This document shows, piece after piece, positions 1-64,000 of a stretch of 64,000 bases of DNA (positions within the stretch are counted from its first letter, which is position 1; every line of letters begins with the position of its first letter). The stretch lies in the NCBI RefSeq assembly GCF_013409365.1, contig NZ_JACCBA010000001.1, positions 9,176,001 to 9,240,000 on the forward strand, written 5' to 3'. Below the pieces are notes generated by a model that did not search any database, was not told the origin of the DNA, and saw nothing but the letters and a program-made list of their open reading frames with translations. The position numbers and the translations under genes were made by a program. Source of the stretch: Actinomadura luteofluorescens (GTDB lineage Bacteria; Actinomycetota; Actinomycetes; Streptosporangiales; Streptosporangiaceae).

Positions 1-1
1 C

Positions 2-805
2 ACCGAGGAGGTGATCGGGAGCTGGCTGGCGGCGCGCCCGGGCCGCCGGGACGAGGTCGTCGTGGCCACCAAGGTCGGGAGCCCGATGAGCGACGACCCG
101 GCCGACCGCGGCCTGTCGGCGCGGCGCATCGTCGCCGCGTGCGAGGCCTCCCTGCGCCGGTTGAACACCGACCGGATCGACCTCTACCAGATGCACCAGG
201 TCGACCGCTCGGTCCCCTGGGACGAGATCTGGCTGGCCATGGAGCTGCTGATCCGCCAGGGCAAGATCCGGCACGTCGGCTCGTCCAACTTCGCCGGATG
301 GGACATCGCCCTGGCCCAGGAGACCGCCGCGCGCCGCCGCGTCCCGGGGCTCGCCTCGGAACAGTGCGTCTACAACCTCGTCACCCGGCACGCGGAGCTG
401 GAGGTGATCCCCGCGGCGGCGGCCCTCGGGCTCGGGGTGCTGGTCTGGTCGCCCCTGCACGGCGGCCTGCTCGGCGGCGTGCTGCGCAAGAAGGCGGAGG
501 GGACCGCGGTCAAGTCCGCGCAGGGGCGCGCGGTCGACGCGCTGAAAGAGCACGGGACCGCCATCGCCGCCTACGAGCGGTTCTGCGCGGACATCGGGCG
601 GGACCCCGCCGAGGTCGGCCTCGCCTGGACGCTCGCGAGGCCGGGGGTGACCGGGGTGCTCATCGGCCCGCGCACCCCCGACCACGTCGACGGCGCGGTC
701 AGGGCGCTGGACAAGCCCCTGACCGAGGAGGAGACCGACCGGCTGGACGCCCTCTTCCCGCCCGTCGGCCGGGGCGGGCCGGCGCCCGCCGCGTGGATGA
801 GCTGA
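2..805 (+). CDS. Aldo/keto reductase, probable NDP-sugar C-3 ketoreductase (5' truncated)
   Basis: The reading frame is open to the left edge, so the start and the N-terminal catalytic Asp/Tyr lie outside the window. What remains shows AKR hallmarks: ATKVG, the catalytic-His region YQMHQVD, GKIRHVGSSNF, and a C-terminal VLIGPRTPDHV cofactor segment. Some members of this family (EryBII, TylC1) reduce the 3-keto intermediate made by NDP-hexose 2,3-dehydratases. Such a dehydratase lies 1.7 kb downstream, so a 2-deoxysugar reductase role is a reasonable inference; a general AKR is the alternative. It is followed after 41 nt by the TylF-type methyltransferase on the same strand. Confidence 0.8.
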   Translation, partial: TEEVIGSWLAARPGRRDEVVVATKVGSPMSDDPADRGLSARRIVAACEASLRRLNTDRIDLYQMHQVDRSVPWDEIWLAMELLIRQGKIRHVGSSNFAGWDIALAQETAARRRVPGLASEQCVYNLVTRHAELEVIPAAAALGLGVLVWSPLHGGLLGGVLRKKAEGTAVKSAQGRAVDALKEHGTAIAAYERFCADIGRDPAEVGLAWTLARPGVTGVLIGPRTPDHVDGAVRALDKPLTEEETDRLDALFPPVGRGGPAPAAWMS

Positions 806-846
806 CCCCGCCTTACGCGATCTCTGCCGCTGGGAGGACGAGACAG

Positions 847-1620
847 GTGACCGCACCGAACCACCGGGACCCGCGCTCGCTGGCACGCGAGTCGGACCAG
901 GAGCGCGACGTGCGCGAGCGGCTCACCCGGCTGCTGCGCGACACCCCGATCCCCGCCGAGTACCTGATCGACAACCTGGCGCTGTACCTGCGGCGCCACC
1001 AGCTCACCGATCTGCTGTGCATGGACGCGCTGTACCGCATGATCCTCGACGTGCCCGGCGTGATCATGGAGTTCGGCGTGCTCCACGGGCGGCACCTGGC
1101 CACGCTGACCGCGCTGCGCGGGTGCCACGAGCCGTACACCTCGGTGCGGCGCGTCATCGGCTTCGACACCTTCACCGGCTTCCCCGACGTCGCCGACGTC
1201 GACAGGGCCGGGCCGGGCGCGGTGGCCGGCCGGTTCGCCGTGGGCGAGGGCTACCCCGACCACCTGCGCGAGGTGCTCGACGCGCACGAGTCCGGCGAGC
1301 CCTTCGCGCACGTGCGGCGGACCGCGGTGGTCCAGGGCGACGTCCGCGAGACCCTGCCGCGCTATCTCGCCGACAACCCGGAGACCGTGATCGCGCTGGC
1401 CTACTTCGACCTCGACCTCCACGCGCCGACCCGCGCCGCGCTGGAGGCGATCCGGCCCTATCTGACCAGGGGCAGCGTGCTCGCCTTCGACGAGATCGCC
1501 TACTCCAAGTGGCCCGGGGAGACGGCCGCTCTGCGCGAGGCCGTCGGCCTGGACGGGGTGGCGCTGCGCACCCTCCCCGGCCGGGAGCCGCCCATCACGT
1601 ACCTGCGCTGGGGCGAGTAG
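847..1620 (+). CDS. TylF/MycF-type sugar O-methyltransferase
   Basis: 257 aa with GTG start, chosen because GGGAGG sits 10 nt upstream and the preceding aldo/keto reductase ends at 805. Family features are visible: EFGVLHGRH (SAM-binding region), IGFDTFTGFP, VQGDVRETLP, and the acidic metal/catalytic stretch FDLDLHAPT and AFDEIAY. TylF-family enzymes are Mg-dependent 3-O-methyltransferases of 6-deoxyhexoses; CalS11 of calicheamicin biosynthesis is a member acting on a TDP-rhamnose-type sugar. Here it could methylate a rhamnose or an aminopentose hydroxyl. Its 3' end overlaps the convergent methyltransferase by 26 bp. Confidence 0.88.
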   Translation: MTAPNHRDPRSLARESDQERDVRERLTRLLRDTPIPAEYLIDNLALYLRRHQLTDLLCMDALYRMILDVPGVIMEFGVLHGRHLATLTALRGCHEPYTSVRRVIGFDTFTGFPDVADVDRAGPGAVAGRFAVGEGYPDHLREVLDAHESGEPFAHVRRTAVVQGDVRETLPRYLADNPETVIALAYFDLDLHAPTRAALEAIRPYLTRGSVLAFDEIAYSKWPGETAALREAVGLDGVALRTLPGREPPITYLRWGE

Positions 1621-2383
1621 CGTCCGCGGCCTCCCGGGCCTCGGGCCGGCCGCGGCGGACCCCGACGAACAGGCCGTAGCCGTTCAGGCCGGCCTCCTCG
1701 TGCTCGACGTCGCATCCGGAGTCCTGGAACGCCGCCCGGAACTCGTCCGCGGTGAACATGGTGAAGGTCTCCACGGTGCGGAACGCGCGGACGCCCGCCG
1801 GACGGCCCACCGTCCAGCGCACGTCCATGTGCGCGGCCCGGTCCCGCCGGGTCGAGTGGGAGACCCGGGCGACGACCGTGTCGCCGTCCCGCACCAGGTC
1901 GGCCCCGACGAACCCCTCGATGAACCTTTCCGGCGGCCACCAGGGCTCGATGACCAGCACCCCGCCGGGGACGAGGTGGCCGGCCATGGCCCGCACCGCG
2001 GCGCGCATGGCGGCGACGGTCGGCAGGTAGGCGATCGCGGTGTAGAGGCACGTCACCGCGTCGAAGGCGCGGCCGAGGTCGAAGCCCCGCATGTCGCCGT
2101 CGTGCACGGTCACCCCTGGCAGCCGCCGCACGGCCCGCTCGCGCATCGCGCGCGAGAGCTCCAGGCCCTCGACATGGTCGAAGCCCGCTCGGAACGCCTC
2201 CAGGTGGGCCCCGGTGCCGCAGGCGACGTCGAGAAGGGACCGCGCGCGGGGACGGTGGGCGCGGATGCGCCGCGTCACCTCCGCCGCCTCCGCGCCCCAG
2301 TCCTTGCCGCGGTGCCGGTACGTCAGCTCGTAGACCTCGGCGTGCTCCGGGCCGAAGGCGGCGTCGCGCTCCGAGGCGGGCAC
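1595..2383 (-). CDS. TylM1/DesVI-like SAM-dependent N-methyltransferase (copy 1)
   Basis: 262 aa; GTG start at 2383 is preceded by GGGAAGGGAG. N-terminal YELTYRHRGKDW and motif I LLDVACGTGAHLE, then GDMRGF, LYTAIAYL and GGVLVIEPWW match the TylM1/DesVI group that N-methylates NDP-aminosugars. Calicheamicin and esperamicin carry an N-alkylated aminopentose, so an aminosugar amine is the likely acceptor; this is inference from family and context. A second relative lies at 20832..21590 (same layout, similar motif I). It is transcribed divergently from the 2,3-dehydratase with an AT-rich promoter island between them. Confidence 0.85.
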   Translation of the reverse strand: MPASERDAAFGPEHAEVYELTYRHRGKDWGAEAAEVTRRIRAHRPRARSLLDVACGTGAHLEAFRAGFDHVEGLELSRAMRERAVRRLPGVTVHDGDMRGFDLGRAFDAVTCLYTAIAYLPTVAAMRAAVRAMAGHLVPGGVLVIEPWWPPERFIEGFVGADLVRDGDTVVARVSHSTRRDRAAHMDVRWTVGRPAGVRAFRTVETFTMFTADEFRAAFQDSGCDVEHEEAGLNGYGLFVGVRRGRPEAREAADATRPSAGT

Positions 2384-2408
2384 GGGGTCTCCCTTCCCAC
2401 CGCTAGGT

Positions 2409-2426
2409 GCTATATATAAATTAAGT
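2409..2426 (+). promoter_or_regulatory. AT-rich 18-bp dyad, class GCTATA (2,3-dehydratase promoter region)
   Basis: GCTATA-TATAAAT-TAAGT in an otherwise GC-rich divergent intergenic region, 60 nt before the dehydratase start and 26 nt before the methyltransferase start on the other strand. It shares GTGCTATAT and TTAAGT with the element at 26845. One of eleven sites fitting RCTwTA-N6-TATAGT. Confidence 0.5.
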
Positions 2427-2485
2427 AAATGGTACAGCCGAGCGCGAACGGCGGCCAGCTCCGGCGGCCGTGGACGGAGGCGGGC

Positions 2486-3919
2486 ATGGCGGGCACGAAC
2501 GCGGGCACTCGGCTGAGGGCGGCGCCGAGCGGGGAATCCGACGAGCTGGGCCGGCGGCTCGCCGCGTCGGCCGAATACCGGCCCCGCCCGGCCGGCGACG
2601 TCGTCGAATGGCTGGCCGGACGCCGCCGCAGCGTCCCGGTCGAGGTGACGCGCATCCCGTTCGACCGCATGGCCGGATGGTCGTTCGACCCGGGTTCGGG
2701 CGACCTCGTGCACGAGAGCGGCCGCTTCTTCACCGTGGGCGGCATCCACGCCCGCACCGACTACGGCGTCGTCCCCGACTGGCGGCAGCCGATCATCTAC
2801 CAGCAGGACGTCGCGATCGTGGGCATCCTCGCCAAGGAGATCGACGGCGTCCTGCACTTCCTGATGCAGGCCAAGATCGAGCCCGGCAACGTGAACACGG
2901 TGCAGCTGTCGCCGACGGTCCAGTCCACGTCGAGCAACTACCTGCGGACGCACCGCGGCGCCCGGTCCCGGTTCGTCGAGTACTTCACCGAGCCCGGGCG
3001 GGCCCGGGTGCTGGTCGACGTCCTGCAGTCCGAGCAGGGGGCGTGGTTCTGGGCCAAGCGCAACCGGAACGTGGTCATGGAGGTCACCGGCGAGGTCGAG
3101 CCGCACGACGACTTCGCCTGGATGACGCTCGGGCAGATCCTCGACCTCCTGCACCACCCCAACGTCGTGAACATGGACTCCAGGACCGTGCTGGCCTGCC
3201 TGCTGGCCTCGGCCTCGTCCATCGTGCGGCCGGGCGACGGGGCCGCGGCCGCCTTCGCGGCGCCGCCGTACGCCTCCGGCGAGGACGCGTTCCTCTCTCC
3301 GGTGCAGGTGAGGAGCTGGCTCACCGAGCGCAAGTCCGCGTACACGCTCGCGACGCGCGCAATCCCCCTCGACTCCGTGGACGGATGGGAGCGGGGAGCG
3401 GATGCGATCCGCCGTCCCGACGGCAGGTACTTCAGCGTCGTCGGGGTGGAGGTCCACGCGGGCAACCGGGAGGTGTCCGACTGGTGCCAGCCGCTGCTCG
3501 AACCCCGCGGCATCGGGCTGGCCGCTCTCGTCGTCCGCCGCATCAACGGGATCCTGCACGTCCTCGCCCGCGCCGACCTGCGTCCGGGATGCCGCGACAC
3601 CGTGGAACTCGGCCCCACCGTGCAGTGCACCCCCGAGAACTACGAGGGGGCGCCCCGCGAGACGCGCCCCCGGTATCTCGATCTCGTCCTCTCCAGAAGT
3701 GTCAAGGTGCGGTACGACGTGGTGCAGTCAGAGGAGGGCGGCCGGTTCCGGCACGCCCAGACCCGTCATCTCGTGGTCGAGGTCGGCGGCGGCTTCCCGG
3801 CCCGGACGCCCGCGGACTTCTGCTGGCTCACGGTGCCCCAGGCGATGGCGCTGGCGCGCCAGAGCTACCAGGTCAACATCGAGGCCCGGAGTCTCCTGCT
3901 CTGCCTGCACGCGCTGTGA
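2486..3919 (+). CDS. NDP-hexose 2,3-dehydratase
   Basis: 477 aa. I chose ATG 2486 because GGAGG lies 5 nt upstream; an in-frame ATG at 2429 sits inside the AT-rich promoter island and lacks a ribosome site. The protein is the expected tandem duplication of about 200 aa: repeat 1 has KIEPGNVNTVQLSPTVQ and repeat 2 has ADLRPGCRDTVELGPTVQ. The family (TylX3, EvaA, CalS14) starts C-2 deoxygenation of NDP-4-keto-6-deoxyglucose, giving a 2-deoxy-3-keto sugar that needs a reductase such as the aldo/keto reductase at the left edge. Strong marker of a 2-deoxyhexose-bearing natural product. It converges on drrB with a 4-bp gap. Confidence 0.93.
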   Translation: MAGTNAGTRLRAAPSGESDELGRRLAASAEYRPRPAGDVVEWLAGRRRSVPVEVTRIPFDRMAGWSFDPGSGDLVHESGRFFTVGGIHARTDYGVVPDWRQPIIYQQDVAIVGILAKEIDGVLHFLMQAKIEPGNVNTVQLSPTVQSTSSNYLRTHRGARSRFVEYFTEPGRARVLVDVLQSEQGAWFWAKRNRNVVMEVTGEVEPHDDFAWMTLGQILDLLHHPNVVNMDSRTVLACLLASASSIVRPGDGAAAAFAAPPYASGEDAFLSPVQVRSWLTERKSAYTLATRAIPLDSVDGWERGADAIRRPDGRYFSVVGVEVHAGNREVSDWCQPLLEPRGIGLAALVVRRINGILHVLARADLRPGCRDTVELGPTVQCTPENYEGAPRETRPRYLDLVLSRSVKVRYDVVQSEEGGRFRHAQTRHLVVEVGGGFPARTPADFCWLTVPQAMALARQSYQVNIEARSLLLCLHAL

Positions 3920-3923
3920 GCGC

Positions 3924-4751
3924 CTAGTGGCGGCTGCGGCCGTACCGGTACACGGTCAGCGGCGCGAAGACCGCGACGAGGATCGCGCAGGCCAGGAACG
4001 CCCAGCCCATCTGGCCAGCGGTCACGGTGCCGTCCATCAGCCCGCGCATGGCGGTCGTCGCGACGCTGACCGGATTGACCTTGATCAGCGCCTCCAGCCA
4101 GCCGGGCATCGTCTGCTGCGGCACCATGACGTTGCTGGCGACGACGAGGATGAACAGAAGCGTCCAGCTCAGCGTCTGGGCCGCGGTCGGCGTCCGCACG
4201 CTGACCCCGACGAAGGTCCCGATCCAAGCGAGGCTGAACGCGAACACCTGGAGGAACAGCAGCGCCAGCACCACGCCGCCCACGCCGCCGTCAGGACGGA
4301 ACCCCAGCACCAGCCCGAGCAGCAGCGGCACGACCGACGCCACCGCGTACCGCACGACGTCACCCAGCATCGCCCCGACCAGCACCGACGACTGCCACAC
4401 CGGCAGCGACCGCACCCGGTCGAAGACCCCCTGGTCGACGTCCTGGTTCAGCACGATGCCGGTGTACGCCGTCGTCAGCGCCACCGCCATGACCATGACG
4501 CCGGGCAGGAAGAAGTGCAGGTAGCGGCCGGGCGATCCCGCGATCGCCCCGCCCACCAGGTAGGTGAACGAGAGCGTGAAGACGACCGGGAGCATGAGGG
4601 CGTCCACCAGCTGGTTCGGTGAGTGCTTGATCTTCAGCAGCGCGCGCCACCCGAACGTCATCGACGCCGACAGCGCGCCGGCCCTCGGCGGGCGCTCGCC
4701 GGGCGCCGCCAGCGGCCCCCGCGCCCGCGTCATCGGCTGGGACGTCGTCAT
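3924..4751 (-). CDS. DrrB-like ABC-2 transporter permease
   Basis: 275 aa; the ATG at 4751 has GGAGG 8 nt upstream, better than an earlier in-frame ATG. About six hydrophobic segments follow a polar N-terminus, with the ABC-2 region FLPGVMVMAVALTTAYTG and the C-terminal VNPVSVATTAMRGLM typical of daunorubicin-type permeases. It starts 13 bp after the stop of the DrrA-like ATPase and would form the membrane half of that exporter. In this setting it probably exports the glycosylated product and gives self-resistance. Confidence 0.9.
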   Translation of the reverse strand: MTTSQPMTRARGPLAAPGERPPRAGALSASMTFGWRALLKIKHSPNQLVDALMLPVVFTLSFTYLVGGAIAGSPGRYLHFFLPGVMVMAVALTTAYTGIVLNQDVDQGVFDRVRSLPVWQSSVLVGAMLGDVVRYAVASVVPLLLGLVLGFRPDGGVGGVVLALLFLQVFAFSLAWIGTFVGVSVRTPTAAQTLSWTLLFILVVASNVMVPQQTMPGWLEALIKVNPVSVATTAMRGLMDGTVTAGQMGWAFLACAILVAVFAPLTVYRYGRSRH

Positions 4752-4764
4752 CTCGCCCGCCTCC

Positions 4765-5802
4765 TCACTTCGCCGTCTGCTTGTCGCCGGCCTCGGCATC
4801 GGCTTCGGCCCCGTCAACGGCCTCGGCCTCGGCCTTCTCCGCCTGCCCGTCGCCGGTGACCGGATGACCGGTCAGGGCGAGGAAGACGTCGTCCAGGCTC
4901 GACTGGGCCATCGAGAAGTCGTCGAGGGCGATCCCGGCGTCGGCCAGTGCCGTGACGGCCCGGGCCGCCTGCTGCGCGTCGGTGACCCGCACCGACAGCC
5001 TGTGCGGATCGGAGTCCGCGCCCGGCTCCACGGCCAGGGTGCGGGAGAGCATCTGCTCGGCTTGGGCGCGCTGCCCGGGATCCTGGAGCCGCAGCTTCAG
5101 CGCGCCGGTGCCGATCTGGGACTTCAGCCTGCCGGGCGCGTCCTCCGCGATGACCTTGCCGTGGTCCAGGACCGCGACGCGGTCGGAGAGCCGGTCGGCC
5201 TCGTCGAGGTACTGCGTCGTGAGCAGCACGGTCGTGCCCCCGGCGACCAGGGTGCGGATGATGTCCCACACCTGGTTGCGGGCCCGCGGGTCGAGGCCCG
5301 TGGTCGGCTCGTCCAGGAAGAGCAGGTCCGGGGTGACGATGATGCTGGCGGCGATGTCGATCCGGCGCCGCTCGCCGCCGGAGCAGGTCTTCACCGGGCG
5401 GTCCGCCACCTCCGACAGCTCGAAGGCGTCCACCAGGTCGTCGGCCCGCTGCCGCGCCGCGGCCCCCCGGTGCCCGAGCAGCCGCCCCACCATCGCGAGG
5501 TTCTCCCTCCCGGTGAGGTCCTCGTCGATCGAGGTGGACTGCCCCGTGACGCTCACGCGGGACCGCACCGCGTCGGCCTCCCGCACCACGTCGTGGCCGA
5601 GCACCCGGGCCGTGCCCTCCGTCGGGCGCAGCAGCGTCGTCAGGATCCGGAGGAGGGTGGTCTTGCCGGCGCCGTTCGGCCCCAGCAGGCTGTGCACGAT
5701 GCCGGTGGGGACGGCCAGGTCGACGCCGTTCACCGCCCGCGTCTCGCCGAAGGTCCTGACCAGCCCGGACGTCTCGACAGCGAGGGTCGAATTCGATCCC
5801 AC
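4765..5802 (-). CDS. DrrA-like ABC transporter ATPase
   Basis: 345 aa from the GTG at 5802, which has GGGAGG 7 nt upstream; a GTG at 5823 is poorer. Walker [10 protein letters not shown] at residues 41-49, signature CSGGERRR, Walker B LLFLDEPT and the H-loop-like TTQYLDEAD region (Gln where many have His) match the DrrA group. The C-terminal 100 residues hold the DrrA-type regulatory domain followed by a Glu/Ala-rich tail. It pairs with the downstream DrrB permease for drug efflux, and its promoter region contains AT-rich elements at 5836-5863. Confidence 0.92.
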
Positions 5803-5835
5803 GGTTGTGCCTCCCGTCGCCACCAGAAGATCAAG

Positions 5836-5863
5836 CTCATCTTAAAGCAGCAGCTTATATAAG
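5836..5863 (-). promoter_or_regulatory. AT-rich promoter island of drrA
   Basis: On the minus strand this holds GCTTTAAGATGAG (5848..5836), matching GCTTTAAGAAGAG at 17886 in 12 of 13 positions, and next to it the near-palindrome ACTTATATAAGC (5863..5852). The latter resembles the two half-sites of the cluster dyad brought together. Lies 34-61 nt before the drrA start. Confidence 0.4.
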
Positions 5864-5923
5864 TCAATGCCTAAGGAGCGTGACCGGGCGGCGCGCGCGT
5901 GCCGGGTGATCGGCGTCTTGCTG

Positions 5924-5941
5924 GCTTGAAAAAACTATAGT
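5924..5941 (+). promoter_or_regulatory. AT-rich 18-bp dyad (glycosyltransferase operon promoter)
   Basis: GCTTGA-AAAAACT-ATAGT, 46 nt before the glycosyltransferase ATG. TATAGT (5936-5941) could be a -10 box. Same 7-nt spacing between halves as the other islands. Confidence 0.5.
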
Positions 5942-5986
5942 AGTGTCCGTTTCCATGGCTCATCTCGCCCGATCCGGGGAATCGTG

Positions 5987-7225
5987 ATGCGACCACGCCA
6001 CATTCTTTTCGCCGTCACCGGCGGGTACGGGCACATCCGCCCGACCTTCGGCGTCCTCGACGAGCTCTCCGCCCGGGGACACCGGATCAGCTTCGTGACC
6101 TCCGGCGACTATGTCGACGACCTGGCGAAGGTCGGCGCCCGGCAGATCCGCCACCGGTCGGTGTTCGAGGACGGCGTCGACCTGCCGGAGATCGTCGAGC
6201 AGGAGGACGCCGAGGCGCTGACGGTGAGCGCGTTCGTCAACGAGAACCTCGCGATGCTCAGGGCGGCGGAGAGCGCCCTGGACGACGACCCGCCGGACCT
6301 GGTCGTCTACGACATCTTCCCCCTGATCGCCGGGCGCCTGCTGGCCGCCAGGTGGCAGCGGCCGGCCGTGTGCGTCAACGGAGGCTTCGCCTCGAACGAG
6401 CACTACTCGGTGTGGGAGGCGCTCAGCGCGGTGCACGGGCACCGGCCCATAGTCGAGACCGAGACCTTCCAGCGGATGATGTCCGAGCTTCTGCCGGAAT
6501 ATGGCATCGACCGTTCCCCGGCGGAGTTCTGGAACGCGATCGAGGACCTGAACGTCATCTTCCTGCCGCGGTCGTTCCAGGTGAAGAGCGACACATTCGA
6601 CGACCGTTTCGTCTTCGTCGGGCCGAGCTTCTCGCAGGGGCGGCTCCAGCCGGGATGGCGTCCGCCGAACGAGGACGACGACGTGCTCCTCGTGTCCCTG
6701 GGATCGACGTTCAACGGGCATCCGGAATTCTTCCGCAGCTGCGCGCAGGCGTTCGCGGGAACGCCGTGGCATGTCGTCATAGTGACGGGGAACGGCACCG
6801 ACCCCAAGGCGCTGGAGCCGTTGCCGCCCAACGTCGAGGCGCACCAGTACATCTCGTTCATGGAGGTTCTCCGCCACGCGAAGGCGTTCATCCTGCAGGG
6901 CACGCTCGGCGCCACCATGGAGGCCGTCCACTGGGGCTGCCCGATGCTGTTCTTCACCGAGTACGCGGTCGAGGCCCGGCCTTTCGCCGAGCGGTCCGCC
7001 GAACTCGGCCTGGGACATGTGCTGCGGCCCGAGCAGGTCGACGGCGCGAGCCTGGTCTCGGCGGTGGAGGACCTGATCGCCGACGACGCCGTCCGCGGCC
7101 GGATCGCGCGGATGCGCGCCGAGGCCCGCGACGCCGGCGGCGCGGCCCGGGCCGCGGAAGTGATCGATTCGTACGCGCGGCGGGCCGCCTCCCCGTCGGG
7201 CGGCGCGTCCGGCGCCGTCCGCTGA
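5987..7225 (+). CDS. GT1-family glycosyltransferase 1 (atypical donor site)
   Basis: 412 aa; ATG preceded by GGGGA at 6 nt. The N-terminal HILFAVTGGYGHIRP and two-domain GT-B layout fit macrolide/enediyne glycosyltransferases. In the donor-binding motif, where relatives read HGGxG, this protein has LQGTLGATMEAVHWG, so the pyrophosphate-contacting His is missing, and the DQ pair is replaced. It may be a divergent transferase or a partner protein. Closest in the window is the enzyme at 21623. First gene of a three-gene operon with the SDR and the beta-propeller. Confidence 0.85.
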   Translation: MRPRHILFAVTGGYGHIRPTFGVLDELSARGHRISFVTSGDYVDDLAKVGARQIRHRSVFEDGVDLPEIVEQEDAEALTVSAFVNENLAMLRAAESALDDDPPDLVVYDIFPLIAGRLLAARWQRPAVCVNGGFASNEHYSVWEALSAVHGHRPIVETETFQRMMSELLPEYGIDRSPAEFWNAIEDLNVIFLPRSFQVKSDTFDDRFVFVGPSFSQGRLQPGWRPPNEDDDVLLVSLGSTFNGHPEFFRSCAQAFAGTPWHVVIVTGNGTDPKALEPLPPNVEAHQYISFMEVLRHAKAFILQGTLGATMEAVHWGCPMLFFTEYAVEARPFAERSAELGLGHVLRPEQVDGASLVSAVEDLIADDAVRGRIARMRAEARDAGGAARAAEVIDSYARRAASPSGGASGAVR

Positions 7226-7279
7226 CAGGGCGGCGGTCGCCTCGTTCAGGCCGGTCGTAGCGGGAAGGGCGGTACACCG

Positions 7280-8332
7280 ATGGCGGTCGTGGTCACCGGC
7301 GGCTGTGGCTTCATCGGCAGCCACCTCGTCGAACGCCTCGCGCGGCAGGGCGAGGACGTCATCGTCTACGATCCCGCGCCGCCGCCGCCCGACCTGGACT
7401 GCGGCGGGGCCGCCGTCCGCCACGTCAGGGCCGACATCCGCGACGAGCGGGCGCTGGCCGACGCCCTCGGCCCGGACGTGCACACCGTCTACCACCTCTG
7501 CGCCCTGGTCGGCGTCGACCAGTACCTCGACGACCCGCTCGAAGTGATCGACGTGGCGGTCTCCGGCACCCGCAACGTGCTGCGCTCGGCGTCCGCCGCC
7601 GGGGTGAAGGTCGTCGTCTCCAGCACCAGCGAGATCTACGGCAAGAACCCCGACGTCCCCTGGGCGGAGGACGCGGACCGGGTCCTCGGCAGCGTCGCCG
7701 CCGACCGGTGGTCCTACTCCGCGAGCAAGGCCGTCGCCGAGCACATGGTCGTCGCCTACGCCCGCCACCGGGGCCTGCGCGCCTCGGTCGTGCGGTACTT
7801 CAACGTCTACGGGCCGCGGCAGCGCCCGGCGTACGTGATCAGCAAGACCGTCCACCGGGTGCTGCGCGGACTGCCCCCGCTGCTGTACGACGACGGCTCC
7901 CAGACGCGCTGCTTCACCTTCGTCGAGGACGCGGTGGAGGCCACGCTGCGGGTCGGCGCCGCCGAGATCGCCGACGGCCAGTGCTTCAACGTCGGCAGCG
8001 ACCGGGAGACCTCGGTCGCCGACGCCGTCCGGCTGGCGACCCGGCTGGCCGGGGCGGAGTTCGCCCCGATCCGCGTGAGCACCGACTCGGCGCTGGGCAG
8101 CGCCTACGAGGACATTCCCCGGCGCGTCCCGGATGTCGGGAAGGCCAGGGACCTGCTCGGCTGGCGCAGCCGCATCCCGCTGCGGACCGGCCTCGCCAGG
8201 ACGATCGCGTGGGCCCGGGAGAGCCCGTGGTGGCTGGACGCCGTCGCGGGCGCGCCCCCGCGCCCGCTGGTACCCACAGGCGTCACGACGGCCGCGGACG
8301 GCCGGAAAGCGAGGGGACATGACATCGGGTGA
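7280..8332 (+). CDS. NAD-dependent sugar epimerase/dehydratase-family SDR, candidate UDP-glucuronate decarboxylase
   Basis: 350 aa. N-terminal VVTGGCGFIGSH binds NAD; catalytic SSTSEIYG and YSASK are clear. The SxTSExYG and RWSYSxSK signatures resemble ArnA/UXS-type UDP-glucuronate decarboxylases (CalS9 in calicheamicin) more than RmlB, which has STDE. Together with the nucleotide-sugar dehydrogenase at 25342 it would give UDP-xylose-type pentose, the expected precursor of an aminopentose. A 4-epimerase remains possible. Its stop overlaps the next gene's start by 14 nt, implying translational coupling. Confidence 0.75.
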   Translation: MAVVVTGGCGFIGSHLVERLARQGEDVIVYDPAPPPPDLDCGGAAVRHVRADIRDERALADALGPDVHTVYHLCALVGVDQYLDDPLEVIDVAVSGTRNVLRSASAAGVKVVVSSTSEIYGKNPDVPWAEDADRVLGSVAADRWSYSASKAVAEHMVVAYARHRGLRASVVRYFNVYGPRQRPAYVISKTVHRVLRGLPPLLYDDGSQTRCFTFVEDAVEATLRVGAAEIADGQCFNVGSDRETSVADAVRLATRLAGAEFAPIRVSTDSALGSAYEDIPRRVPDVGKARDLLGWRSRIPLRTGLARTIAWARESPWWLDAVAGAPPRPLVPTGVTTAADGRKARGHDIG

Positions 8333-8975
8333 GACGGCGGCGACGGCCGCGGGCGCCGGCGCCCTGCCCGCCCCCGCCGCCTACATGTGCGGGCTGACCT
8401 GGGACGGCGCCCTACTGTGGCATTCGGACCAGGACGCGGAGAAGATCTTCGCGATCGACCCGGCGACCGGCGGCGTGACCAGGACGTTCGCCTGCGACAG
8501 GGTCCGGGCGGACCTGGCCTACGACGGCGCCCGCCTGTGCCAGGTCGGCGGCCGCCCGAAGCGGATCGTCCTGATCGACCCCGACGACGGCGCGATCACC
8601 GGGGAGAAGGAGGTGCTCCCCGCGAGCGGCAGGCTGACCGGGATCGAGTTCGGGCCGGAGGGCCTCTACATGTGCCTGCGCGGTCCGACCGTGGTGCAGG
8701 TCAGGGACTACGACACGATGACCGTCGTGCGGGAGTTCCCGGCGGCGGGGGAGTCCCCCTCCGGACTCACGTACGCCGACGGCGTCGTCGTCTACGGCGA
8801 CTTCGACGACGCCGTGCTCCGTGCGATGGATCCGGCGACCGGCGAGGAGCTTGGAGTCCTGCCCGTTCCGGGCCGCCCGACCGGGCTGACCTGGGACGGC
8901 AGCCGTCTCTGGTACTGCGACTTCCCGGCGCGCGCGATCCGTCCTCTGGAACTGCCGGCGATCCTCTCCGACTGA
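8319..8975 (+). CDS. Beta-propeller protein of unknown function
   Basis: 218 aa, ATG with GAGGGG upstream, overlapping the preceding SDR by 14 nt. It contains repeated blade-like units such as GLTWDGALLWHSDQ, IDPATGGV, GLTYADG and GLTWDGSRLWYCD, typical of YncE/glutaminyl-cyclase-like propellers. No signal peptide or lipobox, so it is likely cytosolic. The tight coupling to a sugar SDR and a glycosyltransferase suggests a role in sugar transfer or product binding, but I cannot assign a reaction. Confidence 0.6.
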   Translation: MTSGETAATAAGAGALPAPAAYMCGLTWDGALLWHSDQDAEKIFAIDPATGGVTRTFACDRVRADLAYDGARLCQVGGRPKRIVLIDPDDGAITGEKEVLPASGRLTGIEFGPEGLYMCLRGPTVVQVRDYDTMTVVREFPAAGESPSGLTYADGVVVYGDFDDAVLRAMDPATGEELGVLPVPGRPTGLTWDGSRLWYCDFPARAIRPLELPAILSD

Positions 8976-8997
8976 ACCGGACTCCCGGGCGCGGGCC

Positions 8998-9670
8998 CTA
9001 CTTCCCCTTCTTCTTGCCGACCACTTCGCTGATCCAGATGGGCACGAAGGGAGACGTGCAGTTCGGGGGAGTGGGGTAGTCCTTGAGCACCTCCAGGCGC
9101 TCACCGATCTCGATCGCGCGGGCGCGGTGCTCCTCGTGCTTGATCCCGATGTTGCCCAGGCAGTCGTTCATCGCCCACTGCAGGCGGTCCGGCGCGTCCT
9201 TCATCTCCGCCTCGATGACGTCGAGCAGCTTGTCGAGGTCGAGGGCCGTCGGGCTTGCGCATCACGCGCTCGATGGTCAGCGCCCAGCCGGCGCTCGCGA
9301 TCACCGGATCCGCGTCGTCGAGCCAGGCCAGCCGCAGCTCCTCGGAGTGCGGGCTCTTCTTGACCACGTAGTTGACGAGCCAGTCGTGCACCTTGGGGGT
9401 GCGCGACTCGCGCAGCATCGCGTCGAGCTCGTCGCGCTCGAACGCCTTCGGGCGGCAGATCAGCGTCGCCAGCAGCCGTGCCGAACTGTCGTCGGTCTTC
9501 CAGAGCTCGCGCGCGAGGTCCTGCTGCGTCTTCAGACGCTTCGCGACGGCGCGCAGCTTGCTGAGGTTCACGGCGTGGTCGTCGCCGCGCTTCTCGTTCA
9601 CCTCGCGCGCCTTGGGGTCCTCCAGCTCGGCCAGCTCGGCCATCACCTCGGCCACCGCCGTCTCGGCCAT
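8998..9670 (-). pseudogene. DNA alkylation repair (HEAT-like) protein, broken by a frameshift
   Basis: Reading from ATG 9670 (AGGAGA upstream) the frame runs MAETAVAEVMAELAELE to RVMRKPDG near 9246. Homologous sequence then continues one frame over as GLDLDKLLDVIEAEMK, DAPDRLQWAMNDCLGN and YPTPPNCTSPFVPIWI to the TAG at 8998. One extra C in a CCC run (GGG on the plus strand at 9243-9245) explains this. Joined, the product is about 223 aa, the normal length as I remember the family annotated as DNA alkylation repair. Either a genuine pseudogene or a one-base sequence error. It sits between cluster operons and faces them. Confidence 0.75.
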
Positions 9671-10011
9671 CCCGGTCTCCTGTGCCTCGTATCGCGAGCG
9701 TCTGACTAAATTGGCATAGTTGACAATTGCCGGAATATCGAGCTTAACATGGTGTGCTTTTCTCTTCAACTCTCCCGGTCATCGCCTAGAGGTCTTTCGC
9801 CTTCTTTATACGGACAGTTGCTATGTGGCGGATGGCGGCGTATCGGCCGATCTCATCCCGTATTCGAGAGCGCGGAGACGGCCCCGGCCGAGTGCCCTTC
9901 CCGGCCGCCATGCCGCCGGACGAGGGCGAACCCGGCACGTCGGCGGGTTCATTATCGTAGAGTCCGATGTCGAATTGACACATGCCGCCGACGGACCCGA
10001 AGGGGCCAGCG
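9671..10011. other. Intergenic region, lower GC, with promoter-like island
   Basis: About 340 nt without a convincing gene. It contains ACTAAATTGGCATAGT at 9705-9720 (a 16-nt relative of the cluster dyad), TTGACA at 9721 and TTGACA at 9975. It should hold promoters for the alkylation-repair gene (minus) and the DUF899 gene (plus). Codon structure in all frames is poor. Confidence 0.5.
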
Positions 10012-10713
10012 ATGAGCGACGACGAGCCGAAGATCCCGCCGATGTGGCCGGTGGGGACGAGCCAGGAGTACATCGACGCGCGGATCGAACTGGCGAAGGC
10101 CGAAAGGCTGCTGCGCGACCGGGTCGAGGAGGTCGCCGCCGCGCGGCGCCGGATGCCCCGGGGCGCCGTGCTCGGCGACTACACCCTCACCGCGGGGCCG
10201 GCGGACCTCGAGAAGGACGAGCCGACCGAGCCGGTGACCGTCCGCGAGCTGTTCGGCGACCGCGAGACCCTGGTCGTCTACCACCTCATGTACCACCCCG
10301 ACGACGAGGCGGCGTGCCCGATGTGCTCGATGTGGGTGGACGGCTTCAACGGCGTCGCCGCGCACCTGGCGCAGCACACCGCCTTCGCCGTCATCGGGAA
10401 GGCGCCGCTGCCGAAGCTGCGCTCCTGGGCGCGGCGACGGGGGTGGGACGAGGTGCGCGTCCTGTCCAGCCACGGCACGTCCTTCAACGCCGACATGCAC
10501 GCCGAGCGCCCGGACGGGGCGCAGCGGCCCATGATCAGCGTCCTGGCCCGCGAGGGCGGGGAGGTCCGCCACTTCTACACGCTGCCGGCCGACTTCCTCG
10601 ACGGCGCCCAGCGCGGCATCGACCTGCTCTCCCCGGTCTGGAACGTGCTCGACCTGCTGCCCGGCGGCCGCGGCGACTGGTACGCCGGCAACGCGTACGC
10701 GGGGCGCGACTGA
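10012..10713 (+). CDS. DUF899 thioredoxin-fold protein
   Basis: 233 aa; ATG 10012 follows AGGGG. Family features: YIDARIELAKAERLLRDRVE, then LFGDRETLVVYHLMYHPD, the CPMCSMW motif and a C-terminal GDWYAGNAY. DUF899 proteins are thioredoxin-like with a CxxC that may be redox active. Next to a cluster that probably makes a sulfur-rich product it could act in thiol/disulfide handling, but the family is also common as a general stress protein. It precedes the P450 by 60 nt with a promoter island between. Confidence 0.8.
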   Translation: MSDDEPKIPPMWPVGTSQEYIDARIELAKAERLLRDRVEEVAAARRRMPRGAVLGDYTLTAGPADLEKDEPTEPVTVRELFGDRETLVVYHLMYHPDDEAACPMCSMWVDGFNGVAAHLAQHTAFAVIGKAPLPKLRSWARRRGWDEVRVLSSHGTSFNADMHAERPDGAQRPMISVLAREGGEVRHFYTLPADFLDGAQRGIDLLSPVWNVLDLLPGGRGDWYAGNAYAGRD

Positions 10714-10734
10714 ACCACGACCCCGGGGCCGTTC

Positions 10735-10752
10735 GGTATATTTTTTCTTAGT
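10735..10752 (+). promoter_or_regulatory. AT-rich 18-bp dyad (P450 promoter)
   Basis: GGTATA-TTTTTTC-TTAGT, 22 nt before the P450 ATG, flanked by CGGTA/TACCG arms. Same spacing as the other cluster elements, weaker match. Confidence 0.4.
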
Positions 10753-10773
10753 ACCGACCGATCGGGGGTCCCG

Positions 10774-11997
10774 ATGACGACTCAGCCCGAGGACGCCGTC
10801 GGCGTGTTCCCCGTCCCGCGCGCGTGCCCGTTCAGCCTGCCTCCGGAGTACGAGCGGCTGCGATCGGGCGGGCGCGCGGTCCGCGCCCGCATGGCCGGGG
10901 GGAACTCGGCGTGGCTGGTCGCGCGGCACGAGGACGCGCGCAAGGTCCTCAGCGATCCGAGGATGAGCGTCGATCGCCGCCGCGAGGGGTTCCCCCGGTT
11001 CGCCCCCGTGACCGAGGAGGAGCGGCAGGAGTCCTTCCGCGCCTTCCGGCCGCCGATGAACTGGATGGACCCGCCCGAGCACACGGTCGCCCGGCGGTCC
11101 GTCCGCGCCGAGTTCTCGCCCGGGCGGGCGGAGGCGCTGCGCCCGCGCGTCCAGGAGATCGTCGACCGCCGGCTGGAGCTGATGGCGGCCTCCCCGCGCC
11201 CGGTCGACCTGGTGCGCGAGCTCGCCGTTCCGGTGCCGTCACTGGTGATCTGCGAGCTCCTCGGCGTGCCCTACTCCGTGCACGGCCACTTCGAGGAGCG
11301 CACCGCGCGGATGTTCAGCCACGCCACCCCGGCCGCGGAGCGCACCCGGGCGGCGCACGAGATCCGGGCCCTGCTGGCCGAACTGGTGGCGGACAAGGAG
11401 CGCGACCCGCCCGACGACCTGCTCGGCCGCCTCATCGCCGCGGGGCGGCAGGAGGGCACGGCCGACCGCGAGGCCGTCGTGAGCATGGCGTTCGTGCTGC
11501 TCGTCGCCGGGCACTCCACCACCGCCGACATGATCGCGCTCGGCGCCCTGACCCTTCTCGAACATCCGGACCGGCTCGCGTGGATGCTCGCCGATCCGGC
11601 CAGGACCCCCCTCGCCGTCGACGAACTGCTGCGGTTCCTGTCGGTCGTCAACGCCTCCACGGCGCGCACGGCGCTGGCGGACGTCGAGGTGGGCGGCGTC
11701 ACGGTGCGCGCGGGGGAGGGCGTGGTCGTCCTCGGCCCCGCGGCCAACCGTGATCCGGAGGTGTTCGAGCGCCCGGACGCCTTCGACCCGGGGCGCGGCG
11801 GCGGGCGGCACCTGGCGTTCGGCGTCGGCAGGCACCGGTGCCTCGGGCACCATCTCGCGAGGATGGAGCTGCGGATCGTGTTCGACGCCCTCTTCCGGCG
11901 CCTGCCGGGACTGCGGCTCGCGGTGCCGTTCGACGCGCTGTCGTTCAAGGAGAAGGCGAACATCTACGGGGTGCGCGAGCTTCCGGTCACCTGGTGA
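10774..11997 (+). CDS. Cytochrome P450 (CYP)
   Basis: 407 aa, ATG with GGGGG upstream. Heme loop FGVGRHRCLGHHLAR with axial Cys, ExxR as ELLR, and I-helix AGHSTTA. The usual acidic residue before the conserved Thr (AGHETT) is Ser here, which may affect proton delivery. In the calicheamicin pathway the P450 CalE10 N-hydroxylates a TDP-4-amino-4,6-dideoxyglucose; a DegT aminotransferase is present in this cluster, so a similar role is plausible. Oxidation of the aglycone is the alternative. Confidence 0.9.
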   Translation: MTTQPEDAVGVFPVPRACPFSLPPEYERLRSGGRAVRARMAGGNSAWLVARHEDARKVLSDPRMSVDRRREGFPRFAPVTEEERQESFRAFRPPMNWMDPPEHTVARRSVRAEFSPGRAEALRPRVQEIVDRRLELMAASPRPVDLVRELAVPVPSLVICELLGVPYSVHGHFEERTARMFSHATPAAERTRAAHEIRALLAELVADKERDPPDDLLGRLIAAGRQEGTADREAVVSMAFVLLVAGHSTTADMIALGALTLLEHPDRLAWMLADPARTPLAVDELLRFLSVVNASTARTALADVEVGGVTVRAGEGVVVLGPAANRDPEVFERPDAFDPGRGGGRHLAFGVGRHRCLGHHLARMELRIVFDALFRRLPGLRLAVPFDALSFKEKANIYGVRELPVTW

Positions 11998-12046
11998 GGC
12001 GCCACCGCCTCCGCACCGCCGCGGATATTGAACCGGCGAAGATCGT

Positions 12047-12064
12047 AGTTTAAATTCATATAGT
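12047..12064 (+). promoter_or_regulatory. AT-rich 18-bp dyad (glycosyltransferase 2 promoter)
   Basis: AGTTTA-AATTCAT-ATAGT, 85 nt before the ATG at 12149; TATAGT at its end could be a -10 box. Confidence 0.5.
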
Positions 12065-12148
12065 GGCGTTCGCGCGCCGGGGTGCCCGGACCGGGCGCCG
12101 TCCGGTCCTGCCGCGGACGCGGACACGGGGAGAAGGGATCTTCCGGAT

Positions 12149-13282
12149 ATGCGTGTGATGTTCTGCTCTCACCCAGGTCTCGGGCACTTCTTCCCGCTCG
12201 TCCACCTCGCCTGGGCGTTCCGCACGGCGGGCCACGAGGTGATCGCCACGATCGCGGGACCCACCGAAGGCGCGGCCGGCTCCGGTGTGGAGATCGTCGA
12301 CGCCGCGCCCGGGTTCAGCATGGAGGCCGTCAACAAGCGGCTGGCCCGCGAGCACCCGGAGTTCGTCCGGACGGTCGCGACCAAACCGGCGATCAACCTC
12401 GACGAGTGGGGGCCCGGGTTCGCCGCGATCAACCGCCCGCTGATCGACGGGATCATGGCGCTGACCGACGACTGGGGCCCGGACCTGGTGGTCTACGACC
12501 AGGGCACCACCGCCGGCCTGTTCGCGGCGGCGCGCGCCGGGGCGCCCGCCGTCCAGCGGAACGTGAGCGCCTGGCGCACCAGGGGCATGCACGAGGCGGC
12601 CGCGGCCCACCTGCCCGACGTCTGCGAGCGGTACGGCGTGACCATCTCCAAGCCGGCCGTCACCATCGAGGAGTTCCCGCCCAGCATGCTCGCCGGGGAG
12701 CGGCCGGAGGGATGGTTCATGCGCTGGCTGCCGCACAGCGGCGGATCGGTCGTCGGGGACCGGCTGCTCCAGCCGCCCGAGCGGCGGCGCGTCGCCGTGA
12801 GCATGGGCACGGTCGAGCTGCAGATGCTGGGCACCGGGACCATGCGCACGATCATCGACGCGGCGGCCGGCGTCGACGCGGAGTTCGTGCTGGCGCTCGG
12901 CGGGGTCGACATCGGCTCGCTCGGCCCGCTGCCGGACAACGTCAGCTCCGTCGGCTGGATCCCGCTGCACCACCTGCTGGCCACGTGCACCGCCATCGTC
13001 CACCACGGCGGCGGCGGGACGGCCCTGACGGCGATCGACGCCGGCGTCCCGCAGCTCATCACGCCCGACCCCCGGGACCTGTTCCAGCACACGACCCTGG
13101 AGGCGGTGCGGAAGCGGGGCATCGGGTTCGTGAGCGAACGCGAGGACGTCGACGCCGACCTGCTCACCCGGCTGATGACCGACGAGGGCGTCCGCGCCGC
13201 GACGGCGGAGGTCCAGCGGGAGATGGCGACGCTGCCCACGCCCGCCGAGACCGCTCAGCGCATCATCGAGCACCTGTTCTGA
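12149..13282 (+). CDS. GT1-family glycosyltransferase 2
   Basis: 377 aa. N-terminal MRVMFCSHPGLGHFFPLVHL and donor-site HHGGGGTALTAIDAGVPQL with FQHT are canonical for EryCIII/CalG-type enzymes that transfer NDP-deoxysugars to aglycones or sugars. All key motif residues are present, unlike glycosyltransferase 1. It has its own promoter island and ends by overlapping the convergent DUF885 gene by 20 bp. Confidence 0.92.
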   Translation: MRVMFCSHPGLGHFFPLVHLAWAFRTAGHEVIATIAGPTEGAAGSGVEIVDAAPGFSMEAVNKRLAREHPEFVRTVATKPAINLDEWGPGFAAINRPLIDGIMALTDDWGPDLVVYDQGTTAGLFAAARAGAPAVQRNVSAWRTRGMHEAAAAHLPDVCERYGVTISKPAVTIEEFPPSMLAGERPEGWFMRWLPHSGGSVVGDRLLQPPERRRVAVSMGTVELQMLGTGTMRTIIDAAAGVDAEFVLALGGVDIGSLGPLPDNVSSVGWIPLHHLLATCTAIVHHGGGGTALTAIDAGVPQLITPDPRDLFQHTTLEAVRKRGIGFVSEREDVDADLLTRLMTDEGVRAATAEVQREMATLPTPAETAQRIIEHLF

Positions 13283-14501
13283 GTTCCGGGGAGCCCGCGG
13301 CCGCCAGGTCGGCGCGGAGGTCGGACGGCAGCAGCGGCTCGTCGAGGAGCCTCTGGTACCGCTCGACGAGGGACGTCCGGCCGGCGCCGGCGTCGAGCCA
13401 CGCGCCCACCAGCCGCGGGCCCTCGATGTACGTCACCGAGTAGGCGCGCCAGAGCGGATCGGTGAGGAACCGCGTCATCCGCCGGGCGTGGTCCGGGGGC
13501 ACCAGGAGCCACCGTTCCAGGTAGTCGGTGACCTCGTCGGGGTCGGCTCCGCGGTCGTGGAGCATGACGGCCGCGTCCTGGCGGGCGGGCATCAGCAGCC
13601 GGATCAGCCGCAGGACCTCCTCCACCAGCTCGCCCTCGACCCGGACGCCCGCGCCGGCGAGGACGTCGGCGGTCCAGCGGCCCCAGCCCGGGCCCGGCAC
13701 CGCCGCGTCGGCCATCTCGGCGGTCCCCTCGGCCATGAGGCACTGCGGGGTGTTGACCAGCGAGATCAGGTGCTCGCCGTGCCCGGCGCCGTCGACGAGG
13801 CCGGCCTCCTTGCGGCAGTGCTCGGTGTGGTGCCCTGGGTAGGACTCGTGGATCGCCAGCAGCGGCAGCGCGGCGATGGTGCGGCCCGCCTCCGCGTTGA
13901 GCTCCACCCTCGAGCGGAACCCGCCGAGGTAGCGGTTGTAGGCGTTCCAGGGCTTGTCGCGCACCACCACGTACTCGACGCTCTCCTGCTCTGGCAGGCC
14001 GAACACCGTGCGGGTCATGGCGCGCAACTCGCCGGACACCGCCTCAACGGCCCGTGCCAGCCGGTCCGGGGGGACGGCGTTGCGCTCGTAGAACGCCGCG
14101 GTGCGGGCGCACAGGTCCCCGGGGCCCGGCAGCAGCGCGCCGATCGCCTCGTGGATCTCCGCGTAGCGGCCGGGGTCGCCGAGTTCGATGTCGACCTCGA
14201 AGTACGTCCGGACCTCGTCCCCGAACGGGATCTCCTCTCCGGCCATCCGGCGCGCCGCGCAGTTCAGCGCGGCGAGCTGCGCGGACAGGAACCGGCGCCG
14301 AGGCTCGGCCAGGCCGCTGTCCGGGAGCGCGGCGAGCAGCCGGGCGGACTGGGCGGCGAGCCCGGACGCGTCGGGCCTCGGCTCGGCGTCCACCCGGCGC
14401 GCCAGTTCCGGGTCGCCGTACCAGGAGTCGACGAACCCGTCCGCGAGCCGGCCGAACCGCAACCCGAGTTTCAGGTACTCGGTCACCACGTCGTCGAGCA
14501 T
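13263..14501 (-). CDS. DUF885-like zinc-dependent hydrolase
   Basis: 412 aa; ATG preceded by AGGGAG. It carries HESYPGHHTEH, a DUF885/M32-like HExxxGHH zinc motif, with AEGTAEM downstream as the probable third-ligand region. No signal peptide. DUF885 proteins are mostly uncharacterised putative metallopeptidases; members are longer (about 550 aa) than this one. It is third in a minus-strand operon after the class V aminotransferase and the SBP-like gene, 33 nt behind the latter, so it may act on the same small molecule or peptide. Confidence 0.7.
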   Translation of the reverse strand: MLDDVVTEYLKLGLRFGRLADGFVDSWYGDPELARRVDAEPRPDASGLAAQSARLLAALPDSGLAEPRRRFLSAQLAALNCAARRMAGEEIPFGDEVRTYFEVDIELGDPGRYAEIHEAIGALLPGPGDLCARTAAFYERNAVPPDRLARAVEAVSGELRAMTRTVFGLPEQESVEYVVVRDKPWNAYNRYLGGFRSRVELNAEAGRTIAALPLLAIHESYPGHHTEHCRKEAGLVDGAGHGEHLISLVNTPQCLMAEGTAEMADAAVPGPGWGRWTADVLAGAGVRVEGELVEEVLRLIRLLMPARQDAAVMLHDRGADPDEVTDYLERWLLVPPDHARRMTRFLTDPLWRAYSVTYIEGPRLVGAWLDAGAGRTSLVERYQRLLDEPLLPSDLRADLAAAGSPELRTGAR

Positions 14502-14534
14502 CCGCGCTCCCTGGATCGCTGTGGTCCGCCGCCG

Positions 14535-16295
14535 TCACCCCGCGGGATCGTCCGGCGGGTCGAGCCAGATGCCGGCGAGGTCGTAGGAATGGCCGAACGC
14601 GGGCATCGGGACGGCGCCCCGCACGCGCTGGCCGCGCAGGCGCGGGACGACCGGCCGCTGGAACAGGACGGGCACGACCGCGGCGTCCTCCAGCACCGTC
14701 CGTTCGGCCAGGTTCCAGGCCGCGGTCGACCGCGCGGGCTCCTCGATCGTGCCGAGCGCCCGCTCGATCAGGCGGTCGACCTCCGGACGGCGGTAGCGTC
14801 CGCGGTTCGCGGAGTTGCGGGAGTCGCCCGACTGGAACATCGGCTGGAGGAAGACCCGGCCGTTGGAGGGGTGCCAGTCCGGCGACCACGACGAGGCCGC
14901 GACGTCCCACTCGCCCGCCGCCGCGCGGCGCGGATCACCGAGTAGAGCGTCCCGGGCGTCGTGGTCCAGCGCCACCAGCCGCACGGTGACGCCGGCCTTC
15001 TCCAGGTCGGCCGCGTACGACCGCGCGACCGCGGTGTCCAGGGCGGTGTCCAGGTGGACCGCGGTGAGCGCGAGGCCGTTCTCATGACCCGCCTCCGCCA
15101 GCAGCGCCCGGCATTTCTGTGCGTCACCCCGGCTTCCCGGGGTCGCGTAGAGGTCGAGTTCCTGGTGCGCGTCGTTGCCCGGCGGCACGACGGAACCGGC
15201 GATCCGCACCAGCGCACCGCGGCCGGACCGGCGGTACAGGTCGGCGATCGCCGCCTTGTCGATCGCGTACGAGAGCGCGCGGCGCACCCTGGCGTCGGCC
15301 AGCGCGCCGCCCGCCCCGGGGCTCTGCACGTTGAAGACGAGGTACGGGTCGAGGGAGAGGCCGAGGCCGTCGCCCGGATCGGCCGGCTCGGCGTCGTGCG
15401 GCTCGGCGACCGGCCCGCCCCACGGCAGGTCGGCCGCGCCCGACGCGACCCGCTCGGCGACCTGTTCCGGCGCCGCGTCCTCGACCGTGATCTCGACGCC
15501 GTCCAGGTACCGGTGCCGGAGCGGATCGGTGTCCTGCCGCCAGACGGGGTTGGGTTCGAGGCGCAGCTCGCGGCCCGGCACGAGACGGACCGGCCGGTAC
15601 GGCCCGTTGCTCCGGAGGTTCCGGTGCAGTTCCGGGCTTCCGGGCAGGAACGCGTCGTACTCGGCCGGGGCGGGCGACGCGCACGGCAGGGCCATGATGG
15701 CGGCGAAGTCGATGGCCGGCCGCATGAGCTCGATGACCAGCGACTCGTCGTCCAGGACGAAGACGCCGGGGATGTCGTGGGAGTTCTGGAAGGCGGCCAG
15801 TTCCTCGGCGGTCGGGTCGTCGCGGCGGACCGCGGCGGCGTAGTCCTCGCAGTACTGCGCCATGCCCCTGATCGTGCTGGTGAAGTAGGGCAGGGCGGCG
15901 GGCCTCGTGAGCGGGTTGGCCAGCCGTTTGAGCCCGCGCACGACGTCGTGCGCCGTGACCTCCCGCGCGGGCGCGGTGTCCCAGAGGACGCCGCGGCGCA
16001 GGTGCACCACGTAGTTCGTGTGCCGCGCGCCCATCCCGGTGTTGTAGGTGGACGGGACGTCGGTCGCGAGATCGGGCGCCGGGGCGATCGCCCGCCAGTC
16101 GCGCAGGTCCGGCGCGGGGGCGTAGCCGAACAGCTGCCGGGCGAACAGCCTGATGATCTGGTCGGCGGGCGCCTGGTGGGAGGCCGAGGGGTCGAGGCGG
16201 TGCACGGGGGCCGGGCCGTGGAGGCGGAGCGTCCCGCCGAGCCGCGGCCGGTCCCCGCTCCACGGGGCGGTCTGGGGCCGCTCGGACACGGTCAT
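14535..16295 (-). CDS. Family 5 solute-binding-protein-like protein without signal peptide (copy 1)
   Basis: 586 aa, ATG overlapping the aminotransferase stop as ATGA. Oligopeptide-SBP features run the full length: YVVHLRRGVLWD, SNGPYRPVRL, VRRALSYAIDK and GDAQKCRALLAEAG. The N-terminus MTVSERPQTAPWSGDRPR has no hydrophobic core and no lipobox Cys, so it should stay in the cytosol, and no permease is linked. Copy 2 lies at 17977. Together they suggest cytosolic binding of the product or an intermediate (sequestration, chaperoning) or a co-opted enzyme fold. Function unproven. Confidence 0.8.
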   Translation of the reverse strand: MTVSERPQTAPWSGDRPRLGGTLRLHGPAPVHRLDPSASHQAPADQIIRLFARQLFGYAPAPDLRDWRAIAPAPDLATDVPSTYNTGMGARHTNYVVHLRRGVLWDTAPAREVTAHDVVRGLKRLANPLTRPAALPYFTSTIRGMAQYCEDYAAAVRRDDPTAEELAAFQNSHDIPGVFVLDDESLVIELMRPAIDFAAIMALPCASPAPAEYDAFLPGSPELHRNLRSNGPYRPVRLVPGRELRLEPNPVWRQDTDPLRHRYLDGVEITVEDAAPEQVAERVASGAADLPWGGPVAEPHDAEPADPGDGLGLSLDPYLVFNVQSPGAGGALADARVRRALSYAIDKAAIADLYRRSGRGALVRIAGSVVPPGNDAHQELDLYATPGSRGDAQKCRALLAEAGHENGLALTAVHLDTALDTAVARSYAADLEKAGVTVRLVALDHDARDALLGDPRRAAAGEWDVAASSWSPDWHPSNGRVFLQPMFQSGDSRNSANRGRYRRPEVDRLIERALGTIEEPARSTAAWNLAERTVLEDAAVVPVLFQRPVVPRLRGQRVRGAVPMPAFGHSYDLAGIWLDPPDDPAG

Positions 16296-17629
16296 GACAT
16301 CTCCTCGCCGATGCGGGCCATGATGCCGATCGCCCGGTCGATCTCCTCGCGGGTGTTGAACAGGTGGGTGCAGACCCGCGCCGCGTAGTGCTGGTGCGGC
16401 GAGCCCGGGACGTCGAACTCGGTCCACCGGATCCAGATGCGGTGCTCCCGCTCCAGCCGGTCGGTGAACGCGGTGAACTTCTTGATGTTCCAGGCGGCCT
16501 CGGGGTCGCGGAACGGGTTGAAGGCGATGAGGGGGGACTTCAGCAGCGGATCCTCGCCGGGCGAGAAGATCGACTCCTTGCCGAAGGCCTCCACCAGGCG
16601 CTGCCGGGCGTGGTCGCCGAGCTCCATCGCGCGCCTCTCGATGCGGTCCCGGCCGATCTCGTCCCAGATCTCGCAGGCCCGCGCCAGCGCGGCGCCCCTG
16701 GCGATGCTCGCGCTGCCGGCGCTCTGCACGTACAGGGCGGTGTCGTCGCTCTCGACCGACGTCCTCGTCCGCGGCGGGGGACTGCCGATCATCGGGTACC
16801 AGGTGGAGATCACCGGCCAGAACGTCGGCAGCGGCAGCGGGTTGTACTCGGGGAAGACCTTGTTGCGCAGGTAGAGGATGCCGGTTCCCAGCGGGCCGCA
16901 CTGGAACTTCGAGCCCGAGCAGGCGATGAAGTCGGCGCCGAGCGCCCGCATGTCCAGGTTCACGAGGCCGGGCAGCAGCGCGCCGTCGATCACGGTGGTC
17001 AGGCCGTGCCGCTGCGCCAGCTCGCACAGCCTGCGCATCGGCATCATCGTGCCGGTGAACAGGGTGATCCCGGCGAACGCGAGCACCTTGGTGCGGGGGG
17101 TGATGGCCGCCTCGAACTGCTCGACGATCTCGTCGGCCGTGACGTCGTAGCCGGTCGGCATGGTCAGCGTCTTGATCGTCAGGCCGTACCGGTTCCGGAC
17201 GAGGTTGAAGTTGGAGAGCACCGAGTAGCACTCGTGGCTCGTGGTGACCACCTCGTCGCCCTCGTGGAGGTCGAGCCCCTGGATGATGCGGGCGACGCCC
17301 TCGGTGGCGTTGTGGCAGATCACGATCTCGTCCTGGTCGACGCCGAACGCCCTGCCGATGAGGGCGCGGTGCTCGTAGTAGCCGGACGGCTTGTAGACGT
17401 CGGCCAGCCCGCCCGTCCACTCGCGGGTCACCCGGTCCATCGTGTCGAGCACGTCGTAGGGCATCGCGCCGACGGTGCCGGTGTTGAGGTGGGTCGTGGT
17501 CGGATCCAGGGCGAACAATTCGCGGATGCTTTCCCACGGCGCGTCGCGGAGCCGCCGCGGCGATCCGCCGTTCGCCGTCCCGGCCGGGTCCGGGACGCTG
17601 CGCTCGCCGGGCTTCACGGACTGTGTCAC
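16292..17629 (-). CDS. Class V PLP-dependent aminotransferase-fold enzyme
   Basis: 445 aa from GTG 17629, which has GGAGGGGG 6 nt upstream. PLP features: GTVGAMPYDVLD, HNATEGVARI, VIDGALLPG, and CSGSKFQCGPLGTG with Lys241 as the likely Schiff-base residue. It resembles isopenicillin-N-epimerase/EgtE-type members; these include C-S lyases, epimerases and kynureninase-like enzymes. In a sulfur-rich cluster a C-S bond reaction is attractive but not shown. It leads the operon aminotransferase, SBP-like, DUF885. Confidence 0.8.
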   Translation of the reverse strand: MTQSVKPGERSVPDPAGTANGGSPRRLRDAPWESIRELFALDPTTTHLNTGTVGAMPYDVLDTMDRVTREWTGGLADVYKPSGYYEHRALIGRAFGVDQDEIVICHNATEGVARIIQGLDLHEGDEVVTTSHECYSVLSNFNLVRNRYGLTIKTLTMPTGYDVTADEIVEQFEAAITPRTKVLAFAGITLFTGTMMPMRRLCELAQRHGLTTVIDGALLPGLVNLDMRALGADFIACSGSKFQCGPLGTGILYLRNKVFPEYNPLPLPTFWPVISTWYPMIGSPPPRTRTSVESDDTALYVQSAGSASIARGAALARACEIWDEIGRDRIERRAMELGDHARQRLVEAFGKESIFSPGEDPLLKSPLIAFNPFRDPEAAWNIKKFTAFTDRLEREHRIWIRWTEFDVPGSPHQHYAARVCTHLFNTREEIDRAIGIMARIGEEMS

Positions 17630-17673
17630 GAGTGACCCCCTCCACCGTGCGGATGACCAGTCGTCCCCACAAT

Positions 17674-17691
17674 ACAATATGTTTTTGAAGT
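17674..17691 (-). promoter_or_regulatory. AT-rich 18-bp dyad (class V aminotransferase promoter)
   Basis: On the minus strand ACTTCA-AAAACAT-ATTGT, 45 nt before the GTG at 17629. Confidence 0.5.
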
Positions 17692-17885
17692 TATCTGGCC
17701 ATGGGTCGCGGATGTGGGCATTCCGCGCGCCAGGGTCGGGATCGCGCGCCGTGTCCCGTTCACGTGGGTGCTGACCACGGAATATGCGTGTATGTGCGAG
17801 GCCTCGGGGGTGGCGGGGAGGGCGTCGGGCTCGGCCGCGGGAGGCGCAGGCGAGGGGCTGCGGTCGGACTCGATGTCCCTCTAGC

Positions 17886-17898
17886 GCTTTAAGAAGAG
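17886..17898 (+). promoter_or_regulatory. GCTTTAAGAAGAG element in the 17630-17976 gap
   Basis: Lies 79 nt before the SBP-like gene at 17977 and matches the drrA promoter element (GCTTTAAGATGAG) in 12 of 13 positions. The rest of the 347-nt divergent gap holds the dyad at 17674 and no gene I can support. Confidence 0.4.
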
Positions 17899-17976
17899 GT
17901 GGTAATCTTCGGCTGGGACAGGTGGGGCGCCGGCGGTGGCCGCGGGGCCCGGTGACGTGCAGGGAAGGTGATCGGT

Positions 17977-19671
17977 GTGGAGCCTCGTTACGGCGGTACC
18001 CTCCGCTACTTCGGGCCTGGCGGAATGGACCATGTCGATCCTGCGTGCGCCTATTACGCCTTTTCGCACCAGATCATCAGGCTGTTCGCGCGGCAGTTGT
18101 TCGGCTACCCGACGGCCGTGGACGAGACGGCCCTGACCCCGGTCCCGGACGTCGCCGCGGAGTCGCCGACGGTCGCCAACGGCGGGATGAGCCCGGACGG
18201 GCTCGTGTACCGGATCCGCCTGCGCCAGGGCGTCATGTGGGACACCGACCCGCCGCGCGAGGTCACCGCGGAGGACTTCGTCCGCGGCTTCAAGCGGATG
18301 TGCAACCCGGTGGCCGGCGCCGGGGCGATCGCCTACTACACGAGCACGATCAGGGGGATGGCCGAGTTCGCCGACGGCTACCGGCGGGAGTTCGCGGGAC
18401 GGACCCCCTCGGCCGCCGACCTGGCCGGCTACCAGAACGCGCACGAGATCTCCGGGCTGCGGGCCGACGGCGACCGCACCCTGGTCGTCGAGCTGGTGCG
18501 GCCCGCCAACGACCTGCTGAACCTCCTGTCGATGATGTTCGCGTCCGCGGCGCCGCGCGAGTACGACCGGTTCGTCCCGGACAGTGCCGAGTTCATCGCG
18601 AACGTTCGCTCCAACGGCCCGTACCGCCTCACCGGCTACGAGAACGGCCGGTTCCTGACGATGGAGCGGAACCCGGTGTGGCGGCAGGACACCGATCCGC
18701 TGCGGCACCAGTACGTCGACGGCCTCGACGTGCGGATGGCGCGCGTCGACGACGACCGGGTGCGGGAGGCGATCCGGAGCGGGGAGGCCGACCTGTCGTG
18801 GGGCGCGCCGGTCATCAGCGAGGACCGCCGCCCCCCGGACGCGGACCGGCATCTCGGGTACGCGATGAACCCCTACCTCGTGTTCAACATGAAGAGCCCG
18901 AACGAGGGCGGGGCGCTGCGCGACGTCAGGGTGCGCAGGGCCGTCGCGTACGCCGTCGACAAGGCCTCCATGGTCAGGCTGCTCGACGACATGGATCTGG
19001 GGACGGTGACCCGGACGGCGCACACGGCGATCCCGCCGGGCAACTTCGGGCACCGCGAGTACGACCGCTACCCGACGCCGGGGGACCACGGCGATCCGGC
19101 GAAGGCGCGGGCGCTGCTCGCCGAGGCCGGGTACCCCGACGGCCTCACCCTCAAGGCGCTCTACCGCGCCGACGCCCCGCACGCCGACATCGCGCGGTAC
19201 TACGCCGCCGACCTGGAGAAGGCGGGGTTCACGGTCGAACTGCGGTTGATCAGCCAGCCCGACGAGTACTACCGGTTCCTGCAGAACCCGGCCATGGCCG
19301 AGGCGGGCGAATGGGACGTCACGGCGGCGGCGTGGACGCCCGACTGGTTCGGCAACAACGGCCGCGCCTACGTCCAGCCGATGTTCCAGTCCAACTTCGC
19401 CGCCGGCACCAGCAACTACGGCGGGTACCGCAACCCCGAGGTCGACCGGCTCATCGAGGAGGCCCTGTCCGAGCGGGATCCGGTGCGCGCGGAGGAGTTG
19501 TGGCACCGGATCGACCGGCAGGTCATCGAGGACGTCGCGATCGTGCCCGTCCTGGCCTGCGAGCCGACCATCCCCCACATGACCAGCGCCCGCGTGCGCA
19601 ACGGCCTGCCGCTGCCGCAGGTGGACCGCTGGCTCGACGCGGCCTGCATCTGGCTCGACCCGCCCGGCTGA
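17977..19671 (+). CDS. Family 5 solute-binding-protein-like protein without signal peptide (copy 2)
   Basis: 564 aa from GTG 17977, with AGGGAAGG 8 nt upstream; GTG 17968 lies within that ribosome site. It is collinear with copy 1: both share IIRLFARQLFGY, STIRGMA, SNGPYR, NPVWRQDTDPLRH, and YAADLEKAG. The N-terminus MEPRYGGTLRYFGPGG begins directly at the SBP fold with no signal sequence or lipobox. Loss of the export signal in both paralogues implies selection for an intracellular role. It is a single-gene unit diverging from the aminotransferase operon. Confidence 0.82.
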   Translation: MEPRYGGTLRYFGPGGMDHVDPACAYYAFSHQIIRLFARQLFGYPTAVDETALTPVPDVAAESPTVANGGMSPDGLVYRIRLRQGVMWDTDPPREVTAEDFVRGFKRMCNPVAGAGAIAYYTSTIRGMAEFADGYRREFAGRTPSAADLAGYQNAHEISGLRADGDRTLVVELVRPANDLLNLLSMMFASAAPREYDRFVPDSAEFIANVRSNGPYRLTGYENGRFLTMERNPVWRQDTDPLRHQYVDGLDVRMARVDDDRVREAIRSGEADLSWGAPVISEDRRPPDADRHLGYAMNPYLVFNMKSPNEGGALRDVRVRRAVAYAVDKASMVRLLDDMDLGTVTRTAHTAIPPGNFGHREYDRYPTPGDHGDPAKARALLAEAGYPDGLTLKALYRADAPHADIARYYAADLEKAGFTVELRLISQPDEYYRFLQNPAMAEAGEWDVTAAAWTPDWFGNNGRAYVQPMFQSNFAAGTSNYGGYRNPEVDRLIEEALSERDPVRAEELWHRIDRQVIEDVAIVPVLACEPTIPHMTSARVRNGLPLPQVDRWLDAACIWLDPPG

Positions 19672-19693
19672 CGCGGCGGGCGGCGGGCCGCGG

Positions 19694-20698
19694 TCAGCTC
19701 GGCACGCCCTCGGCGATCGACATGACCGAGGCGGTGGGCAGGACGCGGGCGAGCCGCAGGCCGGCGGCCTCGAACAGCGGGTGCAGTTCCGCCTCGGTGC
19801 GTTCCCGCCCGGTGCGCGCCGCGAGCATCATGAAGTCCATCGGCTTGCTCTGGTGGGCCTCGTTGCCGGCCGGGACGATCGCGTCGACGGCGAGGACCCG
19901 CCCGTCCGGCTTCATCGCCCGGCGGCAGTTGCGCAGGATCGCCACGCACTTCTCGTCGTCCCAGTTGTGCAGGATGCGCTTGATCAGGTACACGTCCCCG
20001 GCGGGGACGGAGTCGAAGAAGTCCCCGTCGGCGACCTGCCAGCGGCCGGTGATGTCGCCGCCGTCCAGCAGGTGGTGGCCGAGCACGTGCTCCTCCTGGT
20101 CGAGGAGGACGCCGTGCAGCCCGGGGTTCGCCCGCAGCACCGCGCGGAGGAATCCGCCCTTGCCGCCGCCGACGTCGACGACCGTGCCCGCCGGGGGGAA
20201 CGAGTAACTCCCCGCGACGAGGGCGTTCTCGGCCTCGGAGACCGTCGCCATCCCGTCGTAGAAGAGCGCCTCGGTGTCGGCGTTCTCCGCGAAGTATCCG
20301 CCGATCGTCGTGCCGAAGAGTTGCTCGAAGGTCGTCGCCTCGTCCCGGGCGACGGTCGCGGCCTCATGGCTGACGGTCCAGAACATCCGGTCGGTGAACA
20401 TCAGGATCCCGGCGCGGGCGGACATCGGCGCGTCGGTGCGCAGCGCGTCGCCCCTGGCGGTCAGCCGGAACCGCCCCGGCTCGTCCTCGTGGACCACGTC
20501 CCGCGCCGCGAGCAGGCGCAGGATCCGGTACAGCGCGTCCTGCCCCGTTCCGGTGGCGGCCGCGAGTTCGGCCGTCGTGCGCGGGCCCGCGGCCAGGTGG
20601 TCGGCCACGCCGATTTCCGCCGCCGCGCGCAGCGCGGCGGAGTAGGTGAATCCCATCGCCTCCTCGAAGAGGAAGAGCGCGGACTGCTGCGCGTCCAT
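19694..20698 (-). CDS. SAM-dependent O-methyltransferase (plant-COMT/TcmO type)
   Basis: 334 aa from ATG 20698, following AGGGGG. An N-terminal dimerisation/winged-helix domain (ALRAAAEIGVADHLAAGP) precedes the catalytic domain with VVDVGGGKGGFL, DFFDSVPAGD and the catalytic-His region LIKRILHNWDD. This family methylates phenolic hydroxyls on polyketide or aromatic acids; calicheamicin has such methylations on its orsellinate unit and esperamicin on its anthranilate unit. The acceptor is unknown here. It shares a divergent promoter island with the methyltransferase at 20832. Confidence 0.88.
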   Translation of the reverse strand: MDAQQSALFLFEEAMGFTYSAALRAAAEIGVADHLAAGPRTTAELAAATGTGQDALYRILRLLAARDVVHEDEPGRFRLTARGDALRTDAPMSARAGILMFTDRMFWTVSHEAATVARDEATTFEQLFGTTIGGYFAENADTEALFYDGMATVSEAENALVAGSYSFPPAGTVVDVGGGKGGFLRAVLRANPGLHGVLLDQEEHVLGHHLLDGGDITGRWQVADGDFFDSVPAGDVYLIKRILHNWDDEKCVAILRNCRRAMKPDGRVLAVDAIVPAGNEAHQSKPMDFMMLAARTGRERTEAELHPLFEAAGLRLARVLPTASVMSIAEGVPS

Positions 20699-20754
20699 CG
20701 GCCCCCTGCTCCCTTCCGGCGGCGGTCCGCCGTGCTCGACCCGGCCCACTACTT

Positions 20755-20772
20755 ACTCTATGAATATAAAGT
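20755..20772. promoter_or_regulatory. AT-rich 18-bp dyad shared by two divergent methyltransferase genes
   Basis: ACTCTA-TGAATAT-AAAGT on plus reads ACTTTA-TATTCAT-AGAGT on minus, so the same 18 bp fits the pattern in both directions. It lies 60 nt from the plus start and 57 nt from the minus start, which reveals the dyad nature of the element. Confidence 0.55.
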
Positions 20773-20831
20773 AACTGTGGTCGCGAGCAACGGTGAGCGG
20801 CCCCCGCGCCGATCCATCGTGGAGGATCCTG

Positions 20832-21590
20832 ATGAGCTACGGAGCGGCGCACGCCGAGCTCTACGATCCCGTCTTCCGCAGCCGCGGGAAGGACTTCGCG
20901 GGGGAGGCCGAGGGGCTGAACCGGCTGGTCCGGTCCCGGTTCCCGGGAGCGCGCACCCTGCTCGACGTCGCCTGCGGCACCGGCGCCCATCTGGAGCACC
21001 TCGCCGGGTACTTCGACCACGTGGAAGGGCTCGACCACTCGCCCGCCATGCGGGAGGTCGCGCGGGGGCGGCTGCCCGGGGTCGCGGTGCACGGCGGCGA
21101 CATGCGGGACTTCGAGCTCCACCGCACCTTCGACGTGGTCATCTGCATGGGCAGCGGGCTGGCCGAAGCGGATTCCCCCGGGCAGGTGGCCGACTCGGTC
21201 GCCAGGATGTCGGCGCACCTCGCGCCGGGCGGGGTCCTCATCGTCGAACCGTGGTACTTCCCCGACAACTTCCTCGACGGGCACGCCGCCGGGCACCTGT
21301 TCCGGGACGACGGGCGGGTGGTCTCGCGGCTGACGCACTCGGCGAGGCACGGGGCCAGGAGCCGCGTGGAGATCCGATTCACGGTCGTGGACTCGTCCGG
21401 GTTCAGGGAGTTCACCGATGTGATCGTCAAGTACCTGCTTCCCCGCGAACGGTACGAGGCCGCCTTCGAGCGGGCAGGCTGCGCCGTCGAGTTCGTGCCC
21501 GGCTTCTCGCTGGCCGACGGCCGGCCGAACGGTCCCGGGCTCTTCGTCGGCGTCCGCACCGCGGGAACGGACCCGGACAACGAAACTTGA
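20832..21590 (+). CDS. TylM1/DesVI-like SAM-dependent N-methyltransferase (copy 2)
   Basis: 252 aa, ATG with GGAGG 6 nt upstream. Motif I LLDVACGTGAHLEHL, YFDHVEGLDHS, GGDMRDFEL and GGVLIVEPWYFPD place it with the aminosugar N-methyltransferases, and it is collinear with the enzyme at 1595..2383. Two such genes in one cluster suggest two amine substrates or two successive alkylation steps. It is followed by a glycosyltransferase after a 32-nt gap, with a promoter element overlapping its own 3' end. Confidence 0.85.
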   Translation: MSYGAAHAELYDPVFRSRGKDFAGEAEGLNRLVRSRFPGARTLLDVACGTGAHLEHLAGYFDHVEGLDHSPAMREVARGRLPGVAVHGGDMRDFELHRTFDVVICMGSGLAEADSPGQVADSVARMSAHLAPGGVLIVEPWYFPDNFLDGHAAGHLFRDDGRVVSRLTHSARHGARSRVEIRFTVVDSSGFREFTDVIVKYLLPRERYEAAFERAGCAVEFVPGFSLADGRPNGPGLFVGVRTAGTDPDNET

Positions 21591-21602
21591 CTTTAATATA
21601 GT
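21585..21602 (+). promoter_or_regulatory. AT-rich 18-bp dyad (glycosyltransferase 3 promoter)
   Basis: ACTTGA-CTTTAAT-ATAGT spans the stop codon of the upstream methyltransferase and ends 21 nt before the glycosyltransferase ATG. TATAGT at 21597-21602 is a good -10 candidate, which would leave a very short leader. Confidence 0.55.
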
Positions 21603-21622
21603 TATGGCTCGATGCTACCGCC

Positions 21623-22822
21623 ATGCGGAGCGCAGTGGCCCACCGGATCGCCCTCGTCAACGTCGCCAACCACGGCAGCGTGCTCCCCACCCTGCCGGTG
21701 GTGTCGGAGCTGGTCCGGCGCGGGCACGAGGTCGGTTACGTGACGTCGCCGGAGTACGCCGGGCCGGTCGGGCGGACGGGCGCGACGGTGATCCCCTACG
21801 CATCGGGGGCCTCCGGCGCGGCCGAGGCGTTCGCGGACGACGACCCGGCACGGCCGCACCTGCTCTACCTCGCCGAGAACGAGGCAATCCTGCGGGCGGC
21901 GCGTGCGCACTACGCCGAGGACGTGCCGGACCTGGTGCTGTACGGGGAAGTGCCGATCATCGCCGGCCAGGTGCTGGCGGCCGCCTGGAAGCGCCCCGCG
22001 TGCCGGATGAACCCGGGCTTCGCCTCCAACCACGCGTACTCCTACTCGCGGGAGATGATCGAGGAGACCGGGGGCGTCGACGAGCGCACGCAGGGCGTCG
22101 TCGGCGCGAGGCTGGCCGCCCTGCTCGCCGAGTACGGCCTCCAGGACCGGGCCGGGGAGTTCGCGGACCGCGTCGAGGACCTCAACCTGGTCTTCATCCC
22201 CCGCGAGTTCCAGATCGCGGCGGACACCTTCGACGAGCGGTTCGCCTTCGTCGGGCGCTCGGCCGCGCGCGAGGAGCGGCCCGGCGCGTGGCGGCCCCCC
22301 GAGGACGGCGCGCCGGTGGTGCTGATCTCGCTGGGGACGACCTTCAACGACCACCCCGACTTCTACCGGCAGTGCGCGGAGGCGTTCGAGGGCGCGCCGT
22401 GGCACGTGGTGATGGCCCTGGGGGACCGGGTCGACGCGGGCGATCTCGGCCCCCTGCCCGCGAACGTCGAGGCCCACCGGTGGGTCTCCCTCCCCGCCGT
22501 GCTCGAACACGCGCGCCTGCTCGTCACCCACGGCGGCATCGGCGCCGTGATGGACGCCCTGATCGCGGGCCGGCCCATGGTCGTCGTGCCGTTCACGTTC
22601 GACGTCAAGCCGATGGCCCGGCGGGTGGGCGAGCTGGGGCTGGGGACGGTGGTCCCCGCGGAGGAGTTCACCGGCGCGCGGCTGCGCGAGGCGGTGGAGG
22701 GGCTGGCGGGCGACCGGGCCGCGCTGGAGCGGGTGCGCCGCATGCGGGAGCACACGGCCCGGGCCGGCGGCGCCGCCCGTGCCGCCGACGTGATCGAGGA
22801 GTATCTCGCGCGGGGGCGTTGA
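21623..22822 (+). CDS. GT1-family glycosyltransferase 3
   Basis: 399 aa from ATG 21623; a GTG at 21635 (MAHRIALVN...) is an alternative start. The N-terminal IALVNVANHGSVLPTLPV and donor-site THGGIGAVMDALIAGRPM are GT1 features with the HGG His intact. It is collinear with glycosyltransferase 1 (shared PGFASNHAYS/GGFASNEHYS-like and FNDHPDFYRQCAEAF/FNGHPEFFRSCAQAF segments), so the two are paralogues. Probably transfers a deoxysugar in the pathway. Confidence 0.9.
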   Translation: MRSAVAHRIALVNVANHGSVLPTLPVVSELVRRGHEVGYVTSPEYAGPVGRTGATVIPYASGASGAAEAFADDDPARPHLLYLAENEAILRAARAHYAEDVPDLVLYGEVPIIAGQVLAAAWKRPACRMNPGFASNHAYSYSREMIEETGGVDERTQGVVGARLAALLAEYGLQDRAGEFADRVEDLNLVFIPREFQIAADTFDERFAFVGRSAAREERPGAWRPPEDGAPVVLISLGTTFNDHPDFYRQCAEAFEGAPWHVVMALGDRVDAGDLGPLPANVEAHRWVSLPAVLEHARLLVTHGGIGAVMDALIAGRPMVVVPFTFDVKPMARRVGELGLGTVVPAEEFTGARLREAVEGLAGDRAALERVRRMREHTARAGGAARAADVIEEYLARGR

Positions 22823-22844
22823 CCGGCGCGAAGGGCCAACCGTA

Positions 22845-22862
22845 ACTTTAAAAAACGATACT
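22845..22862 (+). promoter_or_regulatory. AT-rich 18-bp dyad (DegT aminotransferase promoter)
   Basis: ACTTTA-AAAAACG-ATACT, 41 nt before the aminotransferase ATG. Confidence 0.5.
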
Positions 22863-22902
22863 GATACGGGTCGGGCGTCGTCCCCACGAGAAGGAGTCCG
22901 CG

Positions 22903-24048
22903 ATGATTCCGCTGTTCAAGGTCGCGATGGCGCCGGACGCGCTCGGCCGGATCTCCGAGGTGCTCGGCAGCGGCCGCCTGGAGCACGGCCCCAAGATGGC
23001 CGAGTTCGAGGCGGCCCTGGCGCGGCGCCTCGGCAACCCGCGCGTCCTCGCGGTCAACTGCGGCACCTCCGGCCTGCACCTCGCGCTCAGCATGGTGGCC
23101 GACCCCGACCGGTTCCCCGCGGCGGCCCAGCCCTCCGGCGGGGCCGGCCCGGGCGAGGTGCTGAGCACGCCGCTGACCTTCGAGGCCACGAACTGGCCGA
23201 TCCTCGCCCACGGGCTGCGCGTGCGCTGGGTCGACGTCGACCCGGCCACGCTGACGATCGACCTCGACGACCTCGCCGCGAAGATCACGCCGGCCACCCG
23301 GGCGATCGTCGTCGTCCACTGGCTGGGCTATCCGGTGGACCTGAACCGGCTGCGCGAGATCGTCGACCGGGCGGAGGAGGCCCACGGATTCCGCCCCCTG
23401 GTGATCGAGGACTGCGCGCAGGCGTGGGGCGCGACCTACCGCGGGTCGCCGCTCGGCAACCACGGGAACGTCTGCGTGTACAGCTTCGGCGCCATCAAGA
23501 TCCTCACCTGCGGAAGCGGCGGGCTGATCGTGCTCCCTGACGAGGACCTGCACCGGCGGGCCCGGCTGCGCCGCTGGCTCGGCATCGAGCGGCAGGCCGA
23601 CCGGGTGCACGGCGACTACGACGTCGCCGAGTGGGGCTACCGCTTCCCGATGAACGACATCTCCGCCGCGATCGGACTGTCCAACCTGGAGATCGTCGAC
23701 GGCCTGCTCGCCAGGACGCGGAGGAACGCCGCCTTCTACGACAAGGAGCTGTCGGGGATCGCGGGCGTCGAGCACACCGAGCGGGCGGACGACCGGGAGC
23801 CCTCGTTCTGGGCGTACCCGCTGAAGGTGGCGGACCGCACGTCCTTCATGCGGAAGATGGCCGACGCCGGGATCATGACGAGCATCATCTCCCGGCGCAA
23901 CGACGCCCACAGCTGCGTCGCCGCGGCGCGCGGCGAGCTGCCGGGCCTGGACCGCGTGCACGACCGCGTGGTCTACGTGCCCGTCGGCTGGTGGCTGTCC
24001 GAGGAGGACCGCGCGCACATCGCCGACACGATCCGGTCGGGCTGGTGA
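22903..24048 (+). CDS. DegT/DnrJ/EryC1-family sugar aminotransferase
   Basis: 381 aa, ATG after GAAGGAG. Sugar-aminotransferase motifs: NCGTSGLHLAL, IEDCAQAWGATYRG, and SFGAIKILTCGSGG with Lys199 as the PLP lysine, then RFPMNDISAAIGL. The family aminates NDP-keto sugars. CalS13 of calicheamicin makes 4-amino-4,6-dideoxyglucose this way; the alternative here is amination of the keto-pentose that gives the aminopentose. Only one DegT gene is seen, so a second one may lie outside the window. Confidence 0.9.
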   Translation: MIPLFKVAMAPDALGRISEVLGSGRLEHGPKMAEFEAALARRLGNPRVLAVNCGTSGLHLALSMVADPDRFPAAAQPSGGAGPGEVLSTPLTFEATNWPILAHGLRVRWVDVDPATLTIDLDDLAAKITPATRAIVVVHWLGYPVDLNRLREIVDRAEEAHGFRPLVIEDCAQAWGATYRGSPLGNHGNVCVYSFGAIKILTCGSGGLIVLPDEDLHRRARLRRWLGIERQADRVHGDYDVAEWGYRFPMNDISAAIGLSNLEIVDGLLARTRRNAAFYDKELSGIAGVEHTERADDREPSFWAYPLKVADRTSFMRKMADAGIMTSIISRRNDAHSCVAAARGELPGLDRVHDRVVYVPVGWWLSEEDRAHIADTIRSGW

Positions 24049-24069
24049 CGGCCCCGGCGGGCGGGACCC

Positions 24070-24345
24070 CTAGCCTCCTGCCAGCGGCGCGATGATCTCG
24101 ACGCGGCTGCCGGGGGCGAGCTCGACGTCGTCCGCGGGCGTCGTGCGGGGCACCTGCTCGCCGTCGACGAGGAACAGGTGGTAGGGCAGCAGCTCGCCGG
24201 CCGGGGAGTAGAGCCGGTAGCCGGCCTCCGGGTGGGAGCGCACGAACGTGTCCAGGAGCTCGCGCAGGTTGGCCGCGGGCAGCTCCGAGCGCACCTTGCC
24301 GGAGGTCACGTTGTGCCAGCTGCCGGGGACGATGAGATGGGGCAT
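24070..24345 (-). CDS. MoaD/ThiS-like sulfur carrier protein
   Basis: 91 aa ending in IIAPLAGG: the C-terminal Gly-Gly is the feature that lets ubiquitin-fold carriers be adenylated and thiocarboxylated. It also has FLVDGEQV and LAPGSRVEI, typical of the MoaD fold. It lies 9 nt after the SUMF1-fold gene in a two-gene operon. With the cysteine desulfurase at 27688 as sulfur source it could deliver sulfur to a thiosugar or polysulfide. No E1-like activating enzyme is in the window; a housekeeping MoeB/MoeZ may serve. Confidence 0.85.
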   Translation of the reverse strand: MPHLIVPGSWHNVTSGKVRSELPAANLRELLDTFVRSHPEAGYRLYSPAGELLPYHLFLVDGEQVPRTTPADDVELAPGSRVEIIAPLAGG

Positions 24346-24354
24346 GGGGCATCC

Positions 24355-25263
24355 TCACGGGTCGCGGACGCATCGGAAACCACTGGCGAAGCAGGCCCAT
24401 CCGGTCGGGTCGCCGTGCAGGCGCTCGCTGGTCCGGGCCTGGAAGCGCAGGTTCATCCAGGAGCCGCCGCGGATGACGCGGAAGCGGTCCATCACGCTCA
24501 GCAGCGACTCGTCGCAGTCGGGCGACGGGCCGTAGAGCCGGCTCGGCGAGGCCGTCCACTCGTAGACGTTGCCCGCCATGTCCGCCACCCCGTACGGGCT
24601 GTCGCCGTGCGGGCTGAAACCGCCGACCGGCGTGGTCAGCGGGATCGGGCCCCCGTCGCTCTGGAGCGCCTTCCACCACGCGCGCCACTCGGCGGCGCTG
24701 CGGGTGGCGTCGCCCAGCCGCAGCTCGGTGGTGTTGGTCCGCTCGCGGGACCATTCGTCGCCCCAGGGCCACAGCCGGTACTCGGGGCCGCGGGCCGCCA
24801 GCTCCCACTCCGCCTCCGTCGGCAGCCGCCCGCCCGCCCACGCGGCGAAGGCCTCGGCGTCCTCGACCGCGATGTGGACGGCGGGGTGGTCGTCCGGCGG
24901 GACGTAGCCGGCGTCCCGCCCCGCCGGACGGCGCCAGGACGCGCCGGGAGCCCCCTGCCAGTAGTCGGCCCCGTAGACCAGGCTCCAGCCGCGGCGCTCG
25001 GCGACCGTCCGGTACCCGGTGGCCTCCACGAACGCCGCGTACCTGCCGGAGGTGACCGGGTAGCGGTCGATCAGGAACGGCGCGACCTCCACGAGCGTCT
25101 GCGGGGTCTCGTCGCGGAACCACGGGGTGGGGAAGGGCTGGTCCTGCTCCGCCAGCCAGTCGATCACCCATTCCGGCGAGCCGAGCCGGAAGGCCGCTCC
25201 TTCGACGAGGACCGGTTCCGCGGCCTCCGCGTCGCCGCGCATCGCCGTCTCGTGGTCTGCCAC
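24355..25263 (-). CDS. SUMF1/FGE-fold protein lacking the canonical Cys pair
   Basis: 302 aa. FGE-sulfatase fold motifs run along it: FLIDRYPVTSGRYAAFVE, GGRLPTEAEWELAARG, WPWGDEW, MAGNVYEWTAS, and RGGSWMN followed by SGFRC. In formylglycine-generating enzymes two Cys lie just after GGSxx; here that stretch reads MNLRFQARTSE, without Cys. The only nearby Cys are residues 291 and 298. So it is not a standard FGE. Relatives include EgtB, OvoA and FGE, enzymes of oxygen-dependent sulfur chemistry. The operon with a sulfur carrier supports a sulfur-linked role. No DinB domain as in EgtB. Confidence 0.82.
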   Translation of the reverse strand: MADHETAMRGDAEAAEPVLVEGAAFRLGSPEWVIDWLAEQDQPFPTPWFRDETPQTLVEVAPFLIDRYPVTSGRYAAFVEATGYRTVAERRGWSLVYGADYWQGAPGASWRRPAGRDAGYVPPDDHPAVHIAVEDAEAFAAWAGGRLPTEAEWELAARGPEYRLWPWGDEWSRERTNTTELRLGDATRSAAEWRAWWKALQSDGGPIPLTTPVGGFSPHGDSPYGVADMAGNVYEWTASPSRLYGPSPDCDESLLSVMDRFRVIRGGSWMNLRFQARTSERLHGDPTGWACFASGFRCVRDP

Positions 25264-25301
25264 AGCGCCGTCCCGTAGACGAGGGTTCTCAACGAGCAGA
25301 A

Positions 25302-25319
25302 ACTATATAAATATATAGC
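25302..25319 (-). promoter_or_regulatory. AT-rich 18-bp dyad (SUMF1/carrier operon promoter)
   Basis: On the minus strand GCTATA-TATTTAT-ATAGT, the nearest to a perfect palindrome of the set (GCTATA/TATAGT arms), 39 nt before the SUMF1 start and preceded by GGT as at 2406. Confidence 0.6.
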
Positions 25320-25341
25320 ACCTGTGCCGGGCGTGCCACGC

Positions 25342-26694
25342 TCACCGCCCGATCCCGCGGTAGCCGAACCCGAGGCCGCGCAGCCGCCGGATCGTCTCCG
25401 GCCGGTAGTGCATGCGCCCGTCGAAGATCAGGCACGGCATCGCGACCCGCCGCCGCAGCCGCTCCAGGTCGAGGTCGCGGAACTGCCGGTGCCCGGCGAG
25501 GAGGGCGACGGCGTCGGCGCCCCGCACCGCCTGGTCGAGGTCGTCGACGGGGAAGCCGCCCACCTGCGACCGGATGAGCTCCTTCTCGGCGAGGGGGTCG
25601 AAGATCCGGACCTCCGCGCCCGCCGCCAGCAGGGCTCGGACCACCCCCGTGACGGGGGTGTTGCGCAGGTCGCCGGTGTCGTTCTTGAAGGCCGCGCCGA
25701 GAACGGCGATCCGCGCCGAGGCCAGGTCCTTGCCCATCTTCGCGAGGCCGTCCCTGAGGACCTCGTAGGCGTACTCGGGCATGGCGTCGTTGACGCGCCG
25801 CGCCGTCTCCACCGTCCGCAGCCGGACGCCGCGGTCGCGGGCGGTGCGCCAGGTCATCCACGGGTCCTTGGTCAGGCACGGTCCGCCGACGCCCGCGCCG
25901 GGCCGCAGGATGTTCACCCGCCCGTCCCCCTTGGGCAGCGAGTTCGCCGCGGCGATCACCTCCATCACGTCGACCTCGAACAGCGCGCAGAACCGGGCCA
26001 GCTCGTTGGCCATCGCGACGTTCGCGTCGATCCACCAGTTGTTGGCCAGCTTCACGATCTCGGCGATGTCGGCCGTGGGCACGATCCGGACGGGCACGTC
26101 CAGCGCCGCCTTCCAGAACCGGGCCGCCGCCGCCGTGCTGCCGGGGCCGCACCCGCCGACGACGACGGTGAGCTCGCGCAGCTGGGCCAGCGCGTCCCCC
26201 TCGGCCAGCCGCTCCGGGCAGTAGGCGAGGCCGAAGTCCCGGCCCTCCACCAGGCCGCCGCTCTCCAGCAGGGGGACGACCAGCGTGCGCGTGGTCCCCG
26301 GGGCGACGGTGCTCTTGAGGATGACCAGCTGGCCGGGCCGCAGCCGGGGTGCGAGCTGGCGGCACACCTCTTCGAGCTGGGCGGTCAGCAGGGCGCCGTT
26401 CCCGTCGACGGGCGTGCCGACCGTGATGAGCACGACGTCGGCGTCCTCCAGGGCGTCGTAGTCGGTGGTGCACGCCAGCCGCCCGCTCGCGACGAGCGGG
26501 GCCAGTGCCTCGGCCAGCCCGGGCTCGGGGACCGCGCGGCGGCCGGCCCGCAGCCCGGCGATCATCGATGCGTCGCTGTCGATGCCGACGACGCTCATGC
26601 CGCGCTCCGCCAGCGCCGCCCCGAGGCACGAGCCGATGTAGCCGAACCCCAGGATCGCGATCCGCGGGCTGGGAGAGTCTGACAGGAATTCCAT
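25342..26694 (-). CDS. UDP-glucose/nucleotide-sugar 6-dehydrogenase
   Basis: 450 aa, ATG with GGAGG 5 nt upstream. N-terminal Rossmann IAILGFGYIGSCLG, LKSTVAPGTT, YCPERLAEG, central NNWWIDANVAMANE, catalytic-Cys motif GGPCLTKDPW, and C-terminal VLGAAFKNDTGDLRNTP. These define the UDP-glucose/UDP-ManNAc dehydrogenase superfamily. CalS8 of calicheamicin is such an enzyme. Paired with the SDR at 7280 it would supply UDP-glucuronate and then a UDP-pentose. It is its own transcription unit diverging from the sulfur operon. Confidence 0.9.
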   Translation of the reverse strand: MEFLSDSPSPRIAILGFGYIGSCLGAALAERGMSVVGIDSDASMIAGLRAGRRAVPEPGLAEALAPLVASGRLACTTDYDALEDADVVLITVGTPVDGNGALLTAQLEEVCRQLAPRLRPGQLVILKSTVAPGTTRTLVVPLLESGGLVEGRDFGLAYCPERLAEGDALAQLRELTVVVGGCGPGSTAAAARFWKAALDVPVRIVPTADIAEIVKLANNWWIDANVAMANELARFCALFEVDVMEVIAAANSLPKGDGRVNILRPGAGVGGPCLTKDPWMTWRTARDRGVRLRTVETARRVNDAMPEYAYEVLRDGLAKMGKDLASARIAVLGAAFKNDTGDLRNTPVTGVVRALLAAGAEVRIFDPLAEKELIRSQVGGFPVDDLDQAVRGADAVALLAGHRQFRDLDLERLRRRVAMPCLIFDGRMHYRPETIRRLRGLGFGYRGIGR

Positions 26695-26723
26695 GGTCGC
26701 CTCCGACGCCGCCGGACATAGTT

Positions 26724-26741
26724 ACAATATATTACTAAAGT
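26724..26741 (-). promoter_or_regulatory. AT-rich 18-bp dyad (nucleotide-sugar dehydrogenase promoter)
   Basis: On the minus strand ACTTTA-GTAATAT-ATTGT, 30 nt before the ATG at 26694. Confidence 0.5.
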
Positions 26742-26844
26742 GATGTTGTCCCGGGCTGGCCTGCGAGACCCTCGCTTGGCACCGGGAATGCTGCTCGTGC
26801 GCGGGGAGCTTCCGGGCGGCGTCCTTGGAGTCGCCCGATCAAGT

Positions 26845-26862
26845 GCTATATGATAGTTAAGT
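26845..26862 (+). promoter_or_regulatory. AT-rich 18-bp dyad (sulfur operon promoter)
   Basis: GCTATA-TGATAGT-TAAGT, 36 nt before the first gene of the six-gene plus-strand operon. Very close to the element at 2409 (both contain GTGCTATAT and TTAAGT at the same distance). Confidence 0.55.
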
Positions 26863-26897
26863 GAGTGACCTCGCGCTCGTGACCTCCGGAACGGGAG

Positions 26898-27695
26898 ATG
26901 GTGACCGAGGAACGCCCTGCCGGCGTCGATCTGTCCTCGCTGGCGCAGCGCCATGTCGACCAGTGGGCCCCCGCGGGCGGACGCGGCCCCGCGATCGCCC
27001 GCCTGGCCCGGACCGCCGTACGGCTGGACGAGGGCTACTGCCGGGCCGTGGCGGCGTACTACGACCGCGCGCCCCTGCGCGCCGACGACGCGGGTCTGCG
27101 CCGGCGCTACGCGCGGTTGAGGCGGCAGAACCTCCGGCAGTTCCGGTCGATCGTCGAGGCCGGCATCGAGATCGCGCCGTGGCTCGGGGAGGGGCAGCCG
27201 TACAAGGGGTCGCGGGACCTGCGCGAGAGCGTGCACCGGACCGGGAGGCTCCACGTCTACCTGACCAGCTCGGGCCACGGGCCGTCGCCGGCCGCCGGGG
27301 ACCATCCGCTGTCGGGGCCTTCGGGCGTCGTGGTCGACGGCGTGGAGTTCTGCCACAACGACCTCTTCCGGGCCGTGCACGACATCTTCGGGCACGTGAT
27401 GCTCGGCCACGGGTTCGGGCCCAAGGGGGAGTTCCTCGCGGCCTTCTGCCACATGCACACGTACTCGCGCGACGTGCGTCCCATCCTGTTCACCGAGCAG
27501 ATCGGCCAGATCTGCTGGTTCTTCTACGGCCCGCACCTGCTGGACGGCGCGGGCGCGCTGCCGGGGCCCGGCGACCCCGGTCATCTGCCGCCGTCCCGCC
27601 GCCCGTACCCGGAGCAGAAGGTCTTCGCGTTCCCGGCGCGGTTCCTCGACGCGTTCACGAGCCTGTTCCAGCCCGAGAGGAGTCCGGATGACTGA
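26898..27695 (+). CDS. HDxFGH-motif protein, putative metal-dependent oxygenase of unknown function
   Basis: 265 aa; GGGAG overlaps the region just before ATG 26898 (GTG 26901 is an alternative). The conserved-looking core is FCHNDLFRAVHDIFGH (His161, Asp162, His166) followed by GPKGEFLAAF (Glu178), HMHTYS and LFTEQIGQICWFFYGPH. The HxxxxH plus Glu arrangement recalls the Fe ligands of aromatic amino acid hydroxylases (motif PDxxHExxGH), but overall similarity is low and I do not recognise the family by name. It overlaps the cysteine desulfurase by 8 nt and leads the sulfur operon, so its substrate may be an amino acid or the product core. Confidence 0.55.
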   Translation: MVTEERPAGVDLSSLAQRHVDQWAPAGGRGPAIARLARTAVRLDEGYCRAVAAYYDRAPLRADDAGLRRRYARLRRQNLRQFRSIVEAGIEIAPWLGEGQPYKGSRDLRESVHRTGRLHVYLTSSGHGPSPAAGDHPLSGPSGVVVDGVEFCHNDLFRAVHDIFGHVMLGHGFGPKGEFLAAFCHMHTYSRDVRPILFTEQIGQICWFFYGPHLLDGAGALPGPGDPGHLPPSRRPYPEQKVFAFPARFLDAFTSLFQPERSPDD

Positions 27696-28995
27696 CGTGA
27701 TGCCGCAGGGAGGGGGATCTCCGGTACGGCTCGCGGACCAGGCGTTCCTTCCCAGATCCATCAGGGACGACTTCCCGATCCTGGCGGGCGGGCGGGGCGG
27801 CGATCCGCTCGTCTACCTCGACAACGCCGCGACGGCGCAGAAGCCGCGCGCGGTCCTCGACGCACTCGTCGACTACTACTCGACGGCGAACAGCAACGTG
27901 GGCCGCGGCCACTACCGGCTGAGCATGGCCTCCACCGACCTCTACGAGGAGGCGCGCGAGACCGTCCGGCAGGCGCTCGGCGCCGAGCACGCCGACGAGA
28001 TCGTGTTCACCCGGGGCACCACGGACGCGGTGAACCTGATCGCGGACGGCTTCGGCGCCCGGCTGGTCGGCGAGGGGGACCAGGTCGTCGTCACCGGGAT
28101 GGAGCACAACTCCAACCTGCTGCCGTGGCGGCGGCTCTGCGAGCGGGCGGGGGCGGAGCTGGTGGTCGCCCCCGTCGACGAGCGGGGCGCCGTCGACGTC
28201 GCGGCCTTCGCCGCCGTGCTCGGCCCCCGCGTCCGGATCGCAGCCGTCGCCCACGTGTCCAACGTGCTGGGGACCGTCAACCCGGTCCGCGCGATGATCG
28301 CCGAGGCGCACCGGCGCGGTGTCCCGGTCGTCGTGGACGGCGCCCAGGCGGTGCCGCACGCGCCGGTGGACGTGCGCGGGCTCGACGCCGACTTCTACTG
28401 CTTCTCGGGGCACAAGGCCTACGGCCCGATGGGCACCGGGGCCCTGTACGGCAAGCGGGACCTGCTCGCGGAGCTGCCGCCGTACCAGGTCGGCGGGGGG
28501 ACGGTGAAGGGCGTGAGCCACACCGAGCCGGTCCGCTACGTTCCCGTGCCCGCCCGGTTCGAGGCGGGCACCCCGAACGTCGCGGGAGCCGTCGCCCTGG
28601 CCGCCGCGCTGCGCTACGTCCGCGATCTCGGCTGGGACGCCGTGCGGCGGCACGACGAGGCGCTGGTGCGGTACGCGGTCGAATCGCTGGGGCGGATCGG
28701 CGGCGTGCGGGTGGTCGGCGACCCTGCCGCCGCGCCCAGCGGGATCGTGTCCTTCGTCGTCGACGGCATCCATCCCTACGACGTCGGCGGGCATCTGGAC
28801 CGCCACGGCGTGGCCGTGCGCAGCGGCGTGCACTGCGCCAGCACCTTCCTGGACGACATGGGCCTGCTCGGAACCGTGCGGATGTCGTTCGCCGTCTACA
28901 ACACCGCCGAGGAGATCGACGTCGTGGCCGGCGCCCTGCGCTCGGTGCGACCCGGCTCGTGGACCGCCGACCACCCGACCACGCGGTTCCTCTGA
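27688..28995 (+). CDS. SufS-type (group II) cysteine desulfurase
   Basis: 435 aa. YLDNAATAQKP, TRGTTDAVNLIA, MEHNSNLLPW, HVSNVLGT, FSGHKAYGPMGTG with PLP Lys243, and the catalytic-Cys loop RSGVHCAST with Cys383 are all present. It turns Cys into Ala plus enzyme persulfide. There is no SufU, SufBCD or IscU next to it, which argues against Fe-S assembly. With the carrier at 24070 and the gamma-lyase-family enzyme that follows after 1 nt it looks dedicated to secondary metabolism. Confidence 0.92.
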   Translation: MTDVMPQGGGSPVRLADQAFLPRSIRDDFPILAGGRGGDPLVYLDNAATAQKPRAVLDALVDYYSTANSNVGRGHYRLSMASTDLYEEARETVRQALGAEHADEIVFTRGTTDAVNLIADGFGARLVGEGDQVVVTGMEHNSNLLPWRRLCERAGAELVVAPVDERGAVDVAAFAAVLGPRVRIAAVAHVSNVLGTVNPVRAMIAEAHRRGVPVVVDGAQAVPHAPVDVRGLDADFYCFSGHKAYGPMGTGALYGKRDLLAELPPYQVGGGTVKGVSHTEPVRYVPVPARFEAGTPNVAGAVALAAALRYVRDLGWDAVRRHDEALVRYAVESLGRIGGVRVVGDPAAAPSGIVSFVVDGIHPYDVGGHLDRHGVAVRSGVHCASTFLDDMGLLGTVRMSFAVYNTAEEIDVVAGALRSVRPGSWTADHPTTRFL

Positions 28996-28996
28996 C

Positions 28997-30115
28997 ATGC
29001 GCTTCGACACGAGGCTGGTCCACCTCGGCCAGGAAGCCGACGGCGCCACCGGGGACGTCGTGCCGCCCGTCCACGTCGCCGCGACGTTCGAGCGGCGGGT
29101 CCAGGATCCGCTGCGCTACTTCTACTCGCGCGGCGAGAACCCGACGCGCGAGGCCCTCGAACGATGCCTGGCCGGGCTGGAGGACGCCCGCTTCGCCCTC
29201 GCCTTCGCCTCCGGGCAGGCGGCGGGGACGACGGCGCTCTCCCTGCTGCGCCCCGGCCGCAGGCTGATCGCCTCGGACGACGTGTACGGCGGCACCCGTT
29301 CGCTGTTCGCGCTGCTCGGCCGGTACGGCATCACCGTGGACCACGTCGACCTCACCGACGCGGGCGCGCTCGACGCGGCGCTCGGCGACGACGTGGACAT
29401 GATCTGGGTGGAGGCGCCGACCAACCCGCTGCTCAAGGTCGCCGACCTCTCGGTGGTGTGCGAGCGGGCCCGGCGGGCGGGCGCCCGCGTGGTGGTGGAC
29501 AATACCCTCGCCGGCCCGGCCCTGCAGCGGCCGCTGCGGTTCGGCGCCGACATCACCCTGTACAGCACCACCAAGTCGATCGCCGGCCACTCCGACGTCA
29601 TCGGCGGCGCCCTGGTCTACGACGACGAGGAACTGCACCGCGAGCTGGCGTCCCACCGCACCACCACGGGCGGCGTGCCCGGCGGCATCGACTGCTTCCT
29701 GGTGCACCGCGGGCTCAAGACGCTCTCGCTGCGCGTGGCCCGGCAGGTGGGCAACGCGGAGGCGATCGCCACCGCGCTGCGCGGGAGCGAGCGGGTGGGC
29801 GCCGTCCACTATCCGGGGCTGCCCGAGCATCCGCAGCACGAGGTGGCGGCCCGGCAGATGTCGGCGCCGGGGTCGATCCTGAGTTTCGAGTACCTGGGCG
29901 ATCCGGAGAAGCTCCTGGACCGGGTGCGGCTGTACGCGTGCGCGGTCAGCCTCGGCGGCGTGCGCTCGCTCATCGAGTGCCCCGCCATGATGACCCACGC
30001 CTCCGTGCCCCGCGAGGTCCGGGGGGCGCTGGGCATCTCCGACGACCTCATCCGGGTGTCGGCGGGCATCGAGGACCCCGCCGACCTGGTGCGGGACCTG
30101 ATGGACGCGCTCTGA
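28997..30115 (+). CDS. Cystathionine/methionine gamma-lyase-family PLP enzyme
   Basis: 372 aa, starting 1 nt after the desulfurase stop. Cys/Met-metabolism PLP motifs: YFYSRGENPTREALE, FASGQAAGT, DDVYGGT with PLP-stacking Tyr97, VDNTLAGP, and LYSTTKSIAGHSDVIGG with Lys193. Calicheamicin CalE6 is a methionine gamma-lyase of this family. The residue after YG, a Cys in Pseudomonas methionine gamma-lyase, is Gly here, so cystathionine gamma-lyase or synthase activity is equally possible. With the next gene it could form a methanethiol or homocysteine loop. Confidence 0.88.
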   Translation: MRFDTRLVHLGQEADGATGDVVPPVHVAATFERRVQDPLRYFYSRGENPTREALERCLAGLEDARFALAFASGQAAGTTALSLLRPGRRLIASDDVYGGTRSLFALLGRYGITVDHVDLTDAGALDAALGDDVDMIWVEAPTNPLLKVADLSVVCERARRAGARVVVDNTLAGPALQRPLRFGADITLYSTTKSIAGHSDVIGGALVYDDEELHRELASHRTTTGGVPGGIDCFLVHRGLKTLSLRVARQVGNAEAIATALRGSERVGAVHYPGLPEHPQHEVAARQMSAPGSILSFEYLGDPEKLLDRVRLYACAVSLGGVRSLIECPAMMTHASVPREVRGALGISDDLIRVSAGIEDPADLVRDLMDAL

Positions 30116-30133
30116 ACTGCGGAGGGATGACAC

Positions 30134-31078
30134 ATGAACGACCTATCCGGGGGCCGCCGGTCCGGAAGCGGCGGACCCCTGTGGCTGGACGGCGGGACCG
30201 CGACCGAACTGCAGCGCGCCGGCATGAGCGTCGACGGGCCGTGGTGGACCAACCGGGCCATGAACTCCGAGGCCGCCCGCACGCGGTTGCGCGGGATCCA
30301 CCAGGGCTACCTGGACGCCGGAGCGCAGGTGATCACCGCGAACACCTTCCGGTCCAACCTGCGGGCGCTCAGCCGCCTCGGCCTCTTCGACGCCGGCCTG
30401 GCGTGGATGGTGCACGCCGCCGTCGGCGTCGCCGAGTCGGCGGTGCGGGCCTGCCAGGACGGGCGGGCGCCGGACGCCGGCCGCCCGCGGATCGCGGGCT
30501 CGGTGGGGCCCGTCGAGGACTGCTACCGGCCCGACCTCGTCCCTCCCGACGACGAGCTGCGGGCCGAGCACCGCTGGCTGGCGACGGAACTGATGCGGGT
30601 GGGCGTGGACCTCGTCCTGGTCGAGACGATGAACTCCGAGCGGGAGGCGCGCATCGCGCTGGAGGAGGTGCGGCGGGCGGGCGCGCGGGCCTGGGTCGGC
30701 TTCGTGTGCGACGCCGACGCCCGGCTGCTGTCGGGGGAGAAGCTGACCGAGGCGGCCGCCGCCGTCGAACGCGACGGCGCCGAGGCCGTCCTCGTCAACT
30801 GCACCGGCCCGGCCGACAGCGAGACGGCGCTGCGGGCGCTGCGGGACGCCTGCTCGGGCCCGATCGGCGCCTACCCCAACATCGAGGACCGCGACGGCAT
30901 CCCCCGTTCGGCGCACGTCGACCGGCACGTGCCCGCCGCGCTGGGGCCCGACGAGTTCGCCGACCTGATCGCCCGCTGGGACGCGGAGTTCTCCCTCGAC
31001 GTGGCCGGCGGCTGCTGCGGCACCACGCCGGCCCATCTGGCCGCGGCCCGCGACCGGCTGCCGCGGAGCGGGCGATGA
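30134..31078 (+). CDS. Homocysteine S-methyltransferase family protein
   Basis: 314 aa, ATG after GGAGG. N-terminal LWLDGGTATELQRAG, ANTFRSN, GSVGPVEDCY, and the three Zn-binding Cys in VNCTGP and GGCCGTTP mark the MmuM/BHMT group. These move a methyl group from S-methylmethionine, SAM or betaine to homocysteine. In operon with the gamma-lyase-family enzyme it could regenerate methionine for methanethiol release, or methylate another thiol such as a 4-thiosugar. The latter is speculative. Confidence 0.88.
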   Translation: MNDLSGGRRSGSGGPLWLDGGTATELQRAGMSVDGPWWTNRAMNSEAARTRLRGIHQGYLDAGAQVITANTFRSNLRALSRLGLFDAGLAWMVHAAVGVAESAVRACQDGRAPDAGRPRIAGSVGPVEDCYRPDLVPPDDELRAEHRWLATELMRVGVDLVLVETMNSEREARIALEEVRRAGARAWVGFVCDADARLLSGEKLTEAAAAVERDGAEAVLVNCTGPADSETALRALRDACSGPIGAYPNIEDRDGIPRSAHVDRHVPAALGPDEFADLIARWDAEFSLDVAGGCCGTTPAHLAAARDRLPRSGR

Positions 31079-31115
31079 GGGTCGGCGAGGCCGCCCGCCG
31101 GGCGCGGACCGGCTC

Positions 31116-32114
31116 ATGAGGATCCTCGTGACCGGCGGCGCCGGGTTCGTCGGGTCCCACTACGTGCGCCGGCTCCTCGGCCCGGAGCGCGCCGGAGGCG
31201 GCGCGCACCAGGTCACGGTGCTGGACAAGCTCACCTACGCCGGCAACCCGGCCAACCTCGACCCCGTGCGCCGCGCGCCGGGCTTCGCCTTCGTCCACGG
31301 CGACGTCGCCGATCCCGCGGTGGTCGACGAGCTCGTCGCCGCTCACGACGCGATCGTCCACTTCGCCGCGGAGTCCCACGTCGACCGGTCGATCCGGTGC
31401 GCCCAGGACTTCGTGGTCACCAACGTCCTCGGCACGCAGACGCTGCTGGAGGCGGCGCGGCGCCACGGCACGGCCCCGTTCGTGCACGTGTCGACCGACG
31501 AGGTGTACGGGCCGATCGGGACGGGGCGGTGGAGCGAGCGGGCTCCGCTGGCGCCCGGCAACCCGTACGCGGCGTCCAAGGCCGCGGCCGACCTCGTCGT
31601 GCTCGCCTGCCACCGGACGTTCGGGATGGACGTCCGGATCACCCGGGGCTCCAACACCTACGGCCCGTACCAGTTCCCCGAGAAGATCGTCCCGCTGTTC
31701 GTCACCGAGCTGCTCGACGGGGGGAAGGCGCCGCTGTACGGCGACGGGCTCCACGTCCGCGAGTGGCTCCACGTCGACGACCACTGCCGCGCCGTGCACC
31801 TGGCGCTGACGAGGGGGCGGGCGGGCGAGGTCTACAACGTCGGCGGGGTGCCGCTGACCAACCGCGAGCTGACCGGCCGGCTGCTCGCCCAGTGCGGCGC
31901 GGGCTGGGAGGCGGTGTCGTACGTGGAGGACCGCAGGGGGCACGACCGCCGGTACGCGATGGACTGCACGAAGATCGCGTCGGAGCTCGGGTTCCGGCCC
32001 CGCCGGGACCTCGCGGCCGGCCTCGCGGAGACCGTCGCCTGGTACCGGGACAACCGCGAGTGGTGGGAGCCGCTCACGATGCACGTGCCGCGGGACGTGG
32101 AGGTGAACTCGTGA
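31116..32114 (+). CDS. rmlB: dTDP-glucose 4,6-dehydratase
   Basis: 332 aa. ILVTGGAGFVGSHYV, FAAESHVDRSI, VSTDEVYG (the Thr-Asp-Glu dehydration triad), YAASKAAADL with Tyr/Lys, RGSNTYGPYQFPEKIVPL and GDGLHVREWLHVDDH are textbook RmlB features. It makes dTDP-4-keto-6-deoxyglucose, the common precursor for the 2,3-dehydratase and the DegT aminotransferase. No rmlA is seen in the window. The stop overlaps the next start as GTGA. Confidence 0.96.
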   Translation: MRILVTGGAGFVGSHYVRRLLGPERAGGGAHQVTVLDKLTYAGNPANLDPVRRAPGFAFVHGDVADPAVVDELVAAHDAIVHFAAESHVDRSIRCAQDFVVTNVLGTQTLLEAARRHGTAPFVHVSTDEVYGPIGTGRWSERAPLAPGNPYAASKAAADLVVLACHRTFGMDVRITRGSNTYGPYQFPEKIVPLFVTELLDGGKAPLYGDGLHVREWLHVDDHCRAVHLALTRGRAGEVYNVGGVPLTNRELTGRLLAQCGAGWEAVSYVEDRRGHDRRYAMDCTKIASELGFRPRRDLAAGLAETVAWYRDNREWWEPLTMHVPRDVEVNS

Positions 32115-32983
32115 CGGCCGCGAACATCGACCCGGCCGCCGTCAAGCAGGGGCAGCGGGCCTCCTGGGACGCCCTCAGCGCGAACTGGGAGGCGGTGGGG
32201 GAGCGGTTCGAGCTGGGCGCGGCCGCGGTGACGGAGCGGCTGCTCGACGCCGGCGGCGTGCGGGCGGGCCACGCGGTCCTGGACGTCGGGACCGGGCACG
32301 GGGAGCCCGCCCTGACGGCGGCCCGGCGGGTGGGGCCCGCCGGGCGGGTGACCGGAGTGGACATCTCCCCGGCGATGCTCGACCTGGCCAGGCGCCGGGC
32401 CGAGGGCACGCCCAACATCGGGTTCGCCGAGGCGGACGTGGAGTCCATCGACCTGCCGGCGGCCTCGTTCGACGTCGTGCTCAGCCGCTGGGGGCTGATG
32501 TTCGCGGTGGACCACGTCGCCGCGTTCCGCGGCCTCGCCCGCCTCCTGGTCCCGGGGGGCGTGCTCGCCGCGGCGGTCTGGGGCGAGGCGCCCGGCGCGC
32601 CGACGATCTCGCTGGGCTTCCGGGTGCTGAGCGAGCGGCTCGAACTGCCGCCCCCGCCGCCGGGCACGCCGGGCCCGTTCAGCATGGCCGACCCGGAGCC
32701 GCTCGCCGCCGAGCTGGCCGCGGCGGGGTTCACCGACGTGTCGGTGACGGAGTTCGTCGTGCGGTTCCCGTTCGACTCCGTCGAGCAGTGCGTGGCGTTC
32801 ACCAGGGCGGTGACGCCGCCGATGCTGCTGCGGAAGGTCGCCGAGCGCTTCGGGTCCGCGGACGACCCCGGCACGTGGCAGGCCTTCGCCGACGCCACCG
32901 AGCCCTACCGTTCCGGCGACGGGGCCTTCACGCTGCCGTCGACGGCGCTGATCGTCCGGGCCGCCGTCCCCGCCCGTGAGTAG
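32111..32983 (+). CDS. Class I SAM-dependent methyltransferase (UbiE/Coq5-like)
   Basis: 290 aa from a GTG that overlaps the rmlB stop by 4 nt. Motif I VLDVGTGHGEPALTAA, VTGVDISPAML, and motif III GLARLLVPGGVLAAAVWG are clear. The family includes C-, O- and N-methyltransferases and the acceptor cannot be read from sequence. As last gene of the six-gene operon it is coupled to sugar and sulfur genes, so thiol or sugar methylation is possible. It ends 24 bp from the convergent secreted-protein gene. Confidence 0.85.
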   Translation: MTAANIDPAAVKQGQRASWDALSANWEAVGERFELGAAAVTERLLDAGGVRAGHAVLDVGTGHGEPALTAARRVGPAGRVTGVDISPAMLDLARRRAEGTPNIGFAEADVESIDLPAASFDVVLSRWGLMFAVDHVAAFRGLARLLVPGGVLAAAVWGEAPGAPTISLGFRVLSERLELPPPPPGTPGPFSMADPEPLAAELAAAGFTDVSVTEFVVRFPFDSVEQCVAFTRAVTPPMLLRKVAERFGSADDPGTWQAFADATEPYRSGDGAFTLPSTALIVRAAVPARE

Positions 32984-33006
32984 CGCACTGCGCCGGGCCG
33001 CCGGCG

Positions 33007-33720
33007 TCACGGCGCGGGCGGCGGGCACCGGCGGGGAAGCGCGACCCTGCCGGGGCCGTGCTCGAACGTCGACATCACGAGCCACTCGTCCAGTTCGGGG
33101 TCGTAGAGGTTCTGGAGGCCGAACTGGAGGACCTGCCAGAAGGTCGTCGGGTCGCGCTGGTCGACGTAGACGTCGCCGAGCGCGATCGGGAACCTGAGGT
33201 ACTTCCCCGGTGGCAGTTGCGGGGCGACGACGCCGACCCGCCAGTGGTTCACGTGGCGCTGCGGCTCTCGCTGCAGGATCTCCCGCCCGACGAAGCGCGC
33301 CGTCCTGAGTTTCCGGTTGAGCAGGCCGAGGTCGAATCCCGGGATTCGCGAGCACCGGTGGTCGCTGAGACCGGGCCATTTGTACGTCAGGGTGTAGAGG
33401 GAATTCTTGTAGATCAGGTTCGTGAACCAGATCGGATATCGCGGGCCGCCCGCGATCATCTGGCTGTTCCCGTTTCTCCCCGCCCAGGTGAACGGGACCG
33501 TGATGCCGAGATCCCGGACGATCCATTTTCCTGTCCCGTGGAAGTCCCTCGGGAGCTGGGGCGGTGGGGGCGTGCGCGGGCCGGTCTCCATCGCGGTCGC
33601 GGCGCCGCCCGGCGGCCGGGGTGCGGCGGCGTAGGCCGGCGGCAGGGCGGCCGGGACCATGGCGATCAACCCGGCGAGCGCCCCCGACGCGGCCGCCCGG
33701 TGCGAGCGTGTCCAGTCCAT
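33007..33720 (-). CDS. Secreted protein of unknown function
   Basis: 237 aa. A Sec-type signal peptide is visible: positive MDWTRSHR, hydrophobic ASGALAGLIAMVPAALP and a likely cleavage after AYA near residue 32. The mature part is Pro-rich at first, then a globular domain with GTGKWIVRDLGITVPFTW and several Trp/Tyr-rich segments; two Cys only. I do not recognise the family. It may mark the right boundary of the cluster, since a variant of the AT-rich element is 172 nt upstream. Confidence 0.65.
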   Translation of the reverse strand: MDWTRSHRAAASGALAGLIAMVPAALPPAYAAAPRPPGGAATAMETGPRTPPPPQLPRDFHGTGKWIVRDLGITVPFTWAGRNGNSQMIAGGPRYPIWFTNLIYKNSLYTLTYKWPGLSDHRCSRIPGFDLGLLNRKLRTARFVGREILQREPQRHVNHWRVGVVAPQLPPGKYLRFPIALGDVYVDQRDPTTFWQVLQFGLQNLYDPELDEWLVMSTFEHGPGRVALPRRCPPPAP

Positions 33721-34020
33721 GACTCTCCCGGCCGCCGCGTCCCGCGCGGTTGCGGCGCGGCAGGTCGAACGCGGCGATCATCCTGCTCCTCCCCGGAGGC
33801 CGCGGGACCGAAGACCACAGGCAGGTCAGGGTCCTTCCTCGTCCCGGTACGGGATCGGCGCTGTCAAGGGCGAAGACCGCCGCCCGGCGGCACTTCTTAA
33901 ATGTAGTAATTCGCCATAGTTGAGTGGCGATTGTGCTGCTTGTCTCTAGATCGGCCGGGTGTCCCCTCCGGCCGATCCCCCCGAGACCGGGCCCCGCGGC
34001 CCGCCTCCAGGAGGCAGAAG
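33721..34020. other. Intergenic promoter region with AT-rich variant element
   Basis: 300 nt between the divergent secreted-protein and metallopeptidase genes. Holds ACTTCTTAAATGTAGT at 33892-33907, a 16-nt relative of the cluster dyad, and CATAGTTGAG at 33915. No gene seen. AGGAGG at 34009 serves the peptidase GTG at 34021. Confidence 0.5.
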
Positions 34021-36912
34021 GTGCCCAGGACACGCTGGACCACCGTGACCGCTCTGGCGGCCACCGGAACACTGCTCACCACCGGCCTCGCGGTCCCCGG
34101 ACGGGCCGAGCCGCCGCCGCCCCGCCCGCGGCCGCCGGGCGAGCACACCGAACTCCCCGACAAGGACGCGCGGCCGGGGCGGCTGGCCCCGACGAGCCGC
34201 CAGGTGGGCGCCGCCCGCGGCGTGACCGTGCGCTGGAACAGGCTCGGCACCCCCGCCTCGGTGACCGATGCCGGCCCCCTCGCCGGCGGGCTGTCCGGGG
34301 ATCCGGAGAAGGCCGCCCGCGCGTACCTGGCCGGGCACCGGGACCTTTACGGCCTCGACGGCGCCGCCGTCGGCGCCCTGGAGAAGGTCGCCGTCAACCC
34401 GGTCGGCGACGGTGCGGCCGTGCTGCTGCGCCAGCGGTTCGGCGGCCTGCCCGCCGGCTACGACGGGCTGGTGGCGGTCGGCGTGGCAGGCGGCGAGGTC
34501 GTCTCGGTCACCTCCACCCTCTCCCGGGACGGCGCCGCCCCGGCGCCCGCCACGCTCTCCCGCGAGGACGCGGTGGCCGCCGCCGGGCGGGACGCGGGCA
34601 TCCCCGCGTCGGCCGGCGACCCGGGCAAGGCGCGGCTCGTCGCGGTGCCCACGGCCGAGGGCGTCCGCAGCGCTTACCAGGTCACGCTCATGGACGCCTC
34701 CGGAGCGGAGCCGAAGGCCGTCACGTCCTACGTCGACGCCCGGACCGGCTCGGTGCTCGTGCGCGAGAACCTCGTCGACCACGACAGCGACAACCCGCGC
34801 TGGGCGGTGTTCCCGGCGACCCCGCCCGGCGACTACTCCTCCCGCGACACCAGGGAGACCTGGTGCTTCGCGCCCGCGGCGGGCTGCCGCCCCGTCGGCG
34901 GAGACCCCTCGAGCGGGCGGCCCTGGGACGTCGACCCGGCGACCGGCGCGCCCAGCGCGACGACCGTGGGCAACGCGGCGCGGGCGCACGAGAACCGTGC
35001 GAGCAGCGACCCCTTCACGGTCGGGACCCGCACCAGCGCGCCCAGGCCCGACGGGAACTACACCTACCCGTGGACCAACCAGTGGCACACGAGCAAGTGC
35101 GATCCCGCGACGCTGGACGGCCCGCAGGAGGCGGACCTGGAAGCGGCCATGTCCAACCTGTTCGTCCAGCACAACCGGATGCACGACTGGTCGTACCGGC
35201 TCGGCTTCACCGAGTCGGCCTGGAACATGCAGGCCGACAACGGTGAGCGCGGCGGCCGGGGCGGCGACCCCGAGCAGGGCAACGCGCAGGCGGGCGCGCG
35301 GTTCCCGACCGTCCGCGACAACGCCAACCAGATCACCCCGCCGGACGGGACCCCCGCCATCACCAACATGTACCTGTGGCAGCCGGTCGCGGGCTCGTTC
35401 TACCCGCCGTGCGTCGACGGCGACTTCGACATGAGCGTCATCGGGCACGAGTACACTCACGCCATCTCCGGCCGCATGATCGCCGGACCGGACGCGGGGT
35501 GGAGCGGGCCGCAGGCGGGCGCGATGAACGAGAGCACCTCCGACCTGTTCGCCATGGAGTACCTCAACGAGTACGGGCTGCGCCAGCCCGGCCGCACGCC
35601 GTACGTCATCGGCGGGTACGTCACCGGCGACCGGCGCGCCGGGATCCGCAACTACGACATGAGCCGGAGCCCGCTGAACTACGCCGACCTCGGGTACGAC
35701 CTGGTCGGCACCCAGGTCCACGCCGACGGCGAGATCTGGACCGCCACCCAGTTCGATCTGCGGGAGGCGTTCGTCCGGCGGTACGGCGACGGAAGCGCGG
35801 CGTCGCAGCGCGCCTGCGCCGACGGGGCGGTGCCTGTGGCGAAGTGCCCGGGCAACCGGCGGTGGGCGCAGGTCTCGTTCGACGCGCTGCTGCTCATGGC
35901 CAGCGGCGCGGTCAGCTACGTCGACCACCGCGACGCCCTGCTCGCCGCCGACACGCTCCGCTTCGGAGGCAGGGACCACGAGATGATGTGGAAGGTCTTC
36001 GCCGAGCACGGCCTCGGGGAGGACGCCGCAAGCAACGGCCCCGCCGACGCCGACCCGACGCCGAGCTTCGCCTCGCCCCTGTCGCGCAACGCCCGCGTCC
36101 GGCTGGCGCCCCTCGGGGACGCCAGGGGCGCCAAGGTCCGCCTGTACGTGGGCGACTACGAGGCCCGCGCGGTCCCGGTCGCCGACACCGACCCGGCGAC
36201 CCCGCTCGGCGACACCGTCGCGCTCACCCCGGGCCGGTACTCCTTCGTCGCGGTGGGGGCGGGCTTCGGGCACCGGAGGTTCACCGCCACGGTCGGCGCG
36301 TCGCAGCGGACCCTTCCGATCGCGATGTCCCGCAACGAGGCCGCGGGTGCCAACGGCGCGACGGCGACCGGTGACGGCGTTTCCCAGGCCGCGCTGCTGG
36401 ACGAGACGGAGACGACCAACTGGCAGTCGGTGACGGCCCCGGTCGCCGGCCGCCAGGTGACCGTGGACCTGGCCGGCGACCGCCCGGTCAGGGTCGGCCG
36501 GGTGCAGGTCAGCGCGATGCTGCGGCCGTCGGTGGCGGGCGACCCGGAGGGTGCGGGCGGCACGCAGAACCGGTTCACGGCGCTGCGCGCCTTCCGGCTC
36601 CTGGCCTGCGACGCCTCCAAGGCCGACTGCGCACGGCCGGGCTCGTACCGCACCGTCTACACCAGCCCGTCCGACGCCTTCCCGGCCGACCGGCCGCGGC
36701 CCACGGCGCCCGACCTGATCATGCGCTCGTTCGACGTGCGGGACGTCACCGCGACGCACCTGCGGCTCGAGGTGGTCTCCAGCCAGTGCACCGGCGCGCC
36801 GGCCTACGCGGGGGAGCAGGACGAGGATCCGCGGTCCGCCACCGACTGCGGCACCGCGAGCCCGAGCGCCGGCATCGTCCGGACCGCCGAGCTCCAGGCG
36901 TTCGCCCGGTAG
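34021..36912 (+). CDS. Secreted M36 (fungalysin)-family metallopeptidase
   Basis: 963 aa from GTG 34021 with AGGAGG upstream. Signal peptide about residues 1-32 (RTRWTTVTALAATGTLL core), FTP/PepSY-like propeptide, then catalytic GHEYTHAISGR (His476, Glu477, His480) and NESTSD with Glu504 as third zinc ligand. A C-terminal region after about residue 780 looks like a beta-sandwich/PA-type or discoidin-like add-on with paired Cys. It degrades extracellular protein. A perfect 18-bp hairpin follows the stop. Confidence 0.92.
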   Translation: MPRTRWTTVTALAATGTLLTTGLAVPGRAEPPPPRPRPPGEHTELPDKDARPGRLAPTSRQVGAARGVTVRWNRLGTPASVTDAGPLAGGLSGDPEKAARAYLAGHRDLYGLDGAAVGALEKVAVNPVGDGAAVLLRQRFGGLPAGYDGLVAVGVAGGEVVSVTSTLSRDGAAPAPATLSREDAVAAAGRDAGIPASAGDPGKARLVAVPTAEGVRSAYQVTLMDASGAEPKAVTSYVDARTGSVLVRENLVDHDSDNPRWAVFPATPPGDYSSRDTRETWCFAPAAGCRPVGGDPSSGRPWDVDPATGAPSATTVGNAARAHENRASSDPFTVGTRTSAPRPDGNYTYPWTNQWHTSKCDPATLDGPQEADLEAAMSNLFVQHNRMHDWSYRLGFTESAWNMQADNGERGGRGGDPEQGNAQAGARFPTVRDNANQITPPDGTPAITNMYLWQPVAGSFYPPCVDGDFDMSVIGHEYTHAISGRMIAGPDAGWSGPQAGAMNESTSDLFAMEYLNEYGLRQPGRTPYVIGGYVTGDRRAGIRNYDMSRSPLNYADLGYDLVGTQVHADGEIWTATQFDLREAFVRRYGDGSAASQRACADGAVPVAKCPGNRRWAQVSFDALLLMASGAVSYVDHRDALLAADTLRFGGRDHEMMWKVFAEHGLGEDAASNGPADADPTPSFASPLSRNARVRLAPLGDARGAKVRLYVGDYEARAVPVADTDPATPLGDTVALTPGRYSFVAVGAGFGHRRFTATVGASQRTLPIAMSRNEAAGANGATATGDGVSQAALLDETETTNWQSVTAPVAGRQVTVDLAGDRPVRVGRVQVSAMLRPSVAGDPEGAGGTQNRFTALRAFRLLACDASKADCARPGSYRTVYTSPSDAFPADRPRPTAPDLIMRSFDVRDVTATHLRLEVVSSQCTGAPAYAGEQDEDPRSATDCGTASPSAGIVRTAELQAFAR

Positions 36913-36920
36913 GCGGCACC

Positions 36921-36959
36921 GGCGAGGCGGGGGGCGGAGCATCCGCCCCCCGCCTCGCC
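36921..36959. terminator. Strong hairpin terminator after the metallopeptidase
   Basis: Perfect 18-bp inverted repeat (36921-36938 with 36942-36959, loop gca) starting 9 nt after the stop codon. No U-tract, as is common in GC-rich actinomycetes. Confidence 0.75.
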
Positions 36960-37080
36960 GTGCGCGGCGGGCGGACCGGACGGCCATTCGGGCTTTGCAA
37001 TGCCTGCCAGGGGCTTGTCCCCGCGTGCCCGGCCCGGGCCGGTCCGGTTGACGGAGCGCCACGGTGAAGCGACTTTCTGA

Positions 37081-37095
37081 AAGGAAAGTTTCCTT
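37081..37095. promoter_or_regulatory. Palindromic operator AAGGAAAGTTTCCTT upstream of the LPMO
   Basis: Perfect palindrome AAGGAAA-G-TTTCCTT, 71 nt before the LPMO start. On the other strand it reads AAGGAAACTTTCCTT, sharing ACTTTCCT and AGG with the element before the hexosaminidase at 50891-50906. Likely operator for a chitin/GlcNAc-responsive regulator. Confidence 0.6.
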
Positions 37096-37166
37096 AGAGT
37101 TGGCCCGCGGGCCGGCTCCCCTCCGCCTCCGGGTACGCCGTACCTCCCCCGCCAAGGAGAAGCAGG

Positions 37167-37760
37167 ATGCCAAGGAAGACCAGCATCGCCGTGGCCGCCG
37201 CCGTGACCGCCGGGCTGCCGCTGGCGCTCGCCGTGCCGGCGTGGTCCCACGGGTACACCACCTCGCCCCCGAGCCGCAGCTACCTGTGCGGGACGCACCA
37301 GGTCCGCAACTGCGGCCAGATCCAGTGGGACCCCGACGGCGTCGAGGGCCCGAAGGGGTTCCCCCAGCGCGGACCGGGCGACGGCAGGATCTGCGCGGGC
37401 GCCGACGGGCGCTGGGCGCCGCTCGACGACCAGCGCGGCGGGACCGGGTGGCCGGCGACCAGGGTGACCGCCGGCCAGTCCTTCGGCATCAGCTGGCAGT
37501 TCACCGCCGCGCACGCCACCACGTCGTTCCGCTACTTCCTCACCAAGGACGGCTGGGACGCCACCAGGCCGCTGACCCGCGACGCGCTGGACCTCACGCC
37601 GTTCCTCCAGCAGAACTACAACGGGCGGCCGCCGTCCGGCCAGACCACCCACACCGGGACGCTCCCGCAGCGGCACGGCCGGCACCTGCTGCTCGCCGTG
37701 TGGGACATCGCCGACACCGGCAACGCCTTCTACCAGTGCTCCGACCTCGACTTCGGCTGA
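37167..37760 (+). CDS. AA10 lytic polysaccharide monooxygenase, secreted
   Basis: 197 aa, ATG with AAGGAG upstream. Signal peptide residues 1-27 ends AWS, leaving mature N-terminal His28 (HGYTTSPPSRS), which with the His in TAAHATTS builds the copper histidine brace. C-terminal HLLLAVWDIADTGNAFYQCSDLDF is typical of chitin-active AA10. Single-domain, no carbohydrate-binding module. It cleaves crystalline chitin oxidatively and fits with the GH20 enzyme at 48092. Confidence 0.95.
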   Translation: MPRKTSIAVAAAVTAGLPLALAVPAWSHGYTTSPPSRSYLCGTHQVRNCGQIQWDPDGVEGPKGFPQRGPGDGRICAGADGRWAPLDDQRGGTGWPATRVTAGQSFGISWQFTAAHATTSFRYFLTKDGWDATRPLTRDALDLTPFLQQNYNGRPPSGQTTHTGTLPQRHGRHLLLAVWDIADTGNAFYQCSDLDFG

Positions 37761-37772
37761 TCCGCGGAAAGC

Positions 37773-37818
37773 CCGGCCGGCCCGAGGCGGGCGTGCCTCC
37801 CCGCCGCGGGCCGGCCGG
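37773..37818. terminator. Hairpin after the LPMO gene
   Basis: 12-bp stem (37773-37784 with 37807-37818) separated by a 22-nt GC-rich loop, 12 nt after the stop. Confidence 0.55.
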
Positions 37819-37850
37819 TGTTGTCACCGGGTAACACCCCCGGATACCGT
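37817..37850 (+). promoter_or_regulatory. tetR promoter with overlapping GGTGTT/AACACC dyad
   Basis: TTGTCA (37821) and GATACC/ATACCG (37843-37849) at 16-17 nt spacing place the transcription start at or next to the ATG at 37857, so the mRNA is probably leaderless. Arms GGTGTT (37817) and AACACC (37833) overlap the -35 box and could be the TetR autoregulatory site. Confidence 0.5.
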
Positions 37851-37856
37851 GCTGTC

Positions 37857-38513
37857 ATGACGAGTGCGGCGGGCCGGCCGGGGCCCGGACCACGGCGCGA
37901 CCCCGGCCGCCGCCGTGCCCTGCTGGAGGCGGCCGACCGGGTCATCCAGCGCGAGGGCCCCGAGGCGTCCATGGCCGCGATCGCCGCGGAGGCGGGCATC
38001 AGCAAGCCGATCCTGTACCGCCACTTCGGCGACAAGAGCGGCCTCTACCAGGCGCTGGCCGAGCGGCACACGCGCAAGCTGATCGAGGGGATCCGGGACG
38101 AGTTCTCCCGCGGCGACCCGATCCGCGACCGCACCCGCTCCACCATCGACACCTACCTGGCGACGATCTCCAAGAACCTCAACCTCTACCGGTTCCTCAT
38201 GCACCGGGCGAGCGCCGAGGACACCGCCACGCACAGCGCGATGAGCACCATGATCCGGGACGTGAGCCGCGAGCTGGCCGAGGTGATGATCGCCGAGGGG
38301 GAGATGGCGGACCGGACCCGCGCCTACGTGTGGGGGCACGCGATCGTCGGCATGGTGCAGACGGCGGGCGACTGGTGGCTCGACCACGCCGACGACGTGC
38401 CGCGCGAGGCCGTCGTGGACGGCCTCGTCGACCTCGTCCTCGGCGGGCTGCCCGCCGCCGCGTCCGAAGCCCGCGGCCCCCGGCCGCCCGACGACCCGCG
38501 ATCCCCGAGGTGA
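37857..38513 (+). CDS. TetR-family transcriptional regulator
   Basis: 218 aa; leaderless ATG chosen from promoter spacing. N-terminal HTH: LLEAADRVIQREGPEAS, AAIAAEAGISKPILYRHFGDK, LYQALAERH. The C-terminal domain is of the TetR_C type with several Trp and no recognisable ligand signature. It overlaps the cupin gene start as GTGA, so the two are translationally coupled; likely autoregulated and possibly controlling that gene. Confidence 0.9.
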   Translation: MTSAAGRPGPGPRRDPGRRRALLEAADRVIQREGPEASMAAIAAEAGISKPILYRHFGDKSGLYQALAERHTRKLIEGIRDEFSRGDPIRDRTRSTIDTYLATISKNLNLYRFLMHRASAEDTATHSAMSTMIRDVSRELAEVMIAEGEMADRTRAYVWGHAIVGMVQTAGDWWLDHADDVPREAVVDGLVDLVLGGLPAAASEARGPRPPDDPRSPR

Positions 38514-38917
38514 CCGTGCAGACCCCTGTGCAGACCCCCGCGCAGCCCCGGCCCCAGGGCGCCCAGCGGCCCGAACCGGCCGTGCTCACCGAGGAGCGGC
38601 CCTGGGGCCGCTTCGAGCGGTTCACCCTCAACGAGCCCTCCACCGTGAAGATCATTCACGTGGAGCCGGGGCAGCGGCTCAGCCTCCAGCGGCACCGGGA
38701 CCGCGACGAGCTGTGGGTCGCGCTCGACCCGGGCGCGGTGTTCGAGGTGGCCGGGCGGCGCATCCTGCCGGAGGTGGGGGAGCGGGTGCTGATCCGCGCC
38801 GGGGACGCCCACCGGCTCGGCTCGGACGGCCCGGCCGTGCGCGTCATGGAGATCGCCTTCGGCCGGTTCGACGAGGACGACATCGAGCGCCTCGAAGACG
38901 CCTACGGCCGCGCCTGA
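38510..38917 (+). CDS. Type II mannose-6-phosphate isomerase-like cupin
   Basis: 135 aa from GTG 38510 (overlap with tetR); GTG 38516 is an alternative. ERPWGRFERFTL, VKIIHVEPGQRLSLQRHRDRDELWVAL and GERVLIRAGDAHRLGSDGP match the C-terminal PMI cupin of ManC/AlgA-type enzymes, here as a stand-alone domain with the metal-binding His pair and Glu. It may isomerise a phosphosugar or be a sensor cupin. 16-bp convergent overlap with dppF. Confidence 0.85.
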   Translation: MTVQTPVQTPAQPRPQGAQRPEPAVLTEERPWGRFERFTLNEPSTVKIIHVEPGQRLSLQRHRDRDELWVALDPGAVFEVAGRRILPEVGERVLIRAGDAHRLGSDGPAVRVMEIAFGRFDEDDIERLEDAYGRA

Positions 38918-39963
38918 CCCCCGTCCTCCGGCGCCCGTCCCTCCACGGGCGGGGCCGTCGCGCCGGCGCCGTCGGCGAAGTGGCAGGCCACCGCCTGGGG
39001 CGGCCCGCCCCGCGGGACGAGCGCGGGCGTCTCCCGCTCGCAGACGCCGGCGGCCATGTAGCAGCGGGTCCGGAACCGGCACCCGCTCGGCGGCTCGGCC
39101 GGCGACGGCACCTCCCCGCGCAGCACGATCTCGCCCGCGTCGTCGTCCGGCCGGTCGCGGACGGACGGCGCCGCCGACAGCAGCGCCCGGGTGTAGGGGT
39201 GCTGCGGGTCGCCGAACACCTCGGCGGCCGGGCCCTGTTCCACGATCGTCCCGAGGTACATCACGGCGACGTCGTCGGCGATGTGCCGGACGACGTCCAG
39301 GTCGTGGGAGATGAACAGGTACGCCACGCCCAGCTCGGACTGCAGGTCGGCCAGCAGGTTGAGGATCTGCGCGCGGACCGACACGTCCAGCGCGGACACC
39401 GCCTCGTCGCACACCAGGAGCTTCGGCCTCAGCGCCAGGGCGCGGGCGATCGCGACGCGCTGGCACTGGCCGCCCGACAGCTGGTGCAGGTGCCGGGGGC
39501 CGTGCTCGGGGCTCAGGCCCACCAGATCGAGGAGCCGGGCGACCTCGGCGTCCTCCCGGTCGCGCGGCACGATCCCGGAATGGACGCGCCAGCCCTCGGC
39601 GATGACGTCGGCGACGGTCATCCTCGGATTCAGCGACGTGTAGGGGTCCTGGAACACCATCTGCAGGTCGCGGCTCATGCGGCGGCGGCGCCGCGGCGGG
39701 ACGGACGCCAGGTCCGCCCCCGCGAACTCGATCGACCCGGCGAACGCGGGGCGCAGCCCCACCACGGCCCGCGCCAGCGTCGACTTGCCGCAGCCCGACT
39801 CGCCGACGACGCCGAGCGTCCGCCCGGCCCGCACGGTCAGGTCGAGGCCGGCGACGACGGGCACCCGGCGCCGCCCGAACCCGTGGCGGCCGGGGCGCTC
39901 GTACCCCGCCTCCAGGCCGCTGACCTTGAGCACGACCTCGGTGTCCTGCGCGGTGGCCGTCAT
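38902..39963 (-). CDS. Oligopeptide/dipeptide ABC transporter ATPase (DppF-like)
   Basis: 353 aa, ATG with GAGGAG upstream. Walker A GESGCGKST, signature LSGGQCQRVAIARAL, Walker B LLVCDEAVSALD, then the oligo_HPY tail HPYTRALLSAAP with a C-terminal Cys cluster (SGCRFRTRCYMA, VCERE). Last gene of the minus-strand operon; its start overlaps the DppD stop as ATGA. Energises uptake with DppD. Confidence 0.93.
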   Translation of the reverse strand: MTATAQDTEVVLKVSGLEAGYERPGRHGFGRRRVPVVAGLDLTVRAGRTLGVVGESGCGKSTLARAVVGLRPAFAGSIEFAGADLASVPPRRRRRMSRDLQMVFQDPYTSLNPRMTVADVIAEGWRVHSGIVPRDREDAEVARLLDLVGLSPEHGPRHLHQLSGGQCQRVAIARALALRPKLLVCDEAVSALDVSVRAQILNLLADLQSELGVAYLFISHDLDVVRHIADDVAVMYLGTIVEQGPAAEVFGDPQHPYTRALLSAAPSVRDRPDDDAGEIVLRGEVPSPAEPPSGCRFRTRCYMAAGVCERETPALVPRGGPPQAVACHFADGAGATAPPVEGRAPEDGGQARP

Positions 39964-40994
39964 CGGGGCTCCTCGCTGTGCTGGGAGGCGACGACCTCCG
40001 CGGAGTGGTGGCAGGCGACCGCGCGGTCGCCGTCCCCGGCGAGCGGCGGGTCCTCGGTGCGGCACCGGTCGGTCGCGAACGGGCAGCGCGGGTGGAACGC
40101 GCAGCCGCCGGGACGGTGCCGCGGGTCCGGCGGGACGCCGTCGATCGGCTTGAGGCGACCGCCGGACCCGGCGTCCGGCATGGCCTCCAGCAGGCCGAGC
40201 GTGTACGGGTGGGCGGGACGGGTGTAGACGGCGTCCAGCGGGCCCCGCTCCACGATCCGCCCGGCGTACATGACCGCGACGTCCTGCGCGACCCGCGCCA
40301 CCACGCCGAGGTCGTGCGAGACCAGCAGCGTCGCGAGGTCGGCCTCGCGCTGCCGGCGCGCGAGCAGCCGCAGGATCTGCGCCTGCACGGTGACGTCGAG
40401 CGCGGTGGTGGGCTCGTCGGCGAGCAGCACCGACGGGCCCAGCGCGAGCGCCATCGCGATCACCGCGCGCTGCCGCATGCCGCCGGAGAACTCGTGCGGG
40501 TGGTCGCCGTACCGGGACTCGGCGGCGGCGATGCCGACCTCGCGCATCAGCGCGACCGCCCGTTCCCGGGCCTCCCGCCGGCCGAGGCCGAGGCGCCGCC
40601 GGAAGGGCTCGGCGATCTGCGGGCCGACGGCGAAACCGGGGTTCAGCGCCGCCATCGGGTCCTGGAAGATCATCGCGACGCGGCTGCCGCGGGTCTCGCG
40701 CCAGCGCCGGGCGGAGAACCCGCCCGTGTCCTCGCCGTCCAGGACGACCGAGCCCGAGGTGACCTGCGCGCCGGGCGGCAGCAGCCCGATGAGCGCGAGG
40801 GAGGTCAGGCTCTTGCCGCTGCCGGACTCGCCCACCAGGGCGAGCACGCGGCCGCGCCGCAGCCGCAGGTCGACGCCCCGCACGACCGGCGTGACCTGCC
40901 GGCCGGAGCGGAACCCGATGTGCACGTCGCGCAGCTCCGCGGCCACGTCCCCCGGGGCGGGGGCGTCCGCGTGGTCGACGGCTGGAACGGTCAT
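39960..40994 (-). CDS. Oligopeptide/dipeptide ABC transporter ATPase (DppD-like)
   Basis: 344 aa from ATG 40994 (GGAG 6 nt upstream), preferred over ATG 41006. Walker A GESGSGKS, FSGGMRQRAVIAMALA, LLADEPTTALDVTVQ, HDLGVVARVAQDVAVMYAG, HPYTLGLLEAMP and the Cys-rich CAFHPRCPFATDRC tail. Sits between DppC and DppF. Confidence 0.93.
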   Translation of the reverse strand: MTVPAVDHADAPAPGDVAAELRDVHIGFRSGRQVTPVVRGVDLRLRRGRVLALVGESGSGKSLTSLALIGLLPPGAQVTSGSVVLDGEDTGGFSARRWRETRGSRVAMIFQDPMAALNPGFAVGPQIAEPFRRRLGLGRREARERAVALMREVGIAAAESRYGDHPHEFSGGMRQRAVIAMALALGPSVLLADEPTTALDVTVQAQILRLLARRQREADLATLLVSHDLGVVARVAQDVAVMYAGRIVERGPLDAVYTRPAHPYTLGLLEAMPDAGSGGRLKPIDGVPPDPRHRPGGCAFHPRCPFATDRCRTEDPPLAGDGDRAVACHHSAEVVASQHSEEPR

Positions 40995-41019
40995 GTGCGT
41001 CTCCATGGGATGTGCGCCA

Positions 41020-41898
41020 TCAGATCTGGGAGCGCGGGTCGGTCAGGTCGCGGAAGGCGTCGCCCACGAGGCCGACGCCGGTGACGACGGCGGCCAGCGC
41101 GATCGCCGGCATCGTGGAGATCCACCAGGCCGACCCGAGGTAGTCGCGGCCCGCCGAGACGGTCGCGCCCCACGACGCCTGGTCCGGCGGGATGCCGAGG
41201 CCGAGGAAGCTCAGCGACGCCTCCGCCACCATGACCAGGCCGATCTGCACGGTCGCGGCGACCAGCAGCGGCTGCCAGCACGACGGCAGCACGTGCCGGA
41301 ACAGGATCCGCGCGTGCCCCGCGCCGAGCACCCGCGCCGAGTCGACGAACTCCAGGTCCCGGGTCGCGAGCGCGGACGCCCGCACCACCCGGGCGAAGAT
41401 CACCCAGCGGGTCACCGCCAGCGTGATGACGATGTTGGTGACGCTCGGGCCGAGGACGCCCGCGATGAGGATGGCCAGCAGGATCGACGGGAACGCCAGC
41501 TGCACGTCCCCGAACCGGGACAGGACGCTGTCGGTCCACCCGCCGAAGTAGCCGGACACCAGTCCCGCCACCAGGCCCACGGCGCCGCCGATGAGCACGG
41601 TGGCGGCGCCGACCAGCAGCGACACGCGGCTTCCGGCGAGCAGGGCGGTCAGCATGTCGCGCCCGACCTGGTCGGTGCCGAGCCACGCGACCGACCCGTC
41701 CCCGAGCCGGGAGCCCGGCGCCAGCAGCCGGTGCGGCAGGTCCGTCGCGGCCGGGTCGTAGGGCATCAGCATCGGCCCGAACACGGCCGCCAGGACGAAC
41801 AGCCCGACGATTCCGAGGCCCGCCCACGCCCGCGCGGGCAGCCTCCTGCGCCGCCGGACCGCGGGAACCGGGATCGCGGCGGGAGCGATGGCACTCAT
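41020..41898 (-). CDS. Oligopeptide/dipeptide ABC transporter permease (DppC-like)
   Basis: 292 aa, ATG with AAGGAGG 4 nt upstream. N-terminal membrane anchor, then LGTDQVGRDMLTALLAGSRVSL and the EAA-loop region SARVLGAGHARILFRHVLPS; about six membrane segments. Pairs with DppB. Its ATG overlaps the stop of a short repeat-derived ORF (41895..42005). Confidence 0.92.
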   Translation of the reverse strand: MSAIAPAAIPVPAVRRRRRLPARAWAGLGIVGLFVLAAVFGPMLMPYDPAATDLPHRLLAPGSRLGDGSVAWLGTDQVGRDMLTALLAGSRVSLLVGAATVLIGGAVGLVAGLVSGYFGGWTDSVLSRFGDVQLAFPSILLAILIAGVLGPSVTNIVITLAVTRWVIFARVVRASALATRDLEFVDSARVLGAGHARILFRHVLPSCWQPLLVAATVQIGLVMVAEASLSFLGLGIPPDQASWGATVSAGRDYLGSAWWISTMPAIALAAVVTGVGLVGDAFRDLTDPRSQI

Positions 41899-42005
41899 GC
41901 GTCCTCCTTGCGGGGGACGATCCCCCGCGCCCCCTGGTTCACTGCGTTCATGCGTTCTTTTGGTGGGGGGGCGACCCCCCACGCCCCCCGGTTCGCTGCG
42001 CTCAT
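41895..42005 (-). CDS. Short 36-residue ORF made of two repeat units, between dppB and dppC
   Basis: ATG 42005 overlaps the dppB stop (ATGA) and has GGAG 5 nt upstream; the TGA at 41895 overlaps the dppC ATG (ATGA). The product starts MSAANRGAWGVAPPPKER and continues with a second, similar Met-Asn-Ala-Val-Asn unit. The phasing keeps translation coupled from dppB to dppC. It may be a repeat insertion tolerated because it is in frame rather than a functional peptide. Confidence 0.4.
   Translation of the reverse strand: MSAANRGAWGVAPPPKERMNAVNQGARGIVPRKEDA
41896..42005. repeat. Tandem ~53-bp repeat with hairpins between dppB and dppC
   Basis: Three CATGCGT starts at 41896, 41949 and 42003, spaced 53 and 54 bp. 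The first two full units each contain a GGGGG...CCCCC hairpin and then CCCCTGGTTCACTGCG or CCCCCGGTTCGCTGCG. Each unit brings a minus-strand ATG, so the repeat carries a start-codon context. Confidence 0.7.
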
Positions 42006-42928
42006 GCGTTCTCCGGGGTGAGTCGTGGATCGAGGGCGACGCACAGGACGTCCACGAGGAGGTTCAGCGCGATGTAGGAGACCGTGATCGTGACGATCGC
42101 GGCCTCGACGACGGCGTAGTCGCGGTTGGTGATCGCGTCCACCATCAGCGAGCCGATGCCCGGCCAGGAGAACACGACCTCGATGATCACCGCGTTGGCG
42201 ATGAAGTTGCCCATCAGCAGCCCGAGGACGGTGACGACCGGCAGCGCGATGTTGCGCGCCACGTGCACGTACATCACGGCGCCCTCGCCGGTGCCCTTCG
42301 CGCGGGCGGTGCGGACGTAGTCCTTGCCGCTCTCCTCCAGCGCGCCGTTGCGGACGAGCCTGGCCAGCCATCCGACGAACGGCAGCGCCAGCGTCACCGA
42401 GGGCAGGATCACCGCCTCCGGGCCGCCGCCCGCCGTGCTCGGCAGCCAGTTCAGCTGCCGGGCGAACAGCAGGATCAGCACGATGCCGAGCCAGAACGAC
42501 GGCACCGCCTGCCCGACCAGCGAGCCCGTCGAGACGAGCAGGTCGAGGATCTTGCCGGGCCGCCGCGCGCACAGCATGCCGAGCGGGTAGCCGGCGGCGA
42601 GGGTGATGACCAGCGCGAGCGCGGCCAGCGTCAGGGTGGCGGGGAACCGGTCCAGGACGGCGCCCATCGCGCCGCCGCCGAGCCGCCACGAGTCGCCGAA
42701 GTCGCCGCGCAGCACCTCGCCCATGTGCGCGAGATACTGCTGCCAGAGCGGCTCGTCCAGCCCGAAGTCGGCGCGGACGGAGGCGAGCTGCGCGGGGCTG
42801 GCGTCCGGCCCGAGGATCAGCGTCGCGGGATCGCCGGGGACGACGCGCACGACGAGGAACACGACCGAGATGGCGCCCCAGGCCACGATCAGGGCCTGCC
42901 CGGCCCGCCTCAGCAGGAACCGTCCCAT
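42002..42928 (-). CDS. Oligopeptide/dipeptide ABC transporter permease (DppB-like)
   Basis: 308 aa. MGRFLLRRAGQALIVAWGAISVVFLVVRVVPGDP-type N-terminus, LGLDEPLWQQYL-like region (FGLDEPLWQQYL), SFWLGIVLILLF, and YVRTARAKGTGEGAVMYVHVARN as EAA loop. Its start codon shares one base with the LacI stop (TGATG). Confidence 0.92.
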   Translation of the reverse strand: MGRFLLRRAGQALIVAWGAISVVFLVVRVVPGDPATLILGPDASPAQLASVRADFGLDEPLWQQYLAHMGEVLRGDFGDSWRLGGGAMGAVLDRFPATLTLAALALVITLAAGYPLGMLCARRPGKILDLLVSTGSLVGQAVPSFWLGIVLILLFARQLNWLPSTAGGGPEAVILPSVTLALPFVGWLARLVRNGALEESGKDYVRTARAKGTGEGAVMYVHVARNIALPVVTVLGLLMGNFIANAVIIEVVFSWPGIGSLMVDAITNRDYAVVEAAIVTITVSYIALNLLVDVLCVALDPRLTPENA

Positions 42929-43989
42929 CAGGCGCCTCCGTTCGCGGTCCGCGACGAGGCGCGGACGACCAGTTCCGCGGGCAGCAGGGTCTGCCGCGGG
43001 GAGCCCGCGCCGGACTCGCCCGACATCCGTTCGAGGAGCCGGTCCACCGCGGCGGCGCCGACGCCGGCGGCCGGCAGCCGGACCGTGGTGAGCGGCGGCG
43101 CGAGGTAGGCGGCGAACGGGTGGTCGCCGTGCCCGGCCACGAGGACGTCGCCGGGGATGCTCAGCCCGTGCTCGGTGAGCGCCCGGTACATGCCGAGCGC
43201 GAAGTAGTCGTTGCCGGCCAGGACGGCGGCGCCCGGCCCCACGCGGCCGGCGAGCTCGCGGCCGATCTCGTAGGAGTCCTCCGGGTCCCACGGCTGCGAG
43301 CTGGCCTCGCGGCGCCGGGTCGGCACCTTCACCATGTGGTCGTCGCGCACCGCGATGCCGTGCTCGTCGAGCACCGCCCGGAACCCCCGGACGCGTTCCG
43401 CCACGGGCGAGATGTCCAGGTCCTCCTCGACGAGGTACAGGTCGCGGGCGCCCTCGGCGACGAGGTGCTCGGTGGCGCGCCGCGCGCTGTCGTAGTAGTC
43501 GACGCCGACGAGGTCGGTGTCGAGCCCGGGCAGGTCGCGGTTGACCAGGACGACGGGCGTCCCGGACTTGCGGAGCCGGTCCCAGTGGTCGATCCCGTGC
43601 TGGACGGGCACCGCGAGGACGCCGTCCACGCCCCAGCGCATCAGCTCGTCCACGACGCGCTTCTCGTTGTCCACGCTGTCCTCGGTGACCATCAGCATCA
43701 GCGAGTAGCCGTGGACCCGGCCGCGCTCCTCGATCGCGCTGATCAGGCGCGTGTAGAAGGGGTTGGACGGGTTGGTGATGACCAGGCCGAGGGTCATCGC
43801 GTTGCCCTGCACGAGGGACCGCGCCATCGTGTTCGGCACGTAGCCGAGGCGGTCGGCCTCGGCCCGCACCCGCTCGCGGGTCTCGGGGCTGACCGCGTCC
43901 TTGCCGGCCAGGGCGCGGGACACCGTGTTGACCGACAGGTCGAGGGCGGCGGCGATGTCCCGCAGGGTGGCCCTGCGGCGGGGTGTCAT
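42928..43989 (-). CDS. LacI-family transcriptional regulator
   Basis: 353 aa, ATG with AGGAGG upstream and ATGA overlap with the SBP stop. HTH TLRDIAAALDLSVNTVSRALAG, hinge VPNTMARSLVQG, and periplasmic-binding-like effector domain (LGLVITNPSNPFYTRLI, GVDYYDSARRATEHLV). Located inside the transporter operon, so probably its own regulator; the palindrome ACGTTAACGT at 47961 is the likely operator. Confidence 0.93.
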   Translation of the reverse strand: MTPRRRATLRDIAAALDLSVNTVSRALAGKDAVSPETRERVRAEADRLGYVPNTMARSLVQGNAMTLGLVITNPSNPFYTRLISAIEERGRVHGYSLMLMVTEDSVDNEKRVVDELMRWGVDGVLAVPVQHGIDHWDRLRKSGTPVVLVNRDLPGLDTDLVGVDYYDSARRATEHLVAEGARDLYLVEEDLDISPVAERVRGFRAVLDEHGIAVRDDHMVKVPTRRREASSQPWDPEDSYEIGRELAGRVGPGAAVLAGNDYFALGMYRALTEHGLSIPGDVLVAGHGDHPFAAYLAPPLTTVRLPAAGVGAAAVDRLLERMSGESGAGSPRQTLLPAELVVRASSRTANGGA

Positions 43990-45500
43990 GGGTTCCTCCT
44001 GACCGTGGACAGGTCCGGCTGGTTGTTCGCCGCCGGGGTGAAGCCGGTGAGCCCGGTCCGCAGCCCGTAGGCGGTGGTGAGCGCGGCGGGGAAGATCCCT
44101 ACCGCGTCGTCCCAGATCGTCTTGCAGGCCCGCCCGTACAGCTCCTCGCGCCGCTCGGGCTCGGCGGCCTGCCCGGCCTCGGCGAGCACCGCGTCCAGCC
44201 CGGGGTTGCGGTAGCCCATCCGGTTGGCCTTGGAGGTGTAGAGCCGGCCGAGGGTGAACGCGGCGTCGCCGGTCGTCACGGTGTTGGTCTGCAACTCCAT
44301 GTCCCAGTCGAGGGAGTTGAGGCGCTGCAGCCACTGGGCCTTCTCGATGCTCTGCGGCCTGACCTTCACCCCGATCCGCGCCCACGCCGAGATCATCGAC
44401 TGGGCCAGCTCGCGGGCGAGGGGCCCGGTGGCGTCGAACCACATCATCGTGGTCTCGAAGCCGTCGCCGAGGCCCGCGGCGCGCAGCGCCGCGCGGGCCG
44501 CGCCCGGGTCGTGCTGATACGGCGCCTGCTCGGCGTGGCCGAAGACGGTCGAGGGGATCGGGGCGCGCATCTGCTCGGCGCCCGCGCCGAACAGCTTCCC
44601 GACGATCTCCTCCATGTCCAGGGCCTGCCACATCGCCCGCCGGACCCGCGGATCGGTGAACGGCTTGCGGCCGCAGTTGAACCACGTGAGGTAGTAGGTC
44701 CAGCTCGGCACCGTCTGGACCCGGACCCCGCGCCGCCCCCGCACCTCGCGGAGCTGGTCGGACGGGACGGGCCACAGAAGGTCGACGTCCCCGTTGCGCA
44801 GGGCCGTGATCGCGCTGGAGGTCTCGGCGATGAACGGCATCGAGATGCCGGGCAGCCCGGCGGGGCCTCCCCAGTACCCGTCGAACCGGGCCAGCTCCAC
44901 GTTGGTCGACGGGGTGAACCCCGTCACGCGGAACGGGCCCGAGCCCACCGGGCGGCGCTTCTGCGCCGGGTCGGCCACGCGCCGGGCCGGCACGATGAAC
45001 AGCAGTGTCAGGTTCACCGGCAGCGTGCCCATCGGACCGTCCGTCACGAACGTGACCCGGTGGTCGCCGTCCGCCCGCGCGGACTTCACCGTGGCCCACA
45101 GCGCGGTCTGCGCCGACTTCACGGCCTTGGTGCGCTCCACGCAGGCGACGACGTCCCGCGCGGTCAGCGGGCTCCCGTCGTGGAAGCGGACGCCGGGACG
45201 CAGGTCGAACACCCACGTCGTGTCGTCCGTCCGCCGCCACGACGTCGCCAGGCCGGGCGCGAGCCGCCCGCCCTCGTAGCGGACGAGCGTGTCGAACACC
45301 AGCCGCTTGACGATCAGCGACGCCTCGTCGACCGCCGTCCCCGCGTTGTAGGGGTCGAGGTCGGTGACCGGCTGCCCGAACGCGGCGCGCAGCGAGCCGT
45401 CCGGGGCGGCCGCCGCCCCCGGCGTCGCGCAGCCGCCGAGCGCCACGGCGGAGGCGGCCAGGCCGGTCAGGGCGAGGAACTCGCGCCTGCGCACGTCCAT
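43986..45500 (-). CDS. Family 5 solute-binding lipoprotein (Tat)
   Basis: 504 aa, ATG after GAGAGGAG. Twin-arginine RRREFLALTG and lipobox ALGGC (Cys24) give a Tat-exported lipoprotein. Then the SBP family 5 fold: FDLRPGVRFHDGSPLTARDVV, PVGSGPFRVTGF, DPRVRRAMWQALDMEEI. It captures the substrate for DppBCDF. Unlike the two cluster SBP-like proteins it has a full export signal. Confidence 0.93.
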   Translation of the reverse strand: MDVRRREFLALTGLAASAVALGGCATPGAAAAPDGSLRAAFGQPVTDLDPYNAGTAVDEASLIVKRLVFDTLVRYEGGRLAPGLATSWRRTDDTTWVFDLRPGVRFHDGSPLTARDVVACVERTKAVKSAQTALWATVKSARADGDHRVTFVTDGPMGTLPVNLTLLFIVPARRVADPAQKRRPVGSGPFRVTGFTPSTNVELARFDGYWGGPAGLPGISMPFIAETSSAITALRNGDVDLLWPVPSDQLREVRGRRGVRVQTVPSWTYYLTWFNCGRKPFTDPRVRRAMWQALDMEEIVGKLFGAGAEQMRAPIPSTVFGHAEQAPYQHDPGAARAALRAAGLGDGFETTMMWFDATGPLARELAQSMISAWARIGVKVRPQSIEKAQWLQRLNSLDWDMELQTNTVTTGDAAFTLGRLYTSKANRMGYRNPGLDAVLAEAGQAAEPERREELYGRACKTIWDDAVGIFPAALTTAYGLRTGLTGFTPAANNQPDLSTVRRNP

Positions 45501-45511
45501 GACGGCTCCTC

Positions 45512-45850
45512 TCAGCTCTTCAGCGCGAGGTAGATCATGACCTTCGCCGACGCCTCGCCGCCGTCCTCGCCCTCGACGGCGCCCTTCAGCCGCAGCCAGC
45601 CGCCGAAGCCGGACGACTCCCAGGTGACGAGGTCGCCGGCCACCTCCCGCTCGGGGTCCAGGTCGCACCAGTGCAGGCCGTCGGGGGAGACCTGCGTGGT
45701 GACCCGCATCAGGGTCCCGGTACCGGTCCGCTCCAGCGTCCGGACGAACCAGCGGGCCTCCGCGGCCCACGCCACCTCGTACGGCTCCGTCGCGAAACCG
45801 CCCGCGAGGGTGCGGTTGCGCTCCAGTACCGCCGTGAACGACTCGCGCAT
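45512..45850 (-). CDS. Small protein of unknown function in the transporter operon
   Basis: 112 aa, ATG with GAGGAG upstream. It has no signal peptide or membrane segment. The sequence TQVSPDGLHWCDLDPE and FGGWLRLKGAVEG suggests a small beta-rich domain. I do not recognise the family. It lies 11 nt before the SBP gene and 14 nt after the next unknown, so the three are co-transcribed. Confidence 0.65.
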   Translation of the reverse strand: MRESFTAVLERNRTLAGGFATEPYEVAWAAEARWFVRTLERTGTGTLMRVTTQVSPDGLHWCDLDPEREVAGDLVTWESSGFGGWLRLKGAVEGEDGGEASAKVMIYLALKS

Positions 45851-45864
45851 GCTCTGGGGGCTCC

Positions 45865-46815
45865 TCACCAGTCGACCGAGATCAGGACGGAGTCCAGGTA
45901 CAGGAAGTTGCGCACGTCGGTGTGCGTCCTGACCGAGACGTAGAAGTTCAGCAGGTTGCCCAGGGAGCCGTACTCCTCCTCGTACGGCGGCACCGGCACG
46001 TCGCGCATGTCGTAGACGGTGTCGTTCACCTGCAGTTCGATGTTCGAGCGCGTGCTGGTGTCGATCACCCAGCGCACGTAGTGCCAGTTCACCTTGGTGG
46101 GCACTTCGTTGTAGCAGAGTTCCTGCGGACCGCCGAAGGGCTTCCAGTCGTCCGGCTCCGGGGCGGTGAAGTCCGCGGTCGGCGGCAGCTTGACCTTGCC
46201 TTCGAAGTGCTCGCGCGGGGTCGGCTCGGGCACCGTCGGGTACACCCACTCGCGCCGCAGCCGGTTCTCCAGGTCGGTGTTCAGGTAGCGGGCGACGCAG
46301 TGGTAGCGGACGCCGTCGCAGATGTCGGTCGCGATGGTGAACGCGCCGAACTGCTGCTCGGACGGGTGCAGGTTCGCGTCCCACTCGCCGGCGCCCGCCT
46401 TCGACGCCGCCTGGTTCTCCTCCGAGGCCGCCTCGGTCTTGAAGGTCAGGTACGCCTCGAACTGCACCCGCCCCCGTCCGGCCATCGTGAGCCGCCGGAT
46501 CGCGACGCCGGTGTGCCCGGCGACGGGACGCGTCGCGACCTTCAGCGCGTACGTCCCGGACATCGCGCCGTGCGTGCCGACGTCGAAGAAGTTGCAGGAG
46601 CTGAGCTGCGGCGGCCGGAAGTCGCGCATGTGGTCGTCGACGGTGTCGAGGTTGCCGTGCCCGTCGTAGTTGCCGAGCAGCTCGATCCAGCCGTGGGTGC
46701 CGGTGTTGAACTCGTCGTGGACGAGGATCCGGTCCAGCGGGTTGAAGCGGGACAGCGCGGGGTCGGCCCGGCGCAGCTGCGCGACCAGCGACGGGTCGCT
46801 CGCGGGGTCGGTCAT
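45865..46815 (-). CDS. Unknown protein, predicted beta-sandwich, in the transporter operon
   Basis: 316 aa. Segments ILVHDEFNTGTHGWIEL, GTYALKVATRPVAGHTG, GRVQFEAYLTFKTEA and NWHYVRWVIDTSTRSNIEL are rich in aromatic residues and read like a concanavalin-type carbohydrate-binding sandwich; this is inference from pattern. No signal peptide, 7 Cys in total or fewer. The start overlaps the EEP stop by 4 nt. Confidence 0.65.
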   Translation of the reverse strand: MTDPASDPSLVAQLRRADPALSRFNPLDRILVHDEFNTGTHGWIELLGNYDGHGNLDTVDDHMRDFRPPQLSSCNFFDVGTHGAMSGTYALKVATRPVAGHTGVAIRRLTMAGRGRVQFEAYLTFKTEAASEENQAASKAGAGEWDANLHPSEQQFGAFTIATDICDGVRYHCVARYLNTDLENRLRREWVYPTVPEPTPREHFEGKVKLPPTADFTAPEPDDWKPFGGPQELCYNEVPTKVNWHYVRWVIDTSTRSNIELQVNDTVYDMRDVPVPPYEEEYGSLGNLLNFYVSVRTHTDVRNFLYLDSVLISVDW

Positions 46816-47924
46816 CGGGTGGGCTCCTGAATCCTGACGGTGGCGTGCACCATGTTGTGGTCGGACCGCAGCAGGTCGCGCGGCTCGCCGGCCTGGGCGG
46901 TGGTCTGCGGGACGAGCGTCCACTGCAGGACGCGCGTGCCGTTGCGGACGAAGATGTGGTCGATCTTGTCCTCGGACCTCGGCAGCGGGATCTTGCCGCC
47001 GTTGAACGAGGCGTACTCGGCGCCGGTGCGGCGGTTCGCGGGCGCGGCCTCGAACGAGTCGGCGTAGCCGACGTCGGAGAAGGCGTCGTAGGCGCTGTGG
47101 CCGTCCTCCTTCGACGCCGAGTTCATGTCCCCGGCGAACACGATCGGCAGCCGCCGGGTGTAGGCGTTGTCCCGGGTGAGGTACTCGGCCGTCCGGCGCG
47201 CGTCGAGGTAGCGGACCTCGTCCCAGTTCTTGGTCCAGCCGTTGGGGTCGGTCGCGCCGTTCTTGCGGTACTCCAGGTGCATGTCGACGACCACGAACCG
47301 CATCCCGGAGCGCAGGTCGCGCAGGGTGTTCCAGGTCATCGTCTTGCCGTAGATCTCGGTGGAGTCCGGCAGCCACAGCAGGTCGTGGGGGAGCGCGCGG
47401 CCGCGCTCGTCCAGGTGGGAGAACCTGCGGGCGTCGTAGTAGGTGTAGCGGCCGGCGCCGGACTTGAGCGGGTAGCCCTCCTGCGGGTGCCGGGTCCCGG
47501 CGTAGTCCGCGGGGGCCTCGGCGTAGCCGCGGGCGCTCATCGCCTTGGTCAGCGGGGCGCGGAACGACTCCACGTCCACGCCGGGCTGCGTCGGGGTGGG
47601 GTTGTTGCCGATCTCCTGGGTGACGACGACCCCGGCGCGCGCCCGGACGATGTCGTCGGCGACCCGCGCGGCGCGCCCGTCGGCCCAGGGCTCCAGCTTG
47701 GTCGCGCAGTCGCGCCCGATCGTGTCGACGCAGGCCTGCGTGGTCGGCAGGCATCCGTGCCCGCAGGTGTTGTAGGTCGCGATCCGCAGGTCGATCTTGC
47801 GCTGCGGGCCCTGCGCGGCCTGCGCGCCCGTGGCGGGGACGAGCAGCGCCGCGGCGGCGAGCCCGGCGGTCAGGATCGCCAGGCGGCGGGCGGGGGGACG
47901 GGCGGGGGGACGCGTGGTCCTCAT
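46812..47924 (-). CDS. Secreted endonuclease/exonuclease/phosphatase-family protein
   Basis: 370 aa. Signal peptide LAILTAGLAAAALLVPATGAQA. EEP motifs: RIATYNTC, TQEIGNN, VVVDMHLEY, FAGDMNSAS, DKIDHIFV, and terminal RSDHNMVHATV with the catalytic Asp-His. These Mg-dependent enzymes cleave phosphodiesters (nucleic acids, sphingomyelin, inositol phosphates). First gene of the nine-to-ten-gene operon, so the transporter may import its product. Confidence 0.88.
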   Translation of the reverse strand: MRTTRPPARPPARRLAILTAGLAAAALLVPATGAQAAQGPQRKIDLRIATYNTCGHGCLPTTQACVDTIGRDCATKLEPWADGRAARVADDIVRARAGVVVTQEIGNNPTPTQPGVDVESFRAPLTKAMSARGYAEAPADYAGTRHPQEGYPLKSGAGRYTYYDARRFSHLDERGRALPHDLLWLPDSTEIYGKTMTWNTLRDLRSGMRFVVVDMHLEYRKNGATDPNGWTKNWDEVRYLDARRTAEYLTRDNAYTRRLPIVFAGDMNSASKEDGHSAYDAFSDVGYADSFEAAPANRRTGAEYASFNGGKIPLPRSEDKIDHIFVRNGTRVLQWTLVPQTTAQAGEPRDLLRSDHNMVHATVRIQEPTR

Positions 47925-47957
47925 CCGAGGGGGCCTTCCTGTTTCCGGGGTGTCACA

Positions 47958-47970
47958 TTAACGTTAACGT
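47958..47970. promoter_or_regulatory. LacI-type operator upstream of the EEP-transporter operon
   Basis: Overlapping palindromes TTAACGTTAA (47958-47967) and ACGTTAACGT (47961-47970), flanked by GTGTCAC and GTTCACAC. The AACGTT core is typical of LacI-family sites. 34 nt before the operon start. Confidence 0.65.
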
Positions 47971-48018
47971 GATCGTTCACACACCTTGGATGTTCACCCG
48001 TCCGCCTGTCAAGAGCCG

Positions 48019-48065
48019 AAAAGAAAACGACCCGGCCGTCCGCGTGAGCGGACGACCGGGCCGTC
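48019..48065 (-). terminator. Intrinsic terminator of the hexosaminidase gene
   Basis: Minus-strand stem built from 48028-48065 (GACGGCCCGGTCGTCCGC pairing with GCGGACGGCCGGGTC, loop TCAC) followed by TTTTCTTTT. Starts 27 nt after the stop codon. Confidence 0.8.
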
Positions 48066-48091
48066 GCCGTGCCGGTCGGGAGGCGCCCGGG

Positions 48092-50887
48092 TTACTGGAG
48101 CAGGGCCCAGTGGCCGGTTTCGCGGCCCGGTTCCTTGCCGGAACCGCCGCGGGTCGCGCGGAAGAGCTCGCCCTGGTGGCGCACCAGTGCGCCCGCCCTG
48201 TAGGCCGCGCCGCCCTGCCAGGCCGGGACGCCGGCCGGCGAGATGCGGCTGGTGCGGCCGTCCGCGCTGCGGGTCCGGGCCAGCGCGTACGCGCCGGCCC
48301 GCACCGGTGCCGTGTAGGGGCGCCAGTCCACGCCGTCGGTGGAGTACTCGACCGCCAGGCCCGGGTTACGGACGTTCGCCGAGAGCGTCCCTTCGGAGAT
48401 CTTCGCGCCGGGCGGCGGGACGCGGTAGTTCACCCCGGTGCCGCGCAGGCCCACCGGCTTGTAGAACGACAGGAGCGGGAACGTCTTCTGGCCGAGCGTG
48501 TTGCTGAAGTCGTTCCAGGCCGCGTCCATCCTGTCCGGCGCGGGGGTGTCGCGGTTCCAGGCCCGCTCGGCGACGCCGAGCAGCTTCGGGAACGCCTGGT
48601 ACTCGCGGATCCCGGGCGCCTTGCCGTTCTCGGCCCACAGCTGCGCCTCCAGGCCGAGGATGTTCTTGCGGCCCTCGGGGGTCAGCTTCGTCCAGGCCGG
48701 GTTCGGCGTGATCGGGTTGCCCCAGCGGTCCTCGGTGGCGTTGGCGTACACGTCGAACGGCTGGTAGCCGAAGGTGCTCTTCTCGTCCACGTAGGCGGCC
48801 CAGTAGTAGCCGGGCTCGTCCGGGTCCTTGCCGTAGGCGAGGTCCATGTACAGGTTCGTGGCGTGCGCGAGGATCACCGGCGTGCCCTCGTTGGCGAACC
48901 GGTAGGCCCAGTCCTCGCGTCCCCAGCCCCAGACGTTCTGCCAGGGCAGCGGCGTGAACCCCTTGAGGCGGAACGAGCGGTCCGGGTCGGTGATGTCCTC
49001 CCAGCCGGAGGTCGCGGGGGCGTACTTGTGCGCGATGCCGTTCCAGCGGGTGAAGAACAGCTCCTTCAGCTCCTCACCGGACTTCCCGGCCGTGTCCGGC
49101 GCCTTGCGGCACGCCGGGGAGCCGGACCACCAGCCCTCGGGCGGGCCCGGCGGCTCGTCGCCGCCGAGGTTGAGGCGGTTGAGCGGCGCGCCCGCGCGCT
49201 CGTACATCTTCGCCACCTCGGACGCGACCTTGTCCAGGAAGGCGTAGGTGCTGGGCAGGCACGGGTTCGCGAGGTTGTCGGTGTAGTACTGGACGCTGGT
49301 GTGCCGGCTCGTGTCGGCCGGGTCCAGCAGCCGGTACGCGGAGTCGTGCGTCCGCTGGTACCGGCGCTCCATCGACTGGACGGCCGCCCGCGCGTGCGCC
49401 GGGAAGTTCAGTTCGGGGACGACCTCGATGTGCCGCTCGGCCGCGTACCTGAGGATCTCCTCGAAGTCCTGGACGGAGTAGAAGCCGCTCCCCTTGCCGA
49501 CGAAGTTGAGCGTGCCCTGCTCGAAGCCCTGGTAGGCGGGCGCGCGGCCGAGGTTGGCCTCGGTCTCGCCGGACGCCTTGCCGGAGATGCCGTCGCCGGG
49601 GCGCAGGTCGTCCGCCGACCCCATGCCCTGGTGCAGCGCGCCGGTCTCCCGCAGGTCGAACTCGCGCCTGGAGCCGAATCCGGTCAGCTCGGGCAGCCCC
49701 GGGATCTGCAGCCGCCACCCCTCGTCGTTGGTCAGGCCGAGGTGCAGCCGGTTGAGCTTGGTGAAGCTCATCAGGTCGAGGAACTTCTCGATGGTCTGCC
49801 TGGTCTCGAAGTGGCGGCCCACGTCGATCTGCAGGCCCCGGTAGCCGAACAGCGGCGCGTCGGAGATCCGCGCGCGCGGCACGTCCACCGTGGCCGGGCG
49901 GCGCCCCTTCGCCGCCGCCGCGTACGCGCCGGCGGGAACGAGCTGCCGCAGCGTCTGGACGCCGTAAAGGACCCCGGCCCGGTCGGTGCCGGTGATCCGG
50001 ACGCCGCCGCCGTCGGCGGTCAGCGTGTAGCCCTCCGCGTCGGCCTTGCCGTCGCGGTCGACGTCCAGCTTCGGGTCGACGGCCAGCGAGACGGGCGCGC
50101 CGCGCCCGGCGGCCACGTCGTCCAGCGCGGAGCGCAGGTAGGCCGCCTCCCCGCGCAGCGGGCCCGGCGCCGAGACGCGCGACCCGCCGCCGATCGCGAC
50201 CGTGCCGCCGGACGCGGCGGCCGACAGCGGCTGCGGGACGATGCTCTGCCGCAGGGTGAGGTCGAGCCTGCGCGCCGTGTTCTCGGCGTACCGCGACGCG
50301 GCCGTCTGCACCGGCCGGTGGTCGCCCGAGAAGGCGGTGGTCTGCTTCGGGTCGGCCGGGTCCAGCAGCGCCTTGGCCGGGACCCACGAGGGGCGCCCGC
50401 CTCCGAAGGAGACCGTCCACCCGGCGGGCGCGTCGGACTTGTGCACGGCCCACAGCTCGAAGTTCACGTCGATCGCGCGCCGCTCACCGGGGGCGACAGC
50501 CTCGAAGCCGTCCGCGGGCTCGAGCGTGTAGAAGTCGCCGCTGCGCGCGTCGTCCGCGCGGGTGATCGCGAGGCCCTGGGCCGCGAGCTGGGCGCGGGCG
50601 GTGTCGCCGGCCGCGCCGTCCAGAACGGCGGCGGGCCGGCGGACGGCGTTGAAGCGCATCGCCCATCCGCCGGAGCCCAGCGCGCAGCGGTCGTCGCGGT
50701 TGTCGATGGTCAGCCGCGCGCGGTGGTACTGCGCGTCGGCGACGGTATGGTCCACCGGCTGGTAGGTGACCATGAGATCGCGCGCGTCCGGGTGGCAGTC
50801 CGCCGCGGCGGCTCCCGGCGTGACGATGGCCGCGAGGCTCGCGGCGAGCGCGGCGGCCGACAGCACGGCCGCGGGTCGGTTCGGCAT
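48092..50887 (-). CDS. Secreted GH20 beta-N-acetylhexosaminidase with CBM5/12
   Basis: 931 aa. Signal peptide to about residue 28 (TPGAAA). N-terminal CHB_HEX domain (VTYQPVDHTVADAQYHRARL), GH20b domain (GYTLTADGGGVRITG), GH20 barrel with YRGLQIDVGRHF and the catalytic Asp-Glu in LNLGGDEPPG, CHB_HEX_C, and a C-terminal chitin-binding module PAWQGGAAYRAGALVRHQGE...HWALLQ. It releases GlcNAc from chitin oligomers and complements the LPMO. Confidence 0.95.
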   Translation of the reverse strand: MPNRPAAVLSAAALAASLAAIVTPGAAAADCHPDARDLMVTYQPVDHTVADAQYHRARLTIDNRDDRCALGSGGWAMRFNAVRRPAAVLDGAAGDTARAQLAAQGLAITRADDARSGDFYTLEPADGFEAVAPGERRAIDVNFELWAVHKSDAPAGWTVSFGGGRPSWVPAKALLDPADPKQTTAFSGDHRPVQTAASRYAENTARRLDLTLRQSIVPQPLSAAASGGTVAIGGGSRVSAPGPLRGEAAYLRSALDDVAAGRGAPVSLAVDPKLDVDRDGKADAEGYTLTADGGGVRITGTDRAGVLYGVQTLRQLVPAGAYAAAAKGRRPATVDVPRARISDAPLFGYRGLQIDVGRHFETRQTIEKFLDLMSFTKLNRLHLGLTNDEGWRLQIPGLPELTGFGSRREFDLRETGALHQGMGSADDLRPGDGISGKASGETEANLGRAPAYQGFEQGTLNFVGKGSGFYSVQDFEEILRYAAERHIEVVPELNFPAHARAAVQSMERRYQRTHDSAYRLLDPADTSRHTSVQYYTDNLANPCLPSTYAFLDKVASEVAKMYERAGAPLNRLNLGGDEPPGPPEGWWSGSPACRKAPDTAGKSGEELKELFFTRWNGIAHKYAPATSGWEDITDPDRSFRLKGFTPLPWQNVWGWGREDWAYRFANEGTPVILAHATNLYMDLAYGKDPDEPGYYWAAYVDEKSTFGYQPFDVYANATEDRWGNPITPNPAWTKLTPEGRKNILGLEAQLWAENGKAPGIREYQAFPKLLGVAERAWNRDTPAPDRMDAAWNDFSNTLGQKTFPLLSFYKPVGLRGTGVNYRVPPPGAKISEGTLSANVRNPGLAVEYSTDGVDWRPYTAPVRAGAYALARTRSADGRTSRISPAGVPAWQGGAAYRAGALVRHQGELFRATRGGSGKEPGRETGHWALLQ

Positions 50888-50890
50888 GAA

Positions 50891-50906
50891 TAGGAAAGTA
50901 ACCTAA
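50891..50906 (-). promoter_or_regulatory. LPMO-like element before the hexosaminidase
   Basis: Minus strand TTAGGTTACTTTCCTA, immediately upstream of the start codon and similar to the element at 37081 (AGG and ACTTTCCT in the same register). Suggests co-regulation of chitin genes. Confidence 0.5.
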
Positions 50907-50971
50907 TAGTTTGCCGCGGGGCCGCGCCTGATCCGGCCACCGCGGAACGCGCAGGCGGCGCCGCCCGTCCG

Positions 50972-50990
50972 TTCCCGGTCAGTCCGGGAA
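50972..50990 (-). terminator. Possible terminator after mctP
   Basis: TTCCCGG-TCAGT-CCGGGAA hairpin, 36 nt after the stop of the symporter gene. Short stem and no U-tract. Confidence 0.35.
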
Positions 50991-51025
50991 TCTTGACGCG
51001 GCGGCGCCGCCGCTGATCGGCGGGA

Positions 51026-52636
51026 TCAGGTGCTCGCGCTCAGCTCCAGATCCTTGATCTTCGGGTCGCCCTCGTCGGCGAGGTAGTCCGCCGCGCGCGT
51101 GGCGTCCTTGCCGTCCGCGAGCTTGGCGGCCTTGCAGACCAGGGTGCCGGCGACCGCGACCACCACGTTGACGGCGAGCGCCAGCATGCCGACGTACACC
51201 GTCGTCTTGGTGTCCAGGCCGAGGTCGCTCAGCGGGTAGGCCGAGCCGCCGAAGTGCTCCTTGCCCTTGGCCGGGTTCGGGATCTGGTACAGCATCCACA
51301 GGCCGGCCGCCATGCCCGCGGCCCAGCCGGCGATGAGGGCGCCGCGGTGGAACCAGCGGGTGACGAGGCCGAGACCCACCGCCGGCAGCGTCTGCAGGAT
51401 GATGACGCCGCCGATGAGCTGCAGGTCGATCGAGAACTCGGGGTCGAGCGCGAGGATGCACACGACCGCCCCGGCCTTGACGATCAGCGAGACCAGCTTG
51501 CTGACGGTCGCCTCCTCCTTGGCGTCGGCGTCCCGCCGGATGTACTCCTTGTAGATGTTGCGGGTGAACAGGTTGGCCGCCGCGATCGACATGATCGCCG
51601 CCGGGACCAGAGCGCCGATGCCGACGGCGGCGAACGCCACGCCCGCGAACCAGTCCGGGAACATGTGGTCGAACAGCAGCGGGACCACGGTGTTGGTGTC
51701 GGGCTTGCCGCCGGTGCTGACCGGCTTCACCCCCGCCGCGATGGCCATGTAGCCGAGCAGCGCGATCAGGCCGAGCACGAAGCTGTAGGCGGGCAGCGCC
51801 GCCATGTTGCGCTTGATCACGTTGCGGTTCTTGCTGGCCAGCACGCCGGTGATGCTGTGCGGGTAGAGGAACAGCGCCATCGCCGAGCCGAGCGCCAGCA
51901 TCGCGTAGTTCAGCTGGCCGCTGGCGGCGACCGTGATGCCGTCGCCCGGCGCGGGCGTCTTGTCGAACTTGGCCTTGGCCGCGTCGAAGATGTCGCCCCA
52001 GCCGCCGAGCTTCGCCGGGATGTACAGCACCGCGACGATGATGACCAGGTAGATCAGCACGTCCTTGACGAAGGCGATCAGCGCGGGCGCGCGCAGTCCG
52101 GACTGGTAGGTGTAGGCCGCGAGGATCACGAACGCGATGATGATCGGCCAGTGCCCGTTCACGCCCATCGCCTTCAGCACCGCCTCGATGCCGACCAGCT
52201 GCAGCGCGATGTAGGGCATCGTGGCGACGATGCCGGTGATCGCGATGACGAGCGCCAGCGTCGGGGAGCCGAACCGGGCCCGGACGAAGTCGGCCGGCGT
52301 CACGAAGCCGTGCACGTGCGACACCGACCAGAGCTTGATCAGTACCAGGAACACCAGCGGGTACACGACGATCGTGTACGGGACGGCGAAGAAGCCCGCC
52401 GCGCCCGCGCCGAACACCAGCGCCGGGACGGCCACGAACGTGTAGGCGGTGTAGAGGTCGCCGCCGATCAGGAACCAGGTGATCCAGCTGCCGAAGCTGC
52501 GGCCGCCGAGGCCCCACTCGTCGAGGCTGTGCATGGAGTCGGGCCGCCGCCACCGCGCGGCGACGAAGCCCATCCCGCTGACCAGCAGGAACAGGACGGC
52601 GAAGACGATGATCTCGGTGAGGTGGTCGCGTGCCAT
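51026..52636 (-). CDS. mctP: Sodium:solute symporter, MctP-like monocarboxylate permease
   Basis: 536 aa with about 13 hydrophobic segments. SSS features: DEWGLGGRSFGSWITWFLIGGDLYTAYTF-type N-terminus, YTYQSGLRAPALIAFVKD, FLYPHSITGVLASKNRNVIKRN and AAVGIGALVPAAIMSIAAANLFTRN. MctP proteins take up lactate, pyruvate, propionate and similar acids. The upstream DUF3311 gene is the usual partner, 4 nt away. Confidence 0.9.
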   Translation of the reverse strand: MARDHLTEIIVFAVLFLLVSGMGFVAARWRRPDSMHSLDEWGLGGRSFGSWITWFLIGGDLYTAYTFVAVPALVFGAGAAGFFAVPYTIVVYPLVFLVLIKLWSVSHVHGFVTPADFVRARFGSPTLALVIAITGIVATMPYIALQLVGIEAVLKAMGVNGHWPIIIAFVILAAYTYQSGLRAPALIAFVKDVLIYLVIIVAVLYIPAKLGGWGDIFDAAKAKFDKTPAPGDGITVAASGQLNYAMLALGSAMALFLYPHSITGVLASKNRNVIKRNMAALPAYSFVLGLIALLGYMAIAAGVKPVSTGGKPDTNTVVPLLFDHMFPDWFAGVAFAAVGIGALVPAAIMSIAAANLFTRNIYKEYIRRDADAKEEATVSKLVSLIVKAGAVVCILALDPEFSIDLQLIGGVIILQTLPAVGLGLVTRWFHRGALIAGWAAGMAAGLWMLYQIPNPAKGKEHFGGSAYPLSDLGLDTKTTVYVGMLALAVNVVVAVAGTLVCKAAKLADGKDATRAADYLADEGDPKIKDLELSAST

Positions 52637-52640
52637 CGGC

Positions 52641-52889
52641 TCAGCCCCGCTTCTTCGTCATCTGGTACACGAGGACGGTGCAGGCGACGCCCAGCGGGAT
52701 GAAGGCCAGCTGGATCCAGTAGAAGGCGGGGAAGCCCGCGAGGCGGGGCTTGTCGCTGTTGTAGAGGAACGTGAGCAGCGGGAGCGCGACGGGCACGATC
52801 AGCAGCCAGTTCCAGGGGCTCCGGTCGGTGCGGTCGGCGACCGGCGGAGGCTGGGTCGGAGTCGGTTCCCGGGAGTCGTCGGGAGTCAT
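52641..52889 (-). CDS. DUF3311 small membrane protein, partner of the SSS symporter
   Basis: 82 aa, ATG with GAGGAGG upstream. Two membrane segments (NWLLIVPVALPLLTFLYN and AFYWIQLAFIPLGVACTVLVY) with a Lys/Arg-rich C-terminus. DUF3311 genes commonly precede mctP-type symporters and probably encode an accessory subunit. Confidence 0.88.
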   Translation of the reverse strand: MTPDDSREPTPTQPPPVADRTDRSPWNWLLIVPVALPLLTFLYNSDKPRLAGFPAFYWIQLAFIPLGVACTVLVYQMTKKRG

Positions 52890-53246
52890 GGGGGTCCTCC
52901 TCGTCTTGCCCGCGCACGGTCCGCCCGGGTCGCGTGACGGGACCGTGCCGGGGGTGCGGCCGGGCGAGCCTACACACCCCCTGGTCACAGCCGGATATCG
53001 GCCGCGGCACGACTTCGGTGGATCGCTCCACCCTAGGAAGGGCCAGGTAGGGAACCGGTCGGCGCCGCGTCAGGGAACGGTCAGGACGGTCCGCGCGGCA
53101 GCCGTCTCCGGCCAGGGCCGCCCGTCGCCTGCGAGCGAGAGAGGAGCGCCCCCGCCCGGCTGGGGGGCCGGTGTTCGTCCAGGTCATGGACGTCGCTCTC
53201 GGTGTACGGCCGACCCCGTGCGGGGGCGTCATGGTAACCTCGCCGC
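52890..53246. other. Intergenic promoter region between DUF3311 and the trp leader
   Basis: 357 nt holding promoters for the divergent DUF3311-mctP and trpEG units. I see no gene. It includes short GC-rich inverted repeats but no element shared with region 1. Confidence 0.5.
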
Positions 53247-53285
53247 ATGCGAACCGCAGCCTCCCGGTGGTGGTGGCGCCGCTGA
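53247..53285 (+). CDS. trpL: trp leader peptide MRTAASRWWWRR
   Basis: Twelve codons with three consecutive Trp codons (53268-53276) and stop TGA at 53283, located 106 nt before trpEG and followed by an attenuator hairpin. Run of Trp codons senses charged tRNA-Trp by ribosome stalling, as for trpE leaders of other actinomycetes. Confidence 0.9.
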   Translation: MRTAASRWWWRR

Positions 53286-53318
53286 GGCGGTGCCGGTTCG
53301 CGCGTGTTCAAGACCAGG

Positions 53319-53351
53319 CGACCGCCCTCACCCGGCGGTCGTTTCGTATTT
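53319..53351 (+). terminator. trp attenuator terminator
   Basis: CGACCGCC (53319-53326), loop CTCACCC, GGCGGTCG (53334-53341), then TTTCGTATTT. An intrinsic terminator between the Trp leader peptide and trpEG; competing pairing with the GGTGGTGGTGGCG region would give antitermination. Confidence 0.85.
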
Positions 53352-53390
53352 GCGACGCCCGGTGGGGGCCCGACATGAGGGGCCACCGCG

Positions 53391-55553
53391 GTGGAGACCG
53401 TCTCACGACAGCCGCTTACCAGCGAGTTCGTCACGGCCGGGGGCGTACGGGTGACCCGTACCGCCGTCCCGGTCGACTCCGAGCGCAAGTCCGACGTGCT
53501 GAACGTCCTCGTCGCCGCCGTGGGGGAGCGGCGCGGGGGCGTGCTCAGCTCCGGCATGGAGTACCCGGGCCGCTACAGCCGCTGGCACATGGCCTACGTC
53601 GATCCCTGCCTGGAGATCGTCGCGCGCGGCCGGACGGTCGCCGTCCGGCCGCTGAACGGGCGCGGCCGGATCGTGTTGCCCGCGCTGGCGGGGGCGCTGC
53701 GCGGCGTCGGCGAGGTGCGGACCGACGAGCCCGGCCTGTTCGAGCTCTTCGTCCCGGCGGCCGAGGGCTTCTTCACCGAGGAGGAGCGCAGCCGCCAGCC
53801 GACCGTCTTCACGGCGCTGCGCGCCATCGTCGACCTGTTCCGCTGCGACGACCCCCACCTCGGCCTCTACGGGGCGTTCGGGTACGACCTGTCATTGCAG
53901 TTCGAGCCCCTGCGGACCAGGCTGGAGCGGCCTGACGACCAGCGCGACCTCGTCCTGCACCTGGCCGACGAGATGGTCGTCGTCGACCGCAAGCGCGAGA
54001 CCTCGCACCGGATCTCCTACGAGTTCGAGGTGGACGGGTCGGGCACCGCGGGTCTGCCGCGCGACACCGGGGCGACGCCGGTCCGGCGGCGGGCCGGCGT
54101 CCCGGCGCAGCCCGTCCCCGGCGTCTACGCGCAGATGGTGCGAAACGCCAAGGAGAAGTTCGTCCGGGGCGACCTGTTCGAGGTCACGCCGGGGCACGCG
54201 ATGTACGGCCGCTGCGACGCGCCCGCCGCCTTCTTCGAGCGGCTGCGGGAGTCCAACCCGGCCCCGTACGAGTTCCTGTTCAACCTCGGCGACGGCGAGT
54301 TCCTGGTCGGCGCGTCGCCGGAGATGTTCGTCCGGGTCAGCGGCGACCGCGTCGAGACCTGCCCGATCGCCGGGACGATCAGGCGCGGCGCCGACCCGCT
54401 GGAGGACGCCGAGCAGATCCGCACCATCCTGTCCTCGGCGAAGGACGAGTCCGAGCTGACCATGTGCACCGACGTGGACCGCAACGACAAGTCCCGGATC
54501 TGCGTGCCCGGCAGCGTGCGCGTCCTCGGCCGCCGGCAGATCGAGATCTACTCCCGGCTCATCCACACCGTCGACCACATCGAGGGGCGGCTGCGCCCGG
54601 GCTTCGACGCGCTCGACGCGTTCCTCACCCACATGTGGGCGGTCACCGTCACGGGCGCGCCCAAGGCGTGGGCGATGCAGTTCATCGAGGACCACGAGGA
54701 CTCGCCCCGCCGCTGGTACGGCGGCGCGGTCGGCTGCGTCGGCTTCGACGGCTCGATGAACACCGGCCTGACGCTGCGGACCGCGCAGATCCGCGACGGC
54801 GTGGCGACCGTCCGCGCCGGCGCGACGCTGCTCTACGACTCCGACCCCGACGAGGAGGAGCGCGAGACGCACCTAAAGGCCAGCGCCCTGCTGAGCGCGC
54901 TCGCCGCCGCGCGCAAGGGCACCGGGGCCGCGCCGCAGGAGGCGCCGCTCCCCGCGCAGCCGGGCGAGGGCGTCAGGGTGCTGCTCGTCGACCACGAGGA
55001 CTCGTTCGTCAACACCCTGTCCGACTACTTCCGGCAGCACGGCGCCTCCGTGGCGACCCTGCGGCACGGGTTCCCGATCCGGATGCTCGACGAGCACGCC
55101 CCCGACCTGGTCGTGCTGTCGCCCGGCCCCGGACGCCCGGAGGACTTCGGCACCCGCGCGCTCCTGGACGAGCTGGACGCCCGGAAGCTGCCGGTGTTCG
55201 GCGTCTGCCTCGGGCTGCAGGCGATGGTCGAGCACGCCGGCGGCGAGCTGTCGCTGCTGCCCGAGCCGTCCCACGGCAAGCCCGGCCAGGTGAAGGTCAC
55301 GGGGGGCGACCTGTTCGAGGGCGTGCCGGAGGAGTTCACCGCCGCCCGCTACCACTCGCTGCACGCCACGCCCGACCGGGTGAAGGGGTTCCAGATCACG
55401 GCGCTGACCGGGGACGTCGTGATGGCGATCGAGGACCCGGTGCGGCGGCGCTGGGCCGTGCAGTTCCATCCCGAGTCGATCCTCACCGCGGCCGGGGGCG
55501 CCGGTCACCGCATCGTCGCCAACGTCCTGCGCCTGTGCCGCGCCGGCGGCTGA
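53391..55553 (+). CDS. trpEG: Bifunctional anthranilate synthase TrpE-TrpG
   Basis: 720 aa from GTG 53391. TrpE part (about residues 100-500): GEFLVGASPEMFVRV, CPIAGTIRRG, ELTMCTDVDRNDKSR, HIEGRLRPGFDALDAF and GAPKAWAMQ. TrpG glutamine amidotransferase part (about 535-715): VLLVDHEDSFVNTLSDYF, LSPGPGRPED, GVCLGLQAM with nucleophile Cys, and WAVQFHPESILT. Converts chorismate and Gln to anthranilate. The Trp attenuator in front shows this is the tryptophan-controlled enzyme, though a fused TrpEG/PhzE-like layout is also used in secondary metabolism. Confidence 0.93.
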   Translation: METVSRQPLTSEFVTAGGVRVTRTAVPVDSERKSDVLNVLVAAVGERRGGVLSSGMEYPGRYSRWHMAYVDPCLEIVARGRTVAVRPLNGRGRIVLPALAGALRGVGEVRTDEPGLFELFVPAAEGFFTEEERSRQPTVFTALRAIVDLFRCDDPHLGLYGAFGYDLSLQFEPLRTRLERPDDQRDLVLHLADEMVVVDRKRETSHRISYEFEVDGSGTAGLPRDTGATPVRRRAGVPAQPVPGVYAQMVRNAKEKFVRGDLFEVTPGHAMYGRCDAPAAFFERLRESNPAPYEFLFNLGDGEFLVGASPEMFVRVSGDRVETCPIAGTIRRGADPLEDAEQIRTILSSAKDESELTMCTDVDRNDKSRICVPGSVRVLGRRQIEIYSRLIHTVDHIEGRLRPGFDALDAFLTHMWAVTVTGAPKAWAMQFIEDHEDSPRRWYGGAVGCVGFDGSMNTGLTLRTAQIRDGVATVRAGATLLYDSDPDEEERETHLKASALLSALAAARKGTGAAPQEAPLPAQPGEGVRVLLVDHEDSFVNTLSDYFRQHGASVATLRHGFPIRMLDEHAPDLVVLSPGPGRPEDFGTRALLDELDARKLPVFGVCLGLQAMVEHAGGELSLLPEPSHGKPGQVKVTGGDLFEGVPEEFTAARYHSLHATPDRVKGFQITALTGDVVMAIEDPVRRRWAVQFHPESILTAAGGAGHRIVANVLRLCRAGG

Positions 55554-55711
55554 CGGTCCCCTGGGCGGAGGGCCCCGTAGTTCCGAAGCACTAGGGACGG
55601 GGGCCCGGAAATGGGCCTGAGGTTCCTGTCGCGGCCCCCGTCGCGGCGGAAGACTTGTTCCCGGTCACAGCGCGCCGCCGGTCCGGGGTGCGGGTGATCG
55701 CCGTTATCCCG

Positions 55712-55742
55712 CGGAGGGGGGAGGGCCGCCCTCCCCCCTCCG
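55712..55742. terminator. GC-rich hairpin downstream of trpEG
   Basis: Perfect 14-bp stem (55712-55725 with 55729-55742) and 3-nt loop, 159 nt after the trpEG stop. Another GGGCCCC...GGGGGCCC pairing lies at 55572-55608. Neither has a U-tract. Confidence 0.5.
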
Positions 55743-55817
55743 TAACAAAACGGATAATTCGGTCATCCGTAACGTGCTTGTGGTTTCTTGGGTCTCTCTG
55801 GGGGGACGCCGGGGGCC

Positions 55818-55964
55818 ATGATGACAATCCTGTGGCTCATCGCGGTCATCCTGGTGATCGCCGGCATCTACGTGATCCTCGCGCGGCGCGACCTTCTCTG
55901 GGGCATCGTCCTCATCGTCGTCGGACTTCTCGTCGGCCCCGGCGGGGTGAGCATCTTCACCTGA
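55818..55964 (+). CDS. 48-residue membrane peptide
   Basis: MMTILWLIAVILVIAGIYVI followed by a short LARRD loop, a second hydrophobic stretch and GPGGVSIFT at the C-terminus. Two membrane segments, GGGGG ribosome site upstream. Small proteins of this kind ending in a GPGG motif are common in actinomycetes; function unknown. Confidence 0.65.
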   Translation: MMTILWLIAVILVIAGIYVILARRDLLWGIVLIVVGLLVGPGGVSIFT

Positions 55965-55988
55965 CCGGAACATGGCCGGCCGGGGTGA

Positions 55989-56013
55989 AAACCTGACGAG
56001 ACCTGTCAGGTTT
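55989..56013. promoter_or_regulatory. 25-bp inverted repeat operator before the SDR gene
   Basis: AAACCTGAC, 7-nt spacer GAGACCT, GTCAGGTTT: perfect 9-bp arms, ending 19 nt before the SDR ATG. Probably a regulator site overlapping the SDR promoter. Confidence 0.65.
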
Positions 56014-56032
56014 CGGTGCCAGCATCGTCCCC

Positions 56033-56950
56033 ATGAGCCGTCCACTGACAGGAAAGATCGCACTGGTCGCGGGCGCCACGCGCGGAGCGGGTCGGGGAAT
56101 CGCCGTCCAGCTCGGCGCCGCGGGCGCGACCGTCTACGTGACGGGACGGTCCACCCGGACCCAACGGTCGGAGATGGACCGTCCCGAGACCATCGAGGAG
56201 ACCGCCGAGCTGGTCACGGCCGCGGGCGGCGAGGGCATCGCCGTCCAGGTCGACCACCTCGACCCGGCACGGGTCGCCGCCCTCGTGCGCCGCATCGACG
56301 GCGAGCGCGGGCGGCTGGACGTCCTCGTCAACGACGTCTGGGGCGCGGACCGCCTCTTCGAGTTCGGCAAACCGCTGTGGGAGCAGTCCCTGGACGACGG
56401 CCTGCGCATGCTCAGGCTGGCCCTCGACACCCACGCCATCACCAGCCACTGCGCCCTGCCCCTGCTGATCCGCCAGCCCGGCGGCCTGGTCGTGGAGATC
56501 ACGGACGGGACGGCCGAGTACAACGCGGCCTACCGCAAGGAATGCGGCTACTTCTACGACCTCGCCAAGACCGCCGTCATCCGGATGGCCCTCGCGCAGT
56601 CGGAGGAGATCGCGCCCCACGGCGCGACCGCCCTCTCGCTGACGCCCGGATGGCTGCGCTCGGAGGCGATGCTCGACAACTTCGGCGTCACCGAGGAGAC
56701 CTGGCGCGACGCGACCAAGGCGACGCCGCACTTCGCGATCTCCGAGTCGCCGGCGTTCGTGGGACGCGCCGTCGCTGCCCTGGCCGCCGACCCGGAGCGG
56801 GCGCGCTGGAACGGGGCGTCGCTGTCCAGCGGCGGGCTCGCCCAGGTCTACGGGTTCACCGACACCGACGGCAGCCGCCCCGACGCCTGGCGCTACATCG
56901 TCGAGGTGGAGCAGGCGGGCCGCCCCGCCGACGTCACCGGGTACCGCTAG
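56033..56950 (+). CDS. Short-chain dehydrogenase/reductase
   Basis: 305 aa. Rossmann motif VAGATRGAGRGIA, GRSTRT, VDHLDPARV, LVNDVWGAD in place of NNAG, and YDLAKTAVIRM with Tyr/Lys, here preceded by ECGYF. The catalytic Ser region reads EITDGT. Substrate unknown. Its stop shares a CTAG with the convergent WYL gene. Expression is likely controlled at the inverted repeat at 55989. Confidence 0.88.
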   Translation: MSRPLTGKIALVAGATRGAGRGIAVQLGAAGATVYVTGRSTRTQRSEMDRPETIEETAELVTAAGGEGIAVQVDHLDPARVAALVRRIDGERGRLDVLVNDVWGADRLFEFGKPLWEQSLDDGLRMLRLALDTHAITSHCALPLLIRQPGGLVVEITDGTAEYNAAYRKECGYFYDLAKTAVIRMALAQSEEIAPHGATALSLTPGWLRSEAMLDNFGVTEETWRDATKATPHFAISESPAFVGRAVAALAADPERARWNGASLSSGGLAQVYGFTDTDGSRPDAWRYIVEVEQAGRPADVTGYR

Positions 56951-57942
56951 CCGGCGGGCCGGTCCGCCGCCCGGTACAGCTCCGCGAGCCGGGCGGCGTC
57001 CCGCGCCATCCGCTCCCGCAGCTCCGGCGGGGCGAGGACCTCGATCTCCGGTCCGAGCCGCCTCAGCTCGGACGCCGCGACGAGCGCCGACTCCACGGGC
57101 AGCACGGTCACCATCCACCCCCGCTCGTCGGGCTCGCCCGCGGCGGCGGCCGCCTGCCGGGCCGCGTACGGCTCGACGGCGTACCGCAGGATCCGCATGC
57201 CGGCGGGGGACAGGCGCACCGTGGCCTCCTCGCGCAGCACCGACCGCACGAAGGCGGCGGCCTGACCGCGCCAGTGCCCGGCGAGGTCGAACTCCTCGTC
57301 GCGCCGGAAGAACTCCCCGGTGGGGCGGACGGCGGCGACGCGGTCCACCCGGTAGGTGCGGTGCCCTCCGCCGGCCCGCGCGACCAGGTACCAGGTGCCG
57401 TTCTTGAGGACGAGCCCGTACGGCTCCGCCGTCCGGGTGACCTCGGTGTCCTTGCGGCGGTAGCGCAGTTCCACGGTCTCGTCGTCCCACACGGCGCGGG
57501 CGAGGTCGCGCAGCAGCGGCGGCGGCCCGCTCTCGCCGAACCAGCCGGGCGCGTCGAGGTGGAAGCGCTGGTTCGCGCGGGCGGGCGCGTCCCGCAGTGC
57601 CCTCGGCAGCGCGGCGAGGACCTTCAGCTCGGCGGCGGCCAGCGCGTCGGCGCGTCCCATGTCGCCGGCGGGGCCGGGCAGCCCGGACAGGAACAGCGCC
57701 TCGGCCTCCTCGCGGGTGAGCCCGGTGAGCCGCGTCCGGTAGCCGCCGACCAGCCGGTACCCGCCGCCGCGCCCCTGGTCGGCGTAGACCGGGACCCCGG
57801 CCGCCGACAGCGCCTCCATGTCCCGGTAGACGGTGCGCTCGGACACCTCCAGCTCGCGCGCCAGCTCGGCGGCGGTCATCGTCTCCCGCGACTGCAGCAG
57901 GAGCACGGCGGAGATCAGTCGGGCGGCGCGCACGGGGACCAT
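56947..57942 (-). CDS. WYL-domain HTH transcriptional regulator (DeoR-like)
   Basis: 331 aa. N-terminal HTH_11: LISAVLLLQSRETMTAAELARELEVSERTVYRDM without long linker, GRGGGYRLVGGY, then a WYL domain YGLVLKNGTWYLVARAGGGHRTYRVDRV and a WCX-type C-terminus. These regulators often sense nucleic-acid fragments or small ligands. Faces the SDR gene tail-to-tail. Confidence 0.92.
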   Translation of the reverse strand: MVPVRAARLISAVLLLQSRETMTAAELARELEVSERTVYRDMEALSAAGVPVYADQGRGGGYRLVGGYRTRLTGLTREEAEALFLSGLPGPAGDMGRADALAAAELKVLAALPRALRDAPARANQRFHLDAPGWFGESGPPPLLRDLARAVWDDETVELRYRRKDTEVTRTAEPYGLVLKNGTWYLVARAGGGHRTYRVDRVAAVRPTGEFFRRDEEFDLAGHWRGQAAAFVRSVLREEATVRLSPAGMRILRYAVEPYAARQAAAAAGEPDERGWMVTVLPVESALVAASELRRLGPEIEVLAPPELRERMARDAARLAELYRAADRPAG

Positions 57943-58032
57943 CCTGCCGAACGGGAGGGTTCTTGACAATTTCGTGGGAGGTTCGCCGCATTCGCCTGTC
58001 CCGGCGGGCCGGGGGGCTGTTAATTTCGCGGC

Positions 58033-59058
58033 GTGCCTACCGACGACACCACCCTCGCGGCGTTCATCGACGCCCTCCCGAAGGTCGAGCTCCACGTCCA
58101 CCTCGTGGGCTCCGCCTCCGTCCCGACCGTCCTCGAACTCGCCCGCCGCCACCCGGACGGGCCCGTCCCCGTCGGCGAGCGCGAGCTGCGCGCCTTCTAC
58201 GAGTTCCGCGACTTCCCGCACTTCGCCGAGGTCTACGAGTCGGTGTCGAGCCTCGTCCGGACCCCGGAGGACGTCGGCACGCTCGTCTCCGGCGTCGCCC
58301 GCGACCTCGCCGCGCAGAACGTCCGGTACGTCGAGCTGACCGTCACGCCCTTCACCCACCAGCGGGCCGGGATGCCGATGCCCGCGGTGACCGAGGCGCT
58401 CGACCTCGCCGCCCGCGAGGCCCGCGACCGGCTCGGCATCCGCGTCTCCTACATCTTCGACATTCCCGGCGAGTTCGGCGCCGAGGGCGCCCGCGGCACC
58501 CTCGACCACGCGCTGCACCACCCGCCGGAGACGCTCGTCGGGTTCGGGATCGGCGGCATCGAGCAGTGCCGCCCGCCGTTCCGGGACGCGTTCCGCGACG
58601 CCTTCGCCGCCGCCCGCGCCGCCGGCCTGCGCAGCGTCCCGCACGCCGGGGAGATGACCGGCCCGGAGACGATCTGGGAGGCCATCGAGGGGCTCGGCGC
58701 CGAGCGCATCGGCCACGGCACCAACTGCCTGGACGACCCGCGCCTCGTCGCCCACCTGCGCGAGACGCAGCTGCCGCTGGAGGTCTGCCCGACCTCCAAC
58801 GTCTGCACCGGCCAGGTCGCCGACCTCGCCGCCCACCCCCTGCCGCGGATGCTGGAGGAGGGGCTGTTCGTCACCCTGAACAGCGACGACCCGCCGATGT
58901 TCAGCACCACCCTCACCGGCGAGTACCGCGTCGCGGCCGAGGCGTTCGGCCTGGGCCGCGCCGAGCTGGCCTCCCTGGCCCGCAACGCGGTGACGGCCTC
59001 GGCGCTGGACGAGGAGGGACGCAAGGCGATCATCGCCGACATCGACGCGCTGGGCTGA
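58033..59058 (+). CDS. add: Adenosine deaminase family protein
   Basis: 341 aa with GTG start; TTAATTT 5-12 nt before it suggests a leaderless transcript. Metal and catalytic motifs: KVELHVHLVG, VPHAGEM, RIGHGTNC, LEVCPTSN and LNSDDPP. The family deaminates adenosine or aminodeoxyfutalosine; LHVHLVG instead of LHxHLDG is a small deviation near the zinc site. Housekeeping purine salvage is likely. Confidence 0.9.
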   Translation: MPTDDTTLAAFIDALPKVELHVHLVGSASVPTVLELARRHPDGPVPVGERELRAFYEFRDFPHFAEVYESVSSLVRTPEDVGTLVSGVARDLAAQNVRYVELTVTPFTHQRAGMPMPAVTEALDLAAREARDRLGIRVSYIFDIPGEFGAEGARGTLDHALHHPPETLVGFGIGGIEQCRPPFRDAFRDAFAAARAAGLRSVPHAGEMTGPETIWEAIEGLGAERIGHGTNCLDDPRLVAHLRETQLPLEVCPTSNVCTGQVADLAAHPLPRMLEEGLFVTLNSDDPPMFSTTLTGEYRVAAEAFGLGRAELASLARNAVTASALDEEGRKAIIADIDALG

Positions 59059-59067
59059 GCCGGACGG

Positions 59068-60321
59068 TCAGCCCCAGGCCATGCGCCGCCAGGGGCTGCC
59101 CGGGTCCTCGGCGAGGACGCGGTGGCCGGTGAGGGAGCGTTCGTACCATTCGCCGAACTCGCCCTCGTCGAACCGCAGCATCCGGCCGAGGACGTACCCG
59201 GCGGAGAACTCCTGCCACGACCCGTACACCTGGTGGGCGCGGTGCCCCGCAGTGAGGACGCGCTTCTCGGCCTCCTCCTCGTCGCAGTACCCGGCGTTCA
59301 GGCCCCACCGGGCCATGTTCACCGCGCGACCGAAGTCGTAGCCGAAGACGCTCTCCACGCGGCCGTCGGGCGGGAGCAGGCCGTCCGCCCGGAAGCGCGC
59401 CTCGTAGCGCAGGACCGCCTCGGACAGCTCCACGACCTCCCGGACGGTCTGCTCCGAGATGTCGCGCTCGCCGCACCAGGCGACGATCGCCTCCTGCCAG
59501 GCCCGCTTGCCGGTGCCCTTGCCGCGCCGGTCGAGCACCATCTGGATCGCCGGGTCGCTGTTGCGGGCGTCGAGCAGCGCGTCCATCTGCTCGCGCCAGC
59601 CCTCGGAGTCGGTGACGCCCCAGTCGCGCTCCAGCAGCACCCGGTCGTCGCGGGCGCCGTCCCGGTCGGCGAGCCTGTTCCAGGCGACGCCGTTCCCGAC
59701 GGCCAGATGGGCGCCGACGGCGAGGGCCGCGGCGAGCCGCCCCCACGCGGCGCCGCCGGGGTCGGTGACGAGGATGTCGTGGTCGCGGTCGGGGCGCCGC
59801 TCGGCGTCCGCGAGCAGCTCGGCGACCCGCCGGTGCGCCTCGCCGCCGGGCGGTATCTGCGCCAGCAGTTCGCGCAGCGGCAGCAGCGCGCCGCGCGGGC
59901 CCGCGTCCTCCAGGATCAGCCGCGCGGCGTGCACGCCCGCGGCGCCGGCGCGCTTGGGGTCCTGCAGCGATCCGAACCCCGACATCGCCGCCCAGGCGCG
60001 CCGCGCGGCCTCGCCGGTCCGCCCCGCGGCGGCCAGGACGTGGGCCGCCTGCGCGTCCAGCCCCGCCCGGACCCCGGCCGGCATCGACGCGGCCCCCCGG
60101 TCGAGGACGTCCAGGACGCGCTGGGCCTCGCCGGTCCTGCCCGCGGCGGCGAGCGCCCGCGCGTACCGCGCCCGGGCCCCCGCGGCGGCGGCCGGCTCGC
60201 CGCGCGCCTCCATGGCCTCGGCGGCGTCCGCGTAGGCGGCCGCGGCCTCCGCGTTCCGCCCCTGCCGCTCGTACTTCCTGGCGCGGTCGAGCACGGCGCC
60301 GGCATCGGCCTGAAACGTCAT
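59068..60321 (-). CDS. DUF1266 protein with TPR-like N-terminus
   Basis: 417 aa. The N-terminal 150 residues are Ala-rich helical repeats (RARKYERQGRNAEAAAAYADAAEAME, GRTGEAQRVLDVL) like TPRs. The C-terminal 220 residues match DUF1266: NMARWGLNAGYCDEEEAE, GSWQEFSAGYVLGRM. Function unknown; no signal peptide. Convergent with add (9-bp gap). Confidence 0.82.
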   Translation of the reverse strand: MTFQADAGAVLDRARKYERQGRNAEAAAAYADAAEAMEARGEPAAAAGARARYARALAAAGRTGEAQRVLDVLDRGAASMPAGVRAGLDAQAAHVLAAAGRTGEAARRAWAAMSGFGSLQDPKRAGAAGVHAARLILEDAGPRGALLPLRELLAQIPPGGEAHRRVAELLADAERRPDRDHDILVTDPGGAAWGRLAAALAVGAHLAVGNGVAWNRLADRDGARDDRVLLERDWGVTDSEGWREQMDALLDARNSDPAIQMVLDRRGKGTGKRAWQEAIVAWCGERDISEQTVREVVELSEAVLRYEARFRADGLLPPDGRVESVFGYDFGRAVNMARWGLNAGYCDEEEAEKRVLTAGHRAHQVYGSWQEFSAGYVLGRMLRFDEGEFGEWYERSLTGHRVLAEDPGSPWRRMAWG

Positions 60322-60398
60322 CGATCCCTCCAGGCCACACCGTACCGCCCGCGAAGATCTTGGTGACCGCCCTCCCGGAAAGCCGTCAGGATGGAGCG

Positions 60399-60800
60399 GT
60401 GAGCACCTTCATCGACAAGATCGCCTGGATCCACCTGGACGGCGGCAGGATCCTCAGCACCCGATCGCGGGGCAAGGACGTCTACTACCTCCCCGGCGGC
60501 AAGCGCGAACCCGGCGAGAGCGACCTCGACACCCTGGTCAGGGAGATCCAGGAGGAGCTCGCCGTCACGATCGCCCCCGCCACCGCCGCGCGCCTGGGCA
60601 CCTTCCGAGCCCAGGCCCACGGCCACTCCGAAGGCGTCACCGTCCAGATGACCTGCTACACCGCCGACCATCAGGGCGAGCCGACCCCGAGCAGCGAGAT
60701 CGAGGAGGTCACCTGGCTGACCTACGCCGACCGCGCCCGCGTGTCCCCGGTCGACCAGATCATCTTCGACCACCTCCACACCACCGGCCACCTCCACTGA
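60399..60800 (+). CDS. NUDIX hydrolase
   Basis: 133 aa from GTG 60399 (AGGA 8 nt upstream). Nudix box GKREPGESDLDTLVREIQEE fits GX5EX7REXXEE completely. It hydrolyses a nucleoside diphosphate linked to another moiety; the substrate is not readable. Confidence 0.9.
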   Translation: MSTFIDKIAWIHLDGGRILSTRSRGKDVYYLPGGKREPGESDLDTLVREIQEELAVTIAPATAARLGTFRAQAHGHSEGVTVQMTCYTADHQGEPTPSSEIEEVTWLTYADRARVSPVDQIIFDHLHTTGHLH

Positions 60801-60823
60801 CCACCTGGTCGCCCGGCACGTCC

Positions 60824-61706
60824 TCACAGCCGGTCAGACGGACCCGGCCCGGATTCTCCGCGTGCCCAGCGTTCGGCGCGCGCGAGAGCCTGGCTGATCC
60901 AGGGCATCTTGTCGCGACCGTAGTCGTCGACGTCATGTCCCGGTCGCCCGGCCAGCGCCCGCTTCAACGACGCGTACTCGTCCCGGTGGCGCCGGTCGGC
61001 GCGGAGCCAGTCCCGGAGCAGCAGCATCTCCCGCCAGATCGGGGACGCGAGAGGATGAAAGTGGACGTTTGTCGGGCGTCGCGGATCGGCGTCCACCGCG
61101 ACCTGCTCGTCGTGACGGATTCCGTGCCGGTCGATGCCGTAGAACGGGCCGGCGACATGGACGAAGCCGGCGGCCTGGCCCGCCGCCGCGCAGGCGGTCG
61201 CGGCCTCCAGGTCATCGACCACGACCTGGAGGTCGATGATGTCCTTGGCGGGCAGGCCGGGCACGGAGGTCGACCCGATGTGATCGATCCGCCGGGCATG
61301 CGCTCCCAGCACCGCGGCGAGACGCCTCATGAGCCGGTCGGCTTGGACGGGCCAGGACGGGTCGGGCTCGGCCACCATCGCCGTCCGGCAGCCTGGGAGC
61401 GCGCCGGCGTTGGGCAAGATTGGTCGCGAACGGCGCGATCCGCTGCCGCCACAGGTCCTCCAGCTCTTGTCGGCCATCGGTTACGGAGACCCAGGCGTCC
61501 ACTTCCGGGTCGCGGCCCGCTCGACGCTGGTCGTGGCCCGCGTCCACGCCGATGACCAGATGGCAGGCGCCGGCCTCCGGCACCGTGGCCTGAGCGAACT
61601 GGACGGTGACGGACTCGCTGGTCGAAAGGCTTCGCAGGCGACCGAGCGCGTGACGCACAGCGGAGTCGTCGTCGCCGGTGACCGTCACCTTGAACACGCT
61701 CACCAC
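60824..61706 (-). pseudogene. GrpB/UPF0157-family protein with frameshift
   Basis: Upstream frame (from GTG 61706) codes VFKVTVTGDDDSAVRHAL and LEDLWRQRIAPFATNLAQRR, typical of the linker preceding GrpB in actinomycete CoaE-GrpB-like proteins. Near 61,390 the homology moves one frame to AMVAEPDPSWPVQADRL, DHIGSTSVPGLPAKDIIDLQ and NVHFHPL, ending at 60824. Joined length is about 290 aa. A start at ATG 61378 would give an intact 184-aa GrpB domain but has no ribosome site. Either a broken gene or a sequencing indel. Confidence 0.65.
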
Positions 61707-61731
61707 CCCTAGTGATCGCCTCGTTGGGGTC

Positions 61732-62250
61732 TCATTCTCCGGTTCGGCCGTCCAGGGCTTCGCGCAGGAGGTCGGCGTGGCCGTTGTGGCGCGCGTACTC
61801 TTCGATCATGTGGAGGTAGACCCAGCGCAGGGTCAGGTCGCCGGTCCTGGCAGGGAACTCCTCCTGCAGTGACCGGCCCTGTGCGGTCTGCCGAGCCTGT
61901 TCGACCTCCCTGGCGTAGACGGCGAAGTCCTCTTGGGCGCCCGCCGCGTCGCCGAGGTCGAAGTCTCCGTCGGGATGCTCCTCCGAGCAGTACAGGTCAC
62001 CGAGGGCGTCCTGCCTGTCGAACATGCGGCGGAACCACCATCGTTCGTTCTCCGCAAGGTGGCGTACGAGGCCGAGCAGGGTCAGGGTCGTGCTCGGCAC
62101 GGGCCTTGACGCGAGTTGTTCACCGGTCAGTCCGCTGCACTTGAGCAGCAGCGTGGAGCGGTGGAAATCCAGATACGCCTCCAGAGACGCGCGCTCGTCG
62201 TGTCCGTATGGGAAGGCGCCGCGATCAACTGCGGGTGCGGTCCATGTCAT
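61732..62250 (-). CDS. DinB-family (DUF664) protein
   Basis: 172 aa. LEAYLDFHRSTLLLKCSGLTGEQL, TLLGLVRHLAENERWWF and WVYLHMIEEYARHNGHADLLRE place the metal-binding His residues expected in the four-helix DinB/DUF664 fold. Such proteins include thiol S-transferases (mycothiol-dependent); the substrate is unknown. Gap of 25 nt to the GrpB gene on the same strand. Confidence 0.9.
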   Translation of the reverse strand: MTWTAPAVDRGAFPYGHDERASLEAYLDFHRSTLLLKCSGLTGEQLASRPVPSTTLTLLGLVRHLAENERWWFRRMFDRQDALGDLYCSEEHPDGDFDLGDAAGAQEDFAVYAREVEQARQTAQGRSLQEEFPARTGDLTLRWVYLHMIEEYARHNGHADLLREALDGRTGE

Positions 62251-62364
62251 GGGAGCGAATCCTCGCCTACGGGCATCCGGGGATCCACGGGTTATTGCCT
62301 CCGCTGGTCAACTCCCACGGAGGGGCGCACGTCACATCGGTACGTTCTTGACCGGGAGCCGCCG

Positions 62365-62835
62365 ATGTACTCGCAGCCAGTTCCGCCCCGATTCCCTCGC
62401 ACGCCGGGACCGCGCGGCGGTTTACCGGGTGCCGTCGTGGCGGTCATCGCCGGAGCGTGCCTGCTCTTCGGCGGGCTCGGCGGCTGCGCGGTCGGCATGG
62501 GGATCGGCGGCGCGGCGGGGCCGACCGCTCCGCCGTCACCCGTGGCCTCCACCGGCGAGCTGGCATCTGGTCGCGCGACGCCTTCGTCTCCTGCGCCGTC
62601 CCCGTCGACGTCCGCTCCGAAGCGCAGGGCCCGCCCGACCGTCAGCCCCACCGTTCGCAAGGTCGAGCCGAGGCCGACGCGCCACAGGACGCCCCGGCCC
62701 AGGGGGACCAGCGCGCGCCCGCCGGCGCGGACCGTCCACCCGGGGGCTTTCTGCTCACCCGCCGGAGCCGTCGGCACCGCCAACGGCAGGGTCTACACCT
62801 GCAAGGGGCCCGGCCAGCCCAGGTGGCGCCGGTAG
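62365..62835 (+). CDS. Membrane-anchored Pro/Ser/Thr-rich secreted protein
   Basis: 156 aa, GGGAG upstream. After a Pro-rich cytoplasmic start comes one membrane segment (GAVVAVIAGACLLFGGLGGCAVGMGIGG), then a long disordered Pro/Ser/Thr/Arg-rich stretch and a small C-terminal Cys motif GAFCSPAGAVGT...YTCKGPGQPRWRR, common in actinobacterial envelope proteins. Its last 81 bp overlap the convergent molybdopterin enzyme gene. Confidence 0.75.
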   Translation: MYSQPVPPRFPRTPGPRGGLPGAVVAVIAGACLLFGGLGGCAVGMGIGGAAGPTAPPSPVASTGELASGRATPSSPAPSPSTSAPKRRARPTVSPTVRKVEPRPTRHRTPRPRGTSARPPARTVHPGAFCSPAGAVGTANGRVYTCKGPGQPRWRR

Positions 62836-64000
62836 GGCGGTGACCTCTACGCGGGTGTCGTGGAAGACGGGCCCGCCGCCGAGGTCGGTGTCGCGCTCGT
62901 CGACCACGGCGTTGGCGTTGGAGCCGCCGGAGAGCTTGGCCCAGTGGCCCTTGGAGGTCGCCGCCACGCCGGGGCGCACCTCGTCGGTGATCTTCAGGAC
63001 GGCCTCGAAGGAGCCCCGGTCGTTGGCGACCGCGACCCGCTGGCCGTCGCTGAGGCCCCGGGCCTTCGCGTCGTCCTCGTGGAGGCGGACGGTGAGGCCG
63101 CCGGAGCGGCGCCTCAGCTCCGGGTTGTTGGCGAACTGGGTGTTGAGGAACTCGTGCGACGCCGCCGAGACCAGGGCGAGCGGGTATCTCCCGGCCCGCT
63201 GCTCGTCGGCGACCTCCGCGGGCGGGACGTACCCGGCGAGACCGGCGGCGGGGGAGCGGAACTCGAACCGTCCCGACGGGGTGGGGAAGCCGTCGGCGTA
63301 CGGCAGGAACGGGTCCGGGACCGACATGCGCACGAACCCCTCCTTGCGGAGCCGGTCCAGCGTGACGCCCGCCATCCACGGGTGGTCCGACGCCAGCAGT
63401 TGCTCGGCGAGGCTCTCGTCGGAGTCGCACAGGGCCGGTTCCCGCAGGCCCATCCGGCGCGCCAGGCGGCGGAAGGTCTCGGTCGTCGGCAGGCACTCGC
63501 CGGGCGGCGCCACCGCGGGCTCGTTCCACGTGAGGTACAGGTGGCCGTAGCCCTCGTGCAGGTCGGCGTGCTCGTGCTGCGCCGTCGCGGGCAGCACGAT
63601 GTCGGCGTAGTCGACGGTGTCGGTCGGGAACTGCTCCAGGACCACGGTGAACAGGTCGTCGCGGGCCAGGCCCCGCCGCACCTTGTTCTGGTGCGGGGTG
63701 CTGCCCGCGGGGTTCGCCGCGATGACGAACAGGGCCTTGACGGGCGGGTCCTGGACGTCCAGCAGGCCCTCGCCGAGGCGGCTCATCGACAGCGTCCGCA
63801 CCGGGTGGGGGCGCAGGTCGTCGCGCCACAGCGCGGCCTTGGCCAGCTTCACATGACCGGACGTGGAGAACGCGACGCCGCCGCCGCGCCGTGCCCAGTC
63901 GCCGGTCACGGCGGGGATGGCGGCGATCAGCCGGAGGGCGGCCCCGCCGCCGGAGTGCCGCTGGAGCCCCTGCGTCGCGCGGATCGCGGTGGGACGGGTG
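62755..64000 (-). CDS. Molybdopterin-dependent oxidoreductase (5' truncated by window edge)
   Basis: About 415 aa of the C-terminal part; the frame is open to the right edge. ALFVIAANPAGSTPHQNKVRRGLARDDLF, LPATAQHEHADLHEGYGHLYLTWNEPA and the molydopterin-dinucleotide-binding C-terminal domain with SAASHEFLNTQFANN and GLSDGQRVAVANDRG match formate dehydrogenase-H/DMSO-reductase-family enzymes of the actinobacterial stand-alone type. The active-site metal region lies outside. Ends with an unusual Pro/Gly-rich tail overlapping the convergent gene. Confidence 0.88.
   Translation of the reverse strand, partial: TRPTAIRATQGLQRHSGGGAALRLIAAIPAVTGDWARRGGGVAFSTSGHVKLAKAALWRDDLRPHPVRTLSMSRLGEGLLDVQDPPVKALFVIAANPAGSTPHQNKVRRGLARDDLFTVVLEQFPTDTVDYADIVLPATAQHEHADLHEGYGHLYLTWNEPAVAPPGECLPTTETFRRLARRMGLREPALCDSDESLAEQLLASDHPWMAGVTLDRLRKEGFVRMSVPDPFLPYADGFPTPSGRFEFRSPAAGLAGYVPPAEVADEQRAGRYPLALVSAASHEFLNTQFANNPELRRRSGGLTVRLHEDDAKARGLSDGQRVAVANDRGSFEAVLKITDEVRPGVAATSKGHWAKLSGGSNANAVVDERDTDLGGGPVFHDTRVEVTALPAPPGLAGPLAGVDPAVGGADGSGG

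Follow-up and report, generated by a model that had tools for sequence, protein, structure and literature searches.

The sulfur genes of an enediyne locus in Actinomadura luteofluorescens form two separable modules, as computed here from gene content, synteny and linkage to enediyne genes. Module 1 consists of genes 26, 27 (SufS), 28 (CalE6-like), 29 and 31, together with the C-S-lyase-like gene 17, and module 2 of the carrier gene 23 and its neighbor, gene 24. On balance, module 1 is probably a trigger cassette that builds the CH3-S-S-S group of the aglycone, while module 2 would supply separate sulfur from a protein thiocarboxylate, possibly for a 4-thiosugar. Genes 17, 24, 26, and 31, members of these two systems, did not figure in the original prediction on this DNA.

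The window, i.e., the whole 64-kb stretch of A. luteofluorescens DNA that was analyzed, is assigned by sequence to an esperamicin-type (10-membered) enediyne cluster. The product of gene 21 matches EspG2 with 786 bits over 394 aa, with CalG2 as the runner-up at 447 bits. Gene 22 is a CalS13 homologue, and the window also encodes a UDP-glucose dehydrogenase family protein (aminopentose genes). The enediyne PKS, located 11–17 kb upstream of the window, is 88% identical to EspE and 97% identical to an A. luteofluorescens protein, and homologues of its neighbor E5 carry the annotation “enediyne biosynthesis protein”. An EspG2-like glycosyltransferase and an EspE-like PKS are shared with the esperamicin cluster of Actinomadura verrucosospora, the comparison with that cluster covering EspE and EspG2. 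Many sugar genes are found in the window, in which 58 proteins were called and 19 distinct ones were scanned with Pfam. One of the sugar genes, gene 30, is located within the run from gene 26 to gene 31 and is outside the sulfur core. Coordinates are collected in Table 1.

Table 1. Features of the sulfur gene set and its surroundings (window positions; the PKS is given by contig position).
Feature	Position	Strand	Remark
Enediyne PKS with E4, E5, and TE neighbors	C1:9156206-9165259		Upstream of window; PKS hits are EspE and proteins named “enediyne polyketide synthase”
Shared 9-mer	2407..2415	-	Upstream of gene 4 (NDP-hexose 2,3-dehydratase)
Gene 17, class-V PLP protein, putatively C-S-lyase-like	16292..17617	-	PLP Lys present, SufS cysteine absent
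Gene 23, ThiS/MoaD-type carrier, 91 aa	24070..24345	-	PF02597 29.6 bits, cut-off 22.5
Gene 24, FGE-fold-family, CalU17-like	24355..25263	-	Directly upstream of carrier gene 23
Shared 9-mer	25313..25321	+	Upstream of genes 24-23
Shared 9-mer	26843..26851	-	Upstream of gene 26
Gene 26, 265 aa	26898..27695	+	Opens the + run; 8-bp overlap with the start of SufS
Gene 27, SufS-type cysteine desulfurase, 435 aa	27688..28995	+	SufS subfamily TIGR01979 488 bits, cut-off 475
Gene 28, CalE6-type Cys/Met-metabolism PLP lyase	28997..30115	+	Closest solved relatives are CalE6 entries
Gene 29, homocysteine S-methyltransferase family	30134..31078	+	PF02574 185.6 bits, gathering score 22
Gene 30, dTDP-glucose 4,6-dehydratase	31116..32114	+	Above TIGR01181 cut-off; within gene 26-31 run
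Gene 31, SAM methyltransferase kept with the cassette	32111..32983	+	Nearest NCBIfam relatives ArsM-type, below cut-off

The original prediction had named a Gly-Gly-ending MoaD-like protein, a SufS without Fe-S partners, a gamma-lyase-family enzyme and a homocysteine methyltransferase, and all four are indeed present where it placed them. The carrier matches PF02597 and ends in ...PLAGG. Gene 27 has both the catalytic cysteine (RSGVHCAS) and the PLP lysine (SGHK) of a SufS, its neighbors are gene 26 and the lyase gene 28, and no Fe-S partner of the SufBCDE/U kind is found among the 19 Pfam-scanned proteins of the window. The product of gene 28 matches the solved CalE6 structures with 493 and 490 bits, the next structure scoring 327. 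CalE6 is a reported methionine gamma-lyase (PMC4851618). Because the cut-off of the NCBIfam methionine gamma-lyase equivalog is not reached (TIGR01328, 326 vs 549.7 bits), gene 28 is classed here as CalE6-like only. Likewise, gene 29 stays below the cut-off of the NCBIfam equivalog NF007020 (134 vs 215).

Module 1 is kept together in other genomes. Both SufS and the CalE6-like gene occur in 25 of the 26 loci with gene 26, the other locus (L138) showing neither within 20 kb, and the homocysteine methyltransferase occurs in 22. These counts support the predicted role of the lyase and the methyltransferase in CH3-S supply. Gene 29 was not found in four loci, three of them at most 20 kb in extent and the fourth (in genome G763) covered over 100 kb; gene 31 was not found in six, five of them at most 20 kb in extent and the sixth (G955) covered over 100 kb. 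Gene 26 and SufS are on the same strand in 25/25 loci, with a spacing of -66 to +48 bp in 22 of the 25 (projected from alignment ends). By synteny, the partner of this SufS is therefore predicted to be gene 26. The cassette is also linked to enediyne genes: in a sample of 250 genomes of the Micromonospora family, E5 is present in all 11 genomes with a strong gene 26 match and in 92/250 overall (Fisher p = 1e-5, uncorrected for relatedness), and the two genes are 8–57 kb apart in the nine genomes that have both on one contig.

The assignment of the cassette to the aglycone comes from sugar-poor clusters. In G763, genes run co-directionally in the order gene 26, SufS, methyltransferase gene 31, CalE6, gene 17, DUF1702, E4, E5, PKS, and TE, and no match to the sugar or glycosyltransferase genes of the window is found in 100 kb. 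The arrangement in G602 is similar. Homologues of the UDP-glucose dehydrogenase, the CalS13-like protein, the 2,3-dehydratase and the glycosyltransferase were not found in 100 kb in either genome; G602 has one weak (26%) epimerase-type match, 43 kb away. Because such a sugar-poor cluster runs most of module 1 straight into the enediyne PKS genes, module 1 probably makes the methyl trisulfide of the aglycone. Alternatively, the cassette might serve a 4-methylthio sugar instead of the aglycone, with gene 17 as a sugar thiolation enzyme. The S in the name CalS4 stands for sugar, sugar genes abound in the window, and calS4 is listed among the genes possibly acting on the trisulfide or the thiosugar (PMC4851618). 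This alternative is nevertheless improbable, given that G763 and G602 have the cassette, gene 17 included, within or close to the run of enediyne PKS genes, while sugar homologues of the window type are not found in 100 kb.

Gene 17 itself lacks the catalytic Cys of the SufS loop in the alignment and scores below the SufS cut-off (98 vs 475 bits), so that it is assigned no more narrowly than to the class-V PLP proteins. Going by CalS4's description only, it is presumably the counterpart of calicheamicin CalS4. The G602 version has Arg in place of the PLP Lys, and no gene 17 was found within 100 kb of the G955 locus.

If the cassette builds the aglycone trigger, the following division of labor may be proposed. 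SufS would provide sulfane sulfur from cysteine, and gene 26 would act as its partner in handing on or joining sulfurs. Gene 17, as a C-S-lyase-type PLP enzyme, would free or install the first carbon-bound sulfur. The CalE6-type lyase would convert methionine to methanethiol, gene 29 would form methionine from homocysteine, and the gene 31 product would methylate a thiolate or persulfide where needed. These steps bear a likeness to the hydropersulfide route described for guangnanmycin/leinamycin (SH domains and GnmP), in which persulfide chemistry and S-methylation lead to methyl di- and trisulfides (PMC8479088).

Module 2 has a distribution of its own. Among the 250 genomes, the carrier adjoins the CalU17-like gene in 12/12 Micromonosporaceae loci, and three carrier/CalU17-like fusions are found among the 120 relatives listed. 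All 12 module 2 genomes are E5-positive, and in 10 of them E5 and the module share a contig, at a distance of up to about 37 kb. Gene 26 is not found in eight of these 12 enediyne genomes. Conversely, module 2 is detected in 13 of the 26 gene 26 genomes and not detected in the other 13; the search covered the whole genome in seven of these (for the CalU17-like gene), 100 kb in two and at most 20 kb in four. In the gene 24 family, the profile matches CalU17 with 483 bits among solved relatives, with the next at 156. No pair of conserved Cys, such as the copper-binding pair of formylglycine-generating enzyme, is seen in the GGSWM...GFRC region of the family alignment, which contains no true FGE row, and gene 24 is described here by its fold family rather than as an FGE enzyme. 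The genome encodes a single ThiF-family (E1-type activating) protein, a MoeZ-like protein of 393 aa with a rhodanese-like tail seen by eye. In the favored reading, the carrier with its gene 24 partner would be loaded in trans by this sole ThiF-family protein, and its sulfur may go to a 4-thiosugar. The thiosugar assignment is soft because the correlation of module 2 with the 2,3-dehydratase is weak (5/5 vs 2/6, p = 0.06).

According to the original prediction, SufS (gene 27) loads the carrier (gene 23). A single pooled system could be pictured in this way, in which the carrier so loaded feeds all C-S bonds including the trigger, and the lyase and the methyltransferase supply CH3-S. Both modules lie in one window, a 9-mer is common to both, and three related enediyne clusters (G880, G871, and G961) have SufS, CalU17-like, ThiS, and quinone-reductase genes in a single run. 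In these runs, a separate desulfurase heads module 2, so that a general “desulfurase plus carrier” logic is plausible. The specific loading of gene 23 by gene 27, however, finds no support, because roughly half the SufS loci show no detected carrier module. With the carrier module undetected in 13/26 gene 26 genomes over the search ranges given above, and present without gene 26 in 8/12, the pooled system is unlikely.

The 9-mer in question, ATATAGCAC (one strand), precedes gene 4, the gene 24-23 pair and the gene 26-31 run as exact copies that all have one orientation with respect to the gene that follows. Its chance expectation is 0.013 per window, but it was picked after viewing these spacers. 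The earlier idea that the operons are headed by the same promoter dyad is partly borne out: the sequence is shared at three sites, but a repeat search found no inverted repeat of at least 7 bases in 26690-26900, and a 10-mer version allowing up to two mismatches does not exceed chance (5 occurrences, 3.1 expected). Neither the orthologous loci L103-L105 nor the 56 kb upstream contain the 9-mer.

It may also be that module 2 brings no sulfur to the product at all, the Gly-Gly protein acting as a modifier or as a scaffold, with some other reaction (e.g., self-protection) catalyzed by the CalU17-like protein. The letter U in the name CalU17 means unknown, and module 2 occurs in several enediyne cluster types. 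For example, the CalU17-like gene and the carrier are found in a Streptomyces plasmid enediyne cluster, seemingly 9-membered, in which neither gene 26 nor CalE6, the two module 1 members searched for, was detected; the plasmid of Streptomyces MBT27 has a more distant CalU17-like relative (47%) and no carrier match. Against this, a desulfurase adjoins module 2 in three clusters, and the carrier copies seen all end in free Gly-Gly. A role outside sulfur delivery is thus doubtful, about as much so as the pooled system.

Calicheamicin-type enediynes are used as payloads of antibody-drug conjugates. For their trisulfide trigger and thiosugar, the present comparison yields a short gene list in which the trigger genes are set apart from the carrier genes, and the G763 type provides a minimal sugar-poor cluster carrying the cassette. 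Another sulfur-containing product, BE-7585A, reportedly depends on a small Gly-Gly carrier and an activating protein from elsewhere in the genome. This carrier system is mentioned in the account of calicheamicin, which names calE4, calS4, and calE6 as sulfur candidates and calls sulfur installation unknown (PMC4851618, 2016). Genes 28 and 24 correspond to CalE6 and CalU17 by match, and genes 27 and 17 to calE4 and calS4 by description only; in the portion of that account available, there is no mention of gene 26, gene 31 or the carrier. Comparative genomics here divides the calicheamicin-like set into the trigger cassette and the carrier module. As in the present genome, the carriers of the thioplatensimycin system are small Gly-Gly proteins whose activating protein is encoded at another genomic site (PMC6006322). 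In contrast to thioplatensimycin and BE-7585A, the cluster here itself contains a dedicated carrier, which is paired with an FGE-fold-family protein.

The comparison also highlights the gene 26 family, to which no function is given by any library searched. Residues H161, D162, H166, E178, E200, and Q204 are invariant in a 57-row alignment. The order H-D-x-x-G-H with a conserved Glu after it is reminiscent of the 2-His-1-Glu motif of aromatic amino acid hydroxylases, and gene 26 could be imagined as an oxygenase of this type that forms C-S or S-S bonds oxidatively. This is highly improbable, however: against eight bacterial members of the PF00351 family the gene 26 profile gives an hhalign probability of 0.6% (E 0.09), and its sequence and fold match phage/plasmid proteins instead. 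The phrog_3170 family is matched at 4e-7 by gene 26 and at 7e-18 by the gene 26 relative P0220, a Microbacterium plasmid protein is 35% identical over 185 aa, and the family hits 20 viral models at E <= 0.001. The family is thus, in sequence and predicted fold, akin to the phage/plasmid proteins of phrog_3170. As a tentative and rather speculative extension, the 10-membered enediyne trigger may come from a transferable cassette in which gene 26, a near-constant partner of SufS, is a phage/plasmid-derived domain that has become a sulfur-handling and perhaps metal-binding enzyme, combined with a new carrier-dependent transfer in which a CalU17-type FGE-fold protein acts on a dedicated protein thiocarboxylate. 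Gene 26 and the phrog_3170 proteins have the same fold and the same pattern, ND..FRAVHD...H...FGP.GE...E...Q.CW..GPH...RPY..QK, but gene 26 stands alone in enediyne clusters, whereas the phage versions form a stretch within mostly larger proteins. Some of the larger phage relatives are named polyvalent, and these names may reflect their other domains.

The four sulfur genes (carrier, desulfurase, gamma-lyase-family enzyme and homocysteine methyltransferase) agreed with our analysis in coordinates, families and key residues, and the observation itself was sound. The original prediction read them as a single sulfur set, in which the desulfurase loads the carrier while the lyase and methyltransferase provide CH3-S. 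Half of this reading stood, namely the CH3-S part; the carrier belongs instead to an enediyne module separate from the trigger set, with the 4-thiosugar as a tentative first guess at its target. The parts of the modules are similar to known calicheamicin genes, and the lyase (gene 28) is CalE6-like. One paper reports methionine gamma-lyase activity for CalE6 and names calE4, calS4 and calE6 as candidates for sulfur installation, itself described there as unknown (PMC4851618). The division into modules, the relatives of gene 26 and the pairing of the carrier with a CalU17-like gene were not found in the open-access literature searched. The genome holding the window (C1:9176001-9240000) is 9.62 Mb in one contig (C1), and its cluster is esperamicin-type, because the enediyne PKS is 88% identical to EspE of A. 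verrucosospora (97% to an Actinomadura luteofluorescens protein), gene 21 resembles EspG2 (786 bits over 394 residues; 447 against CalG2), and gene 22 matches CalS13.

Features of the cluster and a compared locus (window positions unless a contig or locus is named)
Feature	Position	Description
Enediyne PKS region	C1:9155470-9165259	Upstream of window; PKS (1875 aa), DUF1702-type gene (label taken from homologue), E4- and E5-type genes, thioesterase
u44 + u45	C1:9170179-9173090	Upstream of window; adjacent, TldD/PmbA-like by eye; homologues near cassette in many relatives
412-aa protein	13263-14501	No Pfam match; homologues ~56-68% identical in many compared enediyne clusters
Substrate-binding-like protein	14535-16295	One side of gene 17; related to protein at 18025-19671; homologues in relatives
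Gene 17	16292-17617	Class-V PLP protein
Substrate-binding-like protein	18025-19671	Other side of gene 17; OppA-type on scanning, under cut-offs; homologues in relatives
Gene 24	24355-25263	CalU17-like, directly upstream of carrier gene 23
Gene 26	26898-27695	Overlaps SufS start
Gene 17 homologue of G602	L107:14476-15675	Arginine where PLP-binding lysine expected

Gene 26 was detected in 2/394 genomes of the class, 14/327 of the family, 12 of 250 genomes sampled from the Micromonospora family (the family of G690, here called Micromonosporaceae) and 5 of 48 PKS-bearing genomes, the last two counts each including one weak match. With the two weak matches dropped, duplicate genomes removed and the window's locus counted, 26 loci were compared by scripted score thresholds on stretches of 8 to 160 kb: SufS (gene 27) and the CalE6-like lyase are present in 25, the homocysteine methyltransferase (gene 29) in 22 and the methyltransferase gene 31 in 20. 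Gene 17 is present in 12, and a longer stretch of G941 contains it as well; of the 11 loci for which some 100 kb or more was compared, 10 have gene 17. SufS is co-stranded with gene 26 in 25/25 loci and adjoins it in 22, the remaining three having them 1.3-4.4 kb apart.

The enediyne gene E5 is carried by 92 of the 250 Micromonosporaceae genomes, including all 11 with a strong gene 26 (Fisher p = 1e-5, relatedness of genomes ignored); G750, the weak match, is without E5. The two genes share a contig in 9/11 genomes, 8-57 kb apart. PKS and E5 also lie within the compared stretch of each of the 10 other loci that span roughly 100 kb or more, for G835 and G782 after extension. Since 81/92 E5 genomes are without strong gene 26, the cassette marks a subset of enediyne genomes, as would be expected of the sulfur-triggered kind.

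The AlphaFold model of gene 26 is confident (pLDDT 93, pTM 0.90); the protein has no fitting Pfam family and no usable PDB match. In sequence and fold it resembles phage and plasmid proteins: it matches phrog_3170 (4e-7) and a Microbacterium plasmid protein (35% over 185 residues). At E <= 0.001 its fold also matches 20 viral models, of which two bear names of polyvalent-protein domains. A phage collection gave 197 matching records, 187 of them from Mycobacterium phages; no match covers 80% of the query, and the Mycobacterium phage records listed cover 22%. Because H161, D162, H166, E178 and E200 are invariant in the alignment, a putative metal or acid-base site is suggested. Many relatives bear the name 'crotonobetainyl-CoA--carnitine CoA-transferase' without Pfam support, probably a propagated misannotation.

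In G763 a single strand carries 26-27-31-28-17-DUF1702-E4-E5-PKS-TE in that order, closely spaced and lacking gene 29. Four kinds of sugar gene in the window (UDP-glucose dehydrogenase, CalS13-like, 2,3-dehydratase and glycosyltransferase) have no homologue in its 100 kb, and ten proteins of the region scanned with Pfam (gene-31 and DUF1702 homologues included) contain no glycosyltransferase. In G602 the order is 26-27-31-28-29-17 with the PKS 18 kb off, and the same sugar-gene homologues are absent, bar a weak (26%) epimerase-type match 43 kb away. This cassette arrangement is counted as a reason for the aglycone as target. Gene 17, which in the alignment has the PLP lysine and lacks the SufS cysteine, scores nearly equally with SufS (98 bits) and with PvdN (94 bits) and falls well short of either cut-off; we infer a C-S-lyase role. 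The best reading is that genes 26-29, 31 and 17 would supply CH3-S and sulfane sulfur for the aglycone methyl trisulfide trigger.

The family profile of gene 24 best matches CalU17 (483 bits; next 156), and CalU17-like genes occur in 12 of the 250 Micromonosporaceae genomes, every one with E5 (on one contig in 10, 4.7-37 kb apart) and with an adjoining 80-88 aa Gly-Gly-ending carrier; three CalU17-like-carrier fusions are found among 120 relatives listed. Only 4 of these 12 genomes have gene 26, and the pair was detected in 13/26 gene-26 genomes. Runs of SufS-type desulfurase, CalU17-like gene, carrier and quinone reductase in G880, G871 and G961 support a sulfur role. An RmlA-like gene lies two genes downstream of the carrier in four loci read, and a 2,3-dehydratase homologue directly follows it in G941. 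The window's genome has five ThiS-family matches and one ThiF-family gene (rhodanese-like tail by eye), so the carrier, if used, would need loading in trans. An enediyne cluster on a Streptomyces sp. NBC_00441 plasmid (L202, NZ_CP107920.1) encodes condensation protein, CalU17-like protein, carrier and FAD monooxygenase, and also has an epoxide hydrolase gene; a more distant plasmid relative (47%) has no carrier match. E5 is matched by 49 plasmid-collection records. Genes 17 and 24 are also distantly related to PvdN and PvdO, which form a PLP and FGE-fold pair in pyoverdine maturation.
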